Shown here: positions 1 through 64,000 of the stretch, piece by piece | How the letters are laid out: each line of letters starts with the position of its first letter | Position numbering within the stretch: position 1 is the stretch's first letter | Notes under the pieces: model-generated | Database searches by the model: none | The model's input: only the letters and a program-made list of their open reading frames with translations | Told to the model about the DNA's origin: nothing | Position numbers and translations under genes: made by a program | Source of the DNA: Kumtagia ephedrae | Lineage (GTDB): Bacteria > Pseudomonadota > Alphaproteobacteria > Rhizobiales > Rhizobiaceae | Assembly: GCF_003012745.1 (NCBI RefSeq) | Contig: NZ_PXYK01000002.1 | Span: 1 to 64,000 of the forward strand | DNA: 64,000 nt | Direction: 5' to 3'

Positions 1-285
1 ACTCGTCCAGTGCGCCCCGCACATAGTTGCGGAGGAGGAACCTTCGGACGGGCCTCCCCGGGCGCGGGCTACGTCTTCCCGCACCGGAGGCGCCGGTCCC
101 TCCCCACCAAACCACCGTCGCGACCGGCGTTCCCGCGGGAGGAACTGCTGGGGATTATGAGAGAGACGGAAAGGGAGGGGATAAGGACGACGGGATTCTC
201 GGACGTGCGCGTGACAAGGGACTGGAACGGCAGGAAAATATTCCCGGCGGCGCGATTTTTTATCCCCCTTGCTGGCTGCGCTCTG

Positions 286-437
286 CCAAGCGCCCTCGTG
301 GTGCGACAAGCTCACCATGAGGGCTACTGAGAGGCTTCCGCTTATCGTCGCTGTCACTGCGGCGGATCAGGGGTGGCGCGTGGCGCAACCTTCTAGTAGC
401 CCTCATGGTGAGCTTGTCGAACCACGAGGGCGCTTGG
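286..437. repeat. 43-bp inverted repeat, one mismatch
   Basis: The arms lie at 286-328 and 395-437 and are reverse complements except for one base, with a 66-nt spacer. Each arm contains the core GACAAGCTCACCATGAGGGC. Cores of the kind 'TTCGACAAGCTCA..' are frequent intergenic repeats in alphaproteobacterial genomes. No transposase is nearby, so this is most simply a non-autonomous dispersed palindrome. Confidence 0.8.
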
Positions 438-451
438 TTCCAGGCATTCCA

Positions 452-769
452 CACCGCCGGAGCGCTTCGCCACCGCTCCGGCATGGATCCTATGGTCTCC
501 GCGACGGCCTTCGGCCTGCTTCGCCATAGGATGACGAAGAGACTGGCGTCTCCGCCAATCGCCGACGTCGGTGACTACCGGGAACCCTGTTGCCTTCGTC
601 ATCCCAGGGCGGAGCCGGAGCGAAGCGGAGGCGCAGACCCTGGGATCCAGGCCGTACCGGTGGCGAAACGCTCCGGCGGTGAAGATATCGCGACGGCCTT
701 CGGCCTGCTCCGCCATAGAATGACGAAGGGACTGGCATCTCAGCCAATCGCCACGTCCGTGGCTATCCG
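452..769. repeat. Imperfect direct repeats of about 80 bp with inverted flanks
   Basis: A segment at about 501-580 recurs in the same orientation at about 690-769 with scattered substitutions and a small indel; both begin GCGACGGCCTTCGGCCTGCT or a one-base variant. A GC-rich element (CACCGCCGGAGCG, from 452) reappears inverted at about 656-681. Between the copies lies a palindromic stretch around CATCCCAGG/CCTGGGATC. This looks like a nested array of intergenic repeat modules, not coding sequence. Confidence 0.7.
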
Positions 770-795
770 CAAACCCATCGCCCAAGCCGAAAACG

Positions 796-2154
796 TCAGC
801 CTTCCAGCAGCCGCTCGACTGTCGCGGCCCCAGCCAGCAAACGGTCGTCGCTTCCGCGCGGGCCGGAGAGCAGGAGGCCGACTGGCATGGCGTCGGCGCC
901 CGTGCCGCACGGAAGCGATACGCCGCAGCAGTCGAGGAAATTGCCGACCAGCGTGTTGCGCAGCGTTTTTGCGTTGATGCGGAAGAACAGGTCCTCGTCT
1001 TCCAGCAGCGGCCCGACCGGCGGCGCGACATGCGGAAGCGTCGGGCTGAGCAGGATGTCGCCGGGTCCGATGCGCGCCTCGAAGGAACGGATCAGCCGCT
1101 CGCGCGCGTTCAGCGTTTCCACATAGTCGGCGAGCGAGATCTTTTCGCCCAGCGTCGTGCGCTTGACCACGCGCTGGTCCATCCGGGCCGCCTCGGGTCC
1201 AAAAATGCGGTCGCGATGGACAACGAAGGCCTCCGCCGTCACCAGCGCGCCGTGGCGGGCCATCAGCGCGAAAAGCTCGGCGAATTCCGGAAAGGGTTCG
1301 CGGCGGATGTGCGCGCCGGCAGCGGCCAGCCGCTCGACCGCCGTTTCGAAAGCGGCGACCACGCCCTCCTCCGCCTCGTCGAAGAAGACCGTCTGCGGGA
1401 TGACGAAGGCGAGCTCGGCCGGCAGTGGACGCGCCTGCCCGCCCGACACCGGCAGGCCGCGCATGGCGGCGTCGACCCAGACGGCGTCCTGTACCGTGCG
1501 GCAGAGCGGCCCCAGCGAATCCAGGCTTTTCGCCAGCGGAAAGACGCCGTCCATGGAATAGCGGCCGCGCGTCGCCTTGTAGCCGACGATGCCGTTGAAG
1601 GCGGCGGGGATGCGCACCGAACCGCCGGTGTCCGTGCCGATCGAGACCGGAACCAGGCCCGCCGCGACGGCGACGCCGGAGCCGGAGGAGGAGCCGCCGG
1701 GTATGCGGTGCTCGCCCTGAGGCGACGCCGGGTTGCGCGGCGTACCGTAATGCGGGTTGATGCCGAGGCCCGAGAACGCGAACTCGCTCATGTTGACGCG
1801 CCCGACGCTGACCATGCCGGCGCCGGCGAGCGCCTGCACGACGGCGGCATCGGCCTTCGCCGGTTCGGCCACGGCCAGCACGCGCGAACCGGCCGTGGTC
1901 GGCAGGCCGCTTATGTCGAACAGATCCTTCCAGGCGACCGGCACGCCGTCGAGCACACCCAGCGAGCGGCCGTCGCGAAAACGCCGGCGCGCGGCTTGCG
2001 CTTCCGACAGCGCGCGCTCCTCCAGCAGTGTGATGAAGATCGCGGTGTCGGGATGGCTGCGGATCGCCTCGAACGTCTGCTGCGCAAGGTCGACCGGATC
2101 GAGGGCGCCGGACTGCAGCAGCACCGAAAGCTGGGCGATCGACCGCGGTTCCAT
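796..2154 (-). CDS. Amidase-signature-family amidohydrolase
   Basis: 452 aa. Predicted to hydrolyse a C-N amide bond in the cytoplasm. The Ser-cisSer-Lys triad of the amidase signature family is visible: Lys76 in VAWKDLF, the serine cluster of GGSSSGSG at 153-160, and nucleophile Ser179 in DTGGSVRIP. No signal peptide. It is the last gene of a 12-gene minus-strand run; its ATG lies 2 bp after the stop of the upstream binding-protein-like gene, with AAGGA about 10 nt before it inside that gene's end, so the two are probably translationally coupled. The substrate cannot be read from sequence. The family includes allophanate hydrolase, glutamyl-tRNA amidotransferase A and many aliphatic or aryl amidases. 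Lack of GatB/GatC neighbours and the catabolic context argue against the tRNA role. Confidence 0.88.
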   Translation of the reverse strand: MEPRSIAQLSVLLQSGALDPVDLAQQTFEAIRSHPDTAIFITLLEERALSEAQAARRRFRDGRSLGVLDGVPVAWKDLFDISGLPTTAGSRVLAVAEPAKADAAVVQALAGAGMVSVGRVNMSEFAFSGLGINPHYGTPRNPASPQGEHRIPGGSSSGSGVAVAAGLVPVSIGTDTGGSVRIPAAFNGIVGYKATRGRYSMDGVFPLAKSLDSLGPLCRTVQDAVWVDAAMRGLPVSGGQARPLPAELAFVIPQTVFFDEAEEGVVAAFETAVERLAAAGAHIRREPFPEFAELFALMARHGALVTAEAFVVHRDRIFGPEAARMDQRVVKRTTLGEKISLADYVETLNARERLIRSFEARIGPGDILLSPTLPHVAPPVGPLLEDEDLFFRINAKTLRNTLVGNFLDCCGVSLPCGTGADAMPVGLLLSGPRGSDDRLLAGAATVERLLEG

Positions 2155-2156
2155 CG

Positions 2157-3389
2157 TCAGATGTCCTTCTCCGCCCGCCCGACCAGCTGCACCCAGCGGC
2201 GGACAAGATAGTTGTGCTCATCCATCGTGGTGTTCCACACCGCGATGCTGTTGGCGCGCTGCCAGTAGGAGCCGCCGCTGCGCACCGAGCCGCGCTTGAC
2301 GCGGATCGAGCCGTCGGGGCCCGGCAGATCCTCGCGCGCCGGCAAGCCCTCGTACCAGTAGTCCCATTCGGCGGGCGTCATATAGCAGCGGGAGCGCTCC
2401 GGCGTGGATATGTAATAACCCTGCCGCGCCACAACCGCGCCCGGCCAGCCGGAGATCCACCAGTTGAGATAGTCGTAGGCGACGTCGAGGTTACGTCCGT
2501 GCAGGCGCCGCGACAGGCAGAGCCCGCCGTGCCAGGCGCGATACCCTTCGGCGGGGGTGGCCTGCTCGATGGGAAAGCCCGAGCCGTTGAGGATGCCCAG
2601 CCCCGTCGACCACATGCTCTGGATGTCGGTCTCGCCGTCGATCATCAGCCGCGCGGCGTCCTCGGCGGTGCGCCAGAAGCCGCGGAAGAAGCCGGCCCTG
2701 CGCCGCTCTTCGAGGATGTCGACGAGCTGGTCGATCTCGGAAACGGTCATGTTGCCGATGTTGCCGAAGCTCATCAGCCCGGCCGCCTGGGCGGCAAGCG
2801 CGGCGTCGAAGATGCCGATCGCCGGCTCGTCGACCAGCGCAGCGCGGCCGCTCCAGCGCTGGTCGAGCAGCGCCGCCCAGCTGTTCATCGCCGGTGCATG
2901 GTCGACCGCATCGGTGCGATAGGCGAAGCTGTCGAAATTATGCGTCGTCGGCAGCATGGAGATGCGGCCGGTCGGCGTATCGCCGAGCGCGAAGCTCGGC
3001 TGCACATAGAGCTTGCGGGCCGGCACGTCGCCCTGCCCGGTGCGGGCGCTCGGCCCGATCTGGCCGGTCTTGGTCAGGTCGTTGATCTCGTCCCAGAGCG
3101 GGATGCGCGAAATCTCGATCGGCTGGATGGCCCGCCAGTACCAGACGATATCGAGGTTGTGAAAGCACTGGTCGTAGATGTCGTAGCCTTCCGGCTCCTG
3201 CGCGGCCTTGTGCTGGGTGACGATGAAGTCGTTGTTGTCGAAGCTGACCTCGATGCCGAGATCCTGCTCGGCCTTCACCCGCAGCTCCTCCAGCAGCGAG
3301 ATGGCGGTGCCGAGCACGCGCAGCTTCGGCTTCCCCGCCGTATGGATTGCAGGTGCGGCGGGCTGCGGGGCGGGCGTATGCTTGTTCAT
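2157..3389 (-). CDS. PotD-like binding-protein paralogue without a signal peptide
   Basis: 410 aa, resembling spermidine/putrescine-type ABC solute-binding proteins. The C-terminal third is clearly paralogous to the Tat-exported binding protein of the same operon (shared order GYY, M.PE, WYEG.P, GGS, RA, W, and a terminal DE..L...W). The N-terminus is MNKHTPAPQPAAPAIHTAGK running straight into the first beta strand (KLRVLG), with no hydrophobic core, lipobox or twin arginine. Start choice is firm: the ATG overlaps the CobW stop as ATGA. Reading upstream in frame for 23 codons gives a hydrophilic, arginine-rich stretch, not a missed signal. As written the protein would stay in the cytoplasm. 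It could be an intracellular ligand sensor, an enzyme-associated carrier or a decaying paralogue; overall length and domain order are intact, which argues against decay. Confidence 0.75.
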   Translation of the reverse strand: MNKHTPAPQPAAPAIHTAGKPKLRVLGTAISLLEELRVKAEQDLGIEVSFDNNDFIVTQHKAAQEPEGYDIYDQCFHNLDIVWYWRAIQPIEISRIPLWDEINDLTKTGQIGPSARTGQGDVPARKLYVQPSFALGDTPTGRISMLPTTHNFDSFAYRTDAVDHAPAMNSWAALLDQRWSGRAALVDEPAIGIFDAALAAQAAGLMSFGNIGNMTVSEIDQLVDILEERRRAGFFRGFWRTAEDAARLMIDGETDIQSMWSTGLGILNGSGFPIEQATPAEGYRAWHGGLCLSRRLHGRNLDVAYDYLNWWISGWPGAVVARQGYYISTPERSRCYMTPAEWDYWYEGLPAREDLPGPDGSIRVKRGSVRSGGSYWQRANSIAVWNTTMDEHNYLVRRWVQLVGRAEKDI

Positions 3390-4456
3390 CGAGAGTTCGG
3401 CGCGCTCCGGGCCGCGGCAGGCGGGGTTGCTGATACGCCGGCCGAGCGGCTGCGCGTGAAGGCATGGAGCGAGCGTTTCAACAAGCCGACGTCGAGACCG
3501 TCAACAATAAAGACGATGCGCGAGGTTCTGTCCGCCGATGGCCAGGCCTGCATGTGCACGGGCGGGTGGACGAGATGCTGAACGCCGTGGATGGCGACGG
3601 GCCGCTCCTCGCCGGCAAGATCGAGGATGCCCTTCACCCTGAGCACGCGGTCGCCGTGGCGGTTGAGCAGCATGGTCAGCCAGACGCCGAAGCCGGTCCA
3701 GTCCAGAGGTTCGTCGACGCTGACCACGAAGGAGGAGATGGCCGCCTGGTGTGCGGCCCCTTCCGCCGTCACCAGCATGGACGGGGCGTCGCAATAGAAG
3801 CCGCTGGCCGACTGCAGGCTCGCCGCCCTGCCCGCCTCGCCGTCGCCGAGCAGCACGTCCGCGCCGGGGCCGTCGGCGGCCGCGACGAAGCAGCCGGCAT
3901 CGGGGTTGATGCGGGCGAGACGCTCCTTCAGCGCGTCCATCGACGGGCCGTCGGCGAGGTCGGCCTTGGTGATCACCAGCCGGTCGGCGATCGCCGCCTG
4001 CCGGTTCGATTCGATGTAGGTGTCGAGCTGCGCCAGGCCGTTGACGGCGTCGACCGTGGTGACGACGCTACCCGGGCGGAAGTGGTGGCGCAGCACCGGG
4101 TCGGATTTCAGCGTCGACAGGACCGGAAAGGGATCGGCAAGGCCGGTGCTCTCGACGACGACGCGGGAGAAAGCCGGCACCAGGCCGCGTTCGCGTTTCG
4201 AATGCAGGTCGCGCAGCGCATCGGCCAGCTCGCCGCGCACCGTGCAGCAGACGCAGCCGGACTGTAGCAGCACCATGTTCTCGTCGATGCGCTCGACCAG
4301 GTGATGATCGAGGCCGATCTCGCCGAACTCGTTGATGAGCACGGCCGTGTCGGCGAGCGCCGGATCGGCGAGCAGCCGGCGCAGCAGCGTCGTCTTGCCC
4401 GAGCCGAGAAAGCCGGTCAGCAGGTAGACGGGGGTGAAGGCCGGCACATCAGCCAT
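3386..4456 (-). CDS. COG0523/CobW-family GTPase (metallochaperone-like)
   Basis: 356 aa. The N-terminal G domain has Walker A GFLGSGKT (15-22), INEFGEIGLD (41-50), the hallmark metal-binding CVCC (68-71), ESTG (102-105) and TKAD (163-166) as guanine-specificity motif; a CobW C-terminal domain follows. COG0523 proteins use GTP to insert or traffic Zn, Co or Fe into client enzymes. There is no cobalamin gene nearby, so cobN-associated cobW is unlikely. Its 5' end overlaps the small CxxC gene by 8 bp and its 3' end overlaps the signal-less binding protein by 4 bp. A likely client is the adjacent metal-dependent deacetylase-like hydrolase (inference). COG0523 proteins are also activators of nitrile hydratase, but no nitrile hydratase is present here. 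Confidence 0.88.
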   Translation of the reverse strand: MADVPAFTPVYLLTGFLGSGKTTLLRRLLADPALADTAVLINEFGEIGLDHHLVERIDENMVLLQSGCVCCTVRGELADALRDLHSKRERGLVPAFSRVVVESTGLADPFPVLSTLKSDPVLRHHFRPGSVVTTVDAVNGLAQLDTYIESNRQAAIADRLVITKADLADGPSMDALKERLARINPDAGCFVAAADGPGADVLLGDGEAGRAASLQSASGFYCDAPSMLVTAEGAAHQAAISSFVVSVDEPLDWTGFGVWLTMLLNRHGDRVLRVKGILDLAGEERPVAIHGVQHLVHPPVHMQAWPSADRTSRIVFIVDGLDVGLLKRSLHAFTRSRSAGVSATPPAAARSAPNSR

Positions 4457-4778
4457 CGGCGGCTTCCATGCGGGCGATCAGCGCGGGATCGAGCGGATCG
4501 CACGGCCGTCCGGACAGCCGCTCGGCCGCCGGCCAGAGATGGCCGAGATCCTCGATGATCTCGCTCTTGCCGGTGCGGGTGGCGATGACGAAGGACGAGC
4601 CCTGCCAGTCGGAAAGGCTCATGCCGAAGGCCGACAGGATGCGGTTAGCCGCCGCCACGCGGCGCGCCCGCTCGCGCCGCCGGTCGATGCGCTCGACGTT
4701 GCGCGTGTAGACGCCGGGCCGCGCCACCGCGTCGGTCCAGTGCTCGTTTCCACCCAGGACGCCGCAAAGCGAACACAT
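4449..4778 (-). CDS. Small conserved-looking CxxC protein of unknown function
   Basis: 109 aa, MCSLCGVLGG at the N-terminus giving a CxxC pair at Cys2/Cys5, His13 close behind, and a further Cys in GRPCDP near residue 92. The middle is arginine-rich and helical (RIDRRRERARRV), followed by a SLSDWQGSSF segment and a WPAAERL helix. I do not recognise a named family. It overlaps the CobW start by 8 bp. The cysteine-rich N-terminus next to a metallochaperone GTPase suggests a metal-binding partner or client, but that is inference. Composition and tight overlaps support it as a real gene despite its size. Confidence 0.7.
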   Translation of the reverse strand: MCSLCGVLGGNEHWTDAVARPGVYTRNVERIDRRRERARRVAAANRILSAFGMSLSDWQGSSFVIATRTGKSEIIEDLGHLWPAAERLSGRPCDPLDPALIARMEAADG

Positions 4779-4835
4779 GGCGCCTCACGTCCTTTCCATT
4801 GTTGGGGGAGCGGCTGAGCCGCTCCCCCGTATGCA

Positions 4836-5717
4836 TCACTTCTTGCGCGGGAAGCGCTTGGCAAAATCGTCGGCGATCTCGTTCATGGTGACGAATTTTA
4901 CGCCCGGATGCTTGATCATATGGGCATAGAGGCGTTCGAGCATCATCAGCACCTGCGGGCGGCCGGCGACGTCCGGGTGGATGGTGAGCGGGAACACCGC
5001 ATAGTCCATCTCGCGATAGACCCAGTCGAACTGGTCGCGCCACATCTGCTCGATGTCGTGCGGATTGACGAAGCCGTGGCTGTTCGGCGACTTCTTGATG
5101 AACATCATCGGCGGCAGGTCGTCGAGATACCAGGAGGCCGGGATCTCGATGAGGTCGGTTTCCTTGCCGCGCTTCAGCGGCACCATCCAGTCGGACGGTT
5201 TCTTCGAATAGTCGATCTTGGTCCAGCTGTCGCCGACCCGCACGTAATAAGGCGTGAAGTCGTTGTGCATCAGCGAGTGGTCGTACTTGATGCCGCGCTC
5301 CAGCAGCAGCTCGTTGGTGACGTTGGAGAACTCCCACCACGGCGCCACGTAGCCGGTCGGGCGCTTGCCGGCGAGCTTCGTCACGAGATCGATGCACTTG
5401 TCGAGGACCTCGGTCTCCTGCTCGCGCGTCATGGCGATCGGGTTCTCGTGGGTGTAGCCGTGGATGCCGATCTCGTGGCCGGCATCGGCGACCGCCTGCA
5501 TCTGCTCCGGAAAAGTCTCGATCGAGTGGCCGGGGATGAACCAGGTCGTCTTGATGCCGAAACGGTCGAACAGTTTTAGCAGCCGCGGGCTGCCGACCTC
5601 GCCGGAAAACAGGCCGCGCGAGATGTCGTCGGGCGAATCCTCGCCGCCGTAGGATCCGAGCCAGCCGGCTACGGCATCGACGTCGATACCGAAGCTGCAA
5701 AAGATCTCCTTGGCCAT
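4836..5717 (-). CDS. NodB-homology deacetylase / cyclic-imide hydrolase-like (PuuE-like)
   Basis: 293 aa, a cytosolic member of the polysaccharide-deacetylase fold (CE4-like). Metal-site motifs are visible: IDVDA with Asp12/Asp14, and GIHGYTHEN with His86 and His90. WFIPGHS (59-65) and a late [10 protein letters not shown] are typical of the PuuE / HpPgdA / imidase branch, which lacks a signal peptide and acts on small molecules such as allantoin or cyclic imides and not on secreted polysaccharide. With an amidase four genes downstream, a two-step ring opening followed by amide hydrolysis is attractive (inference). The following gene starts 57 bp downstream. Substrate unknown. Confidence 0.8.
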
Positions 5718-5758
5718 AGGGGTGTCTCCTTTTGGTTTCCCTGAATTTCGATGAATCG

Positions 5759-6862
5759 TCAGTGCGCGGGGATGACCGTCGCCTCGGCGGCCTTCCAGCT
5801 CAGCAGCACGCCGCTGCCGACCGGGAAGGCGCCCGGCTGGTACTTGTCCACGTGGGCCTCCAGCGAAACGGTGCGGCCGTCCAGGAGCCGTGCTGTGAGA
5901 TGCGAGATGTGGCCGACGACGTCGAAGCTTTCGATGTGGGCGTCGACGAGATTGGTCGTGCCGCCGCGCGTCAGGCGTTCGCGGGTGGCGGCGGCGTGTA
6001 CCTCAATCGCCTCGGCCGGCACCACGAGGTTGACGCGGCCCTTGTCGGCCGTCCTGCCGTTGGCGCGGCCGCTGAGCACACCGACGCCGGTCGACACGAC
6101 GATGTCCTCGCCCTGAGTGCCGGCGACCTCGCCCTGCAGGACGGTGTTGCGGCCGATGAACTGGGCGACGAAAGGCGTGTTGGGCCGGGTGTAGAGCTGG
6201 TGCGGCGGGCTGACCTGCTCGACGCGGCCCTGGTTCATGACGACGATGCGGTCGGACAGCGCCAGCGCCTCCGACTGGGCGTGGGTGACGAAGATGAAGG
6301 TGACGCCGAGCCGCTTCTGCAGGAGCTTCAGCTCGTTCTGGATGGCTTTTCGCAGATTGGCGTCGAGCGCGCCGAGCGGCTCGTCAAGAAGCAGGATGTC
6401 CGGCTCGACGGCGAGGCCGCGCGCCAGCGCGATGCGCTGGCGCTGCCCGCCCGACAGCCGGTCCGGCTTGCGGTCGGCGATGTCCTCGAGATCGAGCGTG
6501 GCGAGGATATGGTCAACCTTGGCGTCGCGCTCGGCCCTGGGCAGGCCCTTGACCTCCAACCCGTAGCCGACGTTGCGGCGCACCGTCATGTGCGGGAACA
6601 GCGCATAATTCTGGAAGATCATCGAGGTCGGACGGCGCTGCGGCGGCACGTCGTTCATGCGCTCGCCGCGGATCAGCATGTCGCCCGACGAGATGCTCTC
6701 GAAGCCGGCGATCATGCGCAGCGTCGTGGTCTTGCCGCAGCCCGACGGGCCGAGAAAGGCGATGAACTCACCTTTGGCGACCGACAGGTCGAAGTCGATC
6801 ACCGCCGGCGTGCCGTTGTCGTAGACCTTGCCGGCATTTTTGAGTTCCAGGTCGAAGATCAT
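5759..6862 (-). CDS. PotA-type ABC transporter ATPase
   Basis: 367 aa. Walker [10 protein letters not shown] (38-46), Q-loop in FQNYALFP, signature LSGGQ (136-140), Walker B ILLLDEP (156-162), then a C-terminal TOBE-like regulatory region. It energises import through the two PotB/PotC-type permeases upstream. Unusually, the operon encodes a second ATPase at its promoter-proximal end (11573-12646), so the importer could be a heterodimeric-ATPase system or the two ATPases could alternate. It starts 64 bp after the Tat-exported binding protein and ends 41 bp before the deacetylase-like gene. Confidence 0.92.
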
Positions 6863-6926
6863 CGGTCTCTCCCGAAGGCAGATAGCGGGAACCGGGGCGG
6901 CAACGCCCCGGTTCCAAAGTCGTGGA

Positions 6927-8159
6927 TCAGGCGCTCAGGAACTCGTCCCACTTCTGGATGAGGTGGTCGTACTCGTCCGGCCACTGGTGCCAGTAGGCGA
7001 CGTTGGCCGCACGCTCCTCCAGCGAGCCGCCGTCGCGCAGATCGCCTTCCTTGATGCCGCGCTCCTCGGCGCCGACCCAGGGCTTGCCCTCGTACCAGAA
7101 GGCGTATTTCTCCGGCGCCATGACGTTCTTGATGTTGGTCGACGGCGAATAGTAGCCCTGCTCGGAGACGGTGATGCCCGGTTCGCCCGACAGCCAGAAA
7201 TCGCAATAGGCGATGACGGCTTCGCGGTTCGGCGTGCCGGCGAGCATCGAAGGGCCGATCGCCCAGCCGCGATAGCCCTCCTTCGGCACGGCGTACTTCG
7301 CGGGCTTGCCCTGCGCCTTCACCGCCATGACGGCCGGCTGCCAGGCGTCGGAGACCACCATCTCGCCCGAGGCCATCAGGTTGACCAGCTCGCCGAAGTC
7401 GCCCCACAGGGCGCGGAACTGGCCTTCCTTCTTCTTGGCGATCAGGAATTTCGCGGCCTCGTCGATCTCGGCCGTGTTGGGATTGCCGGGGTTCTTCACG
7501 TCGGAGAGGCCCAGCGTGTTCATGGCCATGACGGCCTGGCCGAAGGCGATCAGCGGATCGGTGTTGAGGCCGGACTTGCCCTTCCATTTCGGGTCGAAGA
7601 TGCAGGCCCAGGTATTGGCTTCCTCGGCGGTCACCACGTCCGGGTTGTAGCCGATCGAGTCGTAGTTGTAGACGACCGGCACCATGTTGAGCGTGGTCTG
7701 GCCCTCATCGGCCCATATCTGGCCGACGATCTGCGCGCGGCGCTCCCATTTGTCGCTCGGCTTGGTGAAGGTGTCACGGATGTTCGCCCAGTTCTTGAGC
7801 GAGGCCGCGGGGATCGGCTCGACATTGTCGGTCATGACGATCGACGGCAGGCGCTCGCCGATGGTCTCCCAGCAGTCGTAGTCCTTCGAACCGGAAAGGA
7901 TCTTGGTCTGCGCGTCGGGGAAGGTCGCGGCCGTGCCGGAGGTGGTGCCGACGCCGGAGGCCTTCTTGAACTCCTCGAGGATGCGCTCCTGCACCGTGAC
8001 CGAAAGGCCGATGGTGCGGAGCTGCTGGCCGGCGAGATCGGCGGCCTGCGCCCAGGCGGCGCGCGACGACAGCAAGGACGTGCCGCCTCCCATGGCGAGC
8101 GCGATCGCGCCTGCGGACCGCTTCAGAAGGGAGCGGCGATTGATTTCCATTGTGGACAT
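6927..8159 (-). CDS. PotD-type periplasmic solute-binding protein, Tat-exported
   Basis: 410 aa. The N-terminus has a twin-arginine signal (INRRSLLKRSAGAIALAMGG) and a probable cleavage after AWA near residue 37. Mature sequence matches the spermidine/putrescine-type cluster of extracellular binding proteins. It is the ligand receptor for the importer encoded by the adjacent ATPases and permeases. Tat export implies folding before export, possibly with a bound cofactor or ligand. The signal-less gene at 2157-3389 is its paralogue. The ligand is not necessarily a polyamine; this subfamily is broad. Confidence 0.92.
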   Translation of the reverse strand: MSTMEINRRSLLKRSAGAIALAMGGGTSLLSSRAAWAQAADLAGQQLRTIGLSVTVQERILEEFKKASGVGTTSGTAATFPDAQTKILSGSKDYDCWETIGERLPSIVMTDNVEPIPAASLKNWANIRDTFTKPSDKWERRAQIVGQIWADEGQTTLNMVPVVYNYDSIGYNPDVVTAEEANTWACIFDPKWKGKSGLNTDPLIAFGQAVMAMNTLGLSDVKNPGNPNTAEIDEAAKFLIAKKKEGQFRALWGDFGELVNLMASGEMVVSDAWQPAVMAVKAQGKPAKYAVPKEGYRGWAIGPSMLAGTPNREAVIAYCDFWLSGEPGITVSEQGYYSPSTNIKNVMAPEKYAFWYEGKPWVGAEERGIKEGDLRDGGSLEERAANVAYWHQWPDEYDHLIQKWDEFLSA

Positions 8160-8252
8160 GGCTCTTCTCCAGCTTGTTGTGTTCCCCGGAACCGCAGCGA
8201 TGCGGCCCCTTCTTTCATGCCGCGGCGGCGGATCGCCCGCCGGCGCGGCGGT

Positions 8253-9023
8253 TCAGTACCGGCCCACGAGCAGGCCGCCATCCACGACCAGCACCTGGCC
8301 GGTCATGTATCTCGCTTCCTTCGAGGCCAGGAACGCGATGACATCGGCGATGTCCTCCGGCGTTCCGAGCCGCCCCATCGGAATGAATTCCGCCGCCTTC
8401 TCCGCGGCCACGGGACCCAGCGAATTCTCCTCGGACAGGAGCTGGGCGGTGCGGATATAGCCCGGCGCCACGCCGTTCACCCGCACGCCGTCCCTGGCCA
8501 GCTCCACGGCGAGCGCCCTGACCAGGCCGACCACGCCGGATTTCGCCGCCGAATAATGGACGTGCTCGTCCCAGCCATAGGCGACGCCCATGATCGAGGA
8601 GAGCGCGACGACGCTGCCCGAGCGGCGGGCGCGCATGCCGGGCGCGGCGGCCCGCACCAGCCGGAAGATGCCCTTGAGGTCGATGTCGAAGGTTAGGTCC
8701 CACTTCTCGTCGGTGAGCTCGGCCAGCGGCGTGCGGTGGGCGATGCCAGCATTGGCGACGATGACGTCGATCCGCCCGTGGCGCGCCTCGACATCGGCAA
8801 CCAGCGCGTCGGCGGCCTCCCTGGAGCGCACGTCGTAGCGACGGAACTCGGCCGAGCCGCCGGCCGCCGCGATGGCCTGCGCCGTCTCGCGGCCTTCCTT
8901 CTCGAGGATGTCGGTCACCACGACATGGTCGCCGAGCGCGCCAAAAGCCTTGGCGGTCGCATGGCCGATGCCGATGCCGGCGCCGGTGATGATGACGATG
9001 CGGTTCTTCTTGTCTTCGCTCAT
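8253..9023 (-). CDS. SDR-family oxidoreductase
   Basis: 256 aa classical short-chain dehydrogenase/reductase. NAD(P)-binding TGAGIGIG (13-20), NAG motif (91-93), catalytic Ser142/143, Tyr157 and Lys161 in YSAAK, and a C-terminal QVLVVDGG. Cytosolic NAD(P)-dependent alcohol/ketone or imine chemistry. It lies 13 bp after the preceding SDR and 93 bp before the binding-protein gene, within the same minus-strand operon. Asp38 at the end of beta-2 (VVTDIL) suggests a preference for NAD(H). Specific substrate unknown. Confidence 0.88.
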   Translation of the reverse strand: MSEDKKNRIVIITGAGIGIGHATAKAFGALGDHVVVTDILEKEGRETAQAIAAAGGSAEFRRYDVRSREAADALVADVEARHGRIDVIVANAGIAHRTPLAELTDEKWDLTFDIDLKGIFRLVRAAAPGMRARRSGSVVALSSIMGVAYGWDEHVHYSAAKSGVVGLVRALAVELARDGVRVNGVAPGYIRTAQLLSEENSLGPVAAEKAAEFIPMGRLGTPEDIADVIAFLASKEARYMTGQVLVVDGGLLVGRY

Positions 9024-9036
9024 GTCGATCTCGCTC

Positions 9037-9774
9037 TCAAAGCATCACGTCGCCGGAGTTCGGCCCGAGCGTCTGCCCGACGAACAGGCTGGCGGCAGGC
9101 GAAGCGAGGAAGGCGACCGTCTCGGCCACCTCCTCCGGCTCGCCGAAGCGGCCGAGCGGCAGCTGCGCCCGCTTGGTGGCGCGCCAGTCCTCGGAAAGCT
9201 CCATGACCAGCGGCGTGTTGATGGGACCGGGGGCGACGGCGTTGACGCGCACGCCGCGGGCCGACACCTCCCGCGCCAGCGCCTTGGTCATGCCGATGAT
9301 CGCCGCCTTGGCGCCGGAATAGTGGACGAGCTCGACCCCGCCGATCTGGCCGAGCTGCGAGGCGATGTTGACGATCACGCCCTTGCCCGCCGCGAGCATC
9401 GCCGGCAGCACCGCCCTGGTCACCAGGAAGGTGCCGCGCACATGCACGGCGAACATGCGGTCGAAATCCTCGACCTTCAGGTTCTCGAACAGCGCCTGGT
9501 GCGCGATGCCGGCATTATTGACCAGCAGCCCGACCTCGCCATGGGCGTCGAGCGCGGCCTCGTGGATCGCCGCTACATCCGTCTCCCTGGAGACGTCGCC
9601 AGCCCTGGCCGCCGCGACGCCGCCCTTTGCGCGGATGGCCGACGCCACCGCTTCGGCGCGCTCCGGGGAGAGATCGTTGACGAGGACGGCATAACCGTCG
9701 GCGGCGAGCCGCTCGGCTATGGCCTTGCCGATGCCGGAGCCGGCGCCGGTGACGATGGCGGAGACGGCGGCCAT
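9037..9774 (-). CDS. SDR-family oxidoreductase
   Basis: 245 aa classical SDR. VTGAGSGIG at the N-terminus, NNAG near 86-89, catalytic Ser139, Tyr152 and Lys156 (YSGAK), and late motifs AVAPGPINTP and LGPNSGDV, the latter replacing the usual VDGG. ATG at 9774 overlaps the permease stop by one base (TGATG); a GTG directly before it at 9777 is an alternative start. Paired with the adjacent SDR, it may catalyse consecutive oxidation steps on the imported compound (inference). Confidence 0.87.
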   Translation of the reverse strand: MAAVSAIVTGAGSGIGKAIAERLAADGYAVLVNDLSPERAEAVASAIRAKGGVAAARAGDVSRETDVAAIHEAALDAHGEVGLLVNNAGIAHQALFENLKVEDFDRMFAVHVRGTFLVTRAVLPAMLAAGKGVIVNIASQLGQIGGVELVHYSGAKAAIIGMTKALAREVSARGVRVNAVAPGPINTPLVMELSEDWRATKRAQLPLGRFGEPEEVAETVAFLASPAASLFVGQTLGPNSGDVML

Positions 9775-10619
9775 CACGCTTCCTCCTGGATGGCGACGCG
9801 CCTGGCCCTGCGCACCGACATCGCCATCAGGATGGCGTAGGTGCCGAGCAGCGCGAAGGAGAACAGCGTGGTGAGCACGCCGAAGGCAAAGACGTTCGGA
9901 TGCACCTCCACCGAGAAGGTGCCGTAGATGGCGAGCGGCAGCGTCAGGTCGCGGCCGGAGGCGAACAGCGTGCGCGAGAACTCGTCATAGGACAGCGTGA
10001 AGGCGAACAGCATGGCCGAGAGCACGCCCGGGAAGATCAGCGGGAAGGTGATCTTGCGGAAGGTGCGGGCCGGGCTGACGCCGAGCGACCACGATGCCTC
10101 CTCCACGCTCGGGTCGAAGCGGTTGAAGATCGCCAGCATCACCAGGAAGGCGAAGGGGAAGGTGTAGACGACGTGCAGAACGAAGGCCGTGCCCCACCAG
10201 TGGCGGTCGATGCCGAAGGCGTTGGCGACCAGCGCCATGCCGAGGCCGACCAGCACGCCCGGAACCATCATGCCGAGCACGATCAGGTAGAAGACGACGC
10301 CCGAGCCGCGGAACTTGCGGCGGAAGGCCTGCGCCGCGGTGACGCCGAGCACGGTGGAGACGACCATCGTCATCACGGCAAGCGTCAGCGAGCGGACCAG
10401 CGCCTGCTCGATCGGCAGCGGCGCGATGCGCGAGGGCGGCGTCAGGCCGAACAGGTGGCGGTACCAGTAGGTCGACCACTCGATGATCGGGAACTGCGGC
10501 CCGCCCTCCGGCCCCGTCTGGAAGGACAGGATGCCGAGCACGACCAGCGGCCCGTAGAGGAAGACGATGAACAGCGCCGTGTAGAGGCCGAGCCCGAACT
10601 TGATGCCGGTGGCGTTCAT
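9774..10619 (-). CDS. PotC-type ABC transporter permease
   Basis: 281 aa with about six hydrophobic segments, the first at residues 8-30. The cytoplasmic EAA loop is visible as EEASWSLGVSPARTFRKI before a proline-containing helix. It forms the inner-membrane channel with the other permease, whose stop precedes this ATG by 2 bp. The chosen ATG gives the normal N-terminus for the family (short tail, then YTALFIVFLYGPL); reading further upstream only enters the neighbouring gene in another frame. Confidence 0.92.
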   Translation of the reverse strand: MNATGIKFGLGLYTALFIVFLYGPLVVLGILSFQTGPEGGPQFPIIEWSTYWYRHLFGLTPPSRIAPLPIEQALVRSLTLAVMTMVVSTVLGVTAAQAFRRKFRGSGVVFYLIVLGMMVPGVLVGLGMALVANAFGIDRHWWGTAFVLHVVYTFPFAFLVMLAIFNRFDPSVEEASWSLGVSPARTFRKITFPLIFPGVLSAMLFAFTLSYDEFSRTLFASGRDLTLPLAIYGTFSVEVHPNVFAFGVLTTLFSFALLGTYAILMAMSVRRARRVAIQEEA

Positions 10620-10621
10620 GG

Positions 10622-11527
10622 TCAGAGCTCCTTCCTCAGATCGACCACCCGCAGCAGCGCCGCGACGACGATGCCCATCAGGACGGTGAGGACGACGCCG
10701 GCGACGGCGGCGAAGGCCCATTTGAGCGATCCGACCTGGGTCACGATGATGTTGCCGAGCAGGTTGACCTTGCGGCCGGAGAGCGCCGCGGCCGTGGCGA
10801 ACTCGCCCAGCACCATGACCGAGACGAAGATCGCACCGACGACCACGCCGGGCATGGACAGCGGCAGGATGATGGTGCGGAAGATGCGCCAGAAGCCGGC
10901 GCCGAGGTCCTGAGCGGCCTCCAGCACCGACGGGTCGATGCGGCCGAGCATGAAGGCGATCGGCCCGACCATGAAGACGCAGTAGATCTGCGTCATGCCG
11001 ATGATCACCGACAGTTCGGAGAACAGCAGCACCTCGATCGGCTGGTCGACGATGCCGAGATTCATCAGGATCATGTTGATCGCCCCCTCCTTGCCGAGCA
11101 TCGGCCGCCAGGCCAGCACGCGGATGAGGAAGGAGGTCCAGAACGGGATGACGCAGAGCACGAGCAGCGCGGTGGAGAGCGTCTTGTTCCTCACGAACAG
11201 GCCGACGAACAGGGCGGCGGGATAGCCGACGACGAGCGTGGCGACGAGCACGATCAGCCAGATACGGACCGTCGTCCACAGCGCGCCGATATAGGTGTCG
11301 CTGCTGAAGAAGGTGATCCAGCTCTTCAGCGTCAGCGTCGGCTCGATCTTGAAGGTCGTCTGCGTCCAGAACGAGACATAGACCATCATGGCGATCGGCA
11401 GCACCAGGAAGAGCAGCATCCAGATGACGCCTGGAGCGAGCAGCCAGAACGTCCGGTCCGACCGCTTCCCGTCCTGGCTGGCCGCTGCTTCGGCCGGTCT
11501 ATCTTGGCTCGTGGCAGCCATCGTCAT
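10622..11527 (-). CDS. PotB-type ABC transporter permease
   Basis: 301 aa, six hydrophobic segments (first FWLLAPGVIWMLLFLVLP) and an EAA loop LEAAQDLGAGFWRIFRTI. A hydrophilic Ala/Asp-rich N-terminal tail of about 25 residues precedes the first membrane segment. Start at the ATG with GGAG ahead of it; an in-frame start 11 codons upstream lacks a good ribosome site. It pairs with the downstream permease. Confidence 0.92.
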   Translation of the reverse strand: MTMAATSQDRPAEAAASQDGKRSDRTFWLLAPGVIWMLLFLVLPIAMMVYVSFWTQTTFKIEPTLTLKSWITFFSSDTYIGALWTTVRIWLIVLVATLVVGYPAALFVGLFVRNKTLSTALLVLCVIPFWTSFLIRVLAWRPMLGKEGAINMILMNLGIVDQPIEVLLFSELSVIIGMTQIYCVFMVGPIAFMLGRIDPSVLEAAQDLGAGFWRIFRTIILPLSMPGVVVGAIFVSVMVLGEFATAAALSGRKVNLLGNIIVTQVGSLKWAFAAVAGVVLTVLMGIVVAALLRVVDLRKEL

Positions 11528-11572
11528 TTCTCGTTCTCCAATGGGAGGCCGGCACCGCACGCCGCGCGGACA

Positions 11573-12646
11573 TCACGCGAAGACAAGGGAGTCCTCCTTC
11601 TTCCAGACGAGCGCATAGCGGCCGCGTTCCTCGTAGTTTTCCGGGGCGGCGTGGCTCAGATGGGTCTCCACTTCGAAGACGCGGCCGTCGTCGAGGGCGA
11701 AGAAGGAGTTGATCGCCGCACCCGAATACTCGCTGGCGACGAAGCTGCCCTCGATGCGGACCTCGTCGCCGGCGGGTGCCGCATCCTTCGGCCGGATCGA
11801 CACGCGGTCGTAGCGGATGGCGTAGGCGGGCTTGGCGGAGGGCTGACGGGCGTCGCCGAGCGCCAGCCGCCCGACCGGGCTGACGAACGCGTCGTCCGCC
11901 AATTCGCCGGAGAAGATGTTGAAGCAGTTGAGGAATCTTGCCACGTCCGGCGAGGCGGGACGGCTGTAGAGCGTGCCGGCATCGGCCGACTGGGCGATCC
12001 TGCCGCGGTCGAGCACGAGAACCGTGTCGCCCATGGCGAGCGCCTCGGTCTCGCTGCCGGTGACATGCAGGAAGGTGACGCCGCAGCGCTCGCGGATTTT
12101 CCGCAACTCGCCGCGCATGCGGGTGCGCAGATTGGCGTCGAGCGCGCCGAGCGGCTCGTCGAGCAGCACCATGCTGGGCTCGGTCACCAGCGTGCGGGCG
12201 AGCGCCACGCGCTGCTTCTGGCCGCCGGAGATCTGGGTGATCGCCCGGTCCTCGAGCCCGGCAAGCCCGACCAGCGCGATCATGTCGCGCACGCGGCCGG
12301 CGACGATCTTCACATCCGTCACCGGATCGACGACGCGGCTCTCAAGGCCGAAGGCGATGTTCTGCCTGACGCTCAGATGCGGGAACAGCGCGAAATTCTG
12401 GAAGACGAAGCCGATGCCGCGCTGGTGCGGTGGCACGCCGTCGATGCGGCGGCCGGCGAACAGGATCTGGCCGCCGTCCGCAGGCTCGAAGCCGGCGATC
12501 ACGCGCAGGAGCGTCGTCTTTCCCGATCCGCTCGGCCCGAGCAGCGACACATAGGCGTCGTTCGGCAGGGTGGCGTCGATTCCCGCAAGCGCGGGGACGC
12601 CCGCGTAGGATCTGTGGACGTTCTTCAATTGCAGGACAGCCGACAC
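11573..12646 (-). CDS. PotA-type ABC transporter ATPase, first gene of the operon
   Basis: 357 aa from a GTG preceded by ATAGGAG, the best ribosome site in the region; an in-frame ATG 11 codons further up and an ORF extension to 12853 are arginine-rich and unlike the family. Walker A GPSGSGKTT (37-45), FQNFALFP Q-loop, ISGGQKQR signature, MVLLDEP Walker B, and a C-terminal TOBE-like domain. The D-loop H-motif region reads THLHVTGSE instead of the usual TH(D/A)Q: HVTGSETEALA keeps the switch histidine (LHVT) but changes the following residues. Second ATPase of the operon, separated from the first permease by 45 bp. Confidence 0.88.
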   Translation of the reverse strand: MSAVLQLKNVHRSYAGVPALAGIDATLPNDAYVSLLGPSGSGKTTLLRVIAGFEPADGGQILFAGRRIDGVPPHQRGIGFVFQNFALFPHLSVRQNIAFGLESRVVDPVTDVKIVAGRVRDMIALVGLAGLEDRAITQISGGQKQRVALARTLVTEPSMVLLDEPLGALDANLRTRMRGELRKIRERCGVTFLHVTGSETEALAMGDTVLVLDRGRIAQSADAGTLYSRPASPDVARFLNCFNIFSGELADDAFVSPVGRLALGDARQPSAKPAYAIRYDRVSIRPKDAAPAGDEVRIEGSFVASEYSGAAINSFFALDDGRVFEVETHLSHAAPENYEERGRYALVWKKEDSLVFA

Positions 12647-12841
12647 GTCCGCTCCTATCCAGTCCGAGGCCAGGCGCATCGCGGCAATGCTCCGCCGCCG
12701 GGCGCATCGGCGCCCAGGCAAAGCGGCCAGCCTTCGCGCATCATCGGACGCGCATGACAGCGATGTTCCTTGGCTCCTCGCTTCGTTCCACCTGCAGCGC
12801 CTCTCCGGGCGCCTTGGCAGAAAAACTATCTCACGAATGAT

Positions 12842-12857
12842 TTTTGTATTCAATAGA
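12842..12857 (+). promoter_or_regulatory. Operator-like motif, copy 1 (TTTTGTATTCAATAG)
   Basis: TTTTGTATTCAATAG contains the half-palindrome TTG-N4-CAA, the form expected for GntR/FCD operators. This copy lies about 195 bp upstream of the GTG of the ABC operon. An identical 15-mer occurs 229 bp away, next to the regulator start. Two identical 15-mers within 230 bp in DNA this GC-rich are unlikely by chance. Confidence 0.6.
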
Positions 12858-13070
12858 CTTTTTTGTAGCGCAGGGCAGAAAATGCGGAGCCGTTTTCGTA
12901 AGCTACCGTCTCGTCATGCGCAGGCCGACGCCGCGACGAAAATCGCGCCAAGCACAGCGCATCTGTGCCGTTTGCCGCGATTCCGGGCAGCATTCGGCAG
13001 AAAAGTCGTAATCCTTAGGCAGCCAGTCCAGGCGGCTTCATGCCACGGGACTAACTCGTGCGCGTTTTCC

Positions 13071-13086
13071 TTTTGTATTCAATAGT
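13071..13086 (+). promoter_or_regulatory. Operator-like motif, copy 2 (TTTTGTATTCAATAG)
   Basis: Same 15-mer as at 12842, in the same orientation, about 43 bp before the proposed GTG of the double-winged-helix GntR gene. The position is suited to autoregulation by blocking the promoter of the regulator. Confidence 0.6.
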
Positions 13087-13128
13087 CATTTTATGGCATC
13101 CTTTCCTTTGCAAGGAGAATACGCCAGT

Positions 13129-14178
13129 GTGCGCGCGATCGAACGATGCGGACGCATGACGGGAACCATGGACGACGACCGCACAACCGCCGGCACGCAG
13201 AGGCGCTACGAGATCGCCGAAGACGTGCTGCGCGGCAATATCGAGGCCGGCATCCTGCCGCCCGGGCTGGTGCTTCTCGAAGGCCCGATCGCCGAGATCC
13301 TGCAGATATCGCGCGCACCGGTGCAGCGGGCGCTGCAGGCCCTCGAAGCGGAGGGGCTGATCCACCGCTTCGCCGGACGCGGCTTCCTGGTCGGCGCGCC
13401 GGGCAGCGCCATCGAGCCGAACAGGACGGAGATCAAGTCGCTCGGCCTGATCGTGCCGCGCCATGCCGACGAGGCACTGCAGAGCCGCTCCTCGTGGGAG
13501 CGGATCTACAACACGGTCGAGGCGGACGTCGCCGGATGCGTGATCTTCGGCCAGTACCGCATCATCGAGATGGAGCTCGCCAATCATTTCAACGTCAGCC
13601 GCACCGTGGTGCGGGACGTGCTGACGCGGCTGCGCGAGCGCGGGCTGGTGCGCAAGAACCAGAGCTCGCACTGGATCGCCGGCCCGCTGACGGCGCAGAC
13701 GGTCAAGGACCATTTCGCGCTGCGCAGGATGCTGGAGCCGCCGGCGATCCGCCTCGGCGCCGGCGCCATCGACCAGGCGCGGCTGGAGGCGCTGCTGGCG
13801 CGGCTGCGCCAGGCCGAGGGCGGCAGCGGCGGCGATTTCCTGCGCGAGGTCGAGGCGGTGCAGGCCGACTTCATCGAATGCTGCGTGCTTGCTGCCCCCA
13901 ACGAGCGGCTGCGCGACCTGGTGCGCAACAACCTTTTGCCGGTGACGGCCACCGAGCGGCTGCTGCGCCGGCTCGGCCTGCCGGGCGACCCGGCGATCAT
14001 CACGGAGCTCAGGCTGATCGTCGAACTGCTGCAGCGCGGCGCGACGGACGCGGCGGTCTCGATGATGGACACGCATCTCGAAGCGTCGCTCAACCGGACC
14101 ATCGCGCAGATGAAGATCGTCGCGATCATCCCGCGGCCGGGCGCGACGGCCGCCTATCTCACGCCGGTGCTGGACTAG
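13129..14178 (+). CDS. GntR-family regulator with two winged-helix domains
   Basis: 349 aa from a GTG with AAGGAG 11 nt upstream (13112-13117); in-frame ATGs at 13156 and 13168 are alternatives, while the ATG at 13093 lies within the AT-rich control region. Residues about 27-89 form one GntR winged helix (RYEIAEDVLRGNIEAGILPPG ... ISRAPVQRALQALEAEGLI ... GRGFLVG). Residues about 121-183 form a second one (IYNTVEADVAGCVIFGQYRI ... FNVSRTVVRDVLTRLRERGL). A helical FCD-like ligand domain follows to the end. Ordinary FCD regulators have one winged helix and about 220-250 aa, so this is a duplicated-DNA-binding-domain variant. It is divergent from the 12-gene ABC operon and probably controls it. 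Confidence 0.85.
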   Translation: MRAIERCGRMTGTMDDDRTTAGTQRRYEIAEDVLRGNIEAGILPPGLVLLEGPIAEILQISRAPVQRALQALEAEGLIHRFAGRGFLVGAPGSAIEPNRTEIKSLGLIVPRHADEALQSRSSWERIYNTVEADVAGCVIFGQYRIIEMELANHFNVSRTVVRDVLTRLRERGLVRKNQSSHWIAGPLTAQTVKDHFALRRMLEPPAIRLGAGAIDQARLEALLARLRQAEGGSGGDFLREVEAVQADFIECCVLAAPNERLRDLVRNNLLPVTATERLLRRLGLPGDPAIITELRLIVELLQRGATDAAVSMMDTHLEASLNRTIAQMKIVAIIPRPGATAAYLTPVLD

Positions 14179-14248
14179 GGTCCGCAGCGCGCAGACAGGC
14201 GCGAAAGGCAGCGGGCGAAGCGGAGCGTGTCGCATCGCCCTCTCCCGC

Positions 14249-15220
14249 TCACGCCAGCGCCACGTGGAGCGCGTCGAGCGCGGCGCGGCGGGCCTTTCGC
14301 GCCGCCAGCGCCTCTTCCATCGTCACCTCGACGAAGCGTGTCGGCGTGTGCGGCTGCAGTTGCCCGATCAGGTCCATGTCGGCCGAGATCACCGTGCCGA
14401 CCATGAAGTAGCCGCCGCCGGAGACGGCGTCGCGGTGCAGGATGATCGGCTCGGTGCCGCCCGGCACCTGGATGGAGCCGTAGGGATAGCAGCTGTCGAC
14501 GATGTTGGAGGGGTCGGAGCCGGCGCCGAAAGGCTGCTCGCGCTCGACGAAGTCGAGTTTTCTGCCGCCCTTGAAGCGGTAGCCCATGCGGTCGGCCTCA
14601 TTGGCGACCTTCCACTCGTCGGCGAAGAAGTTTTTCTGCGATTCCTCGGTGACGCGGTGCCAGTACAGGCCGGGCAGCACGCGCAGCTCGACCGGCATGC
14701 TCGGCGCGCGGCGGAATTTTTCGCGGAGCGAGCGCCCCTCCGCGGCGAGGCTGCCCTTGCCGACCGGCAGTTCGTCGCCCGCCGCCAGCGGCCGGCCCTT
14801 GTAGCCGCCGAGCGCGCCGATCGGATAGGTGGAGCGGCTGCCGAGCGCCACCGGCACGTCGATGCCGCCGGAGACGGCGATGTAGATGCGGGCGCCCGAC
14901 TTCAGGAAGTCGAAGGTGAGCGTCTGGCCGGCCTTGACCTTGAACGCCGTCCAGCCAGGCTGCGCCACACCGTCGACTTTGGCCGGCATGTCGGCGCCGG
15001 TCACGGCGACCAACCCGTCCTCGGTGAATTCGAGTTTCGGGCCGATGAAGACGGCTTCCAGGCCGGCCGCGCCCTCGTCATTGCCGACGAGCAGGTTGGC
15101 GGCGCGCAACGCGTAGCGATCCATGGCGCCGCCGACCGGGATGCCGAGATGGAAATAGCCGGGCCGGCCGAGATCCTGGACGGTGGTCGCCAGACCGTGA
15201 TGCACAACCTTAATTGCCAT
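14249..15220 (-). CDS. pxpC: Biotin-dependent carboxyltransferase-like / 5-oxoprolinase subunit C
   Basis: 323 aa, AHS2/KipA family (IKVVHHGLATTVQDLGRPG at the N-terminus, then GIPVGGAMDRYALRAAN and FGAGSDPSNIVDSCYPYGS). PxpC works with PxpB and PxpA in ATP-dependent opening of 5-oxoproline; the same fold forms the carboxyltransferase half of urea carboxylase. The ATG overlaps the pxpB stop by 11 bp. Last gene of the pxpA-accB-accC-pxpB-pxpC operon. The substrate may be a lactam other than 5-oxoproline. Confidence 0.88.
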   Translation of the reverse strand: MAIKVVHHGLATTVQDLGRPGYFHLGIPVGGAMDRYALRAANLLVGNDEGAAGLEAVFIGPKLEFTEDGLVAVTGADMPAKVDGVAQPGWTAFKVKAGQTLTFDFLKSGARIYIAVSGGIDVPVALGSRSTYPIGALGGYKGRPLAAGDELPVGKGSLAAEGRSLREKFRRAPSMPVELRVLPGLYWHRVTEESQKNFFADEWKVANEADRMGYRFKGGRKLDFVEREQPFGAGSDPSNIVDSCYPYGSIQVPGGTEPIILHRDAVSGGGYFMVGTVISADMDLIGQLQPHTPTRFVEVTMEEALAARKARRAALDALHVALA

Positions 15221-16084
15221 TGAGCACGCCCTCGAGCTTGGCATTGTAGCCGTCGATGTCACGGCGGAATTCGCGCAGGTCGAAGCTGACCTCGCGGATC
15301 GGCGGCGCAAAGCGTCCGCCGGCGACGTCCTCGACGGCCTGGTCGTAAGCGTCGCGGCCGATCGCCTTGAACTTGACGATGTCGCCCGGGCGGAAGAACA
15401 CCATGAAGTCGCGGAGGTAGCTGGTGGTCTGCGTCGGGTCGAAGATCGGCATCGGCGTGATGCCGAACATCTGGTAGCCGCCGGCGCCGCGTACCGAATA
15501 GATGCAGCCGAAGCAGCCGCCATGCCCGACCGTCAGCTTCGGCGTGTCGGTGCGCGGGCGCAGGTATTTCGGCACCTGGATCTGCCGCTGCCGCTCGACC
15601 ATCTGGTACATGAACGGCAGGCCGGCGACGAAGCCGACCATGGAGACAAACCAGGGCGAGCCGGAATGGGCGGCGACGAAGTCGTCGACCGAGCCGTAGT
15701 CGTTGATGCGCGCGGCGTAGTCGAGGTCGGTGCCCGACGGATCCTGGTGCCGCTCGCGAAAGCGCATCAGCGTCTCATGCGTCCACGGATCGTTGTAGAA
15801 GACCGGGATCTCGACGATGCGCGTATGGATGACCGGCTCGGCCTTCTCGGCCGCCTGCTCGATCGCCTTGACTTCCTTGAGGATGTCGTCCGGGCTGATC
15901 ACGTCCGGGTCGAACTTAACCTGGAGCGAGGCGTTGGCCGGGCAGATCTCCGTGACGCCCCTGATGCCGCTGTCGCGAACCCCGCCGGACATGGACAGGC
16001 TCTTGAAGAAGGCGTCCAGCGACATCTCCTCGCTGCATTCGACGAACAGGTGCTCGTCGCCGCCGAAGGAATAACGAACGCCCA

Positions 16085-16085
<1 letters not shown>
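15210..16085 (-). CDS. pxpB: 5-oxoprolinase subunit B / KipI-AHS1 family
   Basis: 291 aa; AHS1 (KipI) domain with VRYSFGGDEHLFVEC at the N-terminus and GHGGCFGCIYSVRGAGG plus FRPGDIVKF late. The insertion between them (WFVSMVGFVAGLPFMYQM) matches the 'GFxPGFPY'-type region of KipI proteins but with variant residues. Start ATG overlaps the accC stop by one base (TGATG). It forms a complex with PxpC; in urea-carboxylase-like enzymes the AHS1/AHS2 pair transfers the carboxyl from carboxybiotin. Confidence 0.86.
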
Positions 16086-17466
<1,381 letters not shown>

Positions 17467-17470
<4 letters not shown>

Positions 17471-17709
17471 GCCTCGACCTCGGCGATGACCTGGCCGGCC
17501 ATGATCGGCTCCTCATTGTCGAGCAGGAAGCGGATCGCCTTGCCGTCGACGCCGGCCGAAACCTCGTGAAAGGTCTTCATGACCTCGATCAGGCCGATGG
17601 TGTCGCCGCTCGCCACCGCATCGCCGTCGACCTTGAAGGCCGGCGCGTCGGGCGACGGCGACCGGTAGAACGTGCCGGGCATGGGCGCTCTGATCTCGTG
17701 CTTGCTCAT
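17467..17709 (-). CDS. Minimal biotin carboxyl carrier protein
   Basis: 80 aa, consisting only of a biotinyl domain: APMPGTFYRSPSPDAPAF then IEVMKTFHEV, with Lys45 as biotin-accepting residue. The usual flanking motif is AMKM; VMKT is typical of carrier proteins in such clusters. It lacks the long Ala/Pro-rich N-terminal half of housekeeping AccB (about 150 aa). It lies 12 bp after pxpA and overlaps accC by 4 bp. It would carry carboxybiotin from AccC to the PxpB/PxpC transferase-like pair. Confidence 0.9.
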
Positions 17710-17721
17710 CTACAAGAATCC

Positions 17722-18492
17722 TCAGGTAGCGATCGTGGAAACGGGCGCGATGCGGATTCCCGCTGCCTTCAGCGCCTCGCGCATGCGGCTGGCGATGTCG
17801 AAGGCGCCCAGCGTGTCGGAATGGAAGCAGACGGATTCGAAGGCGATGTCGATGTCGTTGCCGGTCACGGTGCGGACCTTGCCCTCGGTGCAGGCGCGCA
17901 CGACCTTCTGTGCGATCTGCTTCGGGTCGGGGCGCCCGGCATCGCGGGTGAACACGATCGAGCCGGAATCGTCGTAATCGCGGTCGGCGTAGAACTCGCG
18001 GATGACCGGCTGGCCGACATCGCGCGCCGCCTGCCAGGTGGCCGAGCCGCCCATGCAGAAGATGAACGTGTTGGGCTGCACGGTACGCATGTATTCGACG
18101 AAGATGCGCGACAGCTCGGCATTGACTGCCATCTCCATGTAGAGCGCGCCGTGCGGCTTCACATGCTGCAACTGCGCGCCATGCCGCCGCGCGAATTCCT
18201 TCAGCGCGCCGACCTGGTAGACGATGTCGTTGACCAGCTCCTTGCCGGTGCCGGCGATCCTGCGCCGCCCGAACCCCTGTAGGTCGGGATAGCCGGGATG
18301 CGCGCCGACGCCGACACCGTGGCTGACGGCCAGCCGCACCGTCTCGTCCATCAAATTGGGATCGCCGGCATGGAAGCCAGCGGCGATGTTGGCGGAGCTG
18401 ATCAAGGGCATCAACGAGGCGTCGTCGGTATCGCCGATGCGCCAGCGGCCGAAAGCCTCCCCCATGTCGCAGTTGATGTCGACGGAACGCAC
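17722..18492 (-). CDS. pxpA: 5-oxoprolinase subunit A (LamB/YcsF family)
   Basis: 256 aa. Opening motif [12 protein letters not shown], then [37 protein letters not shown] and [10 protein letters not shown] are diagnostic of the YcsF/PxpA family. In characterised systems PxpA with PxpB and PxpC cleaves 5-oxo-L-proline to glutamate using ATP. First gene of the five-gene minus-strand operon, divergent from the LysR gene across 270 bp. The fusion of this set with biotin carboxylase and carrier suggests that carboxylation activates the lactam (inference). Confidence 0.9.
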
Positions 18493-18762
18493 TGACCACC
18501 TCTGCTGCTTGCGACACGGCCGGCAGCCGGCGCTGCATCGGAGAGGCAGGCTAGGAGATCGAGAGTGGTTTGAAAAATTCTATCTTTTGCCCCATGGTAT
18601 AAAAAATTCAGAACGGGCGCGGGCAGGCCGCCGCCGATATAGGCAGTTCGAAGTCAGGCGCTTAGGCGAGAACTGCCCAGGTCGCAGGCATAGGACCCTG
18701 TCCACGGCGATCACCAATTCTGATATTTCGAAGATGCTGTTCAGTTTTTCGGAAAGCTTTGG
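18493..18762. promoter_or_regulatory. Divergent pxpA / LysR control region
   Basis: About 270 bp with AT-rich stretches at 18570-18612 and 18717-18755 in otherwise GC-rich DNA. An AAAAATTC element occurs twice, at 18573-18580 and 18602-18609, 29 bp apart in the same orientation. A definite T-N11-A LysR box could not be assigned by eye. The layout is that of a LysR gene controlling its divergent operon. Confidence 0.45.
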
Positions 18763-19674
18763 ATGTCGCTCAGCCTCAAGCAGCTCCGCTATTTCGTCGC
18801 CACCGCCGAGGTCGGACAGATCTCGCAGGCGGCGGTCAACCTTTCCATCTCGCAATCGGCGATCACCACCGCCGTCAAGGAGCTCGAGCGCCATGTCGGG
18901 GCCGAGCTGTTCGTGCGCACGGCGCATGGCATGGACCTGACGCCGGCCGGCCGAGAGCTGCTCTCACATGCCTACGACATCCTGAAGAAGGTCGACGACG
19001 CGACCCACCTGAACGCCGTCAGCAACACGGTGGAGGGTTCGCTGACCATGGCAGCGACCTATACGGTCATCGGCTACTTCCTGCCCTATCACATCGAGCG
19101 GCTGCAGCGGCTGTTCCCGCGACTCGACATCCAGCTGTTCGAACTCAACCGGGAATCGATCGAGGAGGGGCTGCTCACCAACCGCTACGACATCGCGGTG
19201 CTGCTCACCTCCAACATCCTCAACCCGCAGCTCACCACGGAGAAGCTGCTGAGTTCGACCCGCCGGCTGTGGGTGCCGACGCAGCACCCGCTCCTGCAAT
19301 TGCCGAGCGTCGGCCTGGAGGAGGTTTCGAAGGAGCCGTACATCATGCTGACCGTCGACGAGGCGGCGCATACGGCGATGAAATACTGGAGCGCCTCGCT
19401 CTACCAGCCGAAGACCATTTTGCGCACCTCCTCGGTGGAGGCCGTCCGCTCGATGGTCGGCAACGGCCAGGGCGTGGCGATCCTGTCCGACATGGTGCAT
19501 CGGCCGTGGTCGCTGGAGGGCCGGCGCATTGAGACGATCACCATGCGCGATCCTGTGCCGGCGATGGATGTCGGCCTCGCCTGGCGGCGAACGGTGGAAT
19601 TCACCCCGGCGATGCTGGCGGTGCGCTCCTATTTCCAGCAGGCCTTTCATATCCCGGTCAGCCGGGTGGCGTGA
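18763..19674 (+). CDS. LysR-family transcriptional regulator
   Basis: 303 aa. N-terminal winged helix LKQLRYFVATAEVGQISQAAVNLSISQSAITTAVKELERHVG (shown by segments LRYFVATAE at 7-15 and SISQSAIT near 28-35), followed by a periplasmic-binding-protein-like effector domain. Divergent from the pxpA-accBC-pxpBC operon, which it most likely controls in response to a lactam or amino acid. It converges with the AraC gene at 19962; long palindromes lie between. Confidence 0.88.
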   Translation: MSLSLKQLRYFVATAEVGQISQAAVNLSISQSAITTAVKELERHVGAELFVRTAHGMDLTPAGRELLSHAYDILKKVDDATHLNAVSNTVEGSLTMAATYTVIGYFLPYHIERLQRLFPRLDIQLFELNRESIEEGLLTNRYDIAVLLTSNILNPQLTTEKLLSSTRRLWVPTQHPLLQLPSVGLEEVSKEPYIMLTVDEAAHTAMKYWSASLYQPKTILRTSSVEAVRSMVGNGQGVAILSDMVHRPWSLEGRRIETITMRDPVPAMDVGLAWRRTVEFTPAMLAVRSYFQQAFHIPVSRVA

Positions 19675-19692
19675 GGTGGGCGGCGGCTGAGT

Positions 19693-19763
19693 CGCACTCC
19701 GTCCAGCACCCCTCATCCGACCTCGCTTCGCTCGGCCAGATGAGGGGTGCTGGACGGAGTGCG
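19693..19763. repeat. 24-bp perfect inverted repeat between convergent genes
   Basis: Arms 19693-19716 and 19740-19763 are exact reverse complements (CGCACTCCGTCCAGCACCCC at the start of the left arm). The 23-nt loop itself can pair (CCGA..TCGG). The location 18 bp after the LysR stop, between convergent genes, fits a bidirectional terminator made from a dispersed repeat; there is no T-run. Confidence 0.75.
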
Positions 19764-19779
19764 ATGCGGGGCGTAAGCG

Positions 19780-19861
19780 CCGGGGACAGTTTACTTTTTT
19801 CGGCCCGCGCGACGTCTGGCTTGCTGCGGCTTTCTGCCGAAAGAAAGTAAACTGTCCCCGG
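19780..19861. repeat. REP-like inverted repeat with GGGGACAGTTTACTTT arms
   Basis: Arms at about 19781-19800 and 19841-19860 pair over 20 bp with one mismatch, with a 40-nt spacer. The GGGGACAGTTTACTT tetraguanine-led arm resembles REP sequences handled by REP-associated Y1 (RAYT) transposases. No transposase is in the window, so this would be an orphan element. Confidence 0.65.
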
Positions 19862-19961
19862 TGGTTCCGCTTCGAACGTACTCGTCGCAAAGGCAATAAT
19901 CACCGCACAATATGCGGCGATTATGCCACCCATTCGCCGCATCGGCTTAAACGGGTACAGC

Positions 19962-20939
19962 TCAGTCCGAGCCACGCGCCTCGGCCCGCCGGCGCCTTGA
20001 CTGGTCGCGATATTCGCCGGGCGGCAGGCCGTACTGGCTCTTGAAGGCCCGCGAAAACTGCGTCTGGTCGCCAAAACCCCAGCGATAGGCGATCTCGGCG
20101 ACCGTCTGGCAGTTGTCGGGCTCGTCGAGCGCGGCCCGGCATGCCGCGAGACGCTGCTCGCGGATCCAGGTCGCCACCGTCTGATCGGTGTCTCTGAACA
20201 AGGTGTGAAGGTAGCGGGTGGACAGGCCGCAGGCGCGCGCCACCATGTCCGGGTCGAGCCGCGGGTCCTGCAGATGCGCGCGGATGAAGGCCTCGATGCG
20301 CGCCAGATGCGCGTTGCGGACCGAGGACTGCCGCGACGCCAGGATGCGCTCGTCGGCCTTGATCGCCAGCACCAGCAGATCGACCAACTGCCGTCCGACG
20401 GCGGTGCGCGATTCCGGCGTCAGCGTGTCGAAGCGGGCCGGCAGCAGGTGCAGCATGTCGGTGAACAGCCCCCCTGCCCCGTTGGCGGCGTCGAACCGCA
20501 GCGAGCACAGCCGGTCGGGGCCGCGGATGCGCTCGGCCAGCGCCTGCGACGTCACCTTCAGCACCCAGAGATCGGCCGGCTCGCCGTGGCTGAAGGTGTA
20601 GGGCTCGTGGCTGCGCTCCAGGAAGAAGCCGCCGGGCGCGCAGCGGATGTCGCTTCCGCATTGCGAGAAGTAGACCTCCGAGCGCGCCGGCACGGTGACC
20701 AGGAATTCCTCGCTCCGCCCGGCTCCGAGGTGGCGCGGCTGCCTGAGATATTGCAGGCCGTCCGAGGTGAGGCGCGACACCGAGACCTCGCCGAACTGCC
20801 AGATCGTCAGGTCGCCGAAGAAGCGGTCGGGATTGCGGAAGGTGAGGTCGAGCGGGAAATAGGCGCTGGCGATCGCCCGATGCCAGTGCCGGCTTCGGTC
20901 GGCGGAATGCGTGGCGGTGGTGCTTACCGAAACCTTCAT
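19962..20939 (-). CDS. AraC-family transcriptional regulator
   Basis: 325 aa. N-terminal ligand/dimer region of the AraC_binding_2 (FeaR-like) type, with a cupin-like stretch (FLVTVPARSEVYFSQCG), and a C-terminal double helix-turn-helix: IEAFIRAHLQDPRLDPDMVARACGL (first) and VAEIAYRWGFGDQTQFSRAFKSQYG (second). Divergent from hyuBA with 241 bp between start codons, so probably its activator. An ATG directly follows the upstream spacer; no strong ribosome site is visible. Confidence 0.87.
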   Translation of the reverse strand: MKVSVSTTATHSADRSRHWHRAIASAYFPLDLTFRNPDRFFGDLTIWQFGEVSVSRLTSDGLQYLRQPRHLGAGRSEEFLVTVPARSEVYFSQCGSDIRCAPGGFFLERSHEPYTFSHGEPADLWVLKVTSQALAERIRGPDRLCSLRFDAANGAGGLFTDMLHLLPARFDTLTPESRTAVGRQLVDLLVLAIKADERILASRQSSVRNAHLARIEAFIRAHLQDPRLDPDMVARACGLSTRYLHTLFRDTDQTVATWIREQRLAACRAALDEPDNCQTVAEIAYRWGFGDQTQFSRAFKSQYGLPPGEYRDQSRRRRAEARGSD

Positions 20940-21180
20940 CGTCCGTCCGCGAGAGCAGCGGCAAGAGTATGCGCGGCGGGGCGCGAACGCAACGCGGCGG
21001 CCGCGAAAGTGCGCCCGGCGTCAACGCGTCCTTCCCTCAGCGCAAAGACGGGAGCCGGCAAAGCTGCTTGGCTTGCGCAGGCAAACGGCGCGGAAGCCGC
21101 CGGCGATCTTTTCGGGAACACTCTGTCGGCAGACGGCCTCGCGGGCCGCTTGCCGCATCGCCGCGGCACTGGAGGAACGA

Positions 21181-22935
21181 ATGACGGCGACAGCGGCAAA
21201 CGTCGACCCGATCACCCTGTCGGTGGTGCGGGGCGTACTCGAAACGACGCAGCGCGAGATGACGCTGGCGCTGGAGAAGACGGCGCGCTCGTCGGTGTTC
21301 AACCTGGCGCACGACTATTCGACGGCGCTGTTCAACGCCCGGCCCGAGATGATCCTGCAGGGGCAGGACATCCCGATTCATCTCGGTTCGCTCATCCCGG
21401 CGATGAAGGCGGTGGCAAAATTCTTCGGCGACGACATCCACGAGGGCGACCTGTTCCTGCACAACGACCCGGCCTTCGGCGGCAGCCACGCCATCGACAC
21501 CTGCATGTACAAGCCGGTCTTCTATCGCGGCGAGCTGGTTTACTGGACGGTGTGCAAGGGTCATCTCACCGACATCGGCGGCCCGGTGCCGGCCGGCTAC
21601 AACCCGAACGCCACCGAGATCTACGCCGAATGCCTGCGCATCCCGCCGGTCAAGATCTGGGACCGGGGAAAGCCGCGCAACGACGTCCTCAACATGATCC
21701 TGACCAACATGCGGGCGCGTCGCGACCAGGAGGGCGATTTCCGCGCGCTCATCGGCGCCTGCCAGGTCGGCGAGCGCAATTTGATCGCGCTGCTCGACAA
21801 ATACGGCAAGGAGACAGTCGACGCCTGCGTCGACACGCTGCTCGACATGGCCGACCGGCACATGCGCTCGCTGATCGCGACAGTGCCGGACGGCACCTAT
21901 GAAGGCAAGGCGATCCTCGAGGACGCCGGCCACGGTTTCGGCGATTTCGAGATCGGGGCGACGGTGACGATCACCGGCGACAGCTGCCACATCGCCATCA
22001 GCAGCCCGCCGCAGATCCCCTATTTCATCAATTCCTACGAAGGCAACTCGCATTCCGGCGTCTATCTCGGGCTGATGATGTTCGCGGCGTTGCCGCCGCC
22101 CTACAACGAGGGCCTTTACCGCTGCGTCAGCATCGACTTCGGCCCCAAGGGCACGCTGTGCAACGCGCAGGAGCCGGCGCCGCACATGAACTGCACGACG
22201 ACGCCGATGGAGACGCTGACCGACGCGGTGCGGCTGGCCTTCGAGAAGGCGATGCCGTCCAAGGTCGCCGCGTCGTGGGGCCACGCCAACGGCCTCAACA
22301 TCGCCGGCAAGGACAGCCGCACCGGCGAGGAGTTCGTGACCATGGTGCTCGCCACCATCATCTCCGGCGGCGGCGCCACGCCGCAGCAGGACGGCTGGCA
22401 CGCGGTCGGCCCGGAATGCTGCTTCGGTGCGCTCACCTCCGGCGATGTCGAGCTGCTGGAATATTCCTATCCGATCATCATCCACCGCTACTCGCTGATG
22501 ACGGATTCCGGCGGCGCCGGAAAGTTCCGCGGCGGCTCGGGCACGGCCTGGGAGGTCGAGCCGCTTGACGGCGAGATGCTGTGCATCGGCTTCGGCGAGG
22601 GCCGCCGCATCCCGGCGATGGGCGCGGCCGGCGCCAAATCGGCGCTGGTCGACAGGAAGGTCGGCCGGGTCGAGCTCAGGCGCGGCGGCAAGGTCGACGT
22701 CGAGCGCAAGAACATCATCCAGACGATCAAATCGGGCGAGACCATCACCAACCTGAACCCGGGCGGCGGCGGCTACGGCAATCCGTTCGAACGGCCGGTC
22801 GACAAGGTGGTGTGGGACGTTCGCAACGGCCTGGTCTCCATCGAAGGCGCGCGCGCCGACTACGGCGTGGCCATCAAGGATCCCGAAACTTTGGAAGTCG
22901 ACCTGGCCGAGACCCGGCGGCTCCGGGCAGCGTGA
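21181..22935 (+). CDS. Hydantoinase B / 5-oxoprolinase beta-type subunit
   Basis: 584 aa, HyuB family: VDPITLSVVRGVLET at the N-terminus, HNDPAFGGSHAIDT, and the C-terminal glycine-rich GGSGTAWE and NPGGGGYGNP motifs. It pairs with HyuA for ATP-dependent hydrolysis of N-methylhydantoin, 5-oxoproline or related rings, or acetone-carboxylase-like chemistry. The start is fixed by GGAGGAACGA before the ATG; a longer in-frame reading to 20911 is arginine-rich and crosses the AraC promoter. HyuA begins 11 bp downstream. Confidence 0.92.
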   Translation: MTATAANVDPITLSVVRGVLETTQREMTLALEKTARSSVFNLAHDYSTALFNARPEMILQGQDIPIHLGSLIPAMKAVAKFFGDDIHEGDLFLHNDPAFGGSHAIDTCMYKPVFYRGELVYWTVCKGHLTDIGGPVPAGYNPNATEIYAECLRIPPVKIWDRGKPRNDVLNMILTNMRARRDQEGDFRALIGACQVGERNLIALLDKYGKETVDACVDTLLDMADRHMRSLIATVPDGTYEGKAILEDAGHGFGDFEIGATVTITGDSCHIAISSPPQIPYFINSYEGNSHSGVYLGLMMFAALPPPYNEGLYRCVSIDFGPKGTLCNAQEPAPHMNCTTTPMETLTDAVRLAFEKAMPSKVAASWGHANGLNIAGKDSRTGEEFVTMVLATIISGGGATPQQDGWHAVGPECCFGALTSGDVELLEYSYPIIIHRYSLMTDSGGAGKFRGGSGTAWEVEPLDGEMLCIGFGEGRRIPAMGAAGAKSALVDRKVGRVELRRGGKVDVERKNIIQTIKSGETITNLNPGGGGYGNPFERPVDKVVWDVRNGLVSIEGARADYGVAIKDPETLEVDLAETRRLRAA

Positions 22936-22946
22936 GGGCAGCGGCA

Positions 22947-25025
22947 ATGGAACATGCTTATCGTCTCGGCATCGATGCCGGCGGCACCTTCACCGACTTC
23001 GTCGTCGCCTCCCGCAAGAGCGGCGACGTCAAGCTGTTCAAGGCGCTCTCCACTCCTTCTGATCCGACCAAGGCCATCCGGGACGGCCTGAAGCTGATCG
23101 CCGACGATTTCGGCATCACCCCGGCGGAGCTGGTCGCCGACTGCGACCTCTGCATCAACGGCACCACCGTCGGCCTCAACGCGCTGATCACCCATCGCGG
23201 CGGCCGGACCGGGCTGATCTGCACCGCCGGCCACGAGGATTCGATCGAGATCCGCAACGGCCACAAGGAGGACGGCTACCGCTACGATCCAGAATATCCG
23301 GCCGCCACCATGCTGGTGCCGCGCTATCTGCGCAAAGGCGTGCGCGAGCGCGTCATCTCCGACGGCTCCATCCGCGTGCCGATGAACGAGGAGGACGTGC
23401 GCGACGCCTGCCGGCTGTTCCTCAGGGAGGGAGTGGAGACCGTCGCCATCTCCTTCGTCTGGTCGGTGCTCAACACCGAACACGAGCGCCGTGCCGCCGA
23501 AATCGTGCGCGAGATGATGCCGGACGCGATCCTCACCGTCGGCAGCGAGCTGTACCCGCAGATCCGCGAATACACACGCACCTCGACGGCGGTGACCAAC
23601 GCCTATCTGGCGCCGGTGATGCGGCGCTATGTCGGCGCGGTGGACAGCTATTTCCGCGAGCTCGGCGCAAAACAGCCGGTGCGCTACTTCCAGTCGAACG
23701 GCGGGCTGGCGATCGGCCAGGCGATGACCGACCGGTCGGTCTACGCCATCAACTCCGGACCGGCCTCGGCGCCGCAGGCTGGCCTCTATGTCGGCAAGCC
23801 GTTCGGCAGGGACAACGTCATCACCGTCGACATGGGCGGCACGTCCTTCGACATCACGCTGACGCGCAACGGCCAGACCAACCTCAACAAGAACATCGAC
23901 TTCCTGCGCTACCGCATCGGCGTGCCGATGATCCAGGTGGAGACGCTCGGCGCCGGCGGCGGCTCGATCGGCTGGATCGACAGCCTCGGCCTGCTGCAGG
24001 TCGGGCCGCAGTCGGCCGGCTCCGAGCCGGGGCCGGCCTGCTACGGCAATGGCGGCAGCGAGCCGACCACAACCGACGCCAACCTGGTGCTCGGCTATCT
24101 CAATCCCGAGGGCCTGCTGGGCGGCAAGCTGCCGCTCGACAAGGCCAAGGCGCGGCAGGCGGTGGCGAAACTGGCGGAGCCGCTCGGCATCAGCGTCGAA
24201 CAGGCCGCCTACGGCATGTTCACCATCGTCAACTCGAACATGGTCAACGGCATCCGGCGCGTCTCGGTGGAGCGCGGCTACGATCCGCGCGACTTCGTGC
24301 TTGTGGGGGCGGGCGGGGCGACCGCCGCGCACATCACCGCGCTGGCGCGCGAGATGGGGATCGACACCATCATCCTGCCAAAGCTCGCCTCCGGGCTGTG
24401 CGCCTTCGGGCAGGTCATCTCCGACGTGAAATACAACTACATGGCGACCGCCCCGCTGCGCCTCGACACGCCCGGCGCAAGCGAACGCATCGACCGGCTG
24501 TTCGAGGAGATCGAGGAGCGCGGCGTCGCACATCTCAAGGCCGACGGCTTCCCCGGCACCAGGATCGACATCGGCCGCAGCCTCGACATGCGCTATGTCG
24601 GGCAGGTGCACGAATGCACGGTGGATATCGGGACCTTCCGGATCACCGACGAGACCATCGGGCGCGTCAAGGACGCCTTCCATGCCCGGCACGAGGAGCT
24701 CTACACCTATTGCGAGCGCCACAGCGCGGTCGAGGTGGTCAATATCGAATCGACCATCTACGGCCGCATCGACAAGCCGGCGCCGCCGCGGCTGACCGGC
24801 CAAGGCTCGGCCGAACTCGCGCTGAAGGGCCGCCGCGAGGCGATCTTCGACACCTCCGGCAGCGCGACCTCCACGCCGGTCTACGACGGTTCGAAGCTGG
24901 GCGTCGGCGCGACGATCGCGGGTCCCGCGATCATCGAGGAGGTGACCACGACGATCGTGGTGGAGCCGGACTGGACGGCGGCGCTGCATGAAAGCGGCAG
25001 CTACCTGCTGACGCGCAAGGGTTGA
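22947..25025 (+). CDS. Hydantoinase A / 5-oxoprolinase alpha-type subunit (ATP-binding)
   Basis: 692 aa. HyuA family with actin-like ATPase signatures: GIDAGGTFTDF (8-18) and a second VDMGGTSFD in the middle, plus TNAYLAPVM, GGLAI and GAGGGSIGWID. Provides the ATP-dependent activation for the HyuB partner 11 bp upstream. No hydantoin racemase, carbamoylase or hydantoin permease accompanies the pair, so a lactam such as 5-oxoproline or an N-methylated ring is as likely as hydantoin. Confidence 0.92.
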   Translation: MEHAYRLGIDAGGTFTDFVVASRKSGDVKLFKALSTPSDPTKAIRDGLKLIADDFGITPAELVADCDLCINGTTVGLNALITHRGGRTGLICTAGHEDSIEIRNGHKEDGYRYDPEYPAATMLVPRYLRKGVRERVISDGSIRVPMNEEDVRDACRLFLREGVETVAISFVWSVLNTEHERRAAEIVREMMPDAILTVGSELYPQIREYTRTSTAVTNAYLAPVMRRYVGAVDSYFRELGAKQPVRYFQSNGGLAIGQAMTDRSVYAINSGPASAPQAGLYVGKPFGRDNVITVDMGGTSFDITLTRNGQTNLNKNIDFLRYRIGVPMIQVETLGAGGGSIGWIDSLGLLQVGPQSAGSEPGPACYGNGGSEPTTTDANLVLGYLNPEGLLGGKLPLDKAKARQAVAKLAEPLGISVEQAAYGMFTIVNSNMVNGIRRVSVERGYDPRDFVLVGAGGATAAHITALAREMGIDTIILPKLASGLCAFGQVISDVKYNYMATAPLRLDTPGASERIDRLFEEIEERGVAHLKADGFPGTRIDIGRSLDMRYVGQVHECTVDIGTFRITDETIGRVKDAFHARHEELYTYCERHSAVEVVNIESTIYGRIDKPAPPRLTGQGSAELALKGRREAIFDTSGSATSTPVYDGSKLGVGATIAGPAIIEEVTTTIVVEPDWTAALHESGSYLLTRKG

Positions 25026-25098
25026 TGCGGATCGCGATCGTTCTCCCGGTCGAGCTAATACCGAAGGCCGTGGACTCCGACCTTTGAGCTTCTCGCCA

Positions 25099-25259
25099 AG
25101 CCCCCTCTCCGTCTCACCCTTCGGGCTCGCCACCTCTCCCCCACTGCGTGGGGGCGAGGAACCCAGGCTGGAGAGGCGCCGGCATCGCGGCAGCGGTTCC
25201 TCGCCCCCACGAAAGTGGGGAGAGGTGGCGAGCCCGAAGGGCGAGACGGAGAGGGGGCT
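25099..25259. repeat. Large inverted repeat (about 62-bp arms) between convergent genes
   Basis: The left arm begins at 25099 with AGCCCCCTCTCCGTCTCACC, and the right arm ends at 25259 with its complement; pairing extends about 62 bp each side with a few mismatches, with a spacer of about 35 nt. Located between the convergent hyuA and TetR genes. Typical of dispersed rhizobial intergenic palindromes and able to form a very long hairpin in RNA. Confidence 0.8.
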
Positions 25260-25266
25260 TCAGCGG

Positions 25267-25929
25267 TCAAGAACCGGCATCGGATGCCGCCGGCTCCTTT
25301 CGCGCGCCCGGCTCCTCGACCAGCGGGCCGAGCAGGACCTGGCCGAACAGCGGCTGGTAGCGCTTGCGTTGCGCCGGGTCTTCCTTGAAGGAGATGGCGT
25401 ATTGGCCGATCTGGTGGAAATAGGTGATACGGGCGCGCACGATGCTCTCGTCCGCTGAATAGCCCATCGCCCGGAAGGCGCGCTCCAGCAGCGAGATGCG
25501 CAGATCGTCGATCTCCGCCACTTCCTTGTCGAGGGCGCGCGAGGTGCGCGCCCAGTCGCGCACGGCGAGGTCGAGCTGCGGGCTGAACGGATCCTCGTCG
25601 ACCCAGACATGGACGATGGTGGAGAAGAGCGTGTAGCCGTCTATCTCGGCCGTCGCGCGCAGCGCCCGGAAGGGCGCGCAGTTGGCGCGGCGCCATTCCT
25701 GCAGAAGCTCGTCGTGAAGGTCCTTCAGACTGGAGAAGTGAAAGTAGAAGCTGCCGCGCGTCACCCTGAAGCGCCGGGCCAGCCGGTCGATCTTCACCTC
25801 GGCGATGCCACGCTTCTCCAGCACCTTGCGCGCCGCCGCGACCCAGGCCTCGCGGCTGAGCGTCTGGCGCGGCGCGGCCGAGCGAGGCGGCTTATCTGGG
25901 GAACTAGCGGACGGCCGTTTTGGCTTCAC
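25267..25929 (-). CDS. TetR-family transcriptional regulator
   Basis: 220 aa. Helix-turn-helix at about residues 30-75 (AARKVLEKRGIAEVKIDRLA then RVTRGSFYFHFSSLKDLHDELL), preceded by a basic Pro/Ser tail, then an all-helical ligand domain. It lies 128 bp downstream of the nucleoside hydrolase in the same direction, so it may be in its transcript. The perfect palindrome in the nucleoside-hydrolase/dioxygenase promoter region is the natural candidate for its operator (inference). Confidence 0.87.
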   Translation of the reverse strand: MKPKRPSASSPDKPPRSAAPRQTLSREAWVAAARKVLEKRGIAEVKIDRLARRFRVTRGSFYFHFSSLKDLHDELLQEWRRANCAPFRALRATAEIDGYTLFSTIVHVWVDEDPFSPQLDLAVRDWARTSRALDKEVAEIDDLRISLLERAFRAMGYSADESIVRARITYFHQIGQYAISFKEDPAQRKRYQPLFGQVLLGPLVEEPGARKEPAASDAGS

Positions 25930-26057
25930 CAGGCTTCATCGCTCCATGAACTGCGAAAAACCGCCGGACGCTCGCGGTCCGGCCGATCTTCCCGGCCAAT
26001 ACATCTGATGGCGGCCGCCGGCGAAAGGCGCCAAATCGGCCGTCCACCGCTCGTTGA

Positions 26058-27002
26058 TCACGGCAGCGCGCCGATGCGCTCCAGCATCAGCTCGAAGAAG
26101 GGCGCCGGATCGATGCGCCGCAGCACGTTGCAGTTTTTCGGGCGGCCGGTGACGTGCCACCAGTCGACCACGGTCATGCCGATCGTCTCCGGCGAAACGA
26201 TGTCGACGGTCACATGGCACTGGCGCTGCTCGTAGACCTGCGGCGCTAGGAGATAGCCGGTGACGCAGGCGTCGTGGATGGGCCGGGCGGCCGTCGGGAA
26301 TTTGTGGCTGCCGTACTGGCGGAAAAAGTCCGCCATGTTCGCCGCCTCGACCGCGGCGCGGCTGCCGGTGGCGCGCAGCCGGTCCAGCCATTCCGGCGTC
26401 ATCTGCGCGCTGTAGGTGCAGTCGATCGCCGCCATGGTCACCGGCACGCCGGAGTGGAAGACCTTGTGGGCGGCGTGCGGGTCGACGAAGATGTTGAACT
26501 CGGCCGCCGGCGTGGCGTTGCCGCCCTCGAAGAAGCCGCCGCCCATCAGCACCACCTCGCGGATGCGCGGGATGATGCGCGGCTCCATCGTCATTGCCAT
26601 CGCAAGGTTGGTCATCGGCCCGAGCGTGCAGACGGTGATTTCGCCTTCCGGCGCGTCCATGATGGCGCGTGTCAGGTAGTTGACGGCATGCTCCGACTGA
26701 AGCGGCGTCACCGGCTCGGGCAGCTCGGCGCCGTCGAGGCCGGTCTCGCCGTGGACATACTCGGCCGTGATCAGCTTGCGCACCATCGGCGCCGGGCAGC
26801 CGGCATAGACCGGGACGTCCGGACGGCCGGCCAGCTCGACCACCTTCAGCGCATTCTTCGAGGTCAGTGCGAGCGGCACGTTGCCGCCGACCGTGGTTAT
26901 GCCGACCACCTCGAGCTCCGCCGGCGAGCCCAGCGCGAACAGGATGGCGAAGGCGTCGTCCTGGCCTGGATCGGTGTCGATGATGATTTTTCGCGGCGCC
27001 AT
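26058..27002 (-). CDS. Inosine/uridine-preferring nucleoside hydrolase family
   Basis: 314 aa. Aspartate cluster IIIDTDPGQDDAFAI (Asp9, Asp11, Asp15, Asp16) binds the catalytic calcium; further family motifs are TLGPMTNLAMAM, VLMGGGFF.GGN, AEFNIFVDPHAA and IHDACVTGYLL with the late His-Asp. It cleaves the N-glycosidic bond of a nucleoside to base plus ribose. The ATG has AGGA upstream and follows the divergent promoter; longer upstream readings cross the palindrome. Regulated together with the divergent dioxygenase, probably by the TetR protein. Confidence 0.9.
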   Translation of the reverse strand: MAPRKIIIDTDPGQDDAFAILFALGSPAELEVVGITTVGGNVPLALTSKNALKVVELAGRPDVPVYAGCPAPMVRKLITAEYVHGETGLDGAELPEPVTPLQSEHAVNYLTRAIMDAPEGEITVCTLGPMTNLAMAMTMEPRIIPRIREVVLMGGGFFEGGNATPAAEFNIFVDPHAAHKVFHSGVPVTMAAIDCTYSAQMTPEWLDRLRATGSRAAVEAANMADFFRQYGSHKFPTAARPIHDACVTGYLLAPQVYEQRQCHVTVDIVSPETIGMTVVDWWHVTGRPKNCNVLRRIDPAPFFELMLERIGALP

Positions 27003-27059
27003 TTTCGTCCGATCCTGCTTGCATTCGATGGGGCTTGCCGATAGCACGCCGATGTGTAG

Positions 27060-27077
27060 AGATACAGTACTGTATCT
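27060..27077. promoter_or_regulatory. Perfect 18-bp palindrome AGATACAGTACTGTATCT
   Basis: An exact palindrome, AGATACAGT/ACTGTATCT, centred between 27068 and 27069 in the 99-bp gap between the nucleoside hydrolase (minus) and the dioxygenase (plus). It lies in the only AT-rich part of the gap, overlapping a likely promoter element (TATCTTATGTT). The form GATACA-N-TGTATC is common for TetR operators, and a TetR gene is two genes away. Confidence 0.8.
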
Positions 27078-27101
27078 TATGTTCAAGGCAGGACGGCAAC
27101 C

Positions 27102-28115
27102 ATGGCTGCAAGCGAGCGCGGCGATTTTTCCGAGATTCCCATGCTGGACGTCTCGGGCCTCTACGGCGGCGACGAAGCGGCGATCCGCGAGATCGCATCG
27201 ACGCTGCGGGGCTACCTGGAAAACATCGGGTTCCTCTATGTCGTCGGCCATTCGATCCCGCGCGCCGACGTGGAAGCCGTGCGCGAGGCGAGCAAACGCT
27301 TCTTCGCGCTGCCGGAGGAGCAGAAGCTCGCACTCAAGATCGACAAGAACTTCCGCGGCTACCTGCCCTTCGCCGGCTCGACCATCGTCACCTCCTCGGT
27401 CGCAACCGTCAGCAAGCCGAACCAGAGCGAATCGATCTTCTTCATGCACGAGGTCGAGGCCGACGATCCGCGCGCGCTGGCCGGCAAGCCGCTGCAGGGC
27501 CCCAACCAATGGCCGGACGAGGCGGTGCTGCCAGGCTTCCACGCGACCATCCAGCGCTATGTCGACGCGATGAGCACGCTGGCGCGCAAAATGGTCGGCG
27601 CGATCTCGATCTCGCTCGGCCTGCCGGCCGACAGCCTCGACCGCCATTTCGACGACCCGACCACCTTCCTGCGGCTGCTGCACTACCCGACCCAGCCGAA
27701 GGAGGAGGGTCTGTTCGGCTCCGCCCCGCACACCGACTACGGATTCATCACGCTGCTGGCGCAGGACGACGTCGGCGGCCTGGAGGTCAAGAACAAGGCC
27801 GGCGACTGGGTCCCTGCCCCGCCGGTGCCGGACTCCTTCGTGATGAATGTCGGCGACATCCTTGCCCGCTGGTCGAACGACCAGTTCGTGTCGACGCCGC
27901 ACCGGGTGATCAACCGCTCGGGGCGCGAGCGCTATTCGCAGCCGTTCTTCTTCGATCCGTCGATGGAGGCTACGATCGAGGCGCTGCCCGTCTGCGTGCC
28001 GCAGGGCACGGCGCCGAAATACGGGCCGGTCGAATATGGCGACTACCTGATGGAGCGCATCGACAAGAACTACCACTACCGCAAGAAGCTGGCGGCCGAG
28101 GCCGGGGACGCCTGA
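27102..28115 (+). CDS. Isopenicillin-N-synthase-like Fe(II) dioxygenase
   Basis: 337 aa. Double-stranded beta-helix oxygenase with N-terminal DIOX_N region (IPMLDVSGLYGG ... FLYVVGHSIP). Iron ligands His210, Asp212 (APHTDYG) and His267 (STPHRVIN), and co-substrate-binding Arg277 with Ser279 (RYS). Probably 2-oxoglutarate-dependent hydroxylation or demethylation of a small molecule. Start ATG is in the divergent promoter; followed after about 314 bp by the amino-acid ABC genes on the same strand. Pairing with a nucleoside hydrolase suggests a modified nucleoside or base as substrate, as with thymine or xanthine dioxygenases (inference). Confidence 0.88.
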   Translation: MAASERGDFSEIPMLDVSGLYGGDEAAIREIASTLRGYLENIGFLYVVGHSIPRADVEAVREASKRFFALPEEQKLALKIDKNFRGYLPFAGSTIVTSSVATVSKPNQSESIFFMHEVEADDPRALAGKPLQGPNQWPDEAVLPGFHATIQRYVDAMSTLARKMVGAISISLGLPADSLDRHFDDPTTFLRLLHYPTQPKEEGLFGSAPHTDYGFITLLAQDDVGGLEVKNKAGDWVPAPPVPDSFVMNVGDILARWSNDQFVSTPHRVINRSGRERYSQPFFFDPSMEATIEALPVCVPQGTAPKYGPVEYGDYLMERIDKNYHYRKKLAAEAGDA

Positions 28116-28214
28116 GCGGCAGATGGGAATACGGCCTGGTGCCATGCCTGGCCGTCCCCTTCCGACGCAGGGAAATTGCGCATGACAGACGACGAGGACT
28201 TTCGCCGCTTTGTA

Positions 28215-28354
28215 CCCCCACCCCTAACCCCTCCCCTCAAGGGGGAGGGGGACTTTGCTGCCGCCATGCCGAACGAAACCGTAGACGATTGGCACCAAGC
28301 GGAGCTGCAAACCGATCCCCTCCCCCTTGTGGGGAGGGGTTAGGGATGGGGGTA
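28215..28354. repeat. Dispersed C/G-rich palindromic repeat, copy 1
   Basis: The 314-bp gap between the dioxygenase and the amino-acid binding protein is largely this element. The left arm (28215-28252) is itself a hairpin (CCCCTCCCC..GGGGAGGGG) and pairs with the right arm (28314-28354). The left arm is identical to the one at 60757-60794, and similarity continues for about 25 bases beyond. No protein-coding signal. Confidence 0.8.
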
Positions 28355-28429
28355 ATTTCATATGCGATAGCCCTGCCTCCGACGGGACAGGGACGGACAA
28401 GGCACTAAAAAATCCAGAGGAGAGTGGGA

Positions 28430-29293
28430 ATGACGAAAAAACATCTCTTTCGCCTGGCGGGGCTCGGCCTCGCCGCAACCATCGCGGCATGGAGCGCGGC
28501 GGCGATCGCCGCCGACGTGCCGAAATCGCCTGATGTCGAGCAGACGGGGACGCTGACGATCGCCAACACGCTCGATTTCGCGCCGTTCGAATATCTCGAC
28601 GCCGACGGCAAGCAGACCGGCATCATCATCGAGCTCGCCGGCGAAGTGGCAAAGCTGGTCGACGCCAAGCTGGACGTCCAGCGCACGCCCTTCCCCACCA
28701 TGATCCCAGGTCTGGCCGCCGGTCGCTTCAAGATCGCCTGGGAGACTTTTTCCGCCAATCCCGAGCGCCTGGCGCAGGTCGATTTCGTGATGTTCATCAA
28801 GGCGGGCATCGCCGCCTCGACCTCGCCGGACAAGAAGGACGGCTTCGCCGGCGATACCGGGCTGTGCGGCAAGCGCATCGGCGTATCGGCGGGCAGCGCC
28901 TCCGACTTCCTGGCCGACAAGCTCAGCAAGGACTGCACCGACAAGGGCCAGAAGGCGATCGAGAAGTCGGTGTTCAATTCGTCCACCGACATCATCCAGG
29001 CGGTGCTGTCGGACCGCATCGACGCGCGCCTGGACGACGCCACCTCGTCGAGCTACTTCGAGGTCACCAGCAAGGGCCAACTGGTCGTGCTGCCGACGCT
29101 CTACGACATCGCCCCGCTCGGCCTGGCGATCGCCAAGGACGACAAGGGAACCGCCGACATGATGGTCGCGGCACTCGGCGAACTGTTCAGGAACGGCACC
29201 TACCAGGCGATCCTCGACAAGTACGGGATGGGCGCCTATGCGATCAAGGAGCCGTATTTCGTCGGCAGCATGGACGCGCTGCGTGCCGAATGA
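28430..29293 (+). CDS. Polar amino-acid-type ABC solute-binding protein
   Basis: 287 aa. Sec signal peptide (KKHLFRLAGLGLAATIAAW, cleavage near AAAIAA-D), then a family-3 binding-protein domain (TLTIANTLDFAPFEYLDADGKQTG by segments, GVSAGSASDFLADK, DARLDDATSS, ALGELFRNGTY). ATG chosen with GAGGAGA 6 nt upstream; a GTG two codons earlier is in the ribosome site. Delivers an amino acid or related charged ligand to the permease encoded 60 bp downstream. Confidence 0.91.
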   Translation: MTKKHLFRLAGLGLAATIAAWSAAAIAADVPKSPDVEQTGTLTIANTLDFAPFEYLDADGKQTGIIIELAGEVAKLVDAKLDVQRTPFPTMIPGLAAGRFKIAWETFSANPERLAQVDFVMFIKAGIAASTSPDKKDGFAGDTGLCGKRIGVSAGSASDFLADKLSKDCTDKGQKAIEKSVFNSSTDIIQAVLSDRIDARLDDATSSSYFEVTSKGQLVVLPTLYDIAPLGLAIAKDDKGTADMMVAALGELFRNGTYQAILDKYGMGAYAIKEPYFVGSMDALRAE

Positions 29294-29353
29294 CCATTCC
29301 GGCGCCGGGCCCGTCCCGGCGCCGACCTATCCGGACTGGACCGCGGGGAGACG

Positions 29354-30298
29354 ATGAGCACGGCCGAAGGAAGCGACCTCAGTGCCCGGCCGGCCGTTGC
29401 ACCGGCCGACAGGCTGGTGGTGGTGCCGCGGCGGCACTACGGCATCTGGATCGGGACGGCCCTTGCCCTGCTGGTCGCCTTCTTCGTCGTCCGCGCCTTC
29501 GCCAGCAACCCCGCCTTCGCCTGGGGCACGGCGGCGAACTACCTGTTCCATCCGTCGATCATGCGCGGGCTCGGCAACACGCTGATCCTGACCGTCATCA
29601 TCATGGCCGCCGCGATCGTCATCGGCACCGTCATCGCCATCATGCGGGTGTCGCCTAGCCCGGTGCTGCGCGCCTTCGCCGGCGCCTATGTCTGGTTCTT
29701 CCGCGGCGTGCCGGCGCTGATCCAGCTGATCTTCTGGTTCAACCTGGCCCTGCTGGTGCGCGAATTCTCGCTGACGCTGCCGGTCGTCGGCACCGTCTTT
29801 TCGGTGCGCACCAACGATTTCATGACGCCCTTCCTGTCGGCCGTAGTCGCCCTGTCTCTGTGCGAGGCCGGCTACATGGCCGAAATCATCCGCGCCGGCA
29901 TCAAGTCGGTGCCGAGCGGCCAGGCGGAGGCGGCGAGCGCGCTCGGCATGCCCTACCGCACCATCCTGAAGCGCATCGTGCTGCCGCAGGCCATGCGCTT
30001 CGTCGTGCCGCCGACCGGCAACGAGGCGATCAACCTGTTGAAGATGACCTCGCTGGTGACCTTCATCGCCGTCGACGACCTCTTCTATTCGGCGCAGTCG
30101 ATCTATGCGCGCACCTTCGAGACCATCCCGCTCCTGATCGTGGTGGCGTTCTGGTATCTCGCGGTGGTCAGCATCATGTCGGTCGGACAGCACTTCCTCG
30201 AACGGCATTTCGGCCGCAGCGAGACCCGCAGCGAGCCGATGTCGATGCGCATCCTGCGCAATGCCTTCAGGCCGCGGCCGGCGGGGGCGACGCGATGA
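29354..30298 (+). CDS. Polar amino-acid-type ABC permease (HisM/GlnP-like)
   Basis: 314 aa. An N-terminal hydrophilic tail of about 30 residues, a first membrane segment at [16 protein letters not shown], then the usual permease core with an EAA loop ([23 protein letters not shown]). Only one permease gene is present, so it probably acts as a homodimer. Its stop overlaps the ATPase start as ATGA. Confidence 0.91.
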
Positions 30299-31101
30299 GC
30301 AACGTGAAGGCCGAGAACCGGGTGCGCTTCGGCGTTCCCGCCGACGCGATGGTGTTCGCGCGCGGCGTGCGCAAGTCCTACGGCCAGCTCGAAGTGCTGA
30401 AAGGCGTCGACATCGACGTCCCGGCCGGCTCGGTCGCCTGCATCATCGGGCCGTCCGGATCGGGCAAGAGCACGTTCCTGCGCTGCATCAATCATTTGGA
30501 GAAGCTCACCGGCGGCATCCTGCTGGTCGACGGCGAATTCGTCGGTTACGACCTGCGCGGCGACAGGCTCTACGAGGTCAAGGACGACGAGCTCTGCCAG
30601 CGGCGCGCCGAGATCGGCATGCTGTTCCAGTCCTTCAACCTGTTCTCGCACATGACGGTGATGGAGAACGTGATCGAGGCGCCGACGCAGGTGCGCCGCG
30701 TGCCGGTCGACCGGGCGAAGGCGGAGGCCGAGGTGCTGCTCGCCCGCGTCGGCCTGTCCGACAAGATCGACCGCTATCCGCGCGAGCTGTCCGGCGGCCA
30801 GCAGCAGCGCGTGGCGATCGCCCGCGCCATGGCGATGAAGCCGAAGGTGCTTTTGTTCGACGAGCCGACGTCGGCGCTCGACCCCGAGCTGGTCGGCGAG
30901 GTGCTGCAGGTGATGCGCGACCTGGCAGGGAGCGGCATGACGATGGTGGTGGTCACGCACGAGATCGGCTTCGCACGCGAGATCGGCGACCAGCTGATCT
31001 TCATGGACGGCGGCGCGATCGTCGAGCGCGGCAACCCGCGCGAGATGATCGCCAATCCGCAGTCGCCGCGTACGCGCGAATTCCTGTCGCGGGTGCTTTA
31101 G
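30295..31101 (+). CDS. Polar amino-acid-type ABC ATPase (GlnQ/HisP-like)
   Basis: 268 aa. Walker [11 protein letters not shown]-loop [11 protein letters not shown], signature ELSGGQQQR, Walker [15 protein letters not shown] and H-loop THEIGFA. ATG within the permease stop. Completes a three-gene importer. It has an N-terminal extension of about 20 residues before the core. It is convergent with the gamma-glutamyltransferase gene. Confidence 0.92.
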
Positions 31102-31115
31102 GACCTGCCGCGACG

Positions 31116-31134
31116 GGCGGCGGGTTGCGCCGCC
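31116..31134. terminator. Short GC hairpin between convergent genes
   Basis: A 7-bp stem GGCGGCG/CGCCGCC with a 5-nt loop lies in the 71-bp gap after the ATPase stop. There is no T-run, so it is at best a weak or Rho-assisted terminator; in GC-rich DNA it may be coincidental. Confidence 0.3.
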
Positions 31135-31172
31135 GCCAGGTTGCGGCGGACAGGCGGGACCACCGGCAGCCG

Positions 31173-32762
31173 TCAGAAGCCGAGGGCGACGCCGTCCTTG
31201 CGCGGATCCGACCCACCCACCAGGATGCCGCGATCGAGGTCGATCTGGATGCCCTGCGCGCCGCCCATTCCGATCGGCGCCCGCGTGACGCCATGTCCCA
31301 TGGCCGCCAGTTCGGCCGCGACCGCGTCGCTGAACCCGGCCTCGAGCACCAGCCTGCCCTCCTCCGCATCGGCGAAGCTGCGCGGGCTGTCGATGGCGTC
31401 CTGCACGTCCATGCCGAAGTCGGCGATGTTGCTCAGCACATGGGCATGGCCGGTGGCCTGATAGGGCCCGCCCATGACCCCGAAAGGCATGATGAAGGCG
31501 CCGGGCTTCTCCATGAAGCCGGGGATCAGCGTGTGAAGCGGTCGGCGCGAGCCTTTCAGCTCGTTGACGTGGCCTTCGCTCAGGCTGAAGCCGGCGCCGC
31601 GGTTCTGGAAGCTGATGCCGTACCGCTCCGAGGCGAGGCCGGAGCCGAACGGCCAGAAGGTCGAATAGATCAGCGAGACGGCCATCCGGTCGCCGTCGAC
31701 CACGCAGATGTAGACGGTGTCGCGGTGAACGGCTTCCGCCCGCCGGTCGATATGCGGCGTCGCCCGCCGGGGGTCGATCAGCGACGCCAGCGCGTCCGCC
31801 GTCGCGTCGCTCAGCATGTGCTCCAGGCGCAGCTCCGCGTGACGCGGATCGCCGACGAACCGGTCGCGCGCGCCGTAGGCGAGCCTGGTGGCCTCGGCCT
31901 CGAGATGAACGCGCCGGCTGCCGTTCGGGTCGAGGCCGCCGAGATCGAAGCGCGAGAGGATGTTGGCGATCAGCAGCGCCGTGACCCCCTGGCCGTTGGG
32001 CGGCAGTTCGGTCAGGACATGGCCGCGATAGGCGGTGCCGATCGGCTCGACATAGTCGGCCGCGACGGCGGCGAAGTCGGCCGCCTCGTGCAGCCCGCCG
32101 GCGGCCTTCAGGGTCGCCAGCATGTCCTCCATGATGGCGCCTTTGTAGAAGGCGTCGCGGCCCTCCCTGGCGATGAGCCGCAGCGCCTCGGCCTGCGACG
32201 GCGACGCGAACATGCGCCCCGGGCCGAAAGGCCTGCCATCGTCGAGATAGTGGATACGGCCGGGGCCGTGGAGTCGCTCACCGTATTTCGCCCAGTCGAT
32301 CGCCGAGCGGTGGCAGACGGGAACGCCGCGTTCGGCGTAGCGGATCGCCGGCTCGAGCACGGCTGCGAGCTCCAGCCTCCCCCAGTCGCGGACCAGCCGG
32401 TCGAAGGTATCGACGGCTCCCGGCAAGGTGATGGAATGGGCCGACTCCAGCGGAACCGACGTGTGCCCTTCGCCGCGCAGGCGCACCGCGTCGAGCGCGG
32501 CGGGAGCGCGGCCCGATCCGTTGAGGCCGACCAGGCCGTCGCGTCCCGGGACGCGGATCATGGCGAAGGCGTCGCCGCCCAGGCCGCACATCATCGGCTC
32601 GCACAGGCCGAGCACGAGCGCGCCGGCGACCGCGGCATCGACGGCATTTCCACCCGCCGCGATGATGTCCAGCGCGGTCCTGGCGGCAAGGGGGTGGGAC
32701 GTGGCGCACATCGCCTCGGCGGCGAAAGCCGGGGCGCGTCCGGGACCGTTGTATGCATGCAT
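31173..32762 (-). CDS. Gamma-glutamyltransferase-family enzyme (YwrD-like, no signal peptide)
   Basis: 529 aa. Ntn-hydrolase precursor of the gamma-glutamyltranspeptidase family: GGNAVDAAVAGALVLGLCEP (38-57), GLGGDAF, and the autoprocessing site before Thr349 in DTVYICVVDGD, aligning with the TTHYSVVD site of E. coli Ggt. The second Thr of that site is Val here. SGSG-like GSGL (373-376) and the C-terminal GGPYQ follow. No signal sequence precedes the domain, so it acts in the cytoplasm on an imported substrate, unlike periplasmic Ggt. ATG has AAGGAA about 9 nt upstream. Last gene of the GntR-ABC operon, 116 bp after the binding protein. Confidence 0.86.
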   Translation of the reverse strand: MHAYNGPGRAPAFAAEAMCATSHPLAARTALDIIAAGGNAVDAAVAGALVLGLCEPMMCGLGGDAFAMIRVPGRDGLVGLNGSGRAPAALDAVRLRGEGHTSVPLESAHSITLPGAVDTFDRLVRDWGRLELAAVLEPAIRYAERGVPVCHRSAIDWAKYGERLHGPGRIHYLDDGRPFGPGRMFASPSQAEALRLIAREGRDAFYKGAIMEDMLATLKAAGGLHEAADFAAVAADYVEPIGTAYRGHVLTELPPNGQGVTALLIANILSRFDLGGLDPNGSRRVHLEAEATRLAYGARDRFVGDPRHAELRLEHMLSDATADALASLIDPRRATPHIDRRAEAVHRDTVYICVVDGDRMAVSLIYSTFWPFGSGLASERYGISFQNRGAGFSLSEGHVNELKGSRRPLHTLIPGFMEKPGAFIMPFGVMGGPYQATGHAHVLSNIADFGMDVQDAIDSPRSFADAEEGRLVLEAGFSDAVAAELAAMGHGVTRAPIGMGGAQGIQIDLDRGILVGGSDPRKDGVALGF

Positions 32763-32878
32763 CGCGTTCAGCTTTCCTTCCCGCCTCGCGGTATCGTGGC
32801 GGACGCGCGGATACGCGCCCGATCGAGGGGCATTCGCAGGTTTTAACGGACATCGCGCTGCGCGCAACGTCCGCCGGA

Positions 32879-33928
32879 TCAATCCGGCCTGGAGGCCTTG
32901 CCTTCGTCGAAATCGTTGATGGCGTCGATGAGCGCGTTGTTGGCGATCCGCTCGCCGGCGATCTCGCCTTCCAGCACCCCACGGCCCTTCAGCCAGTCGA
33001 TGTAGGCCTGGTATTGCGAGGCGGCGCTGTACCCCCACTTTTCCTGGCCCGCCGGCAGAGCCCACAAGCGGACCACGGCAGTGAGCGTCGGCATGTTGCG
33101 CCTGATGTCTTCCTCGAGCGAGAGGCCGGTCGAGCGCGCCTGGGGGAAATGCTTGAAATACAACCGCGCAGCCTCTTCAGGGTTGTCGCGGCTGAAGATG
33201 CCGCCCATCGCGTATCCGCGCGCCACCGCCGCCAGGACATCGGGTTCTTTCTCGATGGTGGATTTGAGGGCGACGAAGCCGTTTGACGGAAAGTTCTCCA
33301 TAGCGGGGTCGGCCAGCTTGCGCATCTTCAGGCCTGACGAGGCGATGGTCTCGTAGATCATGTCCCAATGGCTGATCGCCGCGATCTCGCCGCTTTCGAG
33401 AAGCGCCTGCGACTGGCTCGGCGAGCCCGAGACGACGATGCTGATGTCGGAGTCCGGATCGAGACCGGCCGCCTTGGCCATCGAGCGGGCGATCACCACC
33501 CCGACCGACGCCATGGTGAAGACGCCGATCCGCTTGCCCTTGAGGTCGGCCATCGACTTGACGTCGCTGCCCTCCGGCACCGCGACGCCGAACATGTTGC
33601 GGTTGAAGCCGGTGTAGAAATACTGCACCGCCCCGCCCTTGGACGCCATGATGGCGACGGCCTCCGGCGCGGCGAAGGCGGTCTTGACCTGGCCGGTCGT
33701 GACGTTGAGCACGCAGTCGGTGGAGCCGGCCAGCGGCACGATGGTCAGCTTGACGCCCTTTTCGGCGAACCAGCCGAACTCCATCGCCGACGCCAGCGGC
33801 GCTCCGGCCGAGATGTCGATCGCCGGATTGCACCAGCCGAGCCTGACCTCCGTTTCGTCGGCCAGGGCGGCATGGCCGGCGAGCGAAGCGACCGCGGCGA
33901 CTAAAAGCGATATCAGATACTTGCCCAT
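32879..33928 (-). CDS. NMT1/SsuA/TauA-type ABC solute-binding protein
   Basis: 349 aa with a Sec signal (LISLLVAAVASLAGHAALA, cleavage near residue 23-24). The mature part has the NMT1 pattern: LGWCNP..., EFGWFAEKGVKLTIVPL, FAAPEAVAIMASKGG, DLKGKRIGVFT and SGEIAAISHWD. Receptor for the importer encoded by the two upstream genes. Members bind sulfonates, nitrate, thiamine precursors or other small anions; the downstream gamma-glutamyltransferase gene hints at a gamma-glutamyl or amide compound (inference). Confidence 0.89.
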   Translation of the reverse strand: MGKYLISLLVAAVASLAGHAALADETEVRLGWCNPAIDISAGAPLASAMEFGWFAEKGVKLTIVPLAGSTDCVLNVTTGQVKTAFAAPEAVAIMASKGGAVQYFYTGFNRNMFGVAVPEGSDVKSMADLKGKRIGVFTMASVGVVIARSMAKAAGLDPDSDISIVVSGSPSQSQALLESGEIAAISHWDMIYETIASSGLKMRKLADPAMENFPSNGFVALKSTIEKEPDVLAAVARGYAMGGIFSRDNPEEAARLYFKHFPQARSTGLSLEEDIRRNMPTLTAVVRLWALPAGQEKWGYSAASQYQAYIDWLKGRGVLEGEIAGERIANNALIDAINDFDEGKASRPD

Positions 33929-33979
33929 GATCTTGTTCCTGCCTCTGTCGAAGGTTGTTCTTTTGGTTGGATCGACGGT

Positions 33980-34768
33980 CTACTTGGCTTTGTCGGTCGT
34001 TCCGTCCTCCCAGAATATGACCCGCCGGCGCAGCAGGGTGATCGCGAAGGTCAGCACCACCCCGACCGCCGAAAGCACGACGATCACCGAAAACGATCCG
34101 GCCACGTCCATTGTGAAGTTCATGCTCTGCATGAGCATGCCCAGGCCGGCCTCGGCGCCGAGGAATTCGGTGACGATCGCGCCGATGAGCGCGAAGGTCA
34201 CGGCGATCTCCAGCCCGGCGAAGATGAAGGCGCCGGCGGCCGGCAGCCGCAGCATGCGGAATATCTGGAAACGCGACGCGCCCATCGCCCGAAGCAGATC
34301 GGTGCGCTCGCGATCGGCTGCGTTGAGGCCGGTGATCGTGTTCACCATCACCGGGAAGAAGCAGATGATGGCGGCCGACACGACCTTCGAGGTGATGCCC
34401 AGGCCGAACCACAGCACGATCAGCGGCGCCAGCGCCACCTTGGGTATGGTCTGGAAGACCAGCACGTAGGGCTGAAGGAAGTAAGCGACGGTGCGGTTGA
34501 GGGCGATCAGCGCACCGAGGAGAAAGCCAAGCGCGGAGCCGGCGAGAAAGCCGAGCACGATCTCGACCAGCGTTACCTTCAGGTGGAAGAGATAGATGCC
34601 GGATGCGAAGCCCCGCCACAGCCCGACCACCACCGCGCTCGGCGTCGGCACGAGATAGGCCGGCACCTCGAACCAGTGGACGGACAGCTCCCACGCCGCC
34701 AGCAGCACGACGAGGAGCAGGACGGACAGGACGATGCCGACAGGTCCGCGTTCCCAGCGCCGCTCCAT
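33980..34768 (-). CDS. SsuC/TauC-type ABC permease
   Basis: 262 aa, about six hydrophobic segments (first GIVLSVLLLVVLLAAWEL), with the cytoplasmic loop LLRAMGASRFQIFRMLRLP in the EAA position and YLVPTPSAVVVGLW after the first segment, typical of BPD_transp_1 proteins in nitrate/sulfonate/taurine systems. The ATG overlaps the ATPase stop by one base (TGATG). Longer upstream readings only enter the ATPase gene. Confidence 0.91.
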   Translation of the reverse strand: MERRWERGPVGIVLSVLLLVVLLAAWELSVHWFEVPAYLVPTPSAVVVGLWRGFASGIYLFHLKVTLVEIVLGFLAGSALGFLLGALIALNRTVAYFLQPYVLVFQTIPKVALAPLIVLWFGLGITSKVVSAAIICFFPVMVNTITGLNAADRERTDLLRAMGASRFQIFRMLRLPAAGAFIFAGLEIAVTFALIGAIVTEFLGAEAGLGMLMQSMNFTMDVAGSFSVIVVLSAVGVVLTFAITLLRRRVIFWEDGTTDKAK

Positions 34769-35637
34769 CAGTCCATCCCTCCGTGCGCGCCGAAATAGGA
34801 CCTTATGTGCCGCACATATTCGCCGAAGGCCGGATCGGTCATGATGTCGAGCGGGCGCGGGCGCGGCAGGTCGATGTCGCATATCTCGGCGACGCGTCCC
34901 GGCCGCGGCGTCATCACCATGACGCGGTCGGCAAGAAACACCGCCTCCGGAATCGAATGGGTGATGAACAGGATGGTGTTGCGGCGCTCCAGCCACAGGC
35001 GCTGAAGCTCGACGTTCATGTGCTCGCGGGTCATGGCGTCGAGCGCGCCGAAGGGCTCGTCCATCAGCAGGATGGTCGGGTCGTTCACCAGCGCCCGTGC
35101 TATGCCGACCCGCTGCTGCATGCCGCCGGAGAGCTCGCGCGGGTAGGCGCGCTCGAAATCCGAGAGGCCGACGAGCCCGAGGAGCTGACGCGCGACCTCC
35201 AGATAGCGGGCGCGATCCAACTTCTGGACGTCAACGGGCAGCATCACGTTCTCGATGACGGTGCGCCACGGAAACAGAAGCGGCGACTGGAAGACGATGC
35301 CCACGTCGCGACGGGGCCCCGACATCGGCTCGCCGCCCACGGCGCAGGTTCCGTCCGACAGGCCGGCCAAACCCGCCACGACCCTCAGCAGCGACGACTT
35401 CCCGCACCCCGACGGACCCACGACGGCGACGAACTCGCCGCGCTCGACCGCGACCGAAATGTCCTCGAAAGCGGTCAGCGCCCCCGACACAACCGGGTAT
35501 CGCTTGGTGGCCCCTCTGAGCAGCAGTGCCGGCTCGCCGCCCCGACCTGCTACGGCTTCGTTCGCCGGGATGTCCGCCACGGCCGAAGCGGCAGCACGCG
35601 TCGCGGCCGGGCCGGGCGCGCCGGCAGGGACGCTCAT
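34768..35637 (-). CDS. SsuB/TauB-type ABC ATPase
   Basis: 289 aa. An Ala/Gly-rich N-terminal extension of about 35 residues, then Walker A GPSGCGKSS, Q-loop FQSPLLFPW, signature ELSGGMQQR, Walker B ILLMDEPFGALDA and switch THSIPEA. Its start overlaps the GntR stop by 4 bp and its stop overlaps the permease start, so regulator and transporter share a transcript. Confidence 0.92.
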   Translation of the reverse strand: MSVPAGAPGPAATRAAASAVADIPANEAVAGRGGEPALLLRGATKRYPVVSGALTAFEDISVAVERGEFVAVVGPSGCGKSSLLRVVAGLAGLSDGTCAVGGEPMSGPRRDVGIVFQSPLLFPWRTVIENVMLPVDVQKLDRARYLEVARQLLGLVGLSDFERAYPRELSGGMQQRVGIARALVNDPTILLMDEPFGALDAMTREHMNVELQRLWLERRNTILFITHSIPEAVFLADRVMVMTPRPGRVAEICDIDLPRPRPLDIMTDPAFGEYVRHIRSYFGAHGGMD

Positions 35638-36329
35638 TGCTTGCCCGCCCCAACACGTACCGCCGCCGCCCCGGCAAGGTCGCCGGCGGCGCGATCGTTC
35701 AGGATGCCCTGGATCGTGATGCTCGAAAGGCTGATGTGATCGATCATGGCCGCCTGCGCCCGCGCCGGATCGCGATCGAGAACAGCCGCGACGACGGCTT
35801 CGTGCTGGCCGTGCGGCACCGAGATCTGGGGCGTATAGCCCTGCATAGTGTATGGCGCCGAGCTATAGGGCGCGGTCTGCATGCGCACCTGCTCCGCGAT
35901 GCGGCGAAGACTGACATTGTGGGCGCCGGCGTGGATGAGCGAATGAAACTCCGCGTCCAGCTCGCGATACGTCGCCGCGTCGTCGCCGGCCACGGCGGCC
36001 GCGGCCCTTTGCATGATCTCGCGAAGCTGCAGCCTTTCGGCGTGGGTCATCCTTTCCGCGGCGTAGCGCGCGCAAAGACCTTCGATCTCGCCGAGAGCCT
36101 CGAAGGAATCGGCCAGATCCGCGTTGCTCAGCCTGCGCACCAGCGTCGGCCGACGCGGCCGCATCTCGACGAGGCCGGCGACCGCGAGCTGGTGGAGCGC
36201 CTCGCGCACGGGCGTGCGCGACACACCGAAGCGCTCGGCCAGCTCCTGCTCGTCGAGCCTGTCTCCCGGCCTCAGGGAGCCGGCCAGGATGAGATCGGCA
36301 ATGCCGTTCTTGAGTCGCTCGCCCAACAT
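35634..36329 (-). CDS. GntR/FCD-family regulator of the adjacent ABC operon
   Basis: 231 aa. Winged helix RLKNGIADLILAGSLRPG then FGVSRTPVREALHQLAVAGLV at residues 5-60, followed by an FCD helical bundle with metal-ligand-like residues (ELDAEFHSLIH and HGQHEAVVAAVLDRD). First gene of an operon GntR-ATPase-permease-binding protein-gamma-glutamyltransferase. It probably represses the operon by binding the palindrome 36 bp upstream of its start. The unusual YSSAPYTMQGYTP loop in the FCD domain may contact the ligand (inference). Confidence 0.89.
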   Translation of the reverse strand: MLGERLKNGIADLILAGSLRPGDRLDEQELAERFGVSRTPVREALHQLAVAGLVEMRPRRPTLVRRLSNADLADSFEALGEIEGLCARYAAERMTHAERLQLREIMQRAAAAVAGDDAATYRELDAEFHSLIHAGAHNVSLRRIAEQVRMQTAPYSSAPYTMQGYTPQISVPHGQHEAVVAAVLDRDPARAQAAMIDHISLSSITIQGILNDRAAGDLAGAAAVRVGAGKQ

Positions 36330-36637
36330 GTGTTTTACCCTCTGCTCTAGGTATATGAGGTATCATTCTGGTATACAAGAATGGATTTTGGAATATTTAA
36401 CCAAAGGCATGCCGGCTGCCTAACCACCGGCGCTTCGACGCGCCAGGTGGCTTCCGATTGCGCGAACCCGCAGGCGCGGGGCGGCTCGCTCGGGCAGAGA
36501 CGGCGGACACGCCCGCCGGGGCAGACAAGTGGCGTCGATCGCCAGCGGGGTTGGCGACTGCTGACAGGCACGACGGCGAAAAATCCCCCTGCCGCCCGTT
36601 TCGGCAAGGGCGGAGAAACCCCCCGGCGCGCCGACGA
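36330..36637. other. Intergenic region with the GntR-operon promoter; remainder unassigned
   Basis: About 308 bp. The 36330-36410 part is markedly AT-rich and contains the operator-like palindrome; it is the probable promoter of the minus-strand GntR operon. From 36420 to 36637 the DNA returns to high GC with no protein motif and no strong hairpin; it holds the end of the aminotransferase transcript. Confidence 0.5.
36365..36382. promoter_or_regulatory. GntR operator-like palindrome around GTATAC
   Basis: ATTCTGGTATACAAGAAT is an 18-bp palindrome with one mismatched pair: ATTCT and AGAAT arms around a central GTATAC. It ends 36 bp upstream of the GntR start codon. GTATAC-centred sites are typical for FCD/VanR-type GntR proteins. 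A related GGTATATGAGG lies closer to the gene. Confidence 0.7.
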
Positions 36638-37987
36638 TCAGGCCGCGGCGAGGCCGGCGTCGAGCGCCTCGCCGATGGTGCGCACGTCCTTCGGCGTCAG
36701 CACCAGCGGCGGCGAGAGGATGATGTTCGATCCCGAGACGCGCAGCATCACGCCCGCTTCGTAGGCCGCATCGGCAACGGCCGTCATCACGGCCTTGCCG
36801 GCCGCCTTCCTGGTCGTCCGGTCGGAAACCAGTTCCAGGGCCGCCATCAGGCCCTTGTAGCGAACGTCGCCGACGAGAGCGTGCTTGACCTTCAGCGCCT
36901 CCAGAACCGAGGCCAGCTCCTCGCCGCGCGCGGCCGCGTTTCTCGCCAGATCGAGACGCCTGGTTTCGGCCAGCGCGGCAAGGCCGGCGGCACATCCGAC
37001 CGGGTGGCCGGAATAGGTGTAGCCGTGACCGATGGCGCCGAAGCTCGTCCTGTCGGCCTCGAACACTTCGGCGACACGCCCGCCGATGAGCGTCGCGCCA
37101 AGCGGGAAATAGCCCGACGTGATCGCCTTGGCGATCGTCATCATGTCGGGCTTCACCTTGGCGATGCGCGAACCCGCCCATTCGCCGGCGCGGCCGAAAC
37201 CGGTCACCACCTCGTCGGCGATCAGCAGGATGTCGTGGCGGTCGCAGATTTCGCGCACCAGGGTCATGAAGGACGGATGCGGCACGACCACGCCGCCGGC
37301 GCCGAGCACCGGCTCCATGATGAAGGCAGCGACGGTATCGGCGCCCTGGAAGGCGATCTCGTCCTCCAGAGCCCTCGCGCAGAGCCGCGCCAGCCGCTCG
37401 GGGTCGGTTTCGTCGAAGGGATTGCGGTAGGCGTAGGGCGCGGGGATGTGGAACACACCGGGCATCAGTGGCTCGTAGTTGCGGCGGAAATTGGCGTTGC
37501 CGTTGACCGACGCGCCGCCGAAATGCGTGCCGTGATAGCCCTTCTTCAGCGCCAGGAATTTCACCCGGTCGCCCTGCCCCCTGATCTTCCAGTACTGGCG
37601 CGCGAGCCGGAGGGCGGTTTCCACCGAATCCGAGCCGCCGGAGGTGAAGAAGGCGCGTGTCATGCCTTCCGGCTCGAACCACTGCGCGAGTTCCCAGGCG
37701 AGCTCGATCGACGGGCCGGTCGAGGTTCCGCGGAAGCCGGAGTAGTAGGGCAGCGCGTCGAGCTGCCTGGCGATCGCCTGCTTGATCGGGTCGCAACTGT
37801 AGCCGAGATTGACGTTCCACAGCCCGCCGACCGCATCCAGCACCGTGCGCCCGTCGACGTCGGTGACGTGGACGCCTTCGCCCTTCATGATGACGCGCGG
37901 CGGGCTGGCCTGCATCTCGGCGGGATGCGCCATCGGGTGCCAGATGTGCCGGGCATTGTTCTCGGCGAGAAAATTCGCGTCACGCAT
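36638..37987 (-). CDS. Class-III (omega) PLP aminotransferase
   Basis: 449 aa. Fold-type I class III: TSGGSDSVETALRLAR (115-130), KKGYHGTHFGG (148-158), Asp259 in LIADEVVTGFGR, and PLP lysine Lys287 in MMTIAKAITSGYFPLGA. Transfers an amino group between an amine or omega-amino acid and pyruvate or 2-oxoglutarate in the cytoplasm. Last gene of the IclR operon; its start overlaps the HAD gene by 8 bp. An in-frame extension to 38398 runs through the HAD gene and is not coding. Confidence 0.9.
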   Translation of the reverse strand: MRDANFLAENNARHIWHPMAHPAEMQASPPRVIMKGEGVHVTDVDGRTVLDAVGGLWNVNLGYSCDPIKQAIARQLDALPYYSGFRGTSTGPSIELAWELAQWFEPEGMTRAFFTSGGSDSVETALRLARQYWKIRGQGDRVKFLALKKGYHGTHFGGASVNGNANFRRNYEPLMPGVFHIPAPYAYRNPFDETDPERLARLCARALEDEIAFQGADTVAAFIMEPVLGAGGVVVPHPSFMTLVREICDRHDILLIADEVVTGFGRAGEWAGSRIAKVKPDMMTIAKAITSGYFPLGATLIGGRVAEVFEADRTSFGAIGHGYTYSGHPVGCAAGLAALAETRRLDLARNAAARGEELASVLEALKVKHALVGDVRYKGLMAALELVSDRTTRKAAGKAVMTAVADAAYEAGVMLRVSGSNIILSPPLVLTPKDVRTIGEALDAGLAAA

Positions 37988-38663
37988 GGATGGACCTCTC
38001 GGGCATGGCGAGGGCGAGTCCGAAATGGCCCAGCGCCTCATCGAAGGATCGGAACGGATCGCGCACGTCGAACAGCACGGCGCGCATGCCGGCGGCGTCT
38101 GCGCCGGCGCTGTTGCGATGCTGGTCGTCGACGAACACGCAGTCTTCAGCCGGCAGGCCGAGCGCCTCGGCCACGGCGGCATAGGCACGCGCATCGGGCT
38201 TGAGCACCTGCGTATAGGTCGCGTCGACGATCGCCTCGAACAGCGACAGCAACGGCAGCCTGGCGCGAAAATCCGAGCCGTAGAAGAGGTCGAGCTCGTT
38301 GGAAAGGATGGCGAGGCGGATACCGGCATCGTGCGCGATGCGGATGGCGGCGGCAGCCTCGGGACGCACGACCGCTTCGGGATCGGCGCCGCGGGCACGC
38401 CGCACGAATGTCTCCATGCGCTGCCATTCCTCGCCGACGAGCCGCCCGACCTCGCGGGTGCGCGTCAGCCAGTAGTCGCGCTCGCTGATCTCGCCGGCCT
38501 GCATGGCGCGCCACAAGGGATCCGAGCCCGGCTCGAACGGACCGCGCCATTGCAGCGTGCCTGTGGGCAGGCCGAGCGCCCGTTCCGTCAGGTCGTGGGT
38601 CTCGAACAGCGTGCGCGTGACGACGCCGCCGAAATCGAGGACGAGGGCTTTCGGCGCGCTCAT
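37980..38663 (-). CDS. HAD-superfamily hydrolase (subfamily IA-like)
   Basis: 227 aa. HAD motifs: nucleophile Asp10 in LVLDFGGVV (the second acidic position is Gly, as in DFGG-type HADs related to YihX and dehalogenases), motif II LSNE, motif III Lys in LKPD, and motif IV VFVDD. A cap region lies between about residues 20 and 90. Phosphatase or dehalogenase on a small molecule. Overlaps the UPF0261 gene by 4 bp and the aminotransferase by 8 bp. Confidence 0.86.
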   Translation of the reverse strand: MSAPKALVLDFGGVVTRTLFETHDLTERALGLPTGTLQWRGPFEPGSDPLWRAMQAGEISERDYWLTRTREVGRLVGEEWQRMETFVRRARGADPEAVVRPEAAAAIRIAHDAGIRLAILSNELDLFYGSDFRARLPLLSLFEAIVDATYTQVLKPDARAYAAVAEALGLPAEDCVFVDDQHRNSAGADAAGMRAVLFDVRDPFRSFDEALGHFGLALAMPERSIHA

Positions 38664-39919
38664 ACCGACGCGGGCTCCACGGCGCCGGGCGCGATCACGC
38701 CGTCCGCCACCCAGGCGTCGAAGATCGCCAGCGCAGTGTCGACGAAAGCGCGGCTGTTGATGTGCTCGGCGATCTCGCGGAACAGCACTCCCTCCGGCAC
38801 GCCGCGGCGCATCTCGTCGACGAAGGCGGCCAGCGCCTCGGGTTCATGCAGCGGCTCGCCTTCCCGGTCCCATTGCTGAATGCCGCCGGCCGGCAGGATG
38901 AAGGCGGTCGGCGCGCCGGCGGCGCCCAGCTTGCGGCCGATCGCCCGCGCGATCTCCCGGCGCGCCTCGCCGTCGCTGGTCACCGAGGCGAGCAGCCGGT
39001 TGTGCGCATGGTAGGGACGGTCCGCGAAGCGCTCCGGCACCGGCTGCCAGGTCGGGAAATCGACCATGTCGATGGCGCCCGGCGCGACGATCTGAGGCAC
39101 GCCGCAGAGGCCCGCATTCTCCAGCCTGTCGGCGCCGGAACTGACGACGGAGCCCGACAGGTGATTGGCCAATTCCTGCAGGCTGAAGTCGAGCACGGCG
39201 GCGAAGCCGCGCTGCGCGGCGATCGCCTCCAGCGCCCGTCCACCCATGCCGGTCGTATGGAAGACCACCACCTCGTAGCCGCGCTTCTCCAGCTCCGGCT
39301 TCAGCGTCACCATGTAGGTCAGGCAGCTTTTGCCGAGCGAACTGATGGCAACCACGGGCCGCTCGCGGCCCGGCCGCTCGGCGGCGCGCGCCGCGCCGAC
39401 CACCGCCCCGCAGGCCTGCGACAGCACCGCACAGCAGGTCGAGTTCAGTCCGTAGAGGCCACCCGCCCACAGGATCATCATCAGGTCTGTGGCGATGCGC
39501 TCGGGCGGCACCAGATGCGAGTAGGCGATGGTGGAGACCACGAATTTCGGCACGCCGAGCGGCAGCGCCAGCGCGACGTCCAGCGCGAGGTCGGTGCCCA
39601 TGGTGCCGCCGAGCGCGACGAAGCCGTCGATTGCGCCTTCGTCGTGAAGCCGCTTCGTCAGCGCGGCGGCGCCGGCCGCCATCACGGTCATCGCGCCGTT
39701 CTCGTCGCCGAGCGCGACGATGTCGGCGATGCTCGACCCGGCGGCCTCGGCGACCGCGTGCTTGTCGTGTTCCGGCACGTATGGAGGATCGCCGAGGATG
39801 CTCACATCGAGCATGATGGGCACGCCGCCGGCCTCGCGGACCTTGGCGCGCATGAAGTCCAGCTCGTCGGCCTTGGTATCTCCGGTGCCTATGATCAGGA
39901 TTCGAGGGGTCTGCTGCAT
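38660..39919 (-). CDS. Tm-1-like ATP-binding protein (UPF0261)
   Basis: 419 aa. Start MQQTPRILIIGTGDTKADEL is the family opening (GTxDTKxxEL); later GGTMGTDLALDVALALPLG, FHTTGMGGRALE and a SGADRLENAG...VAPGAIDMVDF block are UPF0261 landmarks. The N-terminal half of plant Tm-1 belongs here and binds ATP; the bacterial function is unknown. GAGGAG lies 12-18 nt before the chosen ATG; an ATG at 39940 overlapping the IclR stop (ATGA) would add 7 residues. UPF0261 genes usually neighbour a TIM-barrel 'PEP hydrolase' gene; that partner is absent here and a HAD gene follows. Confidence 0.85.
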   Translation of the reverse strand: MQQTPRILIIGTGDTKADELDFMRAKVREAGGVPIMLDVSILGDPPYVPEHDKHAVAEAAGSSIADIVALGDENGAMTVMAAGAAALTKRLHDEGAIDGFVALGGTMGTDLALDVALALPLGVPKFVVSTIAYSHLVPPERIATDLMMILWAGGLYGLNSTCCAVLSQACGAVVGAARAAERPGRERPVVAISSLGKSCLTYMVTLKPELEKRGYEVVVFHTTGMGGRALEAIAAQRGFAAVLDFSLQELANHLSGSVVSSGADRLENAGLCGVPQIVAPGAIDMVDFPTWQPVPERFADRPYHAHNRLLASVTSDGEARREIARAIGRKLGAAGAPTAFILPAGGIQQWDREGEPLHEPEALAAFVDEMRRGVPEGVLFREIAEHINSRAFVDTALAIFDAWVADGVIAPGAVEPASV

Positions 39920-39936
39920 GCCGCTGGCATATCTCC

Positions 39937-40713
39937 TCATGTCGAAGACCGGTGGCGGACCGTCTCGTAGCGCTCGCCGGTAAGTTTTTCCGTGATCTCG
40001 CGCGCCGCGGCCGCGACCGCCTCGCCCCGCTCGGCGGACGTCGCGCTGTCCGTGCGGACCAGCGGCGCGGCGACCGCCAGCGTGCCGATGGCATGTCCGT
40101 CGGCACCCAGGATCGCCGCGGCGACGCTCGCCACGCCGTCCTCGTAGCCTTGGTCGCTGACCGAATATCCACGTCCGGAAGCGGCCTCGACCTGGGCTTG
40201 CAGCAGCGCCGGGTCGGTCACCGTATGCGCCGTGAAGGCGGCGAGCGGCTGCGCCAGCGCCGAGCGCCGCACCAGCTCGCGTGCATGCGCCAGGAAGGCG
40301 ATGCCCGACGCGGTCGAGTGAAGCGGCAGGAGTTCGCCGAGGTTCACGTTCACGCGGTTGGCGCGCGCCGGATGTTCGACATAGACCGTCAGCAGCGAGC
40401 CGTTGCTTGCCTCCGACAGATGGACCGTTTCCGCCGTCGAGACCGCGAGCTCGCGGATATAGGGCAGCGAGGTCTGCAGGAACGGGAACCGCGCCTCGCG
40501 GATGCGCGCCAGGCGTGTCAGGCCAGGACCCAGCCGGTAGAGGCGCGCCACCGGGTCCTGCTCGATGAAACCGTGATCGGCGAGCGAGACGAGCAGGCGC
40601 CGCGTCGTGGCCTTGTCGTAGCCGGAACGCCGCGCGATGTCGGTCAGCCCGAGCTCGGGCGTGTCGATGCTGAACAATTCCAGAAGCGAGATTGCCTTGC
40701 CGACCGTGCTCAC
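39937..40713 (-). CDS. IclR-family transcriptional regulator
   Basis: 258 aa from a GTG preceded by GGGGAAGGAAT; in-frame start codons further upstream enter the AT-rich control region. Winged helix KAISLLELFSIDTPELGLTD.. (segment) with RRSGYDKATTRRLLVSLADHGFIEQD, and a GAF-like IclR effector domain (LSEASNGSLLTVYVE, LHSTASGIAFLAH, SDQGYEDGVASVAAAI). It precedes UPF0261, HAD and aminotransferase genes and is divergent from the tct operon, so it probably controls both arms. Confidence 0.89.
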   Translation of the reverse strand: MSTVGKAISLLELFSIDTPELGLTDIARRSGYDKATTRRLLVSLADHGFIEQDPVARLYRLGPGLTRLARIREARFPFLQTSLPYIRELAVSTAETVHLSEASNGSLLTVYVEHPARANRVNVNLGELLPLHSTASGIAFLAHARELVRRSALAQPLAAFTAHTVTDPALLQAQVEAASGRGYSVSDQGYEDGVASVAAAILGADGHAIGTLAVAAPLVRTDSATSAERGEAVAAAAREITEKLTGERYETVRHRSST

Positions 40714-40790
40714 CAGATTCCTTCCCCAAGCCTCCCGGCAACCTCCGACACAAATCAGGTTGACAGCAAGCCGGGTGATTTGCAAGTCTA

Positions 40791-40813
40791 TATTTGAAAT
40801 GATGGTTCAAATA
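40791..40813. promoter_or_regulatory. Palindrome TATTTGAA-N7-TTCAAATA between IclR and tctC
   Basis: Perfect 8-bp arms at 40791-40798 and 40806-40813 with a 7-nt spacer, located in the 146-bp divergent gap, about 78 bp from the IclR start and 47 bp from tctC. This is the only AT-rich part of the gap and has the size and spacing expected of an IclR operator. Confidence 0.75.
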
Positions 40814-40859
40814 ATGAGCCAAAAAAAGAAGCTCGAACACAGCCAATGGGAGACCGCAA

Positions 40860-41801
40860 ATGCGTAGACTGACAGGGATTCTTCTTGCCGGCGCGATGCT
40901 GGCGCTTTCAGGCGCGGGCATGGCCCTCGCCGACTATCCGGAGCGCCCGGTGACCTTCATCGTGCCCTGGCCTCCCGGCGACCTCGAGGACCAGCTCACG
41001 CGCATCATCGCCGACGAGATGACCCGGGAGACCGGCGTTCCCGCCAAGGTAATCAACCGGCCCGGCGGCGGCGGCGTCGAAGGCGCCACGGCGGTTTCCC
41101 AGTCGCAAGCCGACGGCTACACGATCGGCTCGTTCGTCATCGACGTGCCGACGATGCACATCATCCAGGGCAACGCGGGCTACGACCGCGAGACCTTCGA
41201 GCCCGTCGGTATCTTCCTGACCTATCCCTTCGCGCTGGTCGCCAAGAAGGACGCGCCCTATTCGAACCTCGCCGAACTGGCGGAGCACGCCAAGGCGAGC
41301 CCGGTGAAGCTCGGCCATTTCGGTTACGACCTCGTGCCGACGATGGAGACCTTCGCCGCGGCCAAGGCGCTGGGCTTCTCCTTTTCCAGCGACGCCGCCT
41401 TCGATTCCCTCGACTGCTCGACGCTTTCCACCGGAGACGTCGACGTGATGAACACCACGATGGCGACCGTGCTCGGCTGCCTCGGCGACGTGAAGGTCCT
41501 AGCCGCCTATACCGACCAGCCGCTTTCCATCATGCCCGACGCGCCGCTGCTGTCGGCTCAGGTCCCGGACCTGAAGATCACCCTGTGGAACGGCCTGTTC
41601 GTGCCGAAGGGCACGCCGCCGGAGATCAAGGAACGGATCGCGGCCATCGCCGAAAGGGCGATGCAGACGAGCAAGGCGCAGGACATCGCCAAGGCCACTG
41701 GAGCGGGCGTCTACTGGCAGAACGCCAGCGATGCCGCGGCCCGCATCGATGCCGACTACGCGGCCGCCGAGGCGCTGGTGAAAGCCGCCAAGGGCAACTG
41801 A
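40860..41801 (+). CDS. tctC: Tripartite tricarboxylate transporter substrate-binding protein (TctC/Bug)
   Basis: 313 aa, Sec signal peptide with cleavage near GMALA-DYP (24/25). Bug-type landmarks: YPERPVTFIVPWPPGD, GGGGVEGATAVSQSQADGYTIG, WNGLFVPKGTPPEI. It captures a carboxylate in the periplasm for the TctAB permease encoded just downstream. In Bug proteins two aspartates or loops clamp the ligand carboxylate. First gene of a seven-gene plus-strand operon starting 146 bp from the divergent IclR gene. Confidence 0.9.
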   Translation: MRRLTGILLAGAMLALSGAGMALADYPERPVTFIVPWPPGDLEDQLTRIIADEMTRETGVPAKVINRPGGGGVEGATAVSQSQADGYTIGSFVIDVPTMHIIQGNAGYDRETFEPVGIFLTYPFALVAKKDAPYSNLAELAEHAKASPVKLGHFGYDLVPTMETFAAAKALGFSFSSDAAFDSLDCSTLSTGDVDVMNTTMATVLGCLGDVKVLAAYTDQPLSIMPDAPLLSAQVPDLKITLWNGLFVPKGTPPEIKERIAAIAERAMQTSKAQDIAKATGAGVYWQNASDAAARIDADYAAAEALVKAAKGN

Positions 41802-41856
41802 GCGCCGGAGGCGCGCCGGCCGACGGCGCGTCTCTCGATCCCGGCCGGAGCGTTTG

Positions 41857-42438
41857 ATGAGTGCACATGGCACGCCAAGCAGCGAGTTCGACATCGTCGA
41901 GGACGATTTCGACGCCGAGGTGCCGCCTCCGGCCGAGGGGCTGGCGGCCCTGGTGCTGACCCTCGTCGCGCTGGTCCTGCTGCTGCTGGCGCCCGTGGCG
42001 ACACGCCTGCCGCCGGCCGGCAAGGGCTGGTACCTCGCCCCGGTCACCTGGCCGGCGCTGTGCCTCGGCATGGCCGCTGTCGCCGGCATCGTGCTCGGCC
42101 GCCGCCTGTGGACCGGCTGGCGCACGGCAACGGATCCTGCTGCCTTCCGCGGCCAGGCGATGTGGGCGTTCGGCGGGATCGGGCAGGCGCTGGAATACGG
42201 CCTCTGGTTCTGCCTCTACCTGCTCGGCGTCAGCTATCTCGGCTTCGCGATCGCCACGATCGCATTCCTGCAGTTCGTCGTCTGGCGCGCCGGGCTCAGG
42301 GGGCGAAGATGGGCGTTGACCGTCGCCGTCGCCATCATCCTCATCTTCCGCCTCGGCATCGGCCTGTGGTTTCCGCTGCCCCCCATGGTCCAGATGCTGC
42401 CCGCATGGGTCGGCAACACGTTCGGAGCCGTCCTGTGA
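41857..42438 (+). CDS. tctB: TctB-type small membrane subunit
   Basis: 193 aa. An acidic N-terminal tail (SEFDIVEDDFDAEV) then four hydrophobic segments (LVLTLVALVLLLLAP; WPALCLGMAAVAGIVL; YGLWFCLYLLGVSYL; TVAVAIILIFRLGIGL), the standard TctB topology. The ATG has GGAG about 8 nt upstream and is immediately preceded by an in-frame TTG. Its stop overlaps the GTG of tctA (GTGA). Confidence 0.86.
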   Translation: MSAHGTPSSEFDIVEDDFDAEVPPPAEGLAALVLTLVALVLLLLAPVATRLPPAGKGWYLAPVTWPALCLGMAAVAGIVLGRRLWTGWRTATDPAAFRGQAMWAFGGIGQALEYGLWFCLYLLGVSYLGFAIATIAFLQFVVWRAGLRGRRWALTVAVAIILIFRLGIGLWFPLPPMVQMLPAWVGNTFGAVL

Positions 42439-43943
42439 TCGACGCTTTCCTGCTCGGCCTGGAGCACATCGCGACGTGGCAGGTCATCATGGCGCTGGTG
42501 CTGGGCGCGCTGCTCGGCATCCTCGTGGGCGCCGTGCCGGGTCTCGAGCCTGCCGGCGCCATGGCCATCCTGCTGCCCTTCAGCCTGCAGCTCGAGCCGC
42601 TGCCCGGCGTGACCCTCCTGCTCGGCGCCTATGGCGGCGCCTGGTATGGCGGCGCCATCCCGGCGATCCTGATCCGCGTGCCCGGCACCCCGGTCAACGT
42701 GCTGACCACCTATGACGGATATCCGATGGCGCGCCGCGGCGAGGCGCACCGCGCGCTCTCCCTCGCCTACTCCTCGTCCTTCGTCGGCGGCACGATCTCG
42801 GTGCTGGCGCTGGTGCTGCTGGCGCCGTACCTCGCCCGGGTGGCCGAACGGTTCGGCGCGCCGGAATACGCGATGGTCTGCGTGGTGGCGCTGGTGTCGG
42901 TGCTGCTCGCCCACCAGAAACACGTCGTCGCCGCCCTGCTTTCGCTCGGCCTCGGCATGTTCCTCGGCTCGGTCGGCTTCGAGTCCCCGTTCAACACGCA
43001 GCGCTACACCTTCGGCCAGCAATGGCTGCTCGGGGGCGTGCCGATGGTGCCGGTGGTCATCGGCCTCTTCGCCATGTCGCAGGCCTTCGTCCTCCTGGGC
43101 ACCGACCGTGTCCGCCAGCGACCCACCGGCCTGGAAGGCCACAGCCGCTTCCGCGGCCTGATGGAGGTGTTCCGCTATCCGCGCACGCTCGCCCGCTCCT
43201 CCGGCCTCGGCGTCGTCATGGGCCTGCTGCCGGGCGTCGGCGAATTCGGCGCGCAGTTCCTGTCCTATTCGCTCGCCCGCCGCTTCTCGAAGAAGCCCGA
43301 GGAGTTCGGCAAGGGCTCGCCGGAAGGCCTCGTCGCCTCCGAAACCTCGATCAGCGCCTGCACCTCGACGGTGCTCGTGCCCCTGCTGTCGCTGGGCATT
43401 CCCGCCGATCCGCTGATGGCGATGCTGCTCGCCGTGTTCATGATCCATAACATCATCCCCGGCCCGCAGCTCTTCGCCGAGCATCCCGACTTCATCTCGG
43501 GGCTCTACATCTCGCTGTTCCTGCTCAACGTGATCGTGCTGACGTTCCTGCTCTTCGCCACGAAGCACATCGTGCGACTTTCCAGCCTCAACCCGAAGAT
43601 CATCGGCGCGACCATACTGGTGCTGGCGCTCATCGGCTCGTACACGCAGAACTATCGCCTCTCCGACGCGCTGATCGCGGTGATCTTCGCCGTGATCGGC
43701 CGCTTCATGCTGCGCAACGGCATACCGGCGTTCCCGCTGGTCATAGGCCTGGTGCTCGGCCCCATGCTGGAGGTGCGCCTGAAGCAGTCGCTGAGCCTGT
43801 CGAACGGCGATCCGAGCATTTTCCTCACGCGCCCGATCGCCGCAACGCTGCTCGGCTTCGCCATCGTCGCCATAGCACTCTTCATCGTCGCGCAACTGCG
43901 CGGCCGGCGCGCGCGCGCCGAACTCGCGCCGGAAAGCAGGTAG
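42435..43943 (+). CDS. tctA: TctA-type large membrane subunit
   Basis: 502 aa polytopic membrane protein. Family motifs: GILVGAVPGLEPAGAMAILLP near residues 28-48, YDGYPMARRGEAHRAL, and the C-terminal half repeat GLLPGVGEFGAQFLSY with SLGIPADPLMAMLL. Starts at GTG overlapping tctB by 4 bp; no ATG is better placed. Transports the TctC-bound carboxylate using an ion gradient. Confidence 0.92.
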   Translation: MIDAFLLGLEHIATWQVIMALVLGALLGILVGAVPGLEPAGAMAILLPFSLQLEPLPGVTLLLGAYGGAWYGGAIPAILIRVPGTPVNVLTTYDGYPMARRGEAHRALSLAYSSSFVGGTISVLALVLLAPYLARVAERFGAPEYAMVCVVALVSVLLAHQKHVVAALLSLGLGMFLGSVGFESPFNTQRYTFGQQWLLGGVPMVPVVIGLFAMSQAFVLLGTDRVRQRPTGLEGHSRFRGLMEVFRYPRTLARSSGLGVVMGLLPGVGEFGAQFLSYSLARRFSKKPEEFGKGSPEGLVASETSISACTSTVLVPLLSLGIPADPLMAMLLAVFMIHNIIPGPQLFAEHPDFISGLYISLFLLNVIVLTFLLFATKHIVRLSSLNPKIIGATILVLALIGSYTQNYRLSDALIAVIFAVIGRFMLRNGIPAFPLVIGLVLGPMLEVRLKQSLSLSNGDPSIFLTRPIAATLLGFAIVAIALFIVAQLRGRRARAELAPESR

Positions 43944-43946
43944 ACC

Positions 43947-45431
43947 ATGCGACAGGATCAGATCGACGCGCTGCGCAACCTGAGCATCGCCCCGCAGCAG
44001 CTGTTCATCGCCGGCAGGCACGAGCCGGCGAGTGCCGGGACGACGCTGGACGTAGTCTCGCCGCTCGACGGCAGCAGGCTGACCACGCTGGCCGATGCCG
44101 GCGCGGCCGACGTCGAACGCGCGATCATCGCGGCGCGCAAGGCGTTCGACACCGGCTCCTGGCCGCGCGCCGCGCCCGCTGAGCGCAAGAAGGTGCTGCA
44201 CAGAATCGCCGACCTGATCGAGAAGCACGCGCTGGAACTCGCCGTGCTCGGCGTGCGCGACAACGGCACCGAGATCGCCATGGCCTACAAGGCCGAGCCC
44301 GGCAGCGCGGCCGGCACCTTCCGCTACTATGCCGAAGCGGTCGACAAGGTGCATGGCGAGATCGCGCCGACGGCCGACAACGTGCTCGGCCTCGTCCACC
44401 GCGAGCCGGTCGGCGTCGTGGCGGCCATCGTACCCTGGAACTTCCCGCTGATGATCGGCGCTTGGAAGATCGCGCCGGCGCTGGCCGCCGGCAACTGCGT
44501 GGTGCTGAAGCCGGCGGAGACGGCGTCGCTTTCGCTCCTCAGGCTGGCGGAGCTCTGCGCCGAGGCGGGCCTGCCTGAAGGCGTACTCAACGTCGTAACC
44601 GGGCGCGGCGCGGTCGCCGGCGAGGCGCTCGGCCTGCACATGGACGTCGACGTGCTGGCTTTCACCGGGTCCGGCGTCACCGGTCGCCGCCTGCTCGAAT
44701 ATTCCGCCCGGTCCAACCTCAAGCGCGTCTATCTCGAGCTCGGCGGCAAGTCGCCCAACATCGTGTTCGCCGACGCGCCGGATCTCGATCTCGCCGCGAA
44801 AATCTCCGCGCAGGGCATCTACCGCAATTCCGGGCAGGTCTGCGTAGCGGGCTCCCGCCTGCTGGTGGAACGCTCCATCCGCGAGGCGTTCGTGGCGAAA
44901 GTGGCGGCGATCGCGGCGCGCATGACGGTGGGCGACCCGCTCGACCTCGCCACAGAGGCAGGCGCGGTCAACAGCGCCGCGCAGCTTGAGCGCAACCTCG
45001 CCCATGTCGAGCGCGCGGCCGCCGAGGGCGCCGTGCTGGTCACCGGCGGCCGGCGCATCCTCGAGGAGACGGGCGGCTACTACATGCAGCCGACCCTGTT
45101 CGACGCGGTGCATCCCGACATGGCGCTTGCCCGCGAGGAGGTGTTCGGCCCGGTGCTTGCGGCCATTCCCTTCGACGACGAGGCCGACGCGGTGCGCATC
45201 GCCAACGCCACGTCATACGGCCTCGCCGCGGCGGTCTGGACCTCCAGCCTGTCGCGCGCCCATCGGATGGTGCGCGCGATCAAGGCGGGCGTGGTGCACG
45301 TCAACACCTATGGAGGAGCCGACATCACGGTGCCGCTCGGGGGCGTCAGGCAATCGGGCAACGGCCACGACAAGTCGCTGCACGCACTGGACAAATACAC
45401 GGATCTGAAGACCGCATGGATTTCGCTCTGA
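43947..45431 (+). CDS. NAD(P)-dependent aldehyde dehydrogenase
   Basis: 494 aa. Oxyanion Asn165 (PWNFP), general base Glu264 (LELGGKSP), nucleophile Cys299 (NSGQVCVAGSR). Full-length cytosolic enzyme converting an aldehyde to the acid. Closest in style to betaine-, gamma-aminobutyraldehyde- and aromatic-aldehyde dehydrogenases. Starts 3 bp after tctA and overlaps the next aminotransferase by 16 bp, so the aldehyde may be produced by that aminotransferase (inference). Confidence 0.92.
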   Translation: MRQDQIDALRNLSIAPQQLFIAGRHEPASAGTTLDVVSPLDGSRLTTLADAGAADVERAIIAARKAFDTGSWPRAAPAERKKVLHRIADLIEKHALELAVLGVRDNGTEIAMAYKAEPGSAAGTFRYYAEAVDKVHGEIAPTADNVLGLVHREPVGVVAAIVPWNFPLMIGAWKIAPALAAGNCVVLKPAETASLSLLRLAELCAEAGLPEGVLNVVTGRGAVAGEALGLHMDVDVLAFTGSGVTGRRLLEYSARSNLKRVYLELGGKSPNIVFADAPDLDLAAKISAQGIYRNSGQVCVAGSRLLVERSIREAFVAKVAAIAARMTVGDPLDLATEAGAVNSAAQLERNLAHVERAAAEGAVLVTGGRRILEETGGYYMQPTLFDAVHPDMALAREEVFGPVLAAIPFDDEADAVRIANATSYGLAAAVWTSSLSRAHRMVRAIKAGVVHVNTYGGADITVPLGGVRQSGNGHDKSLHALDKYTDLKTAWISL

Positions 45432-46819
45432 ATAACGACAAGGCCGCCGGGCCCGCCGCCGCGGTCGACCGGCTGATCGACGCCGAGCAGGCGCGCTTCG
45501 CTGCCACGCATCCGCGCTCGGCGGAAGCGTGGGCGCGCGGCCGCCAGCACTTCCTCTACGGCGGGCCTTCGCACTGGATGCGCCGCTGGGCCGGCGGCTT
45601 TCCGGTTTATGTCGAGAAGGCTGAGGGCTGCCACGTCCGCGACATCGACGGGCATGACTATGTCGATTTCTGCCTGGGCGACACCGGCGGCATGTGCGGC
45701 CATGCGCCGGAAGCAGTGACGCGCGCCGCCACCGAGCAGCTCCGCCGCGGCACCACGCACATGATGCCGACCGAGGACAGTCTTTGGGTCGGCGAGGAAC
45801 TCGCGCGCCGCTTCGGCCTGCCTTACTGGACGCTGACCACCTCGGCCACGGACGCCAATCGCGGCGCGATCCGCATCGCCCGCATGATCACCGGCCGCGA
45901 CAAGGTGCTCGTCTTTTCCGGCTGCTATCATGGCGGCATCGACGAGGCGCATGTCGAGCTGCACGAGGGCCGCATGCGCATGCGCAACATGATTCACCCG
46001 AACGGCGTGGATCATGCGCGCGTGTCGACGGTGGTGCAGTTCAACGACGTCGCCGCGCTCGAGGCGGCGCTGGCGCCGGGCGACGTCGCCTGCGTGCTCA
46101 TGGAGCCGCTGATGACGAATTTCGGCATGATCCCGGTCGCCGACGGTTTTCACCAGGCCGTCCGCGCCGCCACACGCCGGACCGGCACCCTGCTCGTCAT
46201 CGACGAGACGCACACGATTTCCTGCGGTCCCGGCGGATATACCCGGCTGCACGGGCTGGAGCCGGACATCTTCGTTGCCGGCAAGGCGATCGCCGGCGGC
46301 ATACCGGCCGGCATCTTCGGCCTCGACGAAGCCATCGCGGCGCGGCTCTGGGACGTGGTGCCGCACGTCAACCCGCGGCAGCGCCAGTCCTCGCATTTCG
46401 GCATCGGCGGCACGCTCGCCGGCAACGCCTTGACCATCGCCACGATGCGCGCGGTACTGGAGGAGATCCTGACGCCGCGGAACTACGAGAACATGATCGC
46501 CCGCGCCGGCGAGCTGGCGGACGCGGCCCGTGCCGTTATCGCGCGCCATGCGCTGCCCTGGCACGTCACCCAGATCGGCGCGCGGGCCGAGATCATGTTC
46601 ACGCCGGTGCCGCCGCGCAATGCCGCCGAGGTGGCGGCGACGCGGCGCGGTGATCTCGAGACGCTGCTCCACGCCTTCTACATGAACGAGGGCATACTGG
46701 TAACGCCGTTCCACACCATGTTCCTGATGTGCCCGGCGACGACGCCCGCGGATGTCGCCCGCCATGCCGGGGTTTTCGAGCGCTTCGCGGCGATGGCGCG
46801 CGCGCAGGGCGTGGCCTGA
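45416..46819 (+). CDS. Class-III aminotransferase, glutamate-1-semialdehyde-mutase-like
   Basis: 467 aa. GSA-aminomutase-like subgroup: CLGDTGGMCGHAPEAV, YHGGIDEAHVEL, Asp263 in VIDETHT, PLP lysine Lys290 in VAGKAIAGGIPAG. The subgroup's TTSATDANRGAIRIAR replaces the GSA motif SGTEA, so this is not the haem-pathway enzyme; it is a catabolic aminotransferase. Overlap of 16 bp with the aldehyde dehydrogenase. A second class-III aminotransferase lies on the opposite arm of the IclR locus. Confidence 0.88.
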   Translation: MDFALNNDKAAGPAAAVDRLIDAEQARFAATHPRSAEAWARGRQHFLYGGPSHWMRRWAGGFPVYVEKAEGCHVRDIDGHDYVDFCLGDTGGMCGHAPEAVTRAATEQLRRGTTHMMPTEDSLWVGEELARRFGLPYWTLTTSATDANRGAIRIARMITGRDKVLVFSGCYHGGIDEAHVELHEGRMRMRNMIHPNGVDHARVSTVVQFNDVAALEAALAPGDVACVLMEPLMTNFGMIPVADGFHQAVRAATRRTGTLLVIDETHTISCGPGGYTRLHGLEPDIFVAGKAIAGGIPAGIFGLDEAIAARLWDVVPHVNPRQRQSSHFGIGGTLAGNALTIATMRAVLEEILTPRNYENMIARAGELADAARAVIARHALPWHVTQIGARAEIMFTPVPPRNAAEVAATRRGDLETLLHAFYMNEGILVTPFHTMFLMCPATTPADVARHAGVFERFAAMARAQGVA

Positions 46820-46822
46820 GCC

Positions 46823-47614
46823 ATGGCCTTCGACCTCTCCGGGCGGGTGGCGCTGGTGACTGGCGGCGGGCGCGGCATCGGCGCAGCGATCGTCACCCGC
46901 CTCGCCGAGGCCGGCGCGCGGGTCGCAATCTGCAACCGCACGCCGGAGCCGGCGGAGGCACTGGTCACGCAACTGGGGTCGCGAGGCCTTGCCGCCTGCA
47001 CGGTCGCCTGGCCGGGTACGGGCCGGGCGGCGATCCGCGGCATGGTCGACCGGCTGGCCCACGCCGAGGGCCGGCTCGATATCGTGATCCACAATGCCGG
47101 CGGCTGCCCCTGGGCCTCCATCGAGGACCTTGACGAGGACAAGCTCTCCGCGGCGCTGGACATCAATCTCGACGCCTTCGTCTGGCTGGTGCAGGCGGCT
47201 GCGCCGCACATGCGGGCGAACGGCTTCGGGCGGCTGCTGGTCACGTCCTCCGTCTCGGCGCGGGTCGCCATGGGCGGCGGCGCCCATTATTCGGCCGCCA
47301 AGGCGGGCGTGAACGCCTTCGTTCGCGGCGCCGCCTTCGAGCTCGCACGCGACGGCATCACCGTCAACGGCGTCGAGCCGGGCTTCATCGCCAAGCCGGG
47401 CCGCGGCACGCTGTCGACGCCGCAAAAGCAGGCAGCCATCGGCCGCCACATCCCCGTGGGCCGCATGGGCGAGGCCGACGACGTGGCGCACGCCATGCTT
47501 TACCTCGCCTCGCCCGAGGCCAGATACACGACCGGCCAGACCATCGTGGTCGACGGCGGCGCCACGCTGCCGGAAACCGGCTATGCGGTCGAAGACAAAT
47601 GGGGCCTCGAATGA
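46823..47614 (+). CDS. SDR-family oxidoreductase
   Basis: 263 aa. TGGGRGIG (13-20), HNAGG (90-94), Ser142/143, Tyr156 and Lys160 in YSAAK, late GQTIVVDGGATLPE. Classical NAD(P)-dependent dehydrogenase of the FabG type. It starts 3 bp after the aminotransferase and its stop overlaps the next SDR start (ATGA). The residue after the second beta strand is Asn (CNRTPEP), which commonly goes with NADP preference. Confidence 0.88.
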   Translation: MAFDLSGRVALVTGGGRGIGAAIVTRLAEAGARVAICNRTPEPAEALVTQLGSRGLAACTVAWPGTGRAAIRGMVDRLAHAEGRLDIVIHNAGGCPWASIEDLDEDKLSAALDINLDAFVWLVQAAAPHMRANGFGRLLVTSSVSARVAMGGGAHYSAAKAGVNAFVRGAAFELARDGITVNGVEPGFIAKPGRGTLSTPQKQAAIGRHIPVGRMGEADDVAHAMLYLASPEARYTTGQTIVVDGGATLPETGYAVEDKWGLE

Positions 47615-48387
47615 CGGACCGGCTCGCGGGGCGCGTCGCGCTGATCACCGGAGCGGCGACGGGCATGGGCCGCGCCACCGCCGCGCTTTTCGCCCGCGAG
47701 GGCGCATCGGTGGTGCTGTTCGGGCTCGGCGGAGAAATGCTGGACGAGGCCGCGCGCGCGACGGGCGGTCGCGCCGTGCATGGCAGCGTCGCCGACAACG
47801 CCGACGTCGCGCGCGCTGTCGAGGCGTGCGGCGGCAGTCTGCACATCGTCGTCAACGCCGCGGGGATCATGCTGCCCGACACGCCGGAAACGCTCACCGA
47901 CGAGGCGTGGGAGGCTAGCCTTTCGGTCAACCTCACCGGCGCGATGAAGGTCTGCCGCGCCGCGATGCCGCTGCTCAAGGGCCGGCCCGGCGCCGCGATC
48001 GTCAACATCGCCTCCGTCGGCGCGTTCAACGGCGGCCCGGTCAACGCCGCCTATTCGGCGAGCAAGGCGGCGCTGGTGTCCTTCACCCGCACGCTCGCCT
48101 ACGCGCATGGCGCCGACGGCGTGCGCGCCAATGCGGTCGCCCCCGGCTGGGTGCGCACGCCGATGAGCGAATACGAGATGGAGGTAGCCGCACGCCAGAA
48201 CGGCACCTCCGCCGAAGCCGAGTTCACGGCACTCACGCAGCGCATCGCGCTGCGCCGCGTGGCGGAACCGGCCGAGATCGCCTCATGCTGCCTGTTCCTC
48301 GCTTCGGACGAGGCCTCCTTCGTCACCGGCGCCGTGCTGATCGCCGACGGCGGCGGACGGTCGCCGACGCACAATCGCGCCGTTTGA
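47611..48387 (+). CDS. SDR-family oxidoreductase
   Basis: 258 aa. TGAATGMG (13-20), NAAG (82-85), Ser135, Tyr148 and Lys152 (YSASK), GAVLIADGGG at the end. Start taken at the ATG inside the previous stop; an in-frame ATG 4 codons earlier is less well placed. Last gene of the tct operon; followed by a hairpin and the MarR gene. Confidence 0.88.
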   Translation: MTDRLAGRVALITGAATGMGRATAALFAREGASVVLFGLGGEMLDEAARATGGRAVHGSVADNADVARAVEACGGSLHIVVNAAGIMLPDTPETLTDEAWEASLSVNLTGAMKVCRAAMPLLKGRPGAAIVNIASVGAFNGGPVNAAYSASKAALVSFTRTLAYAHGADGVRANAVAPGWVRTPMSEYEMEVAARQNGTSAEAEFTALTQRIALRRVAEPAEIASCCLFLASDEASFVTGAVLIADGGGRSPTHNRAV

Positions 48388-48430
48388 CGCGGGCCTGCTC
48401 CCTTTCCAAACGCCCAAAGCAGTCCGGCAC

Positions 48431-48460
48431 GGCACGCCTCCATAGTGGAGGCCGCGTGCC
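48431..48460. terminator. Bulged GC hairpin after the tct operon
   Basis: GGCACG...CTCCA on the left pairs with TGGAG...CGTGCC on the right, with small internal bulges and a 4-nt ATAG loop. It lies 44 bp after the last SDR stop and 75 bp before hpaR. No T-run follows; possible terminator or leader hairpin. Confidence 0.4.
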
Positions 48461-48534
48461 GCTGGATTTGCTCCGGCCCCGTATCGCGTGTCAGATGGCG
48501 CGATCGTATAGACCCGCCTGCAGGACAAGGCCGC

Positions 48535-49032
48535 ATGAAGAACCGACGGTCCGAAACCGCCAAGCCGCGAACCGGAGAAACGGCTTCCACGCCGCGACCG
48601 GCCCGCCGCTCGCTGGCCATCGAGCTGCTGCGTGCGAGAGAGGCGGTCATGAGCCATTTCCGGCCGATACTGGCCGCGCACGACGTGAGCGAGCAGCAGT
48701 GGCGAGTGATCCGCGTGCTGTCCGAGGAGGGAACCCTCGACGCCACCGAGGTGGCGGAAAAGGCCTTCATCCTGCCGCCGAGCCTGACGCGCATGATCCG
48801 CTCGCTCGAGGAACGCGGCTTCATCACCAGGCAGAAGGACGAGGCCGACGGGCGCCGCGTGCTGCTCAGGCTCGCGCCGTCCGGCCAGGCCGTCATCGAC
48901 GCGGTCATGCCGCACAGCCTGCGCGCCTATGCCGAGATCGACGCGCGCTTCGGCGCCGAGCGGCGCGAACGGTTGCTGGAACTGCTCGGCGAGCTGGCCG
49001 CCCTGAAGGCCGACCGGCCGGCGTCGGAATAG
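48535..49032 (+). CDS. hpaR: MarR-family regulator of homoprotocatechuate degradation (HpaR)
   Basis: 165 aa from ATG 48535; a GTG-rich reading to 48445 is unlikely. The segments LAIELLRAREAVMSHFRPIL, SEQQWRVIRVLSEEG and FILPPSLTRMIRSLEERG follow the HpaR pattern of E. coli closely (LLQAREA.MS.FRPI, EQQWR..R.L, ILRPSLT...R.E..GL). The family represses hpa meta-cleavage operons and is released by hydroxyphenylacetate or homoprotocatechuate. Convergent with hpaH. A Pro/Thr/Arg-rich N-terminal extension of about 20 residues is additional. Confidence 0.88.
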   Translation: MKNRRSETAKPRTGETASTPRPARRSLAIELLRAREAVMSHFRPILAAHDVSEQQWRVIRVLSEEGTLDATEVAEKAFILPPSLTRMIRSLEERGFITRQKDEADGRRVLLRLAPSGQAVIDAVMPHSLRAYAEIDARFGAERRERLLELLGELAALKADRPASE

Positions 49033-49110
49033 GAGCTGTCGGCCTTCAGGCCAGCAGGCTCGTCCTCGCCCCGACCGCCAATCAGCAACGCCGGCAATTG
49101 GCGGAGCGGA

Positions 49111-49914
49111 TCAGGCGAAGAACAGGCCGACCGATCCATACGGCCCGAAGTCGGCAAGGATGGTGTCGCCGTGGCGCGCTTCGATCGGACGGATGAACGA
49201 TCCGGCCAGCACGATCTGGCCGGCGTCGATGCCCTCGCCGTAGCGCGCGAGCCGGTTCGCCAGCCAGGCGACGCCGCGGGCCGGCTGGTTGAGGACGCCG
49301 GCGCCGAGGCCCGTCTCCTCCACCTCGCCGTTGCGGGTGACGATCGCGCCCATCCAGCGCATGTCTACCTGGTCCGGCCGCACAGCGCGGCCGCCGGTGA
49401 CGACGCCGGCATTGGCGGCATTGTCGGAAATGGTGTCGAAGATGGTGCGCGCCTTCTTCGACGCCGGGTCGACGCGCACGATGCGGGTATCGAGGATTTC
49501 CAGCGCCGGCGTGACGTAGTCCGCCGCATTGAGCACGTCGAAGACGGTGACTCCAGGACCCTTCAGCGGCGCCTTCATGATGAAGGCGATCTCGGCCTCG
49601 ATGCGCGGCTGAATGAAGCGGTCGGCAGGAACCGTCGCGCCGTCCTCGAACACCATGTCGTCGAGCAGAACGCCGGAATCCGGAATATCGATGTTGAGGG
49701 CATACTGCATGGCCTTCGAGGTCAGGCCGATCTTCCAGCCGATCGGCTTGCGCCCCGCCGCCAGCTTCCGTTTCATCCAGGCCGCCTGGATCGCGTAGGC
49801 GTCGTCCATGTCGATCGCCGGATGCGCGAGCGACAGCAGGCCGATCTGCCGGCGCGTCCGTTCCGCCTCGTCGAGGTTTTGCGCCGCCGCTTCGATCTCA
49901 TCCGGTTTCATCAT
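49111..49914 (-). CDS. hpaH: 2-oxo-hepta-3-ene-1,7-dioate hydratase
   Basis: 267 aa, FAH/MhpD-like hydratase family: AIQAAWMKRKLAAGRKPIGWKIGLTS (by segments KLAAGRKPIGWK and GLTSKAMQ), PRIEAEIAFIM with the metal-binding acidic residues, and GVLNQPARGVAWLANRL. It adds water to the dienoate formed after HpaG in homoprotocatechuate breakdown. ATG overlaps the hpaG stop (ATGATG); an ATG three bases later is equivalent. Last gene of the hpa operon. Confidence 0.9.
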   Translation of the reverse strand: MMKPDEIEAAAQNLDEAERTRRQIGLLSLAHPAIDMDDAYAIQAAWMKRKLAAGRKPIGWKIGLTSKAMQYALNIDIPDSGVLLDDMVFEDGATVPADRFIQPRIEAEIAFIMKAPLKGPGVTVFDVLNAADYVTPALEILDTRIVRVDPASKKARTIFDTISDNAANAGVVTGGRAVRPDQVDMRWMGAIVTRNGEVEETGLGAGVLNQPARGVAWLANRLARYGEGIDAGQIVLAGSFIRPIEARHGDTILADFGPYGSVGLFFA

Positions 49915-50795
49915 GACGCGGCCTCGTCGGCGATGGTGTTCCGCAGGACGCCGATCCCCTCGGCCTCGACCTCGACGACGTCGCCAGGCTTCAGCCAGAC
50001 CGGCGGATCGAAACGCGCGCCGGCGCCGGTCGGCGTGCCGGTGACGATCACGTCGCCCGGAACCAGCGTCGTGAAGGTCGAGACATAGCCGATGATCCGG
50101 CGGAAGGAAAAGATCATCCGGCCGGTGCGGTCGCTCTGACGCACCTCGCCGTTGACGCGGGTCTCGAGCCGGATGTCGGCGAGCTGGCTTTCGTCCGTGT
50201 AGGGAATCAGCCACGGGCCCATGGCGCCGCTGCGATCGAAATTCTTGCCCTGGGTGACGTTGAATTTCGCATGCCGCACCCAGTCGCGGATGGTGCCTTC
50301 GTTGCAGAGCGAAACGGCCGCGATGTGGTCGAGCGCGTCTGCCTCCGGAATGCGCCGGCCGCCCTTGCCGATGAAGATGACGACCTCGCCCTCGTAGTCG
50401 AGCTGGGGGCTTTCGGGAGGACGGATCAGCGGCTGCCCGTGACCGGTGAAGGATCGCGGGAAGCGGATGAACAGGGAAGGGTTGGAGGGTGCCGCCTGGC
50501 CGTCCTTGTACTCTTCATTGCGGTCGGGGAAGTTGACCCCGACGCAGATGATCTTCTCCGGCGACGGAACCGGTATCTCGAAGCGGATATCGTCCAGCGG
50601 CAGGTCCGGCGCGCGCCCCGCATTGTCCTCGGCCAGGGCGACCAGCGCGCCGTCCTCTACGACCGCGCGCAAGCTCGGCCAGCGCGCCGCGTGACGCGCG
50701 GAGAGATCGATCACGCCGCCGGCGACGGCGAGGCCATAGCCGTGCCGGCCCTGCCGGCTGAAGCTCAGGAATCTTGGACGCATGTCGTCGGCCAT
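49911..50795 (-). CDS. hpaG: FAH-family isomerase/decarboxylase (HpaG-like)
   Basis: 294 aa, single FAH domain: IICVGVNFPDRNEEYKDG, DYEGEVVIFIGKGGRRI with the metal-binding Glu pair, NFDRSGAMGPWLIP and GDVIVTGTPTGAG. It would decarboxylate/isomerise 5-oxo-pent-3-ene-1,2,5-tricarboxylate. E. coli HpaG is a two-FAH-domain protein of about 430 aa; this is a single-domain version, as in many alphaproteobacteria, so the isomerase part may be done by HpaF or another protein. Start at 50795 or the second ATG at 50783. Confidence 0.8.
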   Translation of the reverse strand: MADDMRPRFLSFSRQGRHGYGLAVAGGVIDLSARHAARWPSLRAVVEDGALVALAEDNAGRAPDLPLDDIRFEIPVPSPEKIICVGVNFPDRNEEYKDGQAAPSNPSLFIRFPRSFTGHGQPLIRPPESPQLDYEGEVVIFIGKGGRRIPEADALDHIAAVSLCNEGTIRDWVRHAKFNVTQGKNFDRSGAMGPWLIPYTDESQLADIRLETRVNGEVRQSDRTGRMIFSFRRIIGYVSTFTTLVPGDVIVTGTPTGAGARFDPPVWLKPGDVVEVEAEGIGVLRNTIADEAAS

Positions 50796-50803
50796 CCTTT
50801 CGG

Positions 50804-51784
50804 TCAGGGGGCGATGATCGGCTGCGCGTTCAGTTGCGCGTCGACGACATCCGTGCCGGCGAACAGGCTGCCGTGCTCGAACCAGGATTTCGGCGCCGCC
50901 GCCCCCCACAGGGTCTGGCGCTGCGGATCCTTGAGGTCCCATCGGATCGGCTCGAGGTCGGGATCGACGGTCTGGTAGTCGGAGCAGTAGATCTCGATCC
51001 GGTGACCGTCGGGGTCGAGCACGTAGAGGAAGAACGCGTTGGATATGCCGTGCCGGCCAGGACCGCGCTCGATATTGGCGAGCCAGCCCGTGGTCGACAT
51101 CAGGTCGAGCAGGTCGATGATGTTGAGCGGCGTCGGCACCCAGAAGGCGGTGTGATGGAGACGCGGCCCGCGGCCATTGGTGAAGGCGATGTCGTGAACG
51201 CCGCCCTTGCGATGCGTCCAGGCCGCCCACAAGCGCTTCGTGTCCTCGTCCTCGGTGTATTCGGTCACCCGGAAGCCGATTTCGTTGAAGAACGCGACCG
51301 ATTCGTCGACATTCGGCGAAAAGCAGTTGAAATGATCGATGCGCAGCGGCTTCACGCCCCTGTAGAGCGCGTATTTCTGGTGGATCGGCGGCAGACGGTC
51401 CATCTTCGAGTAGAATTCGAGGGGAATGCCGTGCGGGTCGCGGGTCCGGAAGGTGCGGGACTGGTAGGGCCGCTCGACCCACTCGACCGGCAGGCCTCTG
51501 CCTTCGAAGAAGCCGGCGGCCTTGTCGAGGTCGTCCTCGGCGAACACCTTGAAGCCGAGATCGCGGGCTTCCGCTCTGTCGCACCTCCTGAGCACGATGC
51601 AGTGATGGCCCCGCTCCTCCATGGCGCGCAGGTAGATGGCGTCGGCGGTCTCGTCGGTGACCTGGAGCCCCAGCGTGTCGACGTAGAAGGCGCGCGACCG
51701 GGCAAGGTCGGTTACGCCGAACTCGACATGGCTGAGCCGCACGATGTTGAACGGCGGATAGAGGTTCGGCTTGGGGATCGGCAT
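50804..51784 (-). CDS. hpaD: Homoprotocatechuate 2,3-dioxygenase (type I extradiol)
   Basis: 326 aa two-domain vicinal-oxygen-chelate protein. Metal ligands His151 (IDHFNCF), His210 (RLHHTAFWV) and Glu264 (HRIEIYCSDY) agree with the positions in Brevibacterium HPCD within 4 residues. It cleaves the ring of 3,4-dihydroxyphenylacetate next to the hydroxyls using Fe(II) or Mn(II). ATG with GGAGGAG 7 nt upstream. It lies 8 bp from hpaG and 59 bp after hpaE. Longer N-terminal readings carry no domain. Confidence 0.91.
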   Translation of the reverse strand: MPIPKPNLYPPFNIVRLSHVEFGVTDLARSRAFYVDTLGLQVTDETADAIYLRAMEERGHHCIVLRRCDRAEARDLGFKVFAEDDLDKAAGFFEGRGLPVEWVERPYQSRTFRTRDPHGIPLEFYSKMDRLPPIHQKYALYRGVKPLRIDHFNCFSPNVDESVAFFNEIGFRVTEYTEDEDTKRLWAAWTHRKGGVHDIAFTNGRGPRLHHTAFWVPTPLNIIDLLDLMSTTGWLANIERGPGRHGISNAFFLYVLDPDGHRIEIYCSDYQTVDPDLEPIRWDLKDPQRQTLWGAAAPKSWFEHGSLFAGTDVVDAQLNAQPIIAP

Positions 51785-51843
51785 CGATGTCTCCTCCTGC
51801 CCGCCGGACGCGGCGGCGGGCCTGTCCCGGCTGATGCCCGCGA

Positions 51844-53361
51844 TCAGCCGCCCAGCTTCTGGATGGCATGGGCCTTCGTCGCGAAGGCGACGTTCTTCGT
51901 CTCCATGTAGAAGTCGAAGGACCAGTCGCCGCCATCGCGGCCGATGCCCGAATTCTTGACGCCGCCGAACGGCGTCGGCAGATGGCGCACGTTTTCCGAG
52001 TTCACCCAGATCATGCCGGCCTCGAGCGCGTCCGAGAACCGGAAGGCGCGGGTGACGTCCGACGTCCACAGATAGGCCGCGAGGCCGTAGCGGACGTCGT
52101 TGGCAAGCGCCAGCGCCTCGGTCTCGCCCTCGAAGGGGATCGCCGTCAGCACCGGGCCGAATATCTCTTCCTGGGCGACGCGCATGCCGTTGTTCGCGCC
52201 GGCGAACAGTGTCGGCTGCACATAACAGCCTCCCCCCGGGCCCTCGGCCTTGCCGCCGCCGGCCATCACCGTCGCGCCTTCCGACCGGCCGACCTCGATG
52301 TAGTCGAGCACCTTCCTCTCGTGCACCGGATGGATGAGCGGGCCGATCACCGTTTCCGGGTCGAGCGGATGGCCTATCCTGATGCGCTTGGCCTTTTCAG
52401 CGACCAGCGCGGTGAACCGGTCGTGGACGCCCGCTTCGACGAGCAGCCTCGACGACGACGTACAGCGCTCGCCGTTCAGCGAATAGATCATGAAGACGGC
52501 GGCGTCGGCGGCGCGTTCGAGATCGGCATCGGCGAAGACGACGACGGGATTCTTGCCGCCGAGCTCGAAATGCACGCGCTTCAGCGTATCAGCGCCCTGC
52601 TTCATGATCAGCGAGCCGGTGCGGCTCTCGCCGACGAAGCCGATCGCCTTGATCAGCGGATGCTCGGTGAGCGCGCGGCCGGCCTCCTCGCCGAAACCGT
52701 TGACGAGATTCCAGACGCCCTTGGGCAGCCCCGCCCCCTCCGCGATCTCGACCAGCAGCCTGGCCGTCAGCGGCGAAAGCTCGGCAGGCTTGTGGACGAT
52801 GGTGCAGCCGGCGGCGAGCGCCGGAGCGATCTTCCAGGTCGACAGCATGAAGGGCGTGTTCCACGGCGTGATGATGCCTACCGGGCCGATCGGGACACGG
52901 GTCGTCATGTTGACCTGGCCCTCGGCGCGCAAGGCCCTGCCGTCGCGCGCCTCCGGCGCCTTGTCGGCGAAGAAGCGGAAATTCTCGGCGCCGCGCAGCG
53001 CCGCCTTGGACATGAACTTCAGCGCCTGGCCGGTGTCCATGCATTCGACGAAGGCAATTTCCTCCGCACGCGCCACGATGGCGTCGGCGATCGCGTGCAG
53101 CACCGCCTTGCGCTTCTCGCCGGGCATCGCCGTCCATTCCGCGAACGCCGCCTTCGCGGCCTTTGCCGCCCGGTCGACGTCGGCGGCCTTGCCGCGCGCG
53201 ACCGCCGCCAGCGGTTTCAGGTCGATCGGCGATATGGTCTCGAAAACGGAGCCGTCCTCAGCGGGCACATCCTCGCCGCCGATGCGGTTGAGCACGCCGC
53301 GCTCCCGGAAGCCGGCGAGATAGTTTTCCGCCCTGGAGAGGTTCTCTTGCAGCTTGGACAT
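51844..53361 (-). CDS. hpaE: 5-carboxymethyl-2-hydroxymuconate semialdehyde dehydrogenase
   Basis: 505 aa aldehyde dehydrogenase with Asn168 (PWNTP), Glu266 (FELGGKNP) and Cys300 (LNGERCTSSSR); the GERCT cysteine motif is characteristic of the HpaE/AldA-type subgroup. It oxidises the ring-cleavage semialdehyde with NAD. Starts after a 33-bp gap from hpaF. Position between hpaD and hpaF supports the assignment. Confidence 0.91.
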   Translation of the reverse strand: MSKLQENLSRAENYLAGFRERGVLNRIGGEDVPAEDGSVFETISPIDLKPLAAVARGKAADVDRAAKAAKAAFAEWTAMPGEKRKAVLHAIADAIVARAEEIAFVECMDTGQALKFMSKAALRGAENFRFFADKAPEARDGRALRAEGQVNMTTRVPIGPVGIITPWNTPFMLSTWKIAPALAAGCTIVHKPAELSPLTARLLVEIAEGAGLPKGVWNLVNGFGEEAGRALTEHPLIKAIGFVGESRTGSLIMKQGADTLKRVHFELGGKNPVVVFADADLERAADAAVFMIYSLNGERCTSSSRLLVEAGVHDRFTALVAEKAKRIRIGHPLDPETVIGPLIHPVHERKVLDYIEVGRSEGATVMAGGGKAEGPGGGCYVQPTLFAGANNGMRVAQEEIFGPVLTAIPFEGETEALALANDVRYGLAAYLWTSDVTRAFRFSDALEAGMIWVNSENVRHLPTPFGGVKNSGIGRDGGDWSFDFYMETKNVAFATKAHAIQKLGG

Positions 53362-53394
53362 CGTCTGTTTCCTGACTGGCCCCGGCGACGGAAC

Positions 53395-53781
53395 CTACCT
53401 GCCGCGCAGGCGCTGATGGATGGCGTTGCGCTTCCAGCTCAGATCGGAATCAATCTCCCGGATCTCCAGCGAGAGCGCGAAGTGCGGGCTGGCGAAGAGC
53501 GACTCCAGCACATCCTGCGCCGTCCGGAAAATCGCCTCGCCCACCTGCCTGCATTCCTCGATCGTTCGGCCCTTGCCGATGCGGAAGTTGAGATCCACGA
53601 AGGCGTTCTCCGGCAGGCGGTCGGCGATCGCATAGTGGTCCGCACGCAGGGCACGGACACGCACCGCGCCAACCTCGAACAGGCCGGACGCCAGCACGGT
53701 CGCCAGCAGCCGGTCACACAGGCCGGCGATGTCGGCGCGGCCGTCGAGATTGGCCGAGTACTCCACGATCAGATGCGGCAA
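53395..53781 (-). CDS. hpaF: 5-carboxymethyl-2-hydroxymuconate delta-isomerase
   Basis: 128 aa, tautomerase superfamily. Pro2 right after the initiator Met is the catalytic base (MPHLIVEYSANL), which fixes the start. RTIEECRQVGEAIFRTAQDVL and ISLEIREID-like LSLEIREIDSDLSWKRNAI match the HpaF/HpcD family. It isomerises the muconate formed by HpaE. An operator-like palindrome lies 22 bp upstream, so a promoter probably starts here. Confidence 0.9.
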   Translation of the reverse strand: MPHLIVEYSANLDGRADIAGLCDRLLATVLASGLFEVGAVRVRALRADHYAIADRLPENAFVDLNFRIGKGRTIEECRQVGEAIFRTAQDVLESLFASPHFALSLEIREIDSDLSWKRNAIHQRLRGR

Positions 53782-53802
53782 GGTTCCTCCCGTGCGGCTT
53801 TA

Positions 53803-53820
53803 TACTTAACGTGTTAAATA
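53803..53820. promoter_or_regulatory. Palindrome TACTTAACGTGTTAAATA upstream of hpaF
   Basis: TTAAC-GT-GTTAA core with the outer TA/TA also pairing and one mismatched pair; 18 bp in the only AT-rich part of the 89-bp gap between hpaF and hpaC. Size and AT-rich symmetry suit a MarR-family operator, and HpaR is encoded at the other end of the operon. This would make hpaFEDGH a separately controlled unit from hpaBC. Confidence 0.7.
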
Positions 53821-53870
53821 GATGACGGGTTGTCAAGCGATTTCTCGCGCGGAGCGCCCGACCGGGAAGG

Positions 53871-54380
53871 TCAGCCGCCAAAACTTCCGGCCTGGGTCGG
53901 AACATGCACGTAGTTGCGGTCGAAATAGAGCAGCGCATGGCCGTCCCGGCGCGAGCGGATGCCGACCACTTCGCCGATGAAGATGTTGTGCGTGCCGACC
54001 GGCCGGGCTTCGGCAAGCCGGCAGTCGAAGGAGACGATCGCATCGGCAAGGGCCTGATTGCCCGAGGGAAGGTCGATCCACTCGGCGGCCGCGTAGCGGG
54101 CCTCCATGTCTGACCGCTGGCCGGCGAAATAGCCGGCGAGTTCCTTGTGCTCCTGCGTCAGCACGTTGACACAGAAGCGGCGGTTCTCGACGAACAGACT
54201 GCCTTGCGCCGAGCGCATGTTCATGCAGACCAGCAGGGTCGGCGGCTCGTCGGTGACGCTGCACATGGCGGTCGCCGTGAAGCCGCCCCGGCCGGCCGCC
54301 CCGTTGGTGGTGACGACGTTGACGGGCGCGCAGACCCGCGCCATGGCGTTGCGGAATTCGGCCCTGGTGGCGGTGTCCAT
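53871..54380 (-). CDS. hpaC: Flavin reductase component (HpaC-like)
   Basis: 169 aa, flavin-reductase-like domain: AMARVCAPVNVVTTNG, GFTATAMCSVTDEPPTLLVCMN, and GHALLYFDRNYV at the end. It supplies reduced flavin to HpaB, encoded 10 bp upstream. Length and motif order fit HpaC of two-component 4-hydroxyphenylacetate 3-monooxygenase. Confidence 0.9.
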   Translation of the reverse strand: MDTATRAEFRNAMARVCAPVNVVTTNGAAGRGGFTATAMCSVTDEPPTLLVCMNMRSAQGSLFVENRRFCVNVLTQEHKELAGYFAGQRSDMEARYAAAEWIDLPSGNQALADAIVSFDCRLAEARPVGTHNIFIGEVVGIRSRRDGHALLYFDRNYVHVPTQAGSFGG

Positions 54381-54390
54381 GGCCGCCGCC

Positions 54391-55953
54391 TCATTCGGCG
54401 GCGTCGCGGACGGGCGATGCGTCGCCGAGCGGCGGCAGCCAGGTGTCGCCGGTCCAGCCCTTCTCGTCGTAGTCGGCCATGCACCGGTCGACCAGCGCCT
54501 CCATCTCCTTCAGCCGGCCGCCGCGCTCCGCGCCCTTCAGCACCTGCAGACGGACTTCCTCCGGCGCGCCGGCATAGTTGAGCTCGTAGAGGGCATGGCG
54601 CCCGCCGAACTCCGTGCCGGTCGCATCCCACAGCAGCTTCATGATCTTGATGCGCTCGACATGGCCCATGTCGTTGGAGCCGCGCACATATTGCGCGAGA
54701 TAGCGGTCGATCTCGGGATTGTCGAAATCGCGCGCCGAGGACGGCAGGTAGATGAGACCCGAGGCGATCACCCGGCGGACCGTGTCGACGACGCGCGGAT
54801 AGGCTTCCGACATGAAGGTGCGATAGGAAAGCGCGGCCTCCATGTTCGGCAGCACCGCGCCGTTGGCCCAGGGTTGCGGATTGCGCGCCATGGCGTGCGA
54901 AAAGCTCCAGAACATGTGCCGGAGCGCGATCACTTCGCCGAGCGCCGCCTGGTTGCCCCGGAAGGCGTCGCCGCCGGTGGCGCGCAGCGCCTTGGCGAGC
55001 AGCCCTGCGAGGAAGTCGAGTTTTACCGCGAAGCGCGTGCAGCCCTGAAAACAGTAGCCGTGCATGAAACCCGACGCCGGATGGAACGACAGGATTTTCT
55101 GCGCGTCGCGCAGCACCAGCACGTCCTCCCAGGGGATGAAGACGTCGTCGAGCACGAGGATCGCGTCGTTCTCGTCGAAGCGCGAGGACAGCGGATAGTC
55201 GAACGGATGGCCGACCGTGTTCGCCGTCTGCTCGTATGAGACCCGGCAGAACATCTTGACGCCCGGCGCGTTCATCGGGACGATGAACATGACCGACAGC
55301 GACGGATCCTCGGTCACCGTCGCCGAGCCCTGGGCCAGGAAGTTGTAGTGGGTGAGCGCCGACGAGGTGGCCACCACCTTGGCGCCCGAGACGTGGATGC
55401 CGGCGTCGGTTTCCCTGGTGATGTGGACGAACACGTCCTTCACGGCATCCGCCGGCTTGTGGCGATCGATCGGCGGATTGACGATGGCGTGGTTCATGAA
55501 CAGCACCGACTCCTGGGCGCGCTTGTGCCAGGCGAGCGCATTGTCCCTGAACGGGCCGTACCAGTCGGCATTGGCGCCGAGCGTGTTCATCAGCGCCGCC
55601 TTGTAGTCGGCGGTGCGGCCCATCCAGCCGTAGGACATGCGCGCCCACTCGGCGATTGCCCCCTGCTGGGCGACGAGTTCCTCCGACGAACGCGCCACGC
55701 GGAAGTACTTGTGCGTGTAGCCGCCGGAGCCGGTGTCGGTGGGCGATGTCAGCCTGTCCCGCGCGTCTGGAGCGTGCAGGGAATCGTAGAGCCGCGCCAG
55801 CGAGCGGGCAGCGTTGCGCATCGAGGGATGGGCGGTGACGTCGGCGACGCGTTCGCCATTGATATAGACCTCGCGCCCGTCCCGGAGGCTCGCGAGATAT
55901 TCCTGGCCTGTGAAGGGCCGGGCCTTGTCGCTGCGATGGTCTTCGGCGCGCAT
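54391..55953 (-). CDS. hpaB: 4-hydroxyphenylacetate 3-monooxygenase oxygenase (HpaB-like)
   Basis: 520 aa, HpaB/PvcC family FADH2-dependent monooxygenase: KARPFTGQEYLASLRDGREVY (by segments), SYGWMGRTADYKAALMNT, FFMHAI-like LFMNHAIVNPPIDRH, and the flavin-site segment DENDAILVLDDVFIPWEDVL. It hydroxylates 4-hydroxyphenylacetate to homoprotocatechuate. The gene is divergent from the AraC-type HpaA homologue, with about 93 bp between starts. Confidence 0.92.
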   Translation of the reverse strand: MRAEDHRSDKARPFTGQEYLASLRDGREVYINGERVADVTAHPSMRNAARSLARLYDSLHAPDARDRLTSPTDTGSGGYTHKYFRVARSSEELVAQQGAIAEWARMSYGWMGRTADYKAALMNTLGANADWYGPFRDNALAWHKRAQESVLFMNHAIVNPPIDRHKPADAVKDVFVHITRETDAGIHVSGAKVVATSSALTHYNFLAQGSATVTEDPSLSVMFIVPMNAPGVKMFCRVSYEQTANTVGHPFDYPLSSRFDENDAILVLDDVFIPWEDVLVLRDAQKILSFHPASGFMHGYCFQGCTRFAVKLDFLAGLLAKALRATGGDAFRGNQAALGEVIALRHMFWSFSHAMARNPQPWANGAVLPNMEAALSYRTFMSEAYPRVVDTVRRVIASGLIYLPSSARDFDNPEIDRYLAQYVRGSNDMGHVERIKIMKLLWDATGTEFGGRHALYELNYAGAPEEVRLQVLKGAERGGRLKEMEALVDRCMADYDEKGWTGDTWLPPLGDASPVRDAAE

Positions 55954-56046
55954 CGTTGTCTCCTCCTCTGGACCGTGCGGATGCTAGTCCCGGCCGGCGA
56001 GCGCGACCATGGACAAAGACGCAAATTCGCTGGTACTTTTTCCGGC

Positions 56047-56934
56047 ATGTCCGCGCGCCGCGATGTCCCCGAATTCTTCGTCTATGGCGAGCCGAGCCGC
56101 CCACTCGAAGTCGGCTTCCTCCATGTCGAAACCGTCATGGAACGCAAATCCCTGCACTTCGGCCATGTCGCTCCGCACCAGCATCCATCGATGGGGCAGA
56201 TCACATACTGGTTCCGGGGGAGCGGGACCTATCGCATCGAAGACGAGACTTGGAACTTTTCGGCACCGACGGTGAGCTTCGTGCCGAGCAACGTCATCCA
56301 TGGCTTCGACGTCGACGTGGAGTCCGACGCCTTCGTGATATCCATTTCGGACGGCATGCTGAAGACGCTGGCGCCGCGCGTCGATCTCGGCCTCGATGCG
56401 CCGGTCTTCATCACCGGCGGCCGTGACGATGCCGGCTGGGCGGGGATCGGCGCTCTCGTCGACATGATCGCGGCCGAGTATCGGACGCATGGCCCCGCCG
56501 CCGACAAGGTGCTGACGGGGCTGATCGGCGTCGTTCTGTCGCTGATCGCCCGTCTGGGAGAAGGCTCGACCGGTCTCTCGGCGTCGCCGACCGTAGCGCT
56601 CGCGGCAGCGCTGCGGCGGGCGGTCGATCGGCATTTCCGCAAGGATTTGCCGGTCGGCGCCTATGTCGAACTGCTGGCGACCACGCCGCATCTGCTCGAC
56701 AAGGCCGCCCACGAGGTCTTCGGCTCGACCGTCAAGGACATGCTGCAGAAGCGGCGGCTGCTCGAGGCGAAGCGGCTGCTGATGTTCACCATACGCCCGG
56801 TCGAGGACATCGGCCGCGAGGTGGGGTTCGGCGATCCCGCCTATTTCTCGCGCTTCTTCCGCCGGCACACGGGCGAGGCGCCGTCCGCATGGCGCCGCCG
56901 GCACCTCGAGCAGGATGCCCGCAGGCCGGCATAG
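56047..56934 (+). CDS. AraC-family activator, HpaA-like
   Basis: 295 aa. Cupin sensor domain at the N-terminus (HVAPHQHPSMGQITYWFRGSG by segments; VIHGFDVD) and a C-terminal AraC DNA-binding domain (TTPHLLDKAAHEVFGSTVKDML, then VEDIGREVGFGDPAYFSRFFRRHTGEAPSAWRR by segments). The position divergent from hpaBC matches HpaA, the activator of hpaBC in E. coli. Start ATG at 56047; in-frame upstream readings cross the promoter. Confidence 0.85.
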   Translation: MSARRDVPEFFVYGEPSRPLEVGFLHVETVMERKSLHFGHVAPHQHPSMGQITYWFRGSGTYRIEDETWNFSAPTVSFVPSNVIHGFDVDVESDAFVISISDGMLKTLAPRVDLGLDAPVFITGGRDDAGWAGIGALVDMIAAEYRTHGPAADKVLTGLIGVVLSLIARLGEGSTGLSASPTVALAAALRRAVDRHFRKDLPVGAYVELLATTPHLLDKAAHEVFGSTVKDMLQKRRLLEAKRLLMFTIRPVEDIGREVGFGDPAYFSRFFRRHTGEAPSAWRRRHLEQDARRPA

Positions 56935-57085
56935 ACCGGCGGGCCAGGGCTTGCGGCCACTCGTGCGACCGGGGAGAGCAGCATGCCGCAAGGCCTGCGG
57001 CACGCACCGCTCATTTCCCCTCACTTTTCGCACCTGCGAAGACGGAGGTTCCGGCTCTCATTTCGAGCCATTATTTGAGACAGTA

Positions 57086-57110
57086 TTCCTGCCCGGCGAT
57101 TAGGCAGGAA
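57086..57110. promoter_or_regulatory. Perfect 8-bp inverted repeat TTCCTGCC-N9-GGCAGGAA
   Basis: Arms 57086-57093 and 57103-57110, located 72 bp before the NlpA-family binding-protein start, in a 247-bp gap that also holds a smaller GGCTC/GAGCC hairpin at about 57053-57069. It could be an operator or a leader hairpin. I could not match it to a riboswitch family. Confidence 0.5.
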
Positions 57111-57181
57111 AAGCGTTCCTTTGCGCAAAATGGCGGCATCGCCGATGATCCAGCCTCAACAGCAACCTGCCAGGAACGATC

Positions 57182-58030
57182 ATGTCCGACCCGAAAAATA
57201 CATATCCGCTCGCCAGCGCCGTTCCCCGCCGGACCGGCCTCGGCATGCTGGTCGCCTCCGCCGTGGCGCTCGGCAGCTTCGCATTCGCCGCGCCGGTCCT
57301 CGCCCAGGACAAGAAGGAGATCAAGGTCGGCATCATCAGCGGCGAGGACGAGGACGTGTGGCGCGTCGTCGTCGAGGAAGGCGCCAGGCGCGGCCTCACC
57401 ATCGAGACCGTGGTCTTCAACGACTACACCCAGCCGAACGAGGCGCTGGAACGCGGCGAGATAGATGCCAACGCCTTCCAGCACCAGCCCTATCTCGACA
57501 ACCAGATCAAGACGCAGGGCTACCACATCGTGCCGGCCGGCTATACCGCCGTGTGGCCGATCGGCCTCTATTCGAAGAAGCACAAGACAGTCGCCGAGTT
57601 GCCGGAAGGCGCCGTGGTCGGCGTGCCCAACGATCCGTCGAACGAGGGCCGCGCGCTGCGCGTGCTGCAGAACGAAGGGCTGATCAAGCTGAAGGACGGC
57701 ACCGGCATCCTCGCCACCGTGACCGACATCGCCGAAAATCCGAGGAAGCTCGACATCAAGGAACTCGACGCCGGCATCGTCGGACGCTCGGTCGACGATC
57801 TCGACGCGGCGGTGGTGAACACCGACTGGGCGCTGAAGAGCGGCCTGACCCCTGACGAGCGCATCGCCCAGGAGCCGGTGGCCGACAATCCGTACCGCAA
57901 CTTCATCGCCGTGAAAGCCGGCGCCGAGAACGAGTCTTGGGTGAAGACCCTGGTCGAATCCTACCAGAACGAAACGGTGAAGGCCGAGTTCGATCGGGTG
58001 TACAAGGGAACGGGCATCAGCGCCTACTGA
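57182..58030 (+). CDS. NlpA/MetQ-family ABC solute-binding protein
   Basis: 282 aa. N-terminal PRRTGLGMLVASAVALGSF with cleavage near VLA-QD; no lipobox cysteine, so a soluble periplasmic protein unlike most lipoprotein MetQs, and a twin-arginine element (PRRTGLG) is present. NlpA landmarks: KVGIISGEDEDVWRVV, GEIDANAFQHQPYLDNQ, VGVPNDPSNEGRALRVLQ. AGGA precedes the ATG. It serves the MetN/MetI-type pair downstream. Ligand may be methionine or another sulfur or amino compound. Confidence 0.88.
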   Translation: MSDPKNTYPLASAVPRRTGLGMLVASAVALGSFAFAAPVLAQDKKEIKVGIISGEDEDVWRVVVEEGARRGLTIETVVFNDYTQPNEALERGEIDANAFQHQPYLDNQIKTQGYHIVPAGYTAVWPIGLYSKKHKTVAELPEGAVVGVPNDPSNEGRALRVLQNEGLIKLKDGTGILATVTDIAENPRKLDIKELDAGIVGRSVDDLDAAVVNTDWALKSGLTPDERIAQEPVADNPYRNFIAVKAGAENESWVKTLVESYQNETVKAEFDRVYKGTGISAY

Positions 58031-58109
58031 GCGCCGATATCGCACCGGCTGCGGCGGCCTGCGTTCCACGCGGGCCGCCGACCTGTTTTTACTCGGACCT
58101 GGACGTATA

Positions 58110-59189
58110 ATGAACGTACACTTTTCAGCAGGAGTGCCGGTGGAGCGCGCCGGGCTGCACCATGATGTCGTCCGCCTGACCGACCTGCGCCGCCGGTTCG
58201 GGCGGACGGCGGCACTCGACGGCGTCTCGCTGACCGTCCACAAGGGCGAGATTCTCGGCATCATCGGTCGCAGCGGCGCGGGCAAATCGACGCTGATCCG
58301 CTGCCTCAACGGCCTGGAGCGACCCGATTCCGGCGAGGTGTTCATCGAGGGCCGGGAGATCAGCCGGCTCGGCGAGCGCGACCTGCAGCCGCTGCGCCGG
58401 CGCATCGGTATGATCTTCCAGCATTTCAACCTGCTGTCAGCCAAGACCGTGGTGCAGAACGTCGCCCTGCCGTTGAAGATCGCGGGAATCGGCAAGGCGG
58501 AGCGCGTCCGCCGGGCCGCCGAGCTTCTGGATCTCGTCGGGCTGCCCGAGAAGGCCGGAAGCTATCCGGCGCAGCTTTCCGGCGGCCAGAAGCAGCGTGT
58601 CGGCATAGCCCGCGCGCTGGCCGCCAATCCGGCCCTGCTGCTTTCGGACGAGGCGACGTCGGCGCTCGATCCTGAGACGACGCGCTCGATCCTGGCGCTG
58701 CTGAAGGACATCAACCGCCGGTTCGGACTCACCATCCTGCTCATCACCCACGAGATGGAGGTGATCCGGTCGATCGCCGATCGTGTTGCGGTCATAGACC
58801 AGGGACGCATCGTCGAGGAAGGACCGGTCTGGTCGGTCTTTGCCGAACCGAAGTCGGAGGTCACGCAACGGCTGCTTGCCGGCATGCGTCCGCAGTTGCC
58901 GCCGGAGATCGCGGGCAGGCTTTCGCCCGAACCCGTCGGGGAGGCCGTGCTCAGGATCGACATCTTCGGCGACGCGGCGCGCCAGGCGCTGCTCTCCGAC
59001 CTTGCCGGCACGCTGAAGGTGTCCTTCCGGCTGATCCACGGCGGCATCGAGACGATCCAGGGCGAGCCGGTCGGCACGCTGTTCCTGATGATCCCGGGCG
59101 GCGGCGAAGACGTGGCCAGGGTCAGCCAATTTCTTCAAGCGCGCGGCGCGCGAACCGAGGTGCTCGGCCATGTCGCCGGTGATGCTTGA
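58110..59189 (+). CDS. MetN-type ABC ATPase with NIL domain
   Basis: 359 aa. Walker A GRSGAGKST, Q-loop FQHFNLLSAKTV, signature QLSGGQKQR, and Walker B LLLSDEATSALDPETT with MetN's Ser/Ala variation, followed by a C-terminal NIL (ligand-sensing) domain of about 75 residues (RIDIFGDAARQALL, FRLIHGGIETIQGEPVGTL). An alternative GTG start at 58140 has AGGAG 5 nt upstream and would remove 10 residues. It ends inside the permease gene. Confidence 0.9.
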   Translation: MNVHFSAGVPVERAGLHHDVVRLTDLRRRFGRTAALDGVSLTVHKGEILGIIGRSGAGKSTLIRCLNGLERPDSGEVFIEGREISRLGERDLQPLRRRIGMIFQHFNLLSAKTVVQNVALPLKIAGIGKAERVRRAAELLDLVGLPEKAGSYPAQLSGGQKQRVGIARALAANPALLLSDEATSALDPETTRSILALLKDINRRFGLTILLITHEMEVIRSIADRVAVIDQGRIVEEGPVWSVFAEPKSEVTQRLLAGMRPQLPPEIAGRLSPEPVGEAVLRIDIFGDAARQALLSDLAGTLKVSFRLIHGGIETIQGEPVGTLFLMIPGGGEDVARVSQFLQARGARTEVLGHVAGDA

Positions 59190-59826
59190 ACTGCTTGTCC
59201 GCTCGACCTGGGAAACCATCCTGATGACGGCCGCCTCCGGCCTGATCTCGCTGGTCGCGGGCCTGCCGCTCGGCCTGGCGCTGGTCGCCACCGATCGCGG
59301 CGGCATCGCCGAGAACCTGTGGTTCAATCGTATCCTCGGCGCCGTCATCAACGGTTTCCGCTCGGTGCCGTTCATCATCCTGCTCGTTGCCTTGATCCCG
59401 CTGACGCGGTTGATCGTCGGCACGTCGATCGGCACCTGGGCGGCGATCGTGCCGCTGTCGATCGCCGCCACGCCCTACTATGCGCGCATCGCGGAGGTTT
59501 CGCTGCGCGAGGTGGATCACGGGCTGGTCGAGGCGGCCCGCGCCATGGGCGGCAACCGCTGGACGATCATCCGCGAGGTGCTGGTCCCGGAAGCGCTGCC
59601 CGGCCTCGTCGCCGGCTTCACCGTGACGCTGGTGACGCTCGTCGGCGCGTCGGCCATGGCCGGCGCGATCGGCGCGGGCGGCCTCGGGGATCTGGCCATC
59701 CGCTACGGCTACCAGCGCTTCGAAACGATGGTGATGATCGCCGTGGTCGCCGTGCTGATCGTGCTGGTATGCCTCATCCAGTATGCCGGCGACCGGCTCG
59801 TCGCCAGGCTCGACCATCGCGCCTGA
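59170..59826 (+). CDS. MetI-type ABC permease
   Basis: 218 aa with five to six hydrophobic segments and the EAA loop VEAARAMGGNRWTIIREVLVPEA. Small single-permease type, as in MetNIQ. Overlaps the ATPase gene by 20 bp (or 8 bp from an internal ATG at 59182); GAGG lies about 10 nt before the first ATG. It completes the importer. Confidence 0.9.
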   Translation: MSPVMLELLVRSTWETILMTAASGLISLVAGLPLGLALVATDRGGIAENLWFNRILGAVINGFRSVPFIILLVALIPLTRLIVGTSIGTWAAIVPLSIAATPYYARIAEVSLREVDHGLVEAARAMGGNRWTIIREVLVPEALPGLVAGFTVTLVTLVGASAMAGAIGAGGLGDLAIRYGYQRFETMVMIAVVAVLIVLVCLIQYAGDRLVARLDHRA

Positions 59827-59945
59827 CGGGCGCCGGCCGGCGGCGTGCCGTCGTCGTCTGTCACGTCACCGCCGGACGGCTGCCCTCTTGTGCTTGCGCA
59901 TCCGCGTTCGCTATCAGCGTCGCAGATCAAGAAGGGCGAAGCGGC

Positions 59946-60689
59946 ATGGACAGTCTGGTTGGAAAAGTCGCCTGGGTCACCGGAGCGGGCAGCGGCATCG
60001 GACAGGCGGTCGCCACCGCGCTGGCGGGCGCCGGCTGCGTCGCGGTGCTGACGGGTCGGCGCCAGGAGGCGCTGGAGCAGACAGCGGAGAAAATCGCCGC
60101 CAGCGGCGGAACGGCCGTTGCGCGGGCCGGCGACCTGACGCAGCCGGACACGGCGGGCGCGATCGTGGGCGAGATCGAGGAGCGGTTCGGGCGCCTCGAC
60201 ATCCTCGTCAACAATGCCGGCGGCAACATCGCCGAAAGGGCGTGGCGGGACCTGACGACGGACAGCATCGATTCGCTGATCAACGGCAACCTGTCGGCAG
60301 CCTTCTACTGCGCGGCGGCCGCGATGCACCCCATGCGCCGAGCCAAGCAAGGGCTGCTGATCCATACCGCTTCGTGGGCGGGAAAATTCATCCACCCGGT
60401 GAGCGGGCCCGTCTATACGGCGGCCAAGCACGCCGTCGTGGCGATGAGCCAGAGCATCAACATGGAGGAATACCGCAGCGGCATCCGCTCGACCGCCATC
60501 CTGCCGGCCGAGGTGGCGACGCCGATCCTCGACAAGCGCCCGCAGCCGCCGAGCGCGCAGGAGCGGGCCGAGATGCTGCAGCCGGAGGATCTGGCCGAGC
60601 TCGTGCTGTTCCTCGCCACGCGGCCCGCCTCGGTCTGCCTCAACGAGATCGTGATCAGCGCCCGGCTGAACAAGTTCTACGAACGGTGA
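59946..60689 (+). CDS. SDR-family oxidoreductase
   Basis: 247 aa. VTGAGSGIG near the N-terminus, NNAGGN, a Ser in IHTASWAGK, and YTAAKHAV as Tyr-Lys pair. C-terminus SVCLNEIVI is of the YdfG/serine-dehydrogenase-like type without VDGG. Starts 119 bp after the permease with an AAGGG ahead of the ATG, so possibly in the same transcript; convergent with the GMC gene. Confidence 0.86.
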   Translation: MDSLVGKVAWVTGAGSGIGQAVATALAGAGCVAVLTGRRQEALEQTAEKIAASGGTAVARAGDLTQPDTAGAIVGEIEERFGRLDILVNNAGGNIAERAWRDLTTDSIDSLINGNLSAAFYCAAAAMHPMRRAKQGLLIHTASWAGKFIHPVSGPVYTAAKHAVVAMSQSINMEEYRSGIRSTAILPAEVATPILDKRPQPPSAQERAEMLQPEDLAELVLFLATRPASVCLNEIVISARLNKFYER

Positions 60690-60756
60690 TCGCATATCCC
60701 GTCGGCCGCCGCGATCGATCCTTCCGATGGCAATCGCATATGGCGAGCGGCTCGCG

Positions 60757-60881
60757 CCCCCACCCCTAACCCCTCCCCTCAAGGGGGAGGGGGATTTTGT
60801 GGTCGCCATGCCGAGCGAAATCGCAACCGATTCACGTTTGGCGGAACCGCGGCAAGATCCCCCTTGAGGGGTGGGGGTAAG
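60757..60881. repeat. Dispersed C/G-rich palindromic repeat, copy 2
   Basis: The left part (60757-60794) is identical to 28215-28252 and similarity extends about 25 bases further (CGCCATGCCGA...GAAA). The right part (about 60855-60881) closes the hairpin as a shortened version (CCCTTGAGGGGTGGGGGT), so the copy has an internal deletion relative to copy 1. Located between convergent SDR and GMC genes. Confidence 0.8.
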
Positions 60882-60902
60882 TTTGTATGCACGCTCGCCG
60901 GC

Positions 60903-62402
60903 TCAAGCCGGCGAGCGGGCGATCAGCTCGGCGGCGCGGCGGCCGATCATCATGCAGGTCGGGGCGATGTTGACGCTGACCATGGTCGGCATGATCGAGG
61001 CGTCGGCGACGCGCAGGCCCGGCACGCCGATGACGCGCAGCTCGGGATCGACCACAGCCCGCGGGTCGGCCGGATCGCCCATCCGGCAGGTACCGGCGGG
61101 GTGATAGCCGGTCGTCACCGTTTCGCGCACGAAATCGGCGATTTCCTCGTCGTCCCGGCAGTCCGCGCCGGGAGCAAGCTCGGCGCCGGCCCAGCCCTGC
61201 ATCGCCGGCGCCGCGAACAGCCGGCGCGCGGCTTTGACGCCGCCGACCATGATGCGCATGTCGTAACCGTCGGGATCGCTGAAATAGGCCGGATCGACGG
61301 CGGGATGATCGTGCGGGCCGGGCGACGAGAGGCACACGCTCCCCTCGCTTCTCGCCCGGTTGACCGTGAAATAGGCGGCGAAACCGAAAGGGGCGGATGG
61401 ATAGCCGGCCGGTGCCGTCTGCTGCTCGAACAGCTCCGGTCCGAGCTGGATCTCGATGTCCGGCCAGGGCGCATCCGGCTCGACGCGCTCGAACAGGACG
61501 CCCGCATAGTTCCAGACCTCGTCGCGCGCCAAAGGCCGCGTCGCCGCAATATTCACGCAGGCGGCGGGGTGGTCGAGCAGATGGCGCCCGACGCCGGGAA
61601 GGTCCCTGCGCACCTCAAGTCCGAACTCGCGCAGATGATCGGCCGGGCCGATGCCCGACAGCATCAGCAACTTCGGCGTCTCCAGCGCGCCGGCTGACAG
61701 CACGACCTCGCGGCGGGCGCGGATCGGTCCGCGGCTGGTCTCGACGCCGGTCACTTCGTTGCCGGGCCCGAACAGCAGCCGCTCCACCGCGGTCTCCGTC
61801 AGCACGGCGAGATTCGCCGGAAGGGAGGACGGCGGCCGCAGGAAGACGACCGACGTCGACTGGCGGTACGCTCCGGACTTGCTCATCCGGTAGTCGCCCA
61901 TGCCGATATCGAAGGGGGTGCTGAAGTCGATGCGTTCGAAGCCGGACTGACGCGCCGCGTCGAACAGCACGCGGTGCGAATCGAGGTCGGCCGCCTGGGT
62001 CTCGACCTTGACGCTCGCCTCGAGCGCCTCGAAATGCGGAAGGATCGCGTCGGGTCCCCATCCCAGCGCGCCGGCGGCGGCCCAGTCGTCGAAATCGCTG
62101 GCCGGCGGCCGGAACCAGATGCAGGTGTTCTGCGAGGTCGAGCCGCCGAGCACGCGGCTCACCGGATAGCTGAAGCGCCCGTTTCCCCGTGTCGGCGGCA
62201 CGATCGCGATGCGCGTTCCGAGCGGGCCTGCGGGAACCTCGCGGTAGCGCCGGAAATCCAGCACCTCGTCCTTGTCCGCATCGCTCGGACCGATCTCCAG
62301 CAGCGCCACGCTGGCGCTCGTCCTCTCGGCCAGCGTCCTGGCGAGCACCGCGCCGGCGCCGCCACCGCCAACCACGACATAGTCGAATTCCAGGCTGTCC
62401 AT
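60903..62402 (-). CDS. GMC-family FAD oxidoreductase (choline-dehydrogenase-like)
   Basis: 499 aa from the ATG; a GTG at 62423 would add 7 residues. FAD-binding DYVVVGGGGAGAVLARTLAE at the N-terminus, GGSTSQNTCIWFRPPASDFDDW (segments), GALETPKLLMLSGIGP (GMC signature 2), and the C-terminal active-site TTGYHPAGTCRMG with the catalytic His, then NIAPTCMMIGRRAAELI. It oxidises an alcohol with FAD. It lies 25 bp downstream of the SDR gene on the same strand. Confidence 0.9.
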   Translation of the reverse strand: MDSLEFDYVVVGGGGAGAVLARTLAERTSASVALLEIGPSDADKDEVLDFRRYREVPAGPLGTRIAIVPPTRGNGRFSYPVSRVLGGSTSQNTCIWFRPPASDFDDWAAAGALGWGPDAILPHFEALEASVKVETQAADLDSHRVLFDAARQSGFERIDFSTPFDIGMGDYRMSKSGAYRQSTSVVFLRPPSSLPANLAVLTETAVERLLFGPGNEVTGVETSRGPIRARREVVLSAGALETPKLLMLSGIGPADHLREFGLEVRRDLPGVGRHLLDHPAACVNIAATRPLARDEVWNYAGVLFERVEPDAPWPDIEIQLGPELFEQQTAPAGYPSAPFGFAAYFTVNRARSEGSVCLSSPGPHDHPAVDPAYFSDPDGYDMRIMVGGVKAARRLFAAPAMQGWAGAELAPGADCRDDEEIADFVRETVTTGYHPAGTCRMGDPADPRAVVDPELRVIGVPGLRVADASIMPTMVSVNIAPTCMMIGRRAAELIARSPA

Positions 62403-62427
62403 CGCCGATCTTGCCGCCTGCACCAGC

Positions 62428-63243
62428 CTATTTTCCGCCGCGCCGGCGCGCGAACTCTTCGCTGCGCACCCGGTCGAAATCCGTCGGCTGGCCGGTGCGG
62501 GCCGTCAGCCCGCCGTCGGCGACCAGTGCCGCGCCGGTGACGAAGGAGGCCTGGTCGGAGGCCAGGAACAGGATAGCCTCGGCAAGCTCCTCCGCCCGGC
62601 CCATACGGCCGAGCGCGCTGGCCTGGTCGTATTGCTCGAAGGCTTCCGGCGGCAGCGTCGCCAGCATGCGCTCGGAGGCGACAGGGCCGGGACAGATGGC
62701 ATTGACGCGGATGCCGTTCAGCCCCTCCTCCCATGCCAGCGACTGCGTCAGCGAGATGATGCCGGCCTTGGCCGAGTTGTAGGCGGCCCAGCCGGGATCG
62801 CCGCGCAGGCCCGAGATGGAGGCCATGGTGACGATGCTGCCCCTGCCCTGCCGGCGCATCATCGGCAGCACCTCCTGGCAGGCGACCAGCGTGCTGCGCA
62901 CGTTCAGCCGGTAGAGCCTGTCCCATACGGACAGATCGATGTCGGCGACGAGGCCTGGCGCGCTGCCGCCGGCGATGTTGATCAGCACGTCGACGCGGCC
63001 GGCCGCCGCCAACGCGGTCTGGAGGGCGGCGCGGAACTTCTCCTCGTCCAGCACGTCGGCCTCGAGCGCGGTCACTTTCGCGCCGGAGCCCGACAGCTCC
63101 TCGGTCAGCGCCTGTGCCACATCCGCCTTGACGTCCAGCGCGAAGACGGCCGCGCCTTCCGCCGCGAGCTGGCGCACGCAGGCGGCGCCCATGCCATCGG
63201 CGCCGCCCGAAACGATCGCGACCTTGTCCTGGAACCGAGCCAT
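62428..63243 (-). CDS. SDR-family oxidoreductase
   Basis: 271 aa. VSGGADGMGAACVRQLAAEG replaces the usual TGxxxGIG, with Ser in place of Thr. NIAGG, Ser in VTMASISG, YNSAK as catalytic pair, GAALVADGGLTAR, then a polar C-terminal tail of about 22 residues. ATG with AGAGGAG 8 nt upstream. Probably an operon with the GMC gene for consecutive alcohol oxidation. Confidence 0.87.
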   Translation of the reverse strand: MARFQDKVAIVSGGADGMGAACVRQLAAEGAAVFALDVKADVAQALTEELSGSGAKVTALEADVLDEEKFRAALQTALAAAGRVDVLINIAGGSAPGLVADIDLSVWDRLYRLNVRSTLVACQEVLPMMRRQGRGSIVTMASISGLRGDPGWAAYNSAKAGIISLTQSLAWEEGLNGIRVNAICPGPVASERMLATLPPEAFEQYDQASALGRMGRAEELAEAILFLASDQASFVTGAALVADGGLTARTGQPTDFDRVRSEEFARRRGGK

Positions 63244-63423
63244 GGTCCCGCTCCTCTCTGTGAAACGCGCCATGAAGCGCCGGATTCGTTTGTCCGGAAC
63301 CGCCGGACGGCTCATGCGAGCAATGCAGATAATTCCGAATATCGCAACAGGCTTCCAGGGAATGCTACGCTGGTCCGCCCCCGCGCCATGAAGGCAGTCG
63401 CCCGGCAGTTCCCGTTCCCGCCG

Positions 63424-64000
63424 TCACGCTCGGCCGAGCAGGACGGCGGCGGCCGCCCGTCCGAGGGCGAGCGAATGCCGAGGGTACCATATGCCCGGCG
63501 CGCCCAGCGCGTCGCGGTAGCGGCCGATCGGCAGTTCCAGCGTGATGGCGGCGGCGCCGAAGCGGCGCTCCACCGCCGGCGCGCACATGCCCGCAAGCAG
63601 GTCGGGCGACGGCGGCTCGCTCCAGGGATAGCGCCGGCCGAAAGCCACGTCGGAGGAGAACTCGGCCAAGCCATGCTCGAAGTCTTCGCGCAGGCGGGAG
63701 AGCCGCTCGGGCGTTTCCATCCATTCGTCGAGCACGTCGAGATAGACAGTGCCCATCTCGAAATCGGTATGGACGTCGAGCAGCACGTCGACGCCCCTGC
63801 CCTCCATCGCGTCGAGCAAAGTCGCGACCTCCGGGCACGCGGCACGACCTTCGCCCCAATGGCGGTTGGGGTCCTGGCCCAGCGGGTTGGTGCGGAGAAA
63901 TCCGCGGCGCATGCCGCCCGGATTGGCGATGGGGACGACGTGAAATCGTTTCCCGGCCAGCAGCGTCTCGTCCTGCAGCAGCGCTTCGACAAGCCCGTCG
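63424..64000 (-). CDS. M14-family zinc carboxypeptidase-like protein, 5' end outside the window
   Basis: At least 192 residues; the gene enters from the right edge and the start is missing. The visible sequence runs HVVPIANPGGMRRGFLRTN then LGQDPNRHW, the M14 'NPDG..xxG.R.NxxGxDxNR' pattern with substrate-binding Arg/Asn, and LLDVHTDFEM with the zinc-ligand His, then ITLELPIGRY with the position of the catalytic Glu. It belongs to the cytosolic-carboxypeptidase/succinylglutamate-desuccinylase-like branch and hydrolyses a C-terminal or amide-linked residue. The likely downstream neighbours are the SDR and GMC genes, after a 180-bp gap. Confidence 0.8.
   Translation of the reverse strand, partial: DGLVEALLQDETLLAGKRFHVVPIANPGGMRRGFLRTNPLGQDPNRHWGEGRAACPEVATLLDAMEGRGVDVLLDVHTDFEMGTVYLDVLDEWMETPERLSRLREDFEHGLAEFSSDVAFGRRYPWSEPPSPDLLAGMCAPAVERRFGAAAITLELPIGRYRDALGAPGIWYPRHSLALGRAAAAVLLGRA

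Follow-up and report, generated by a model that had tools for sequence, protein, structure and literature searches.

The use of binding proteins for signalling is already known from several systems. In the LacI/GalR regulators and in AraR, a periplasmic-binding-protein fold is joined to a DNA-binding domain, and AraR uses a winged helix of the GntR type. FCD regulators normally sense their ligands themselves. In addition, TorT and TorS form a pair consisting of a substrate-binding protein (SBP) and a histidine kinase. Antognoni and co-workers reportedly found in 1999 (J Biol Chem 274:1942) that the PotD precursor inhibits the transcription of potABCD. NspS is another binding protein, which we take to be kin to PotD. 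In PMC8967002, the NspS–MbaA system of Vibrio cholerae is described as one in which the binding protein serves signalling and not transport.

In our study, the window (the whole stretch of 64,000 nucleotides that was analysed) contained a gene for a PotD-type binding protein without a signal peptide, which lies at 2157-3389 in an ABC operon with permeases and ATPases (Table 1). We consider it fairly probable that this gene encodes a cytosolic ligand sensor, which is paired with a GntR/FCD regulator and acts in a probable cyclic-imide pathway.

Table 1. Features of the window around the signal-less binding protein and the proposed partner regulator.
Feature	Position	Strand	Basis
Amidase (NCBIfam PRK06102), half-amide hydrolase by inference	796..2154	(-)	NCBIfam match
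Signal-less PotD-type binding protein (proposed cytosolic ligand sensor)	2157..3389	(-)	410 aa, ATG start at 3389
Codon of Trp260, aligned with PotD ligand residue Trp229	2610..2612	(-)	HMMER alignment
Codon of His77, aligned with PotD Tyr85 (weak stretch)	3159..3161	(-)	Alignment
Short N-terminal tail (residues 1-21) where exported relatives have the Tat signal	3327..3389	(-)	N-termini of relatives; pLDDT <50 in residues 1-17
CobW/COG0523 GTPase, ATGA overlap with the SBP start	3386..4456	(-)	Family match
109-aa protein with N-terminal MCxxCG and HWTDA motifs, overlaps CobW	4449..4778	(-)	No Pfam/NCBIfam match
"Polysaccharide deacetylase", HpPgdA / cyclic-imide-hydrolase type	4836..5717	(-)	3qbu match
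ABC ATPase 1	5759..6862	(-)	Family match
Tat-exported binding protein of the ABC transporter	6927..8159	(-)	Family match, BLASTP
SDR oxidoreductase 1	8253..9023	(-)	Family match
SDR oxidoreductase 2	9037..9777	(-)	Family match
ABC permease 2 (start approximate)	9774..10619	(-)	
ABC permease 1	10622..11560	(-)	Family match
ABC ATPase 2 (start approximate)	11573..12679	(-)	
GntR regulator with two GntR winged-helix stretches, FCD and subfamily C-terminal tail (proposed partner)	13093..14178	(+)	Pfam, alignment

The ATG of the 2157-3389 protein overlapped the stop codon of CobW as ATGA (CTCGATGAACAAG), and the ATG of the amidase was found 2 nt past the stop of the gene. The 37 in-frame codons upstream of the ATG at 3389, back to the stop codon, contained no ATG, GTG or TTG, so that no alternative start of these kinds supplies a signal, and an upstream start restoring one was rejected. 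An earlier note on this DNA had placed the start of the product at the mature domain and had held that the in-frame upstream stretch is not a signal sequence; both claims stood. The nucleotide differences between the gene and its Shinella orthologue (L047) numbered 33, 14 and 121 at codon positions 1, 2 and 3, respectively, and the gene looks to be under purifying selection. A pseudogene or decaying copy was rejected because of the third-position-rich differences and the wide conservation. The product was 27% identical to the Tat-exported protein of the operon in BLASTP (386 columns, E 3e-48), in agreement with the common motifs that the same note had reported, and 28% identical in a multiple alignment. 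The further claim that it is a paralogue of the operon's protein held only in a distant sense; the tree sets the two far apart, with other families between them. A recent duplication of the exported protein was also rejected because of the 28% identity and the long separate branch.

The N-termini of the relatives were compared across 101 related genomes. All ten of the closest proteins (that of the window and nine at 50–80% identity) started at an ATG shortly before the mature domain. The next 20 relatives with loci (35–39% identity) carried a clear Tat signal in 19 cases, and one was cut by a contig end. Named genomes were scanned as well and yielded 486 related stretches. The best 80 were retained (61–90% identity), and these included Shinella, Rhizobium, Ensifer, Mesorhizobium, Labrys and Chelatococcus. 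No signal was seen at the visible starts in 76 of these 80 contig loci; in L065, L083, L086 and L096 the open frame continued further upstream, and some places were duplicated between the locus sets (L002/L069, L003/L073 and L101/L128). Across orthologues, from that of Shinella to those of Klebsiella and Paraburkholderia, the short N-terminus was kept. Furthermore, a signal score was calculated from the 60 residues immediately preceding the mature domain, as the highest hydropathy of any 14-residue segment. The median was 0.25 (range −1.27 to 1.24) for the signal-less loci, of which 104 of 110 were scored and six had too little room, and 1.46 for 70 exported relatives, with a range (0.55 to 2.24) that overlaps that of the signal-less loci. 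All 70 exported relatives possessed RR, KR or NR.

On this evidence, an export signal of the Sec, Tat or lipoprotein type is absent from the 2157-3389 protein, and a cytosolic location is very likely. The cytoplasmic location predicted earlier is strongly supported by the sequences, through the short N-termini of the ten closest proteins and the persistence of the protein in MFS clusters without the operon's ABC importer. An alignment of homologues had been proposed as a check, and it showed the short N-terminus to be conserved in the ten closest proteins and in further orthologues with visible starts. Signal-bearing homologues in the same position, which would have spoken against the prediction, were not found among the loci compared; those with a signal adjoined ABC permeases or histidine kinases. 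As to database names, several family members are called "extracellular solute-binding protein", and the public records for the signal-less members L127, L162 and L164 say "signal peptide prediction", which is a misleading product name.

The relationship of the signal-less proteins to the exported ones was studied with a tree of 109 rows obtained in a quick search. The 44 signal-less rows, which include two identical pairs, formed one side of one branch with an SH-aLRT of 82, and the long rows L160, L163, L164 and L165 were flagged as being of unsure place. A group of 23 Tat-exported, kinase-linked rows was sister to these 44 (union 100*), and the ABC-linked families and the operon's exported protein fell outside this union. 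In a phylum-wide search, the closest proteins outside the clade itself were Tat-exported relatives at 45–53% identity, and the sampled ABC-linked families reached 33–43%. A kinase match was present in the examined stretch of 23 of 23 sister-clade rows, and an ABC match in none of them. For 15 sister loci mapped over longer stretches (L225-L239), a kinase-like gene came next on the same strand, at no more than 113 nt from the gene of the exported protein in 14 loci; the weak match of L236 lay at 388 nt. In ten of the 15, counting L226 itself, the kinase matched that of L226 at 44–100% over 925–956 columns, and in four at 25–29% over 616–686 columns. The Pfam-scanned kinases of L226, L228 and L237 were hybrid histidine kinases with two membrane helices by hydropathy, 260–271 residues apart. 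Taken by themselves, the L225-L239 pairs look like an uncharacterised periplasmic sensor pair of an exported PotD-like protein and a kinase-like gene. The kinase-linked sister clade would be expected to have a sensor role.

The GntR subfamily was searched in 117 loci, consisting of the window, 36 genome or plasmid loci and 80 named contigs that are mostly of Rhizobiales. It was found in the examined stretch of 69 loci, made up of 33 among the first 37 and 36 among the contigs. Its absence from 44 contigs says little because the contigs mostly stop at a flank of about 10 kb. Among the first 37, the misses L243 and L244 (genomes G1040 and G872) had the regulator about 10 kb upstream on the same contig, and those of G1067 and G1028 (L247 and L249) had it elsewhere. 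The regulator lay within 150 nt of the binding-protein gene in 16 of the 117 loci, all among the first 37 and none in the 80 contigs. These pairs, some of which are close relatives of each other, were arranged with the SBP before GntR in eight cases, GntR before the SBP in four, convergently in three and divergently in one. In window-type loci about 10 kb separated the binding-protein gene from the regulator, which stood at the opposite end of the operon, and in the window the regulator is divergent from the ABC operon. The L252 and L254 loci kept the GntR–SBP pair and had no counterpart of the operon's permeases, exported protein, imidase or CobW; Pfam-confirmed HyuB or HyuA genes and other ABC ATPases lay near the pair. 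L250 was without the operon's permeases, exported protein and CobW.

The presence of the two genes matched as well. Among 397 genomes of the order, the signal-less protein was found in 20 (E 1.6e-135 or better; next best genome 1.1e-122) and the GntR subfamily in the same 20 (E 1.9e-114 or better; next best 7.4e-83), in searches with the same settings that scored the best 4–5 candidates per genome, with cut-offs at the gaps in the results and among genomes that are related. The GntR model was built from genes beside the SBP or in its operon; eight of the 20 genomes gave rows to it and 12 gave none. The imidase was present in 18 of the 20 genomes, the exported protein in 17, and a CobW-family protein, from a broad family, in all 20. 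For the 23 kinase-linked genomes, neither the GntR subfamily (0/23, with three weak hits near 1e-22) nor the imidase (0/23) was found. Four of the five MFS-type genomes possessed the regulator; G787 gave no hit, and its contig ends about 200 nt past the amidase, just where the regulator gene would be expected. In short, the signal-less protein and this regulator are genetically linked and co-occur.

The regulator itself showed two PF00392 stretches and PF07729 in the window and in L038. For the regulators of L250, L252 and L254 one GntR stretch was reported, though the alignment spans both regions. The FCD metal ligands were eroded in the window-type regulators and kept in the MFS-type ones, and decay of the FCD site as proof of outsourced sensing was rejected for want of consistent support. 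A C-terminal tail pattern, defined post hoc, occurred in 19 of 23 SBP-linked GntR proteins and in none of the 29 that were examined from the genome's 31 other FCD regulators; the four SBP-linked ones that it missed had Met where the pattern wants Leu or Val.

The neighbouring genes point to the pathway. The 4836-5717 product matched H. pylori HpPgdA (3qbu) with an E of 2.9e-158, and it was 88–97% identical in five mapped loci and 64–67% in four others. Its relatives are annotated as polysaccharide deacetylases, though the product is closest to HpPgdA. In PMC9304392, 3qbu is given as the closest known structural homologue of the Aspergillus nidulans cyclic imidase HxnM, and HxnM acts after the dehydrogenase HxnW and before the amide hydrolase HxnN. 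The 4836-5717 product is predicted to be a cyclic imide hydrolase, its kinship to HxnM running through the shared 3qbu link. Two SDR oxidoreductases, the HpPgdA-type protein and the amidase in one operon suggest that its context is likely a hydroxylactam or cyclic imide pathway. Beside the operon, KipA/KipI, biotin carboxylase and YcsF (PxpABC-like) genes lie at 14249-18492, and similar genes recur near the signal-less protein elsewhere, for instance directly upstream in L249. Moreover, hydantoinase/oxoprolinase genes that look like HyuB/HyuA, as judged by eye, were seen at 20911-25025 on the (+) strand. The operon also holds two different ABC ATPases (5759-6862 and 11573-12679), so the importer may use a heterodimer.

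A rival reading is a cytosolic carrier or buffer, which would pass the substrate, once imported or once its ring has been opened, on to the imidase or amidase. The gene is joined to CobW by the ATGA overlap and spaced from the amidase by 2 nt in the window. When the genes matched by the query set are counted, its upstream neighbour was CobW in 76 and its downstream neighbour the amidase in 69 of the 80 contig loci, the best of 486. However, this adjacency to CobW and the amidase is typical of Rhizobiales loci and is lost in several others. An asparaginase takes the place of the amidase in Thioclava; in Paracoccus the stretch showed no amidase, and the cluster next to it has an annotated asparaginase. 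The GntR pair of L252 and L254 stands without imidase, CobW or amidase in the stretch, and the imidase is missing from two of the 20 genomes with the signal-less protein. We regard the carrier as unlikely.

The fold of the protein was examined by family search and structure prediction. The SBP_bac_8 family (PF13416) was matched with 33.1 bits against a cut-off of 27 (E 7e-8). A structure model built from 27 rows had a mean pLDDT of 83, with residues 1-17 under 50, and aligned with YdcS at Z 30.9 (327 residues, rmsd 3.0) and with PotD at Z 28.6. The comparison with PotD that had been proposed earlier thus returned a PotD-type fold, and the model predicts the two-lobed PotD/YdcS architecture over the whole mature chain. 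S83 and Y85 are among the ligand residues of PotD. All 44 signal-less rows had His at position 77, which aligned with Y85 in a weak stretch; none of the 65 exported rows did. Other PotD ligand residues were taken from PMC11414716. In the HMMER alignment, PotD W229, W255 and Y293 corresponded to W260, W286 and Y325 of the 2157-3389 protein, and these positions held Trp in 40, Trp in 44 and Tyr in 37 of the 44 signal-less rows, respectively. PotD E171 and D257 aligned with Gly192 and Gly288 (Gly in 43/44 and 39/44 signal-less rows), which argues that the protein is probably not a polyamine binder; D168 aligned with Glu188, and E36 was unaligned. The pocket would seem to be working but altered, which fits ligand binding.

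The invariant and clade-specific His77, at a probable pocket position, and the conservation across alpha-, beta- and gammaproteobacterial hosts would also be expected of a new enzyme on the periplasmic-binding-protein fold, for instance a pathway isomerase or hydrolase. Among the positions at least 90% conserved in the signal-less rows, however, 75 had the same residue, equally conserved, in the kinase-linked exported clade, and 12 had another major residue there, a pattern that speaks for binding and against a new catalytic site. In addition, adjacency and presence track the regulator more closely than the enzymes. A new enzyme is quite unlikely.

The order of imidase, small protein, CobW and SBP in many Rhizobiales loci, and of small hypothetical gene, CobW and SBP in the MFS-type plasmid clusters, raises a further reading, in which the protein assists the CobW GTPase and its CxxC neighbour in loading metal into the imidase. 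A variable Cys75 together with the invariant His77 would be compatible with it. Cys75, however, is replaced by Trp in 17 of the 44 signal-less rows, and in L252 and L254 the GntR pair has no CobW in its stretch, so that we regard metal loading as very improbable. Regarding the 109-aa protein at 4449-4778, its MCxxCG and HWTDA motifs were largely conserved in six aligned members, and it is possibly a metal carrier for the imidase.

The relation of the signal-less proteins to transport was investigated through the transporter genes and through the docking residue. On Paraburkholderia, Pantoea, Klebsiella and Acidiphilium plasmids, an equivalent cluster with an MFS transporter kept the signal-less protein, and no counterparts of the operon's ABC permeases or exported protein were found in these clusters. 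The MFS transporter replaced the operon's ABC importer in nine mapped loci (L159-L162, L166, L240-L242 and L310). Counterparts of the operon's permeases were found neither in these nine nor in L250, L252 and L254, with unrelated ABC genes near some of them. Two of the plasmid stretches had unrelated transporter genes further off: that of Pantoea contained a maltose importer, and that of Klebsiella ended with an ABC substrate-binding protein. In PotD, according to PMC11414716, E220-E222 touch the permease and a triple mutant docks weakly. Glu at the position of E222 was present in 42 of 42 ABC-linked exported proteins (the 32 rows of two outside families, all with an ABC permease or ATPase match and 31 with a permease, and ten exported proteins of the operon), in none of 23 kinase-linked and in four of 44 signal-less rows. 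The copy of the window retains the docking Glu (DGE) and is one of these four. The signal-less family as a whole seems to have left transport. It is barely credible that the protein is an exported binding protein of the ABC transporter which lacks a signal and crosses the membrane by other means, such as being carried along by a Tat substrate, since the ABC operon of the window and its retained Glu are outweighed by the persistence in MFS clusters without a counterpart of the operon's permeases, the presence of Glu in only four of 44 members, and the normal Tat-exported binding protein that the operon already has.

For the sensor, a retained pocket, a lost export tag and a shared journey with GntR together make an intracellular sensor for GntR probable. 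The mechanism may be pictured as follows. A PotD-type protein, whose sister clade is Tat-exported and kinase-linked, would have lost its Tat signal, or would never have had one in this clade, and would then have paired with the GntR/FCD regulator. Its ligand would be a cytosolic intermediate of the pathway, on which it would close; a hydroxylactam, a half-amide or a cyclic imide is probable. Once loaded, it would bind or release GntR and alter the activity of that regulator, and this would tune the expression of the uptake and degradation operon. Support for this mechanism comes from the kinase linkage of the sister clade, from the docking residue that most signal-less members have lost, and from the pairing with GntR. 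A more specific form, which we hold about equally likely to be right or wrong, is a split cytosolic one-component system, in which an ex-periplasmic receptor, kin to the kinase-sensor lineage, is the detachable effector-binding subunit of the tandem-winged-helix GntR/FCD protein and docks on the conserved C-terminal tail of that subfamily.

Several observations stand against the sensor reading. The window's own copy is one of the four with the docking Glu. In the window the regulator is about 10 kb distant, and it is with CobW and the amidase that the binding-protein gene is coupled. A CobW-family protein also occurs in 20 of 20 genomes, though this family is broad. FCD domains are normally self-sensing, and their erosion is inconsistent among the partners. 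The branch of the clade has an SH-aLRT of only 82 in a quick search, with four long rows of unsure place. Of the ligand sensor, substrate-delivery protein and new enzyme that the earlier note had offered, the ligand sensor is the best supported, with the GntR protein at 13093-14178 as partner rather than CobW or the amidase, whose adjacency is lost in several loci; a delivery protein or a new enzyme is possible.

Binding proteins are reflexively annotated as extracellular transport subunits, and this signal-less family corrects such database names. Furthermore, with members in alpha-, beta- and gammaproteobacteria, the family makes it possible to study how a receptor comes to work in another compartment and with another partner, the periplasm with a histidine kinase as against the cytosol with GntR. 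It may also serve as a natural template for ligand-responsive transcription switches built from the large stock of binding proteins.

A search of open-access papers found no cytosolic binding protein paired with GntR, and one for the R. johnstonii copy by locus tag, with guessed prefixes, found nothing. Like PotD, PotF and YdcS of E. coli, the window protein has the two-lobed fold and three matching pocket aromatics; it differs from them in the missing signal peptide, in the change of the amine-binding acids E171 and D257 to Gly, in the docking Glu kept by four of 44 clade members, and in that its proposed partner is a transcription regulator. The NspS–MbaA and TorT–TorS systems resemble the sister clade, which is encoded with histidine-kinase genes, in that a binding protein has a signalling partner. 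However, these systems are periplasmic and signal via membrane proteins, whereas the window protein is predicted to be cytosolic and paired with a DNA-binding protein. The PotD precursor is similar to our proposal in being a PotD-type protein that acts on transcription, but it belongs to the transporter itself; our proposal concerns a dedicated family, signal-less and with its own regulator. Finally, LacI/GalR and AraR are single fused chains with a type I fold, whereas in the present system the PotD-type (type II) protein and the GntR/FCD protein would be two chains.
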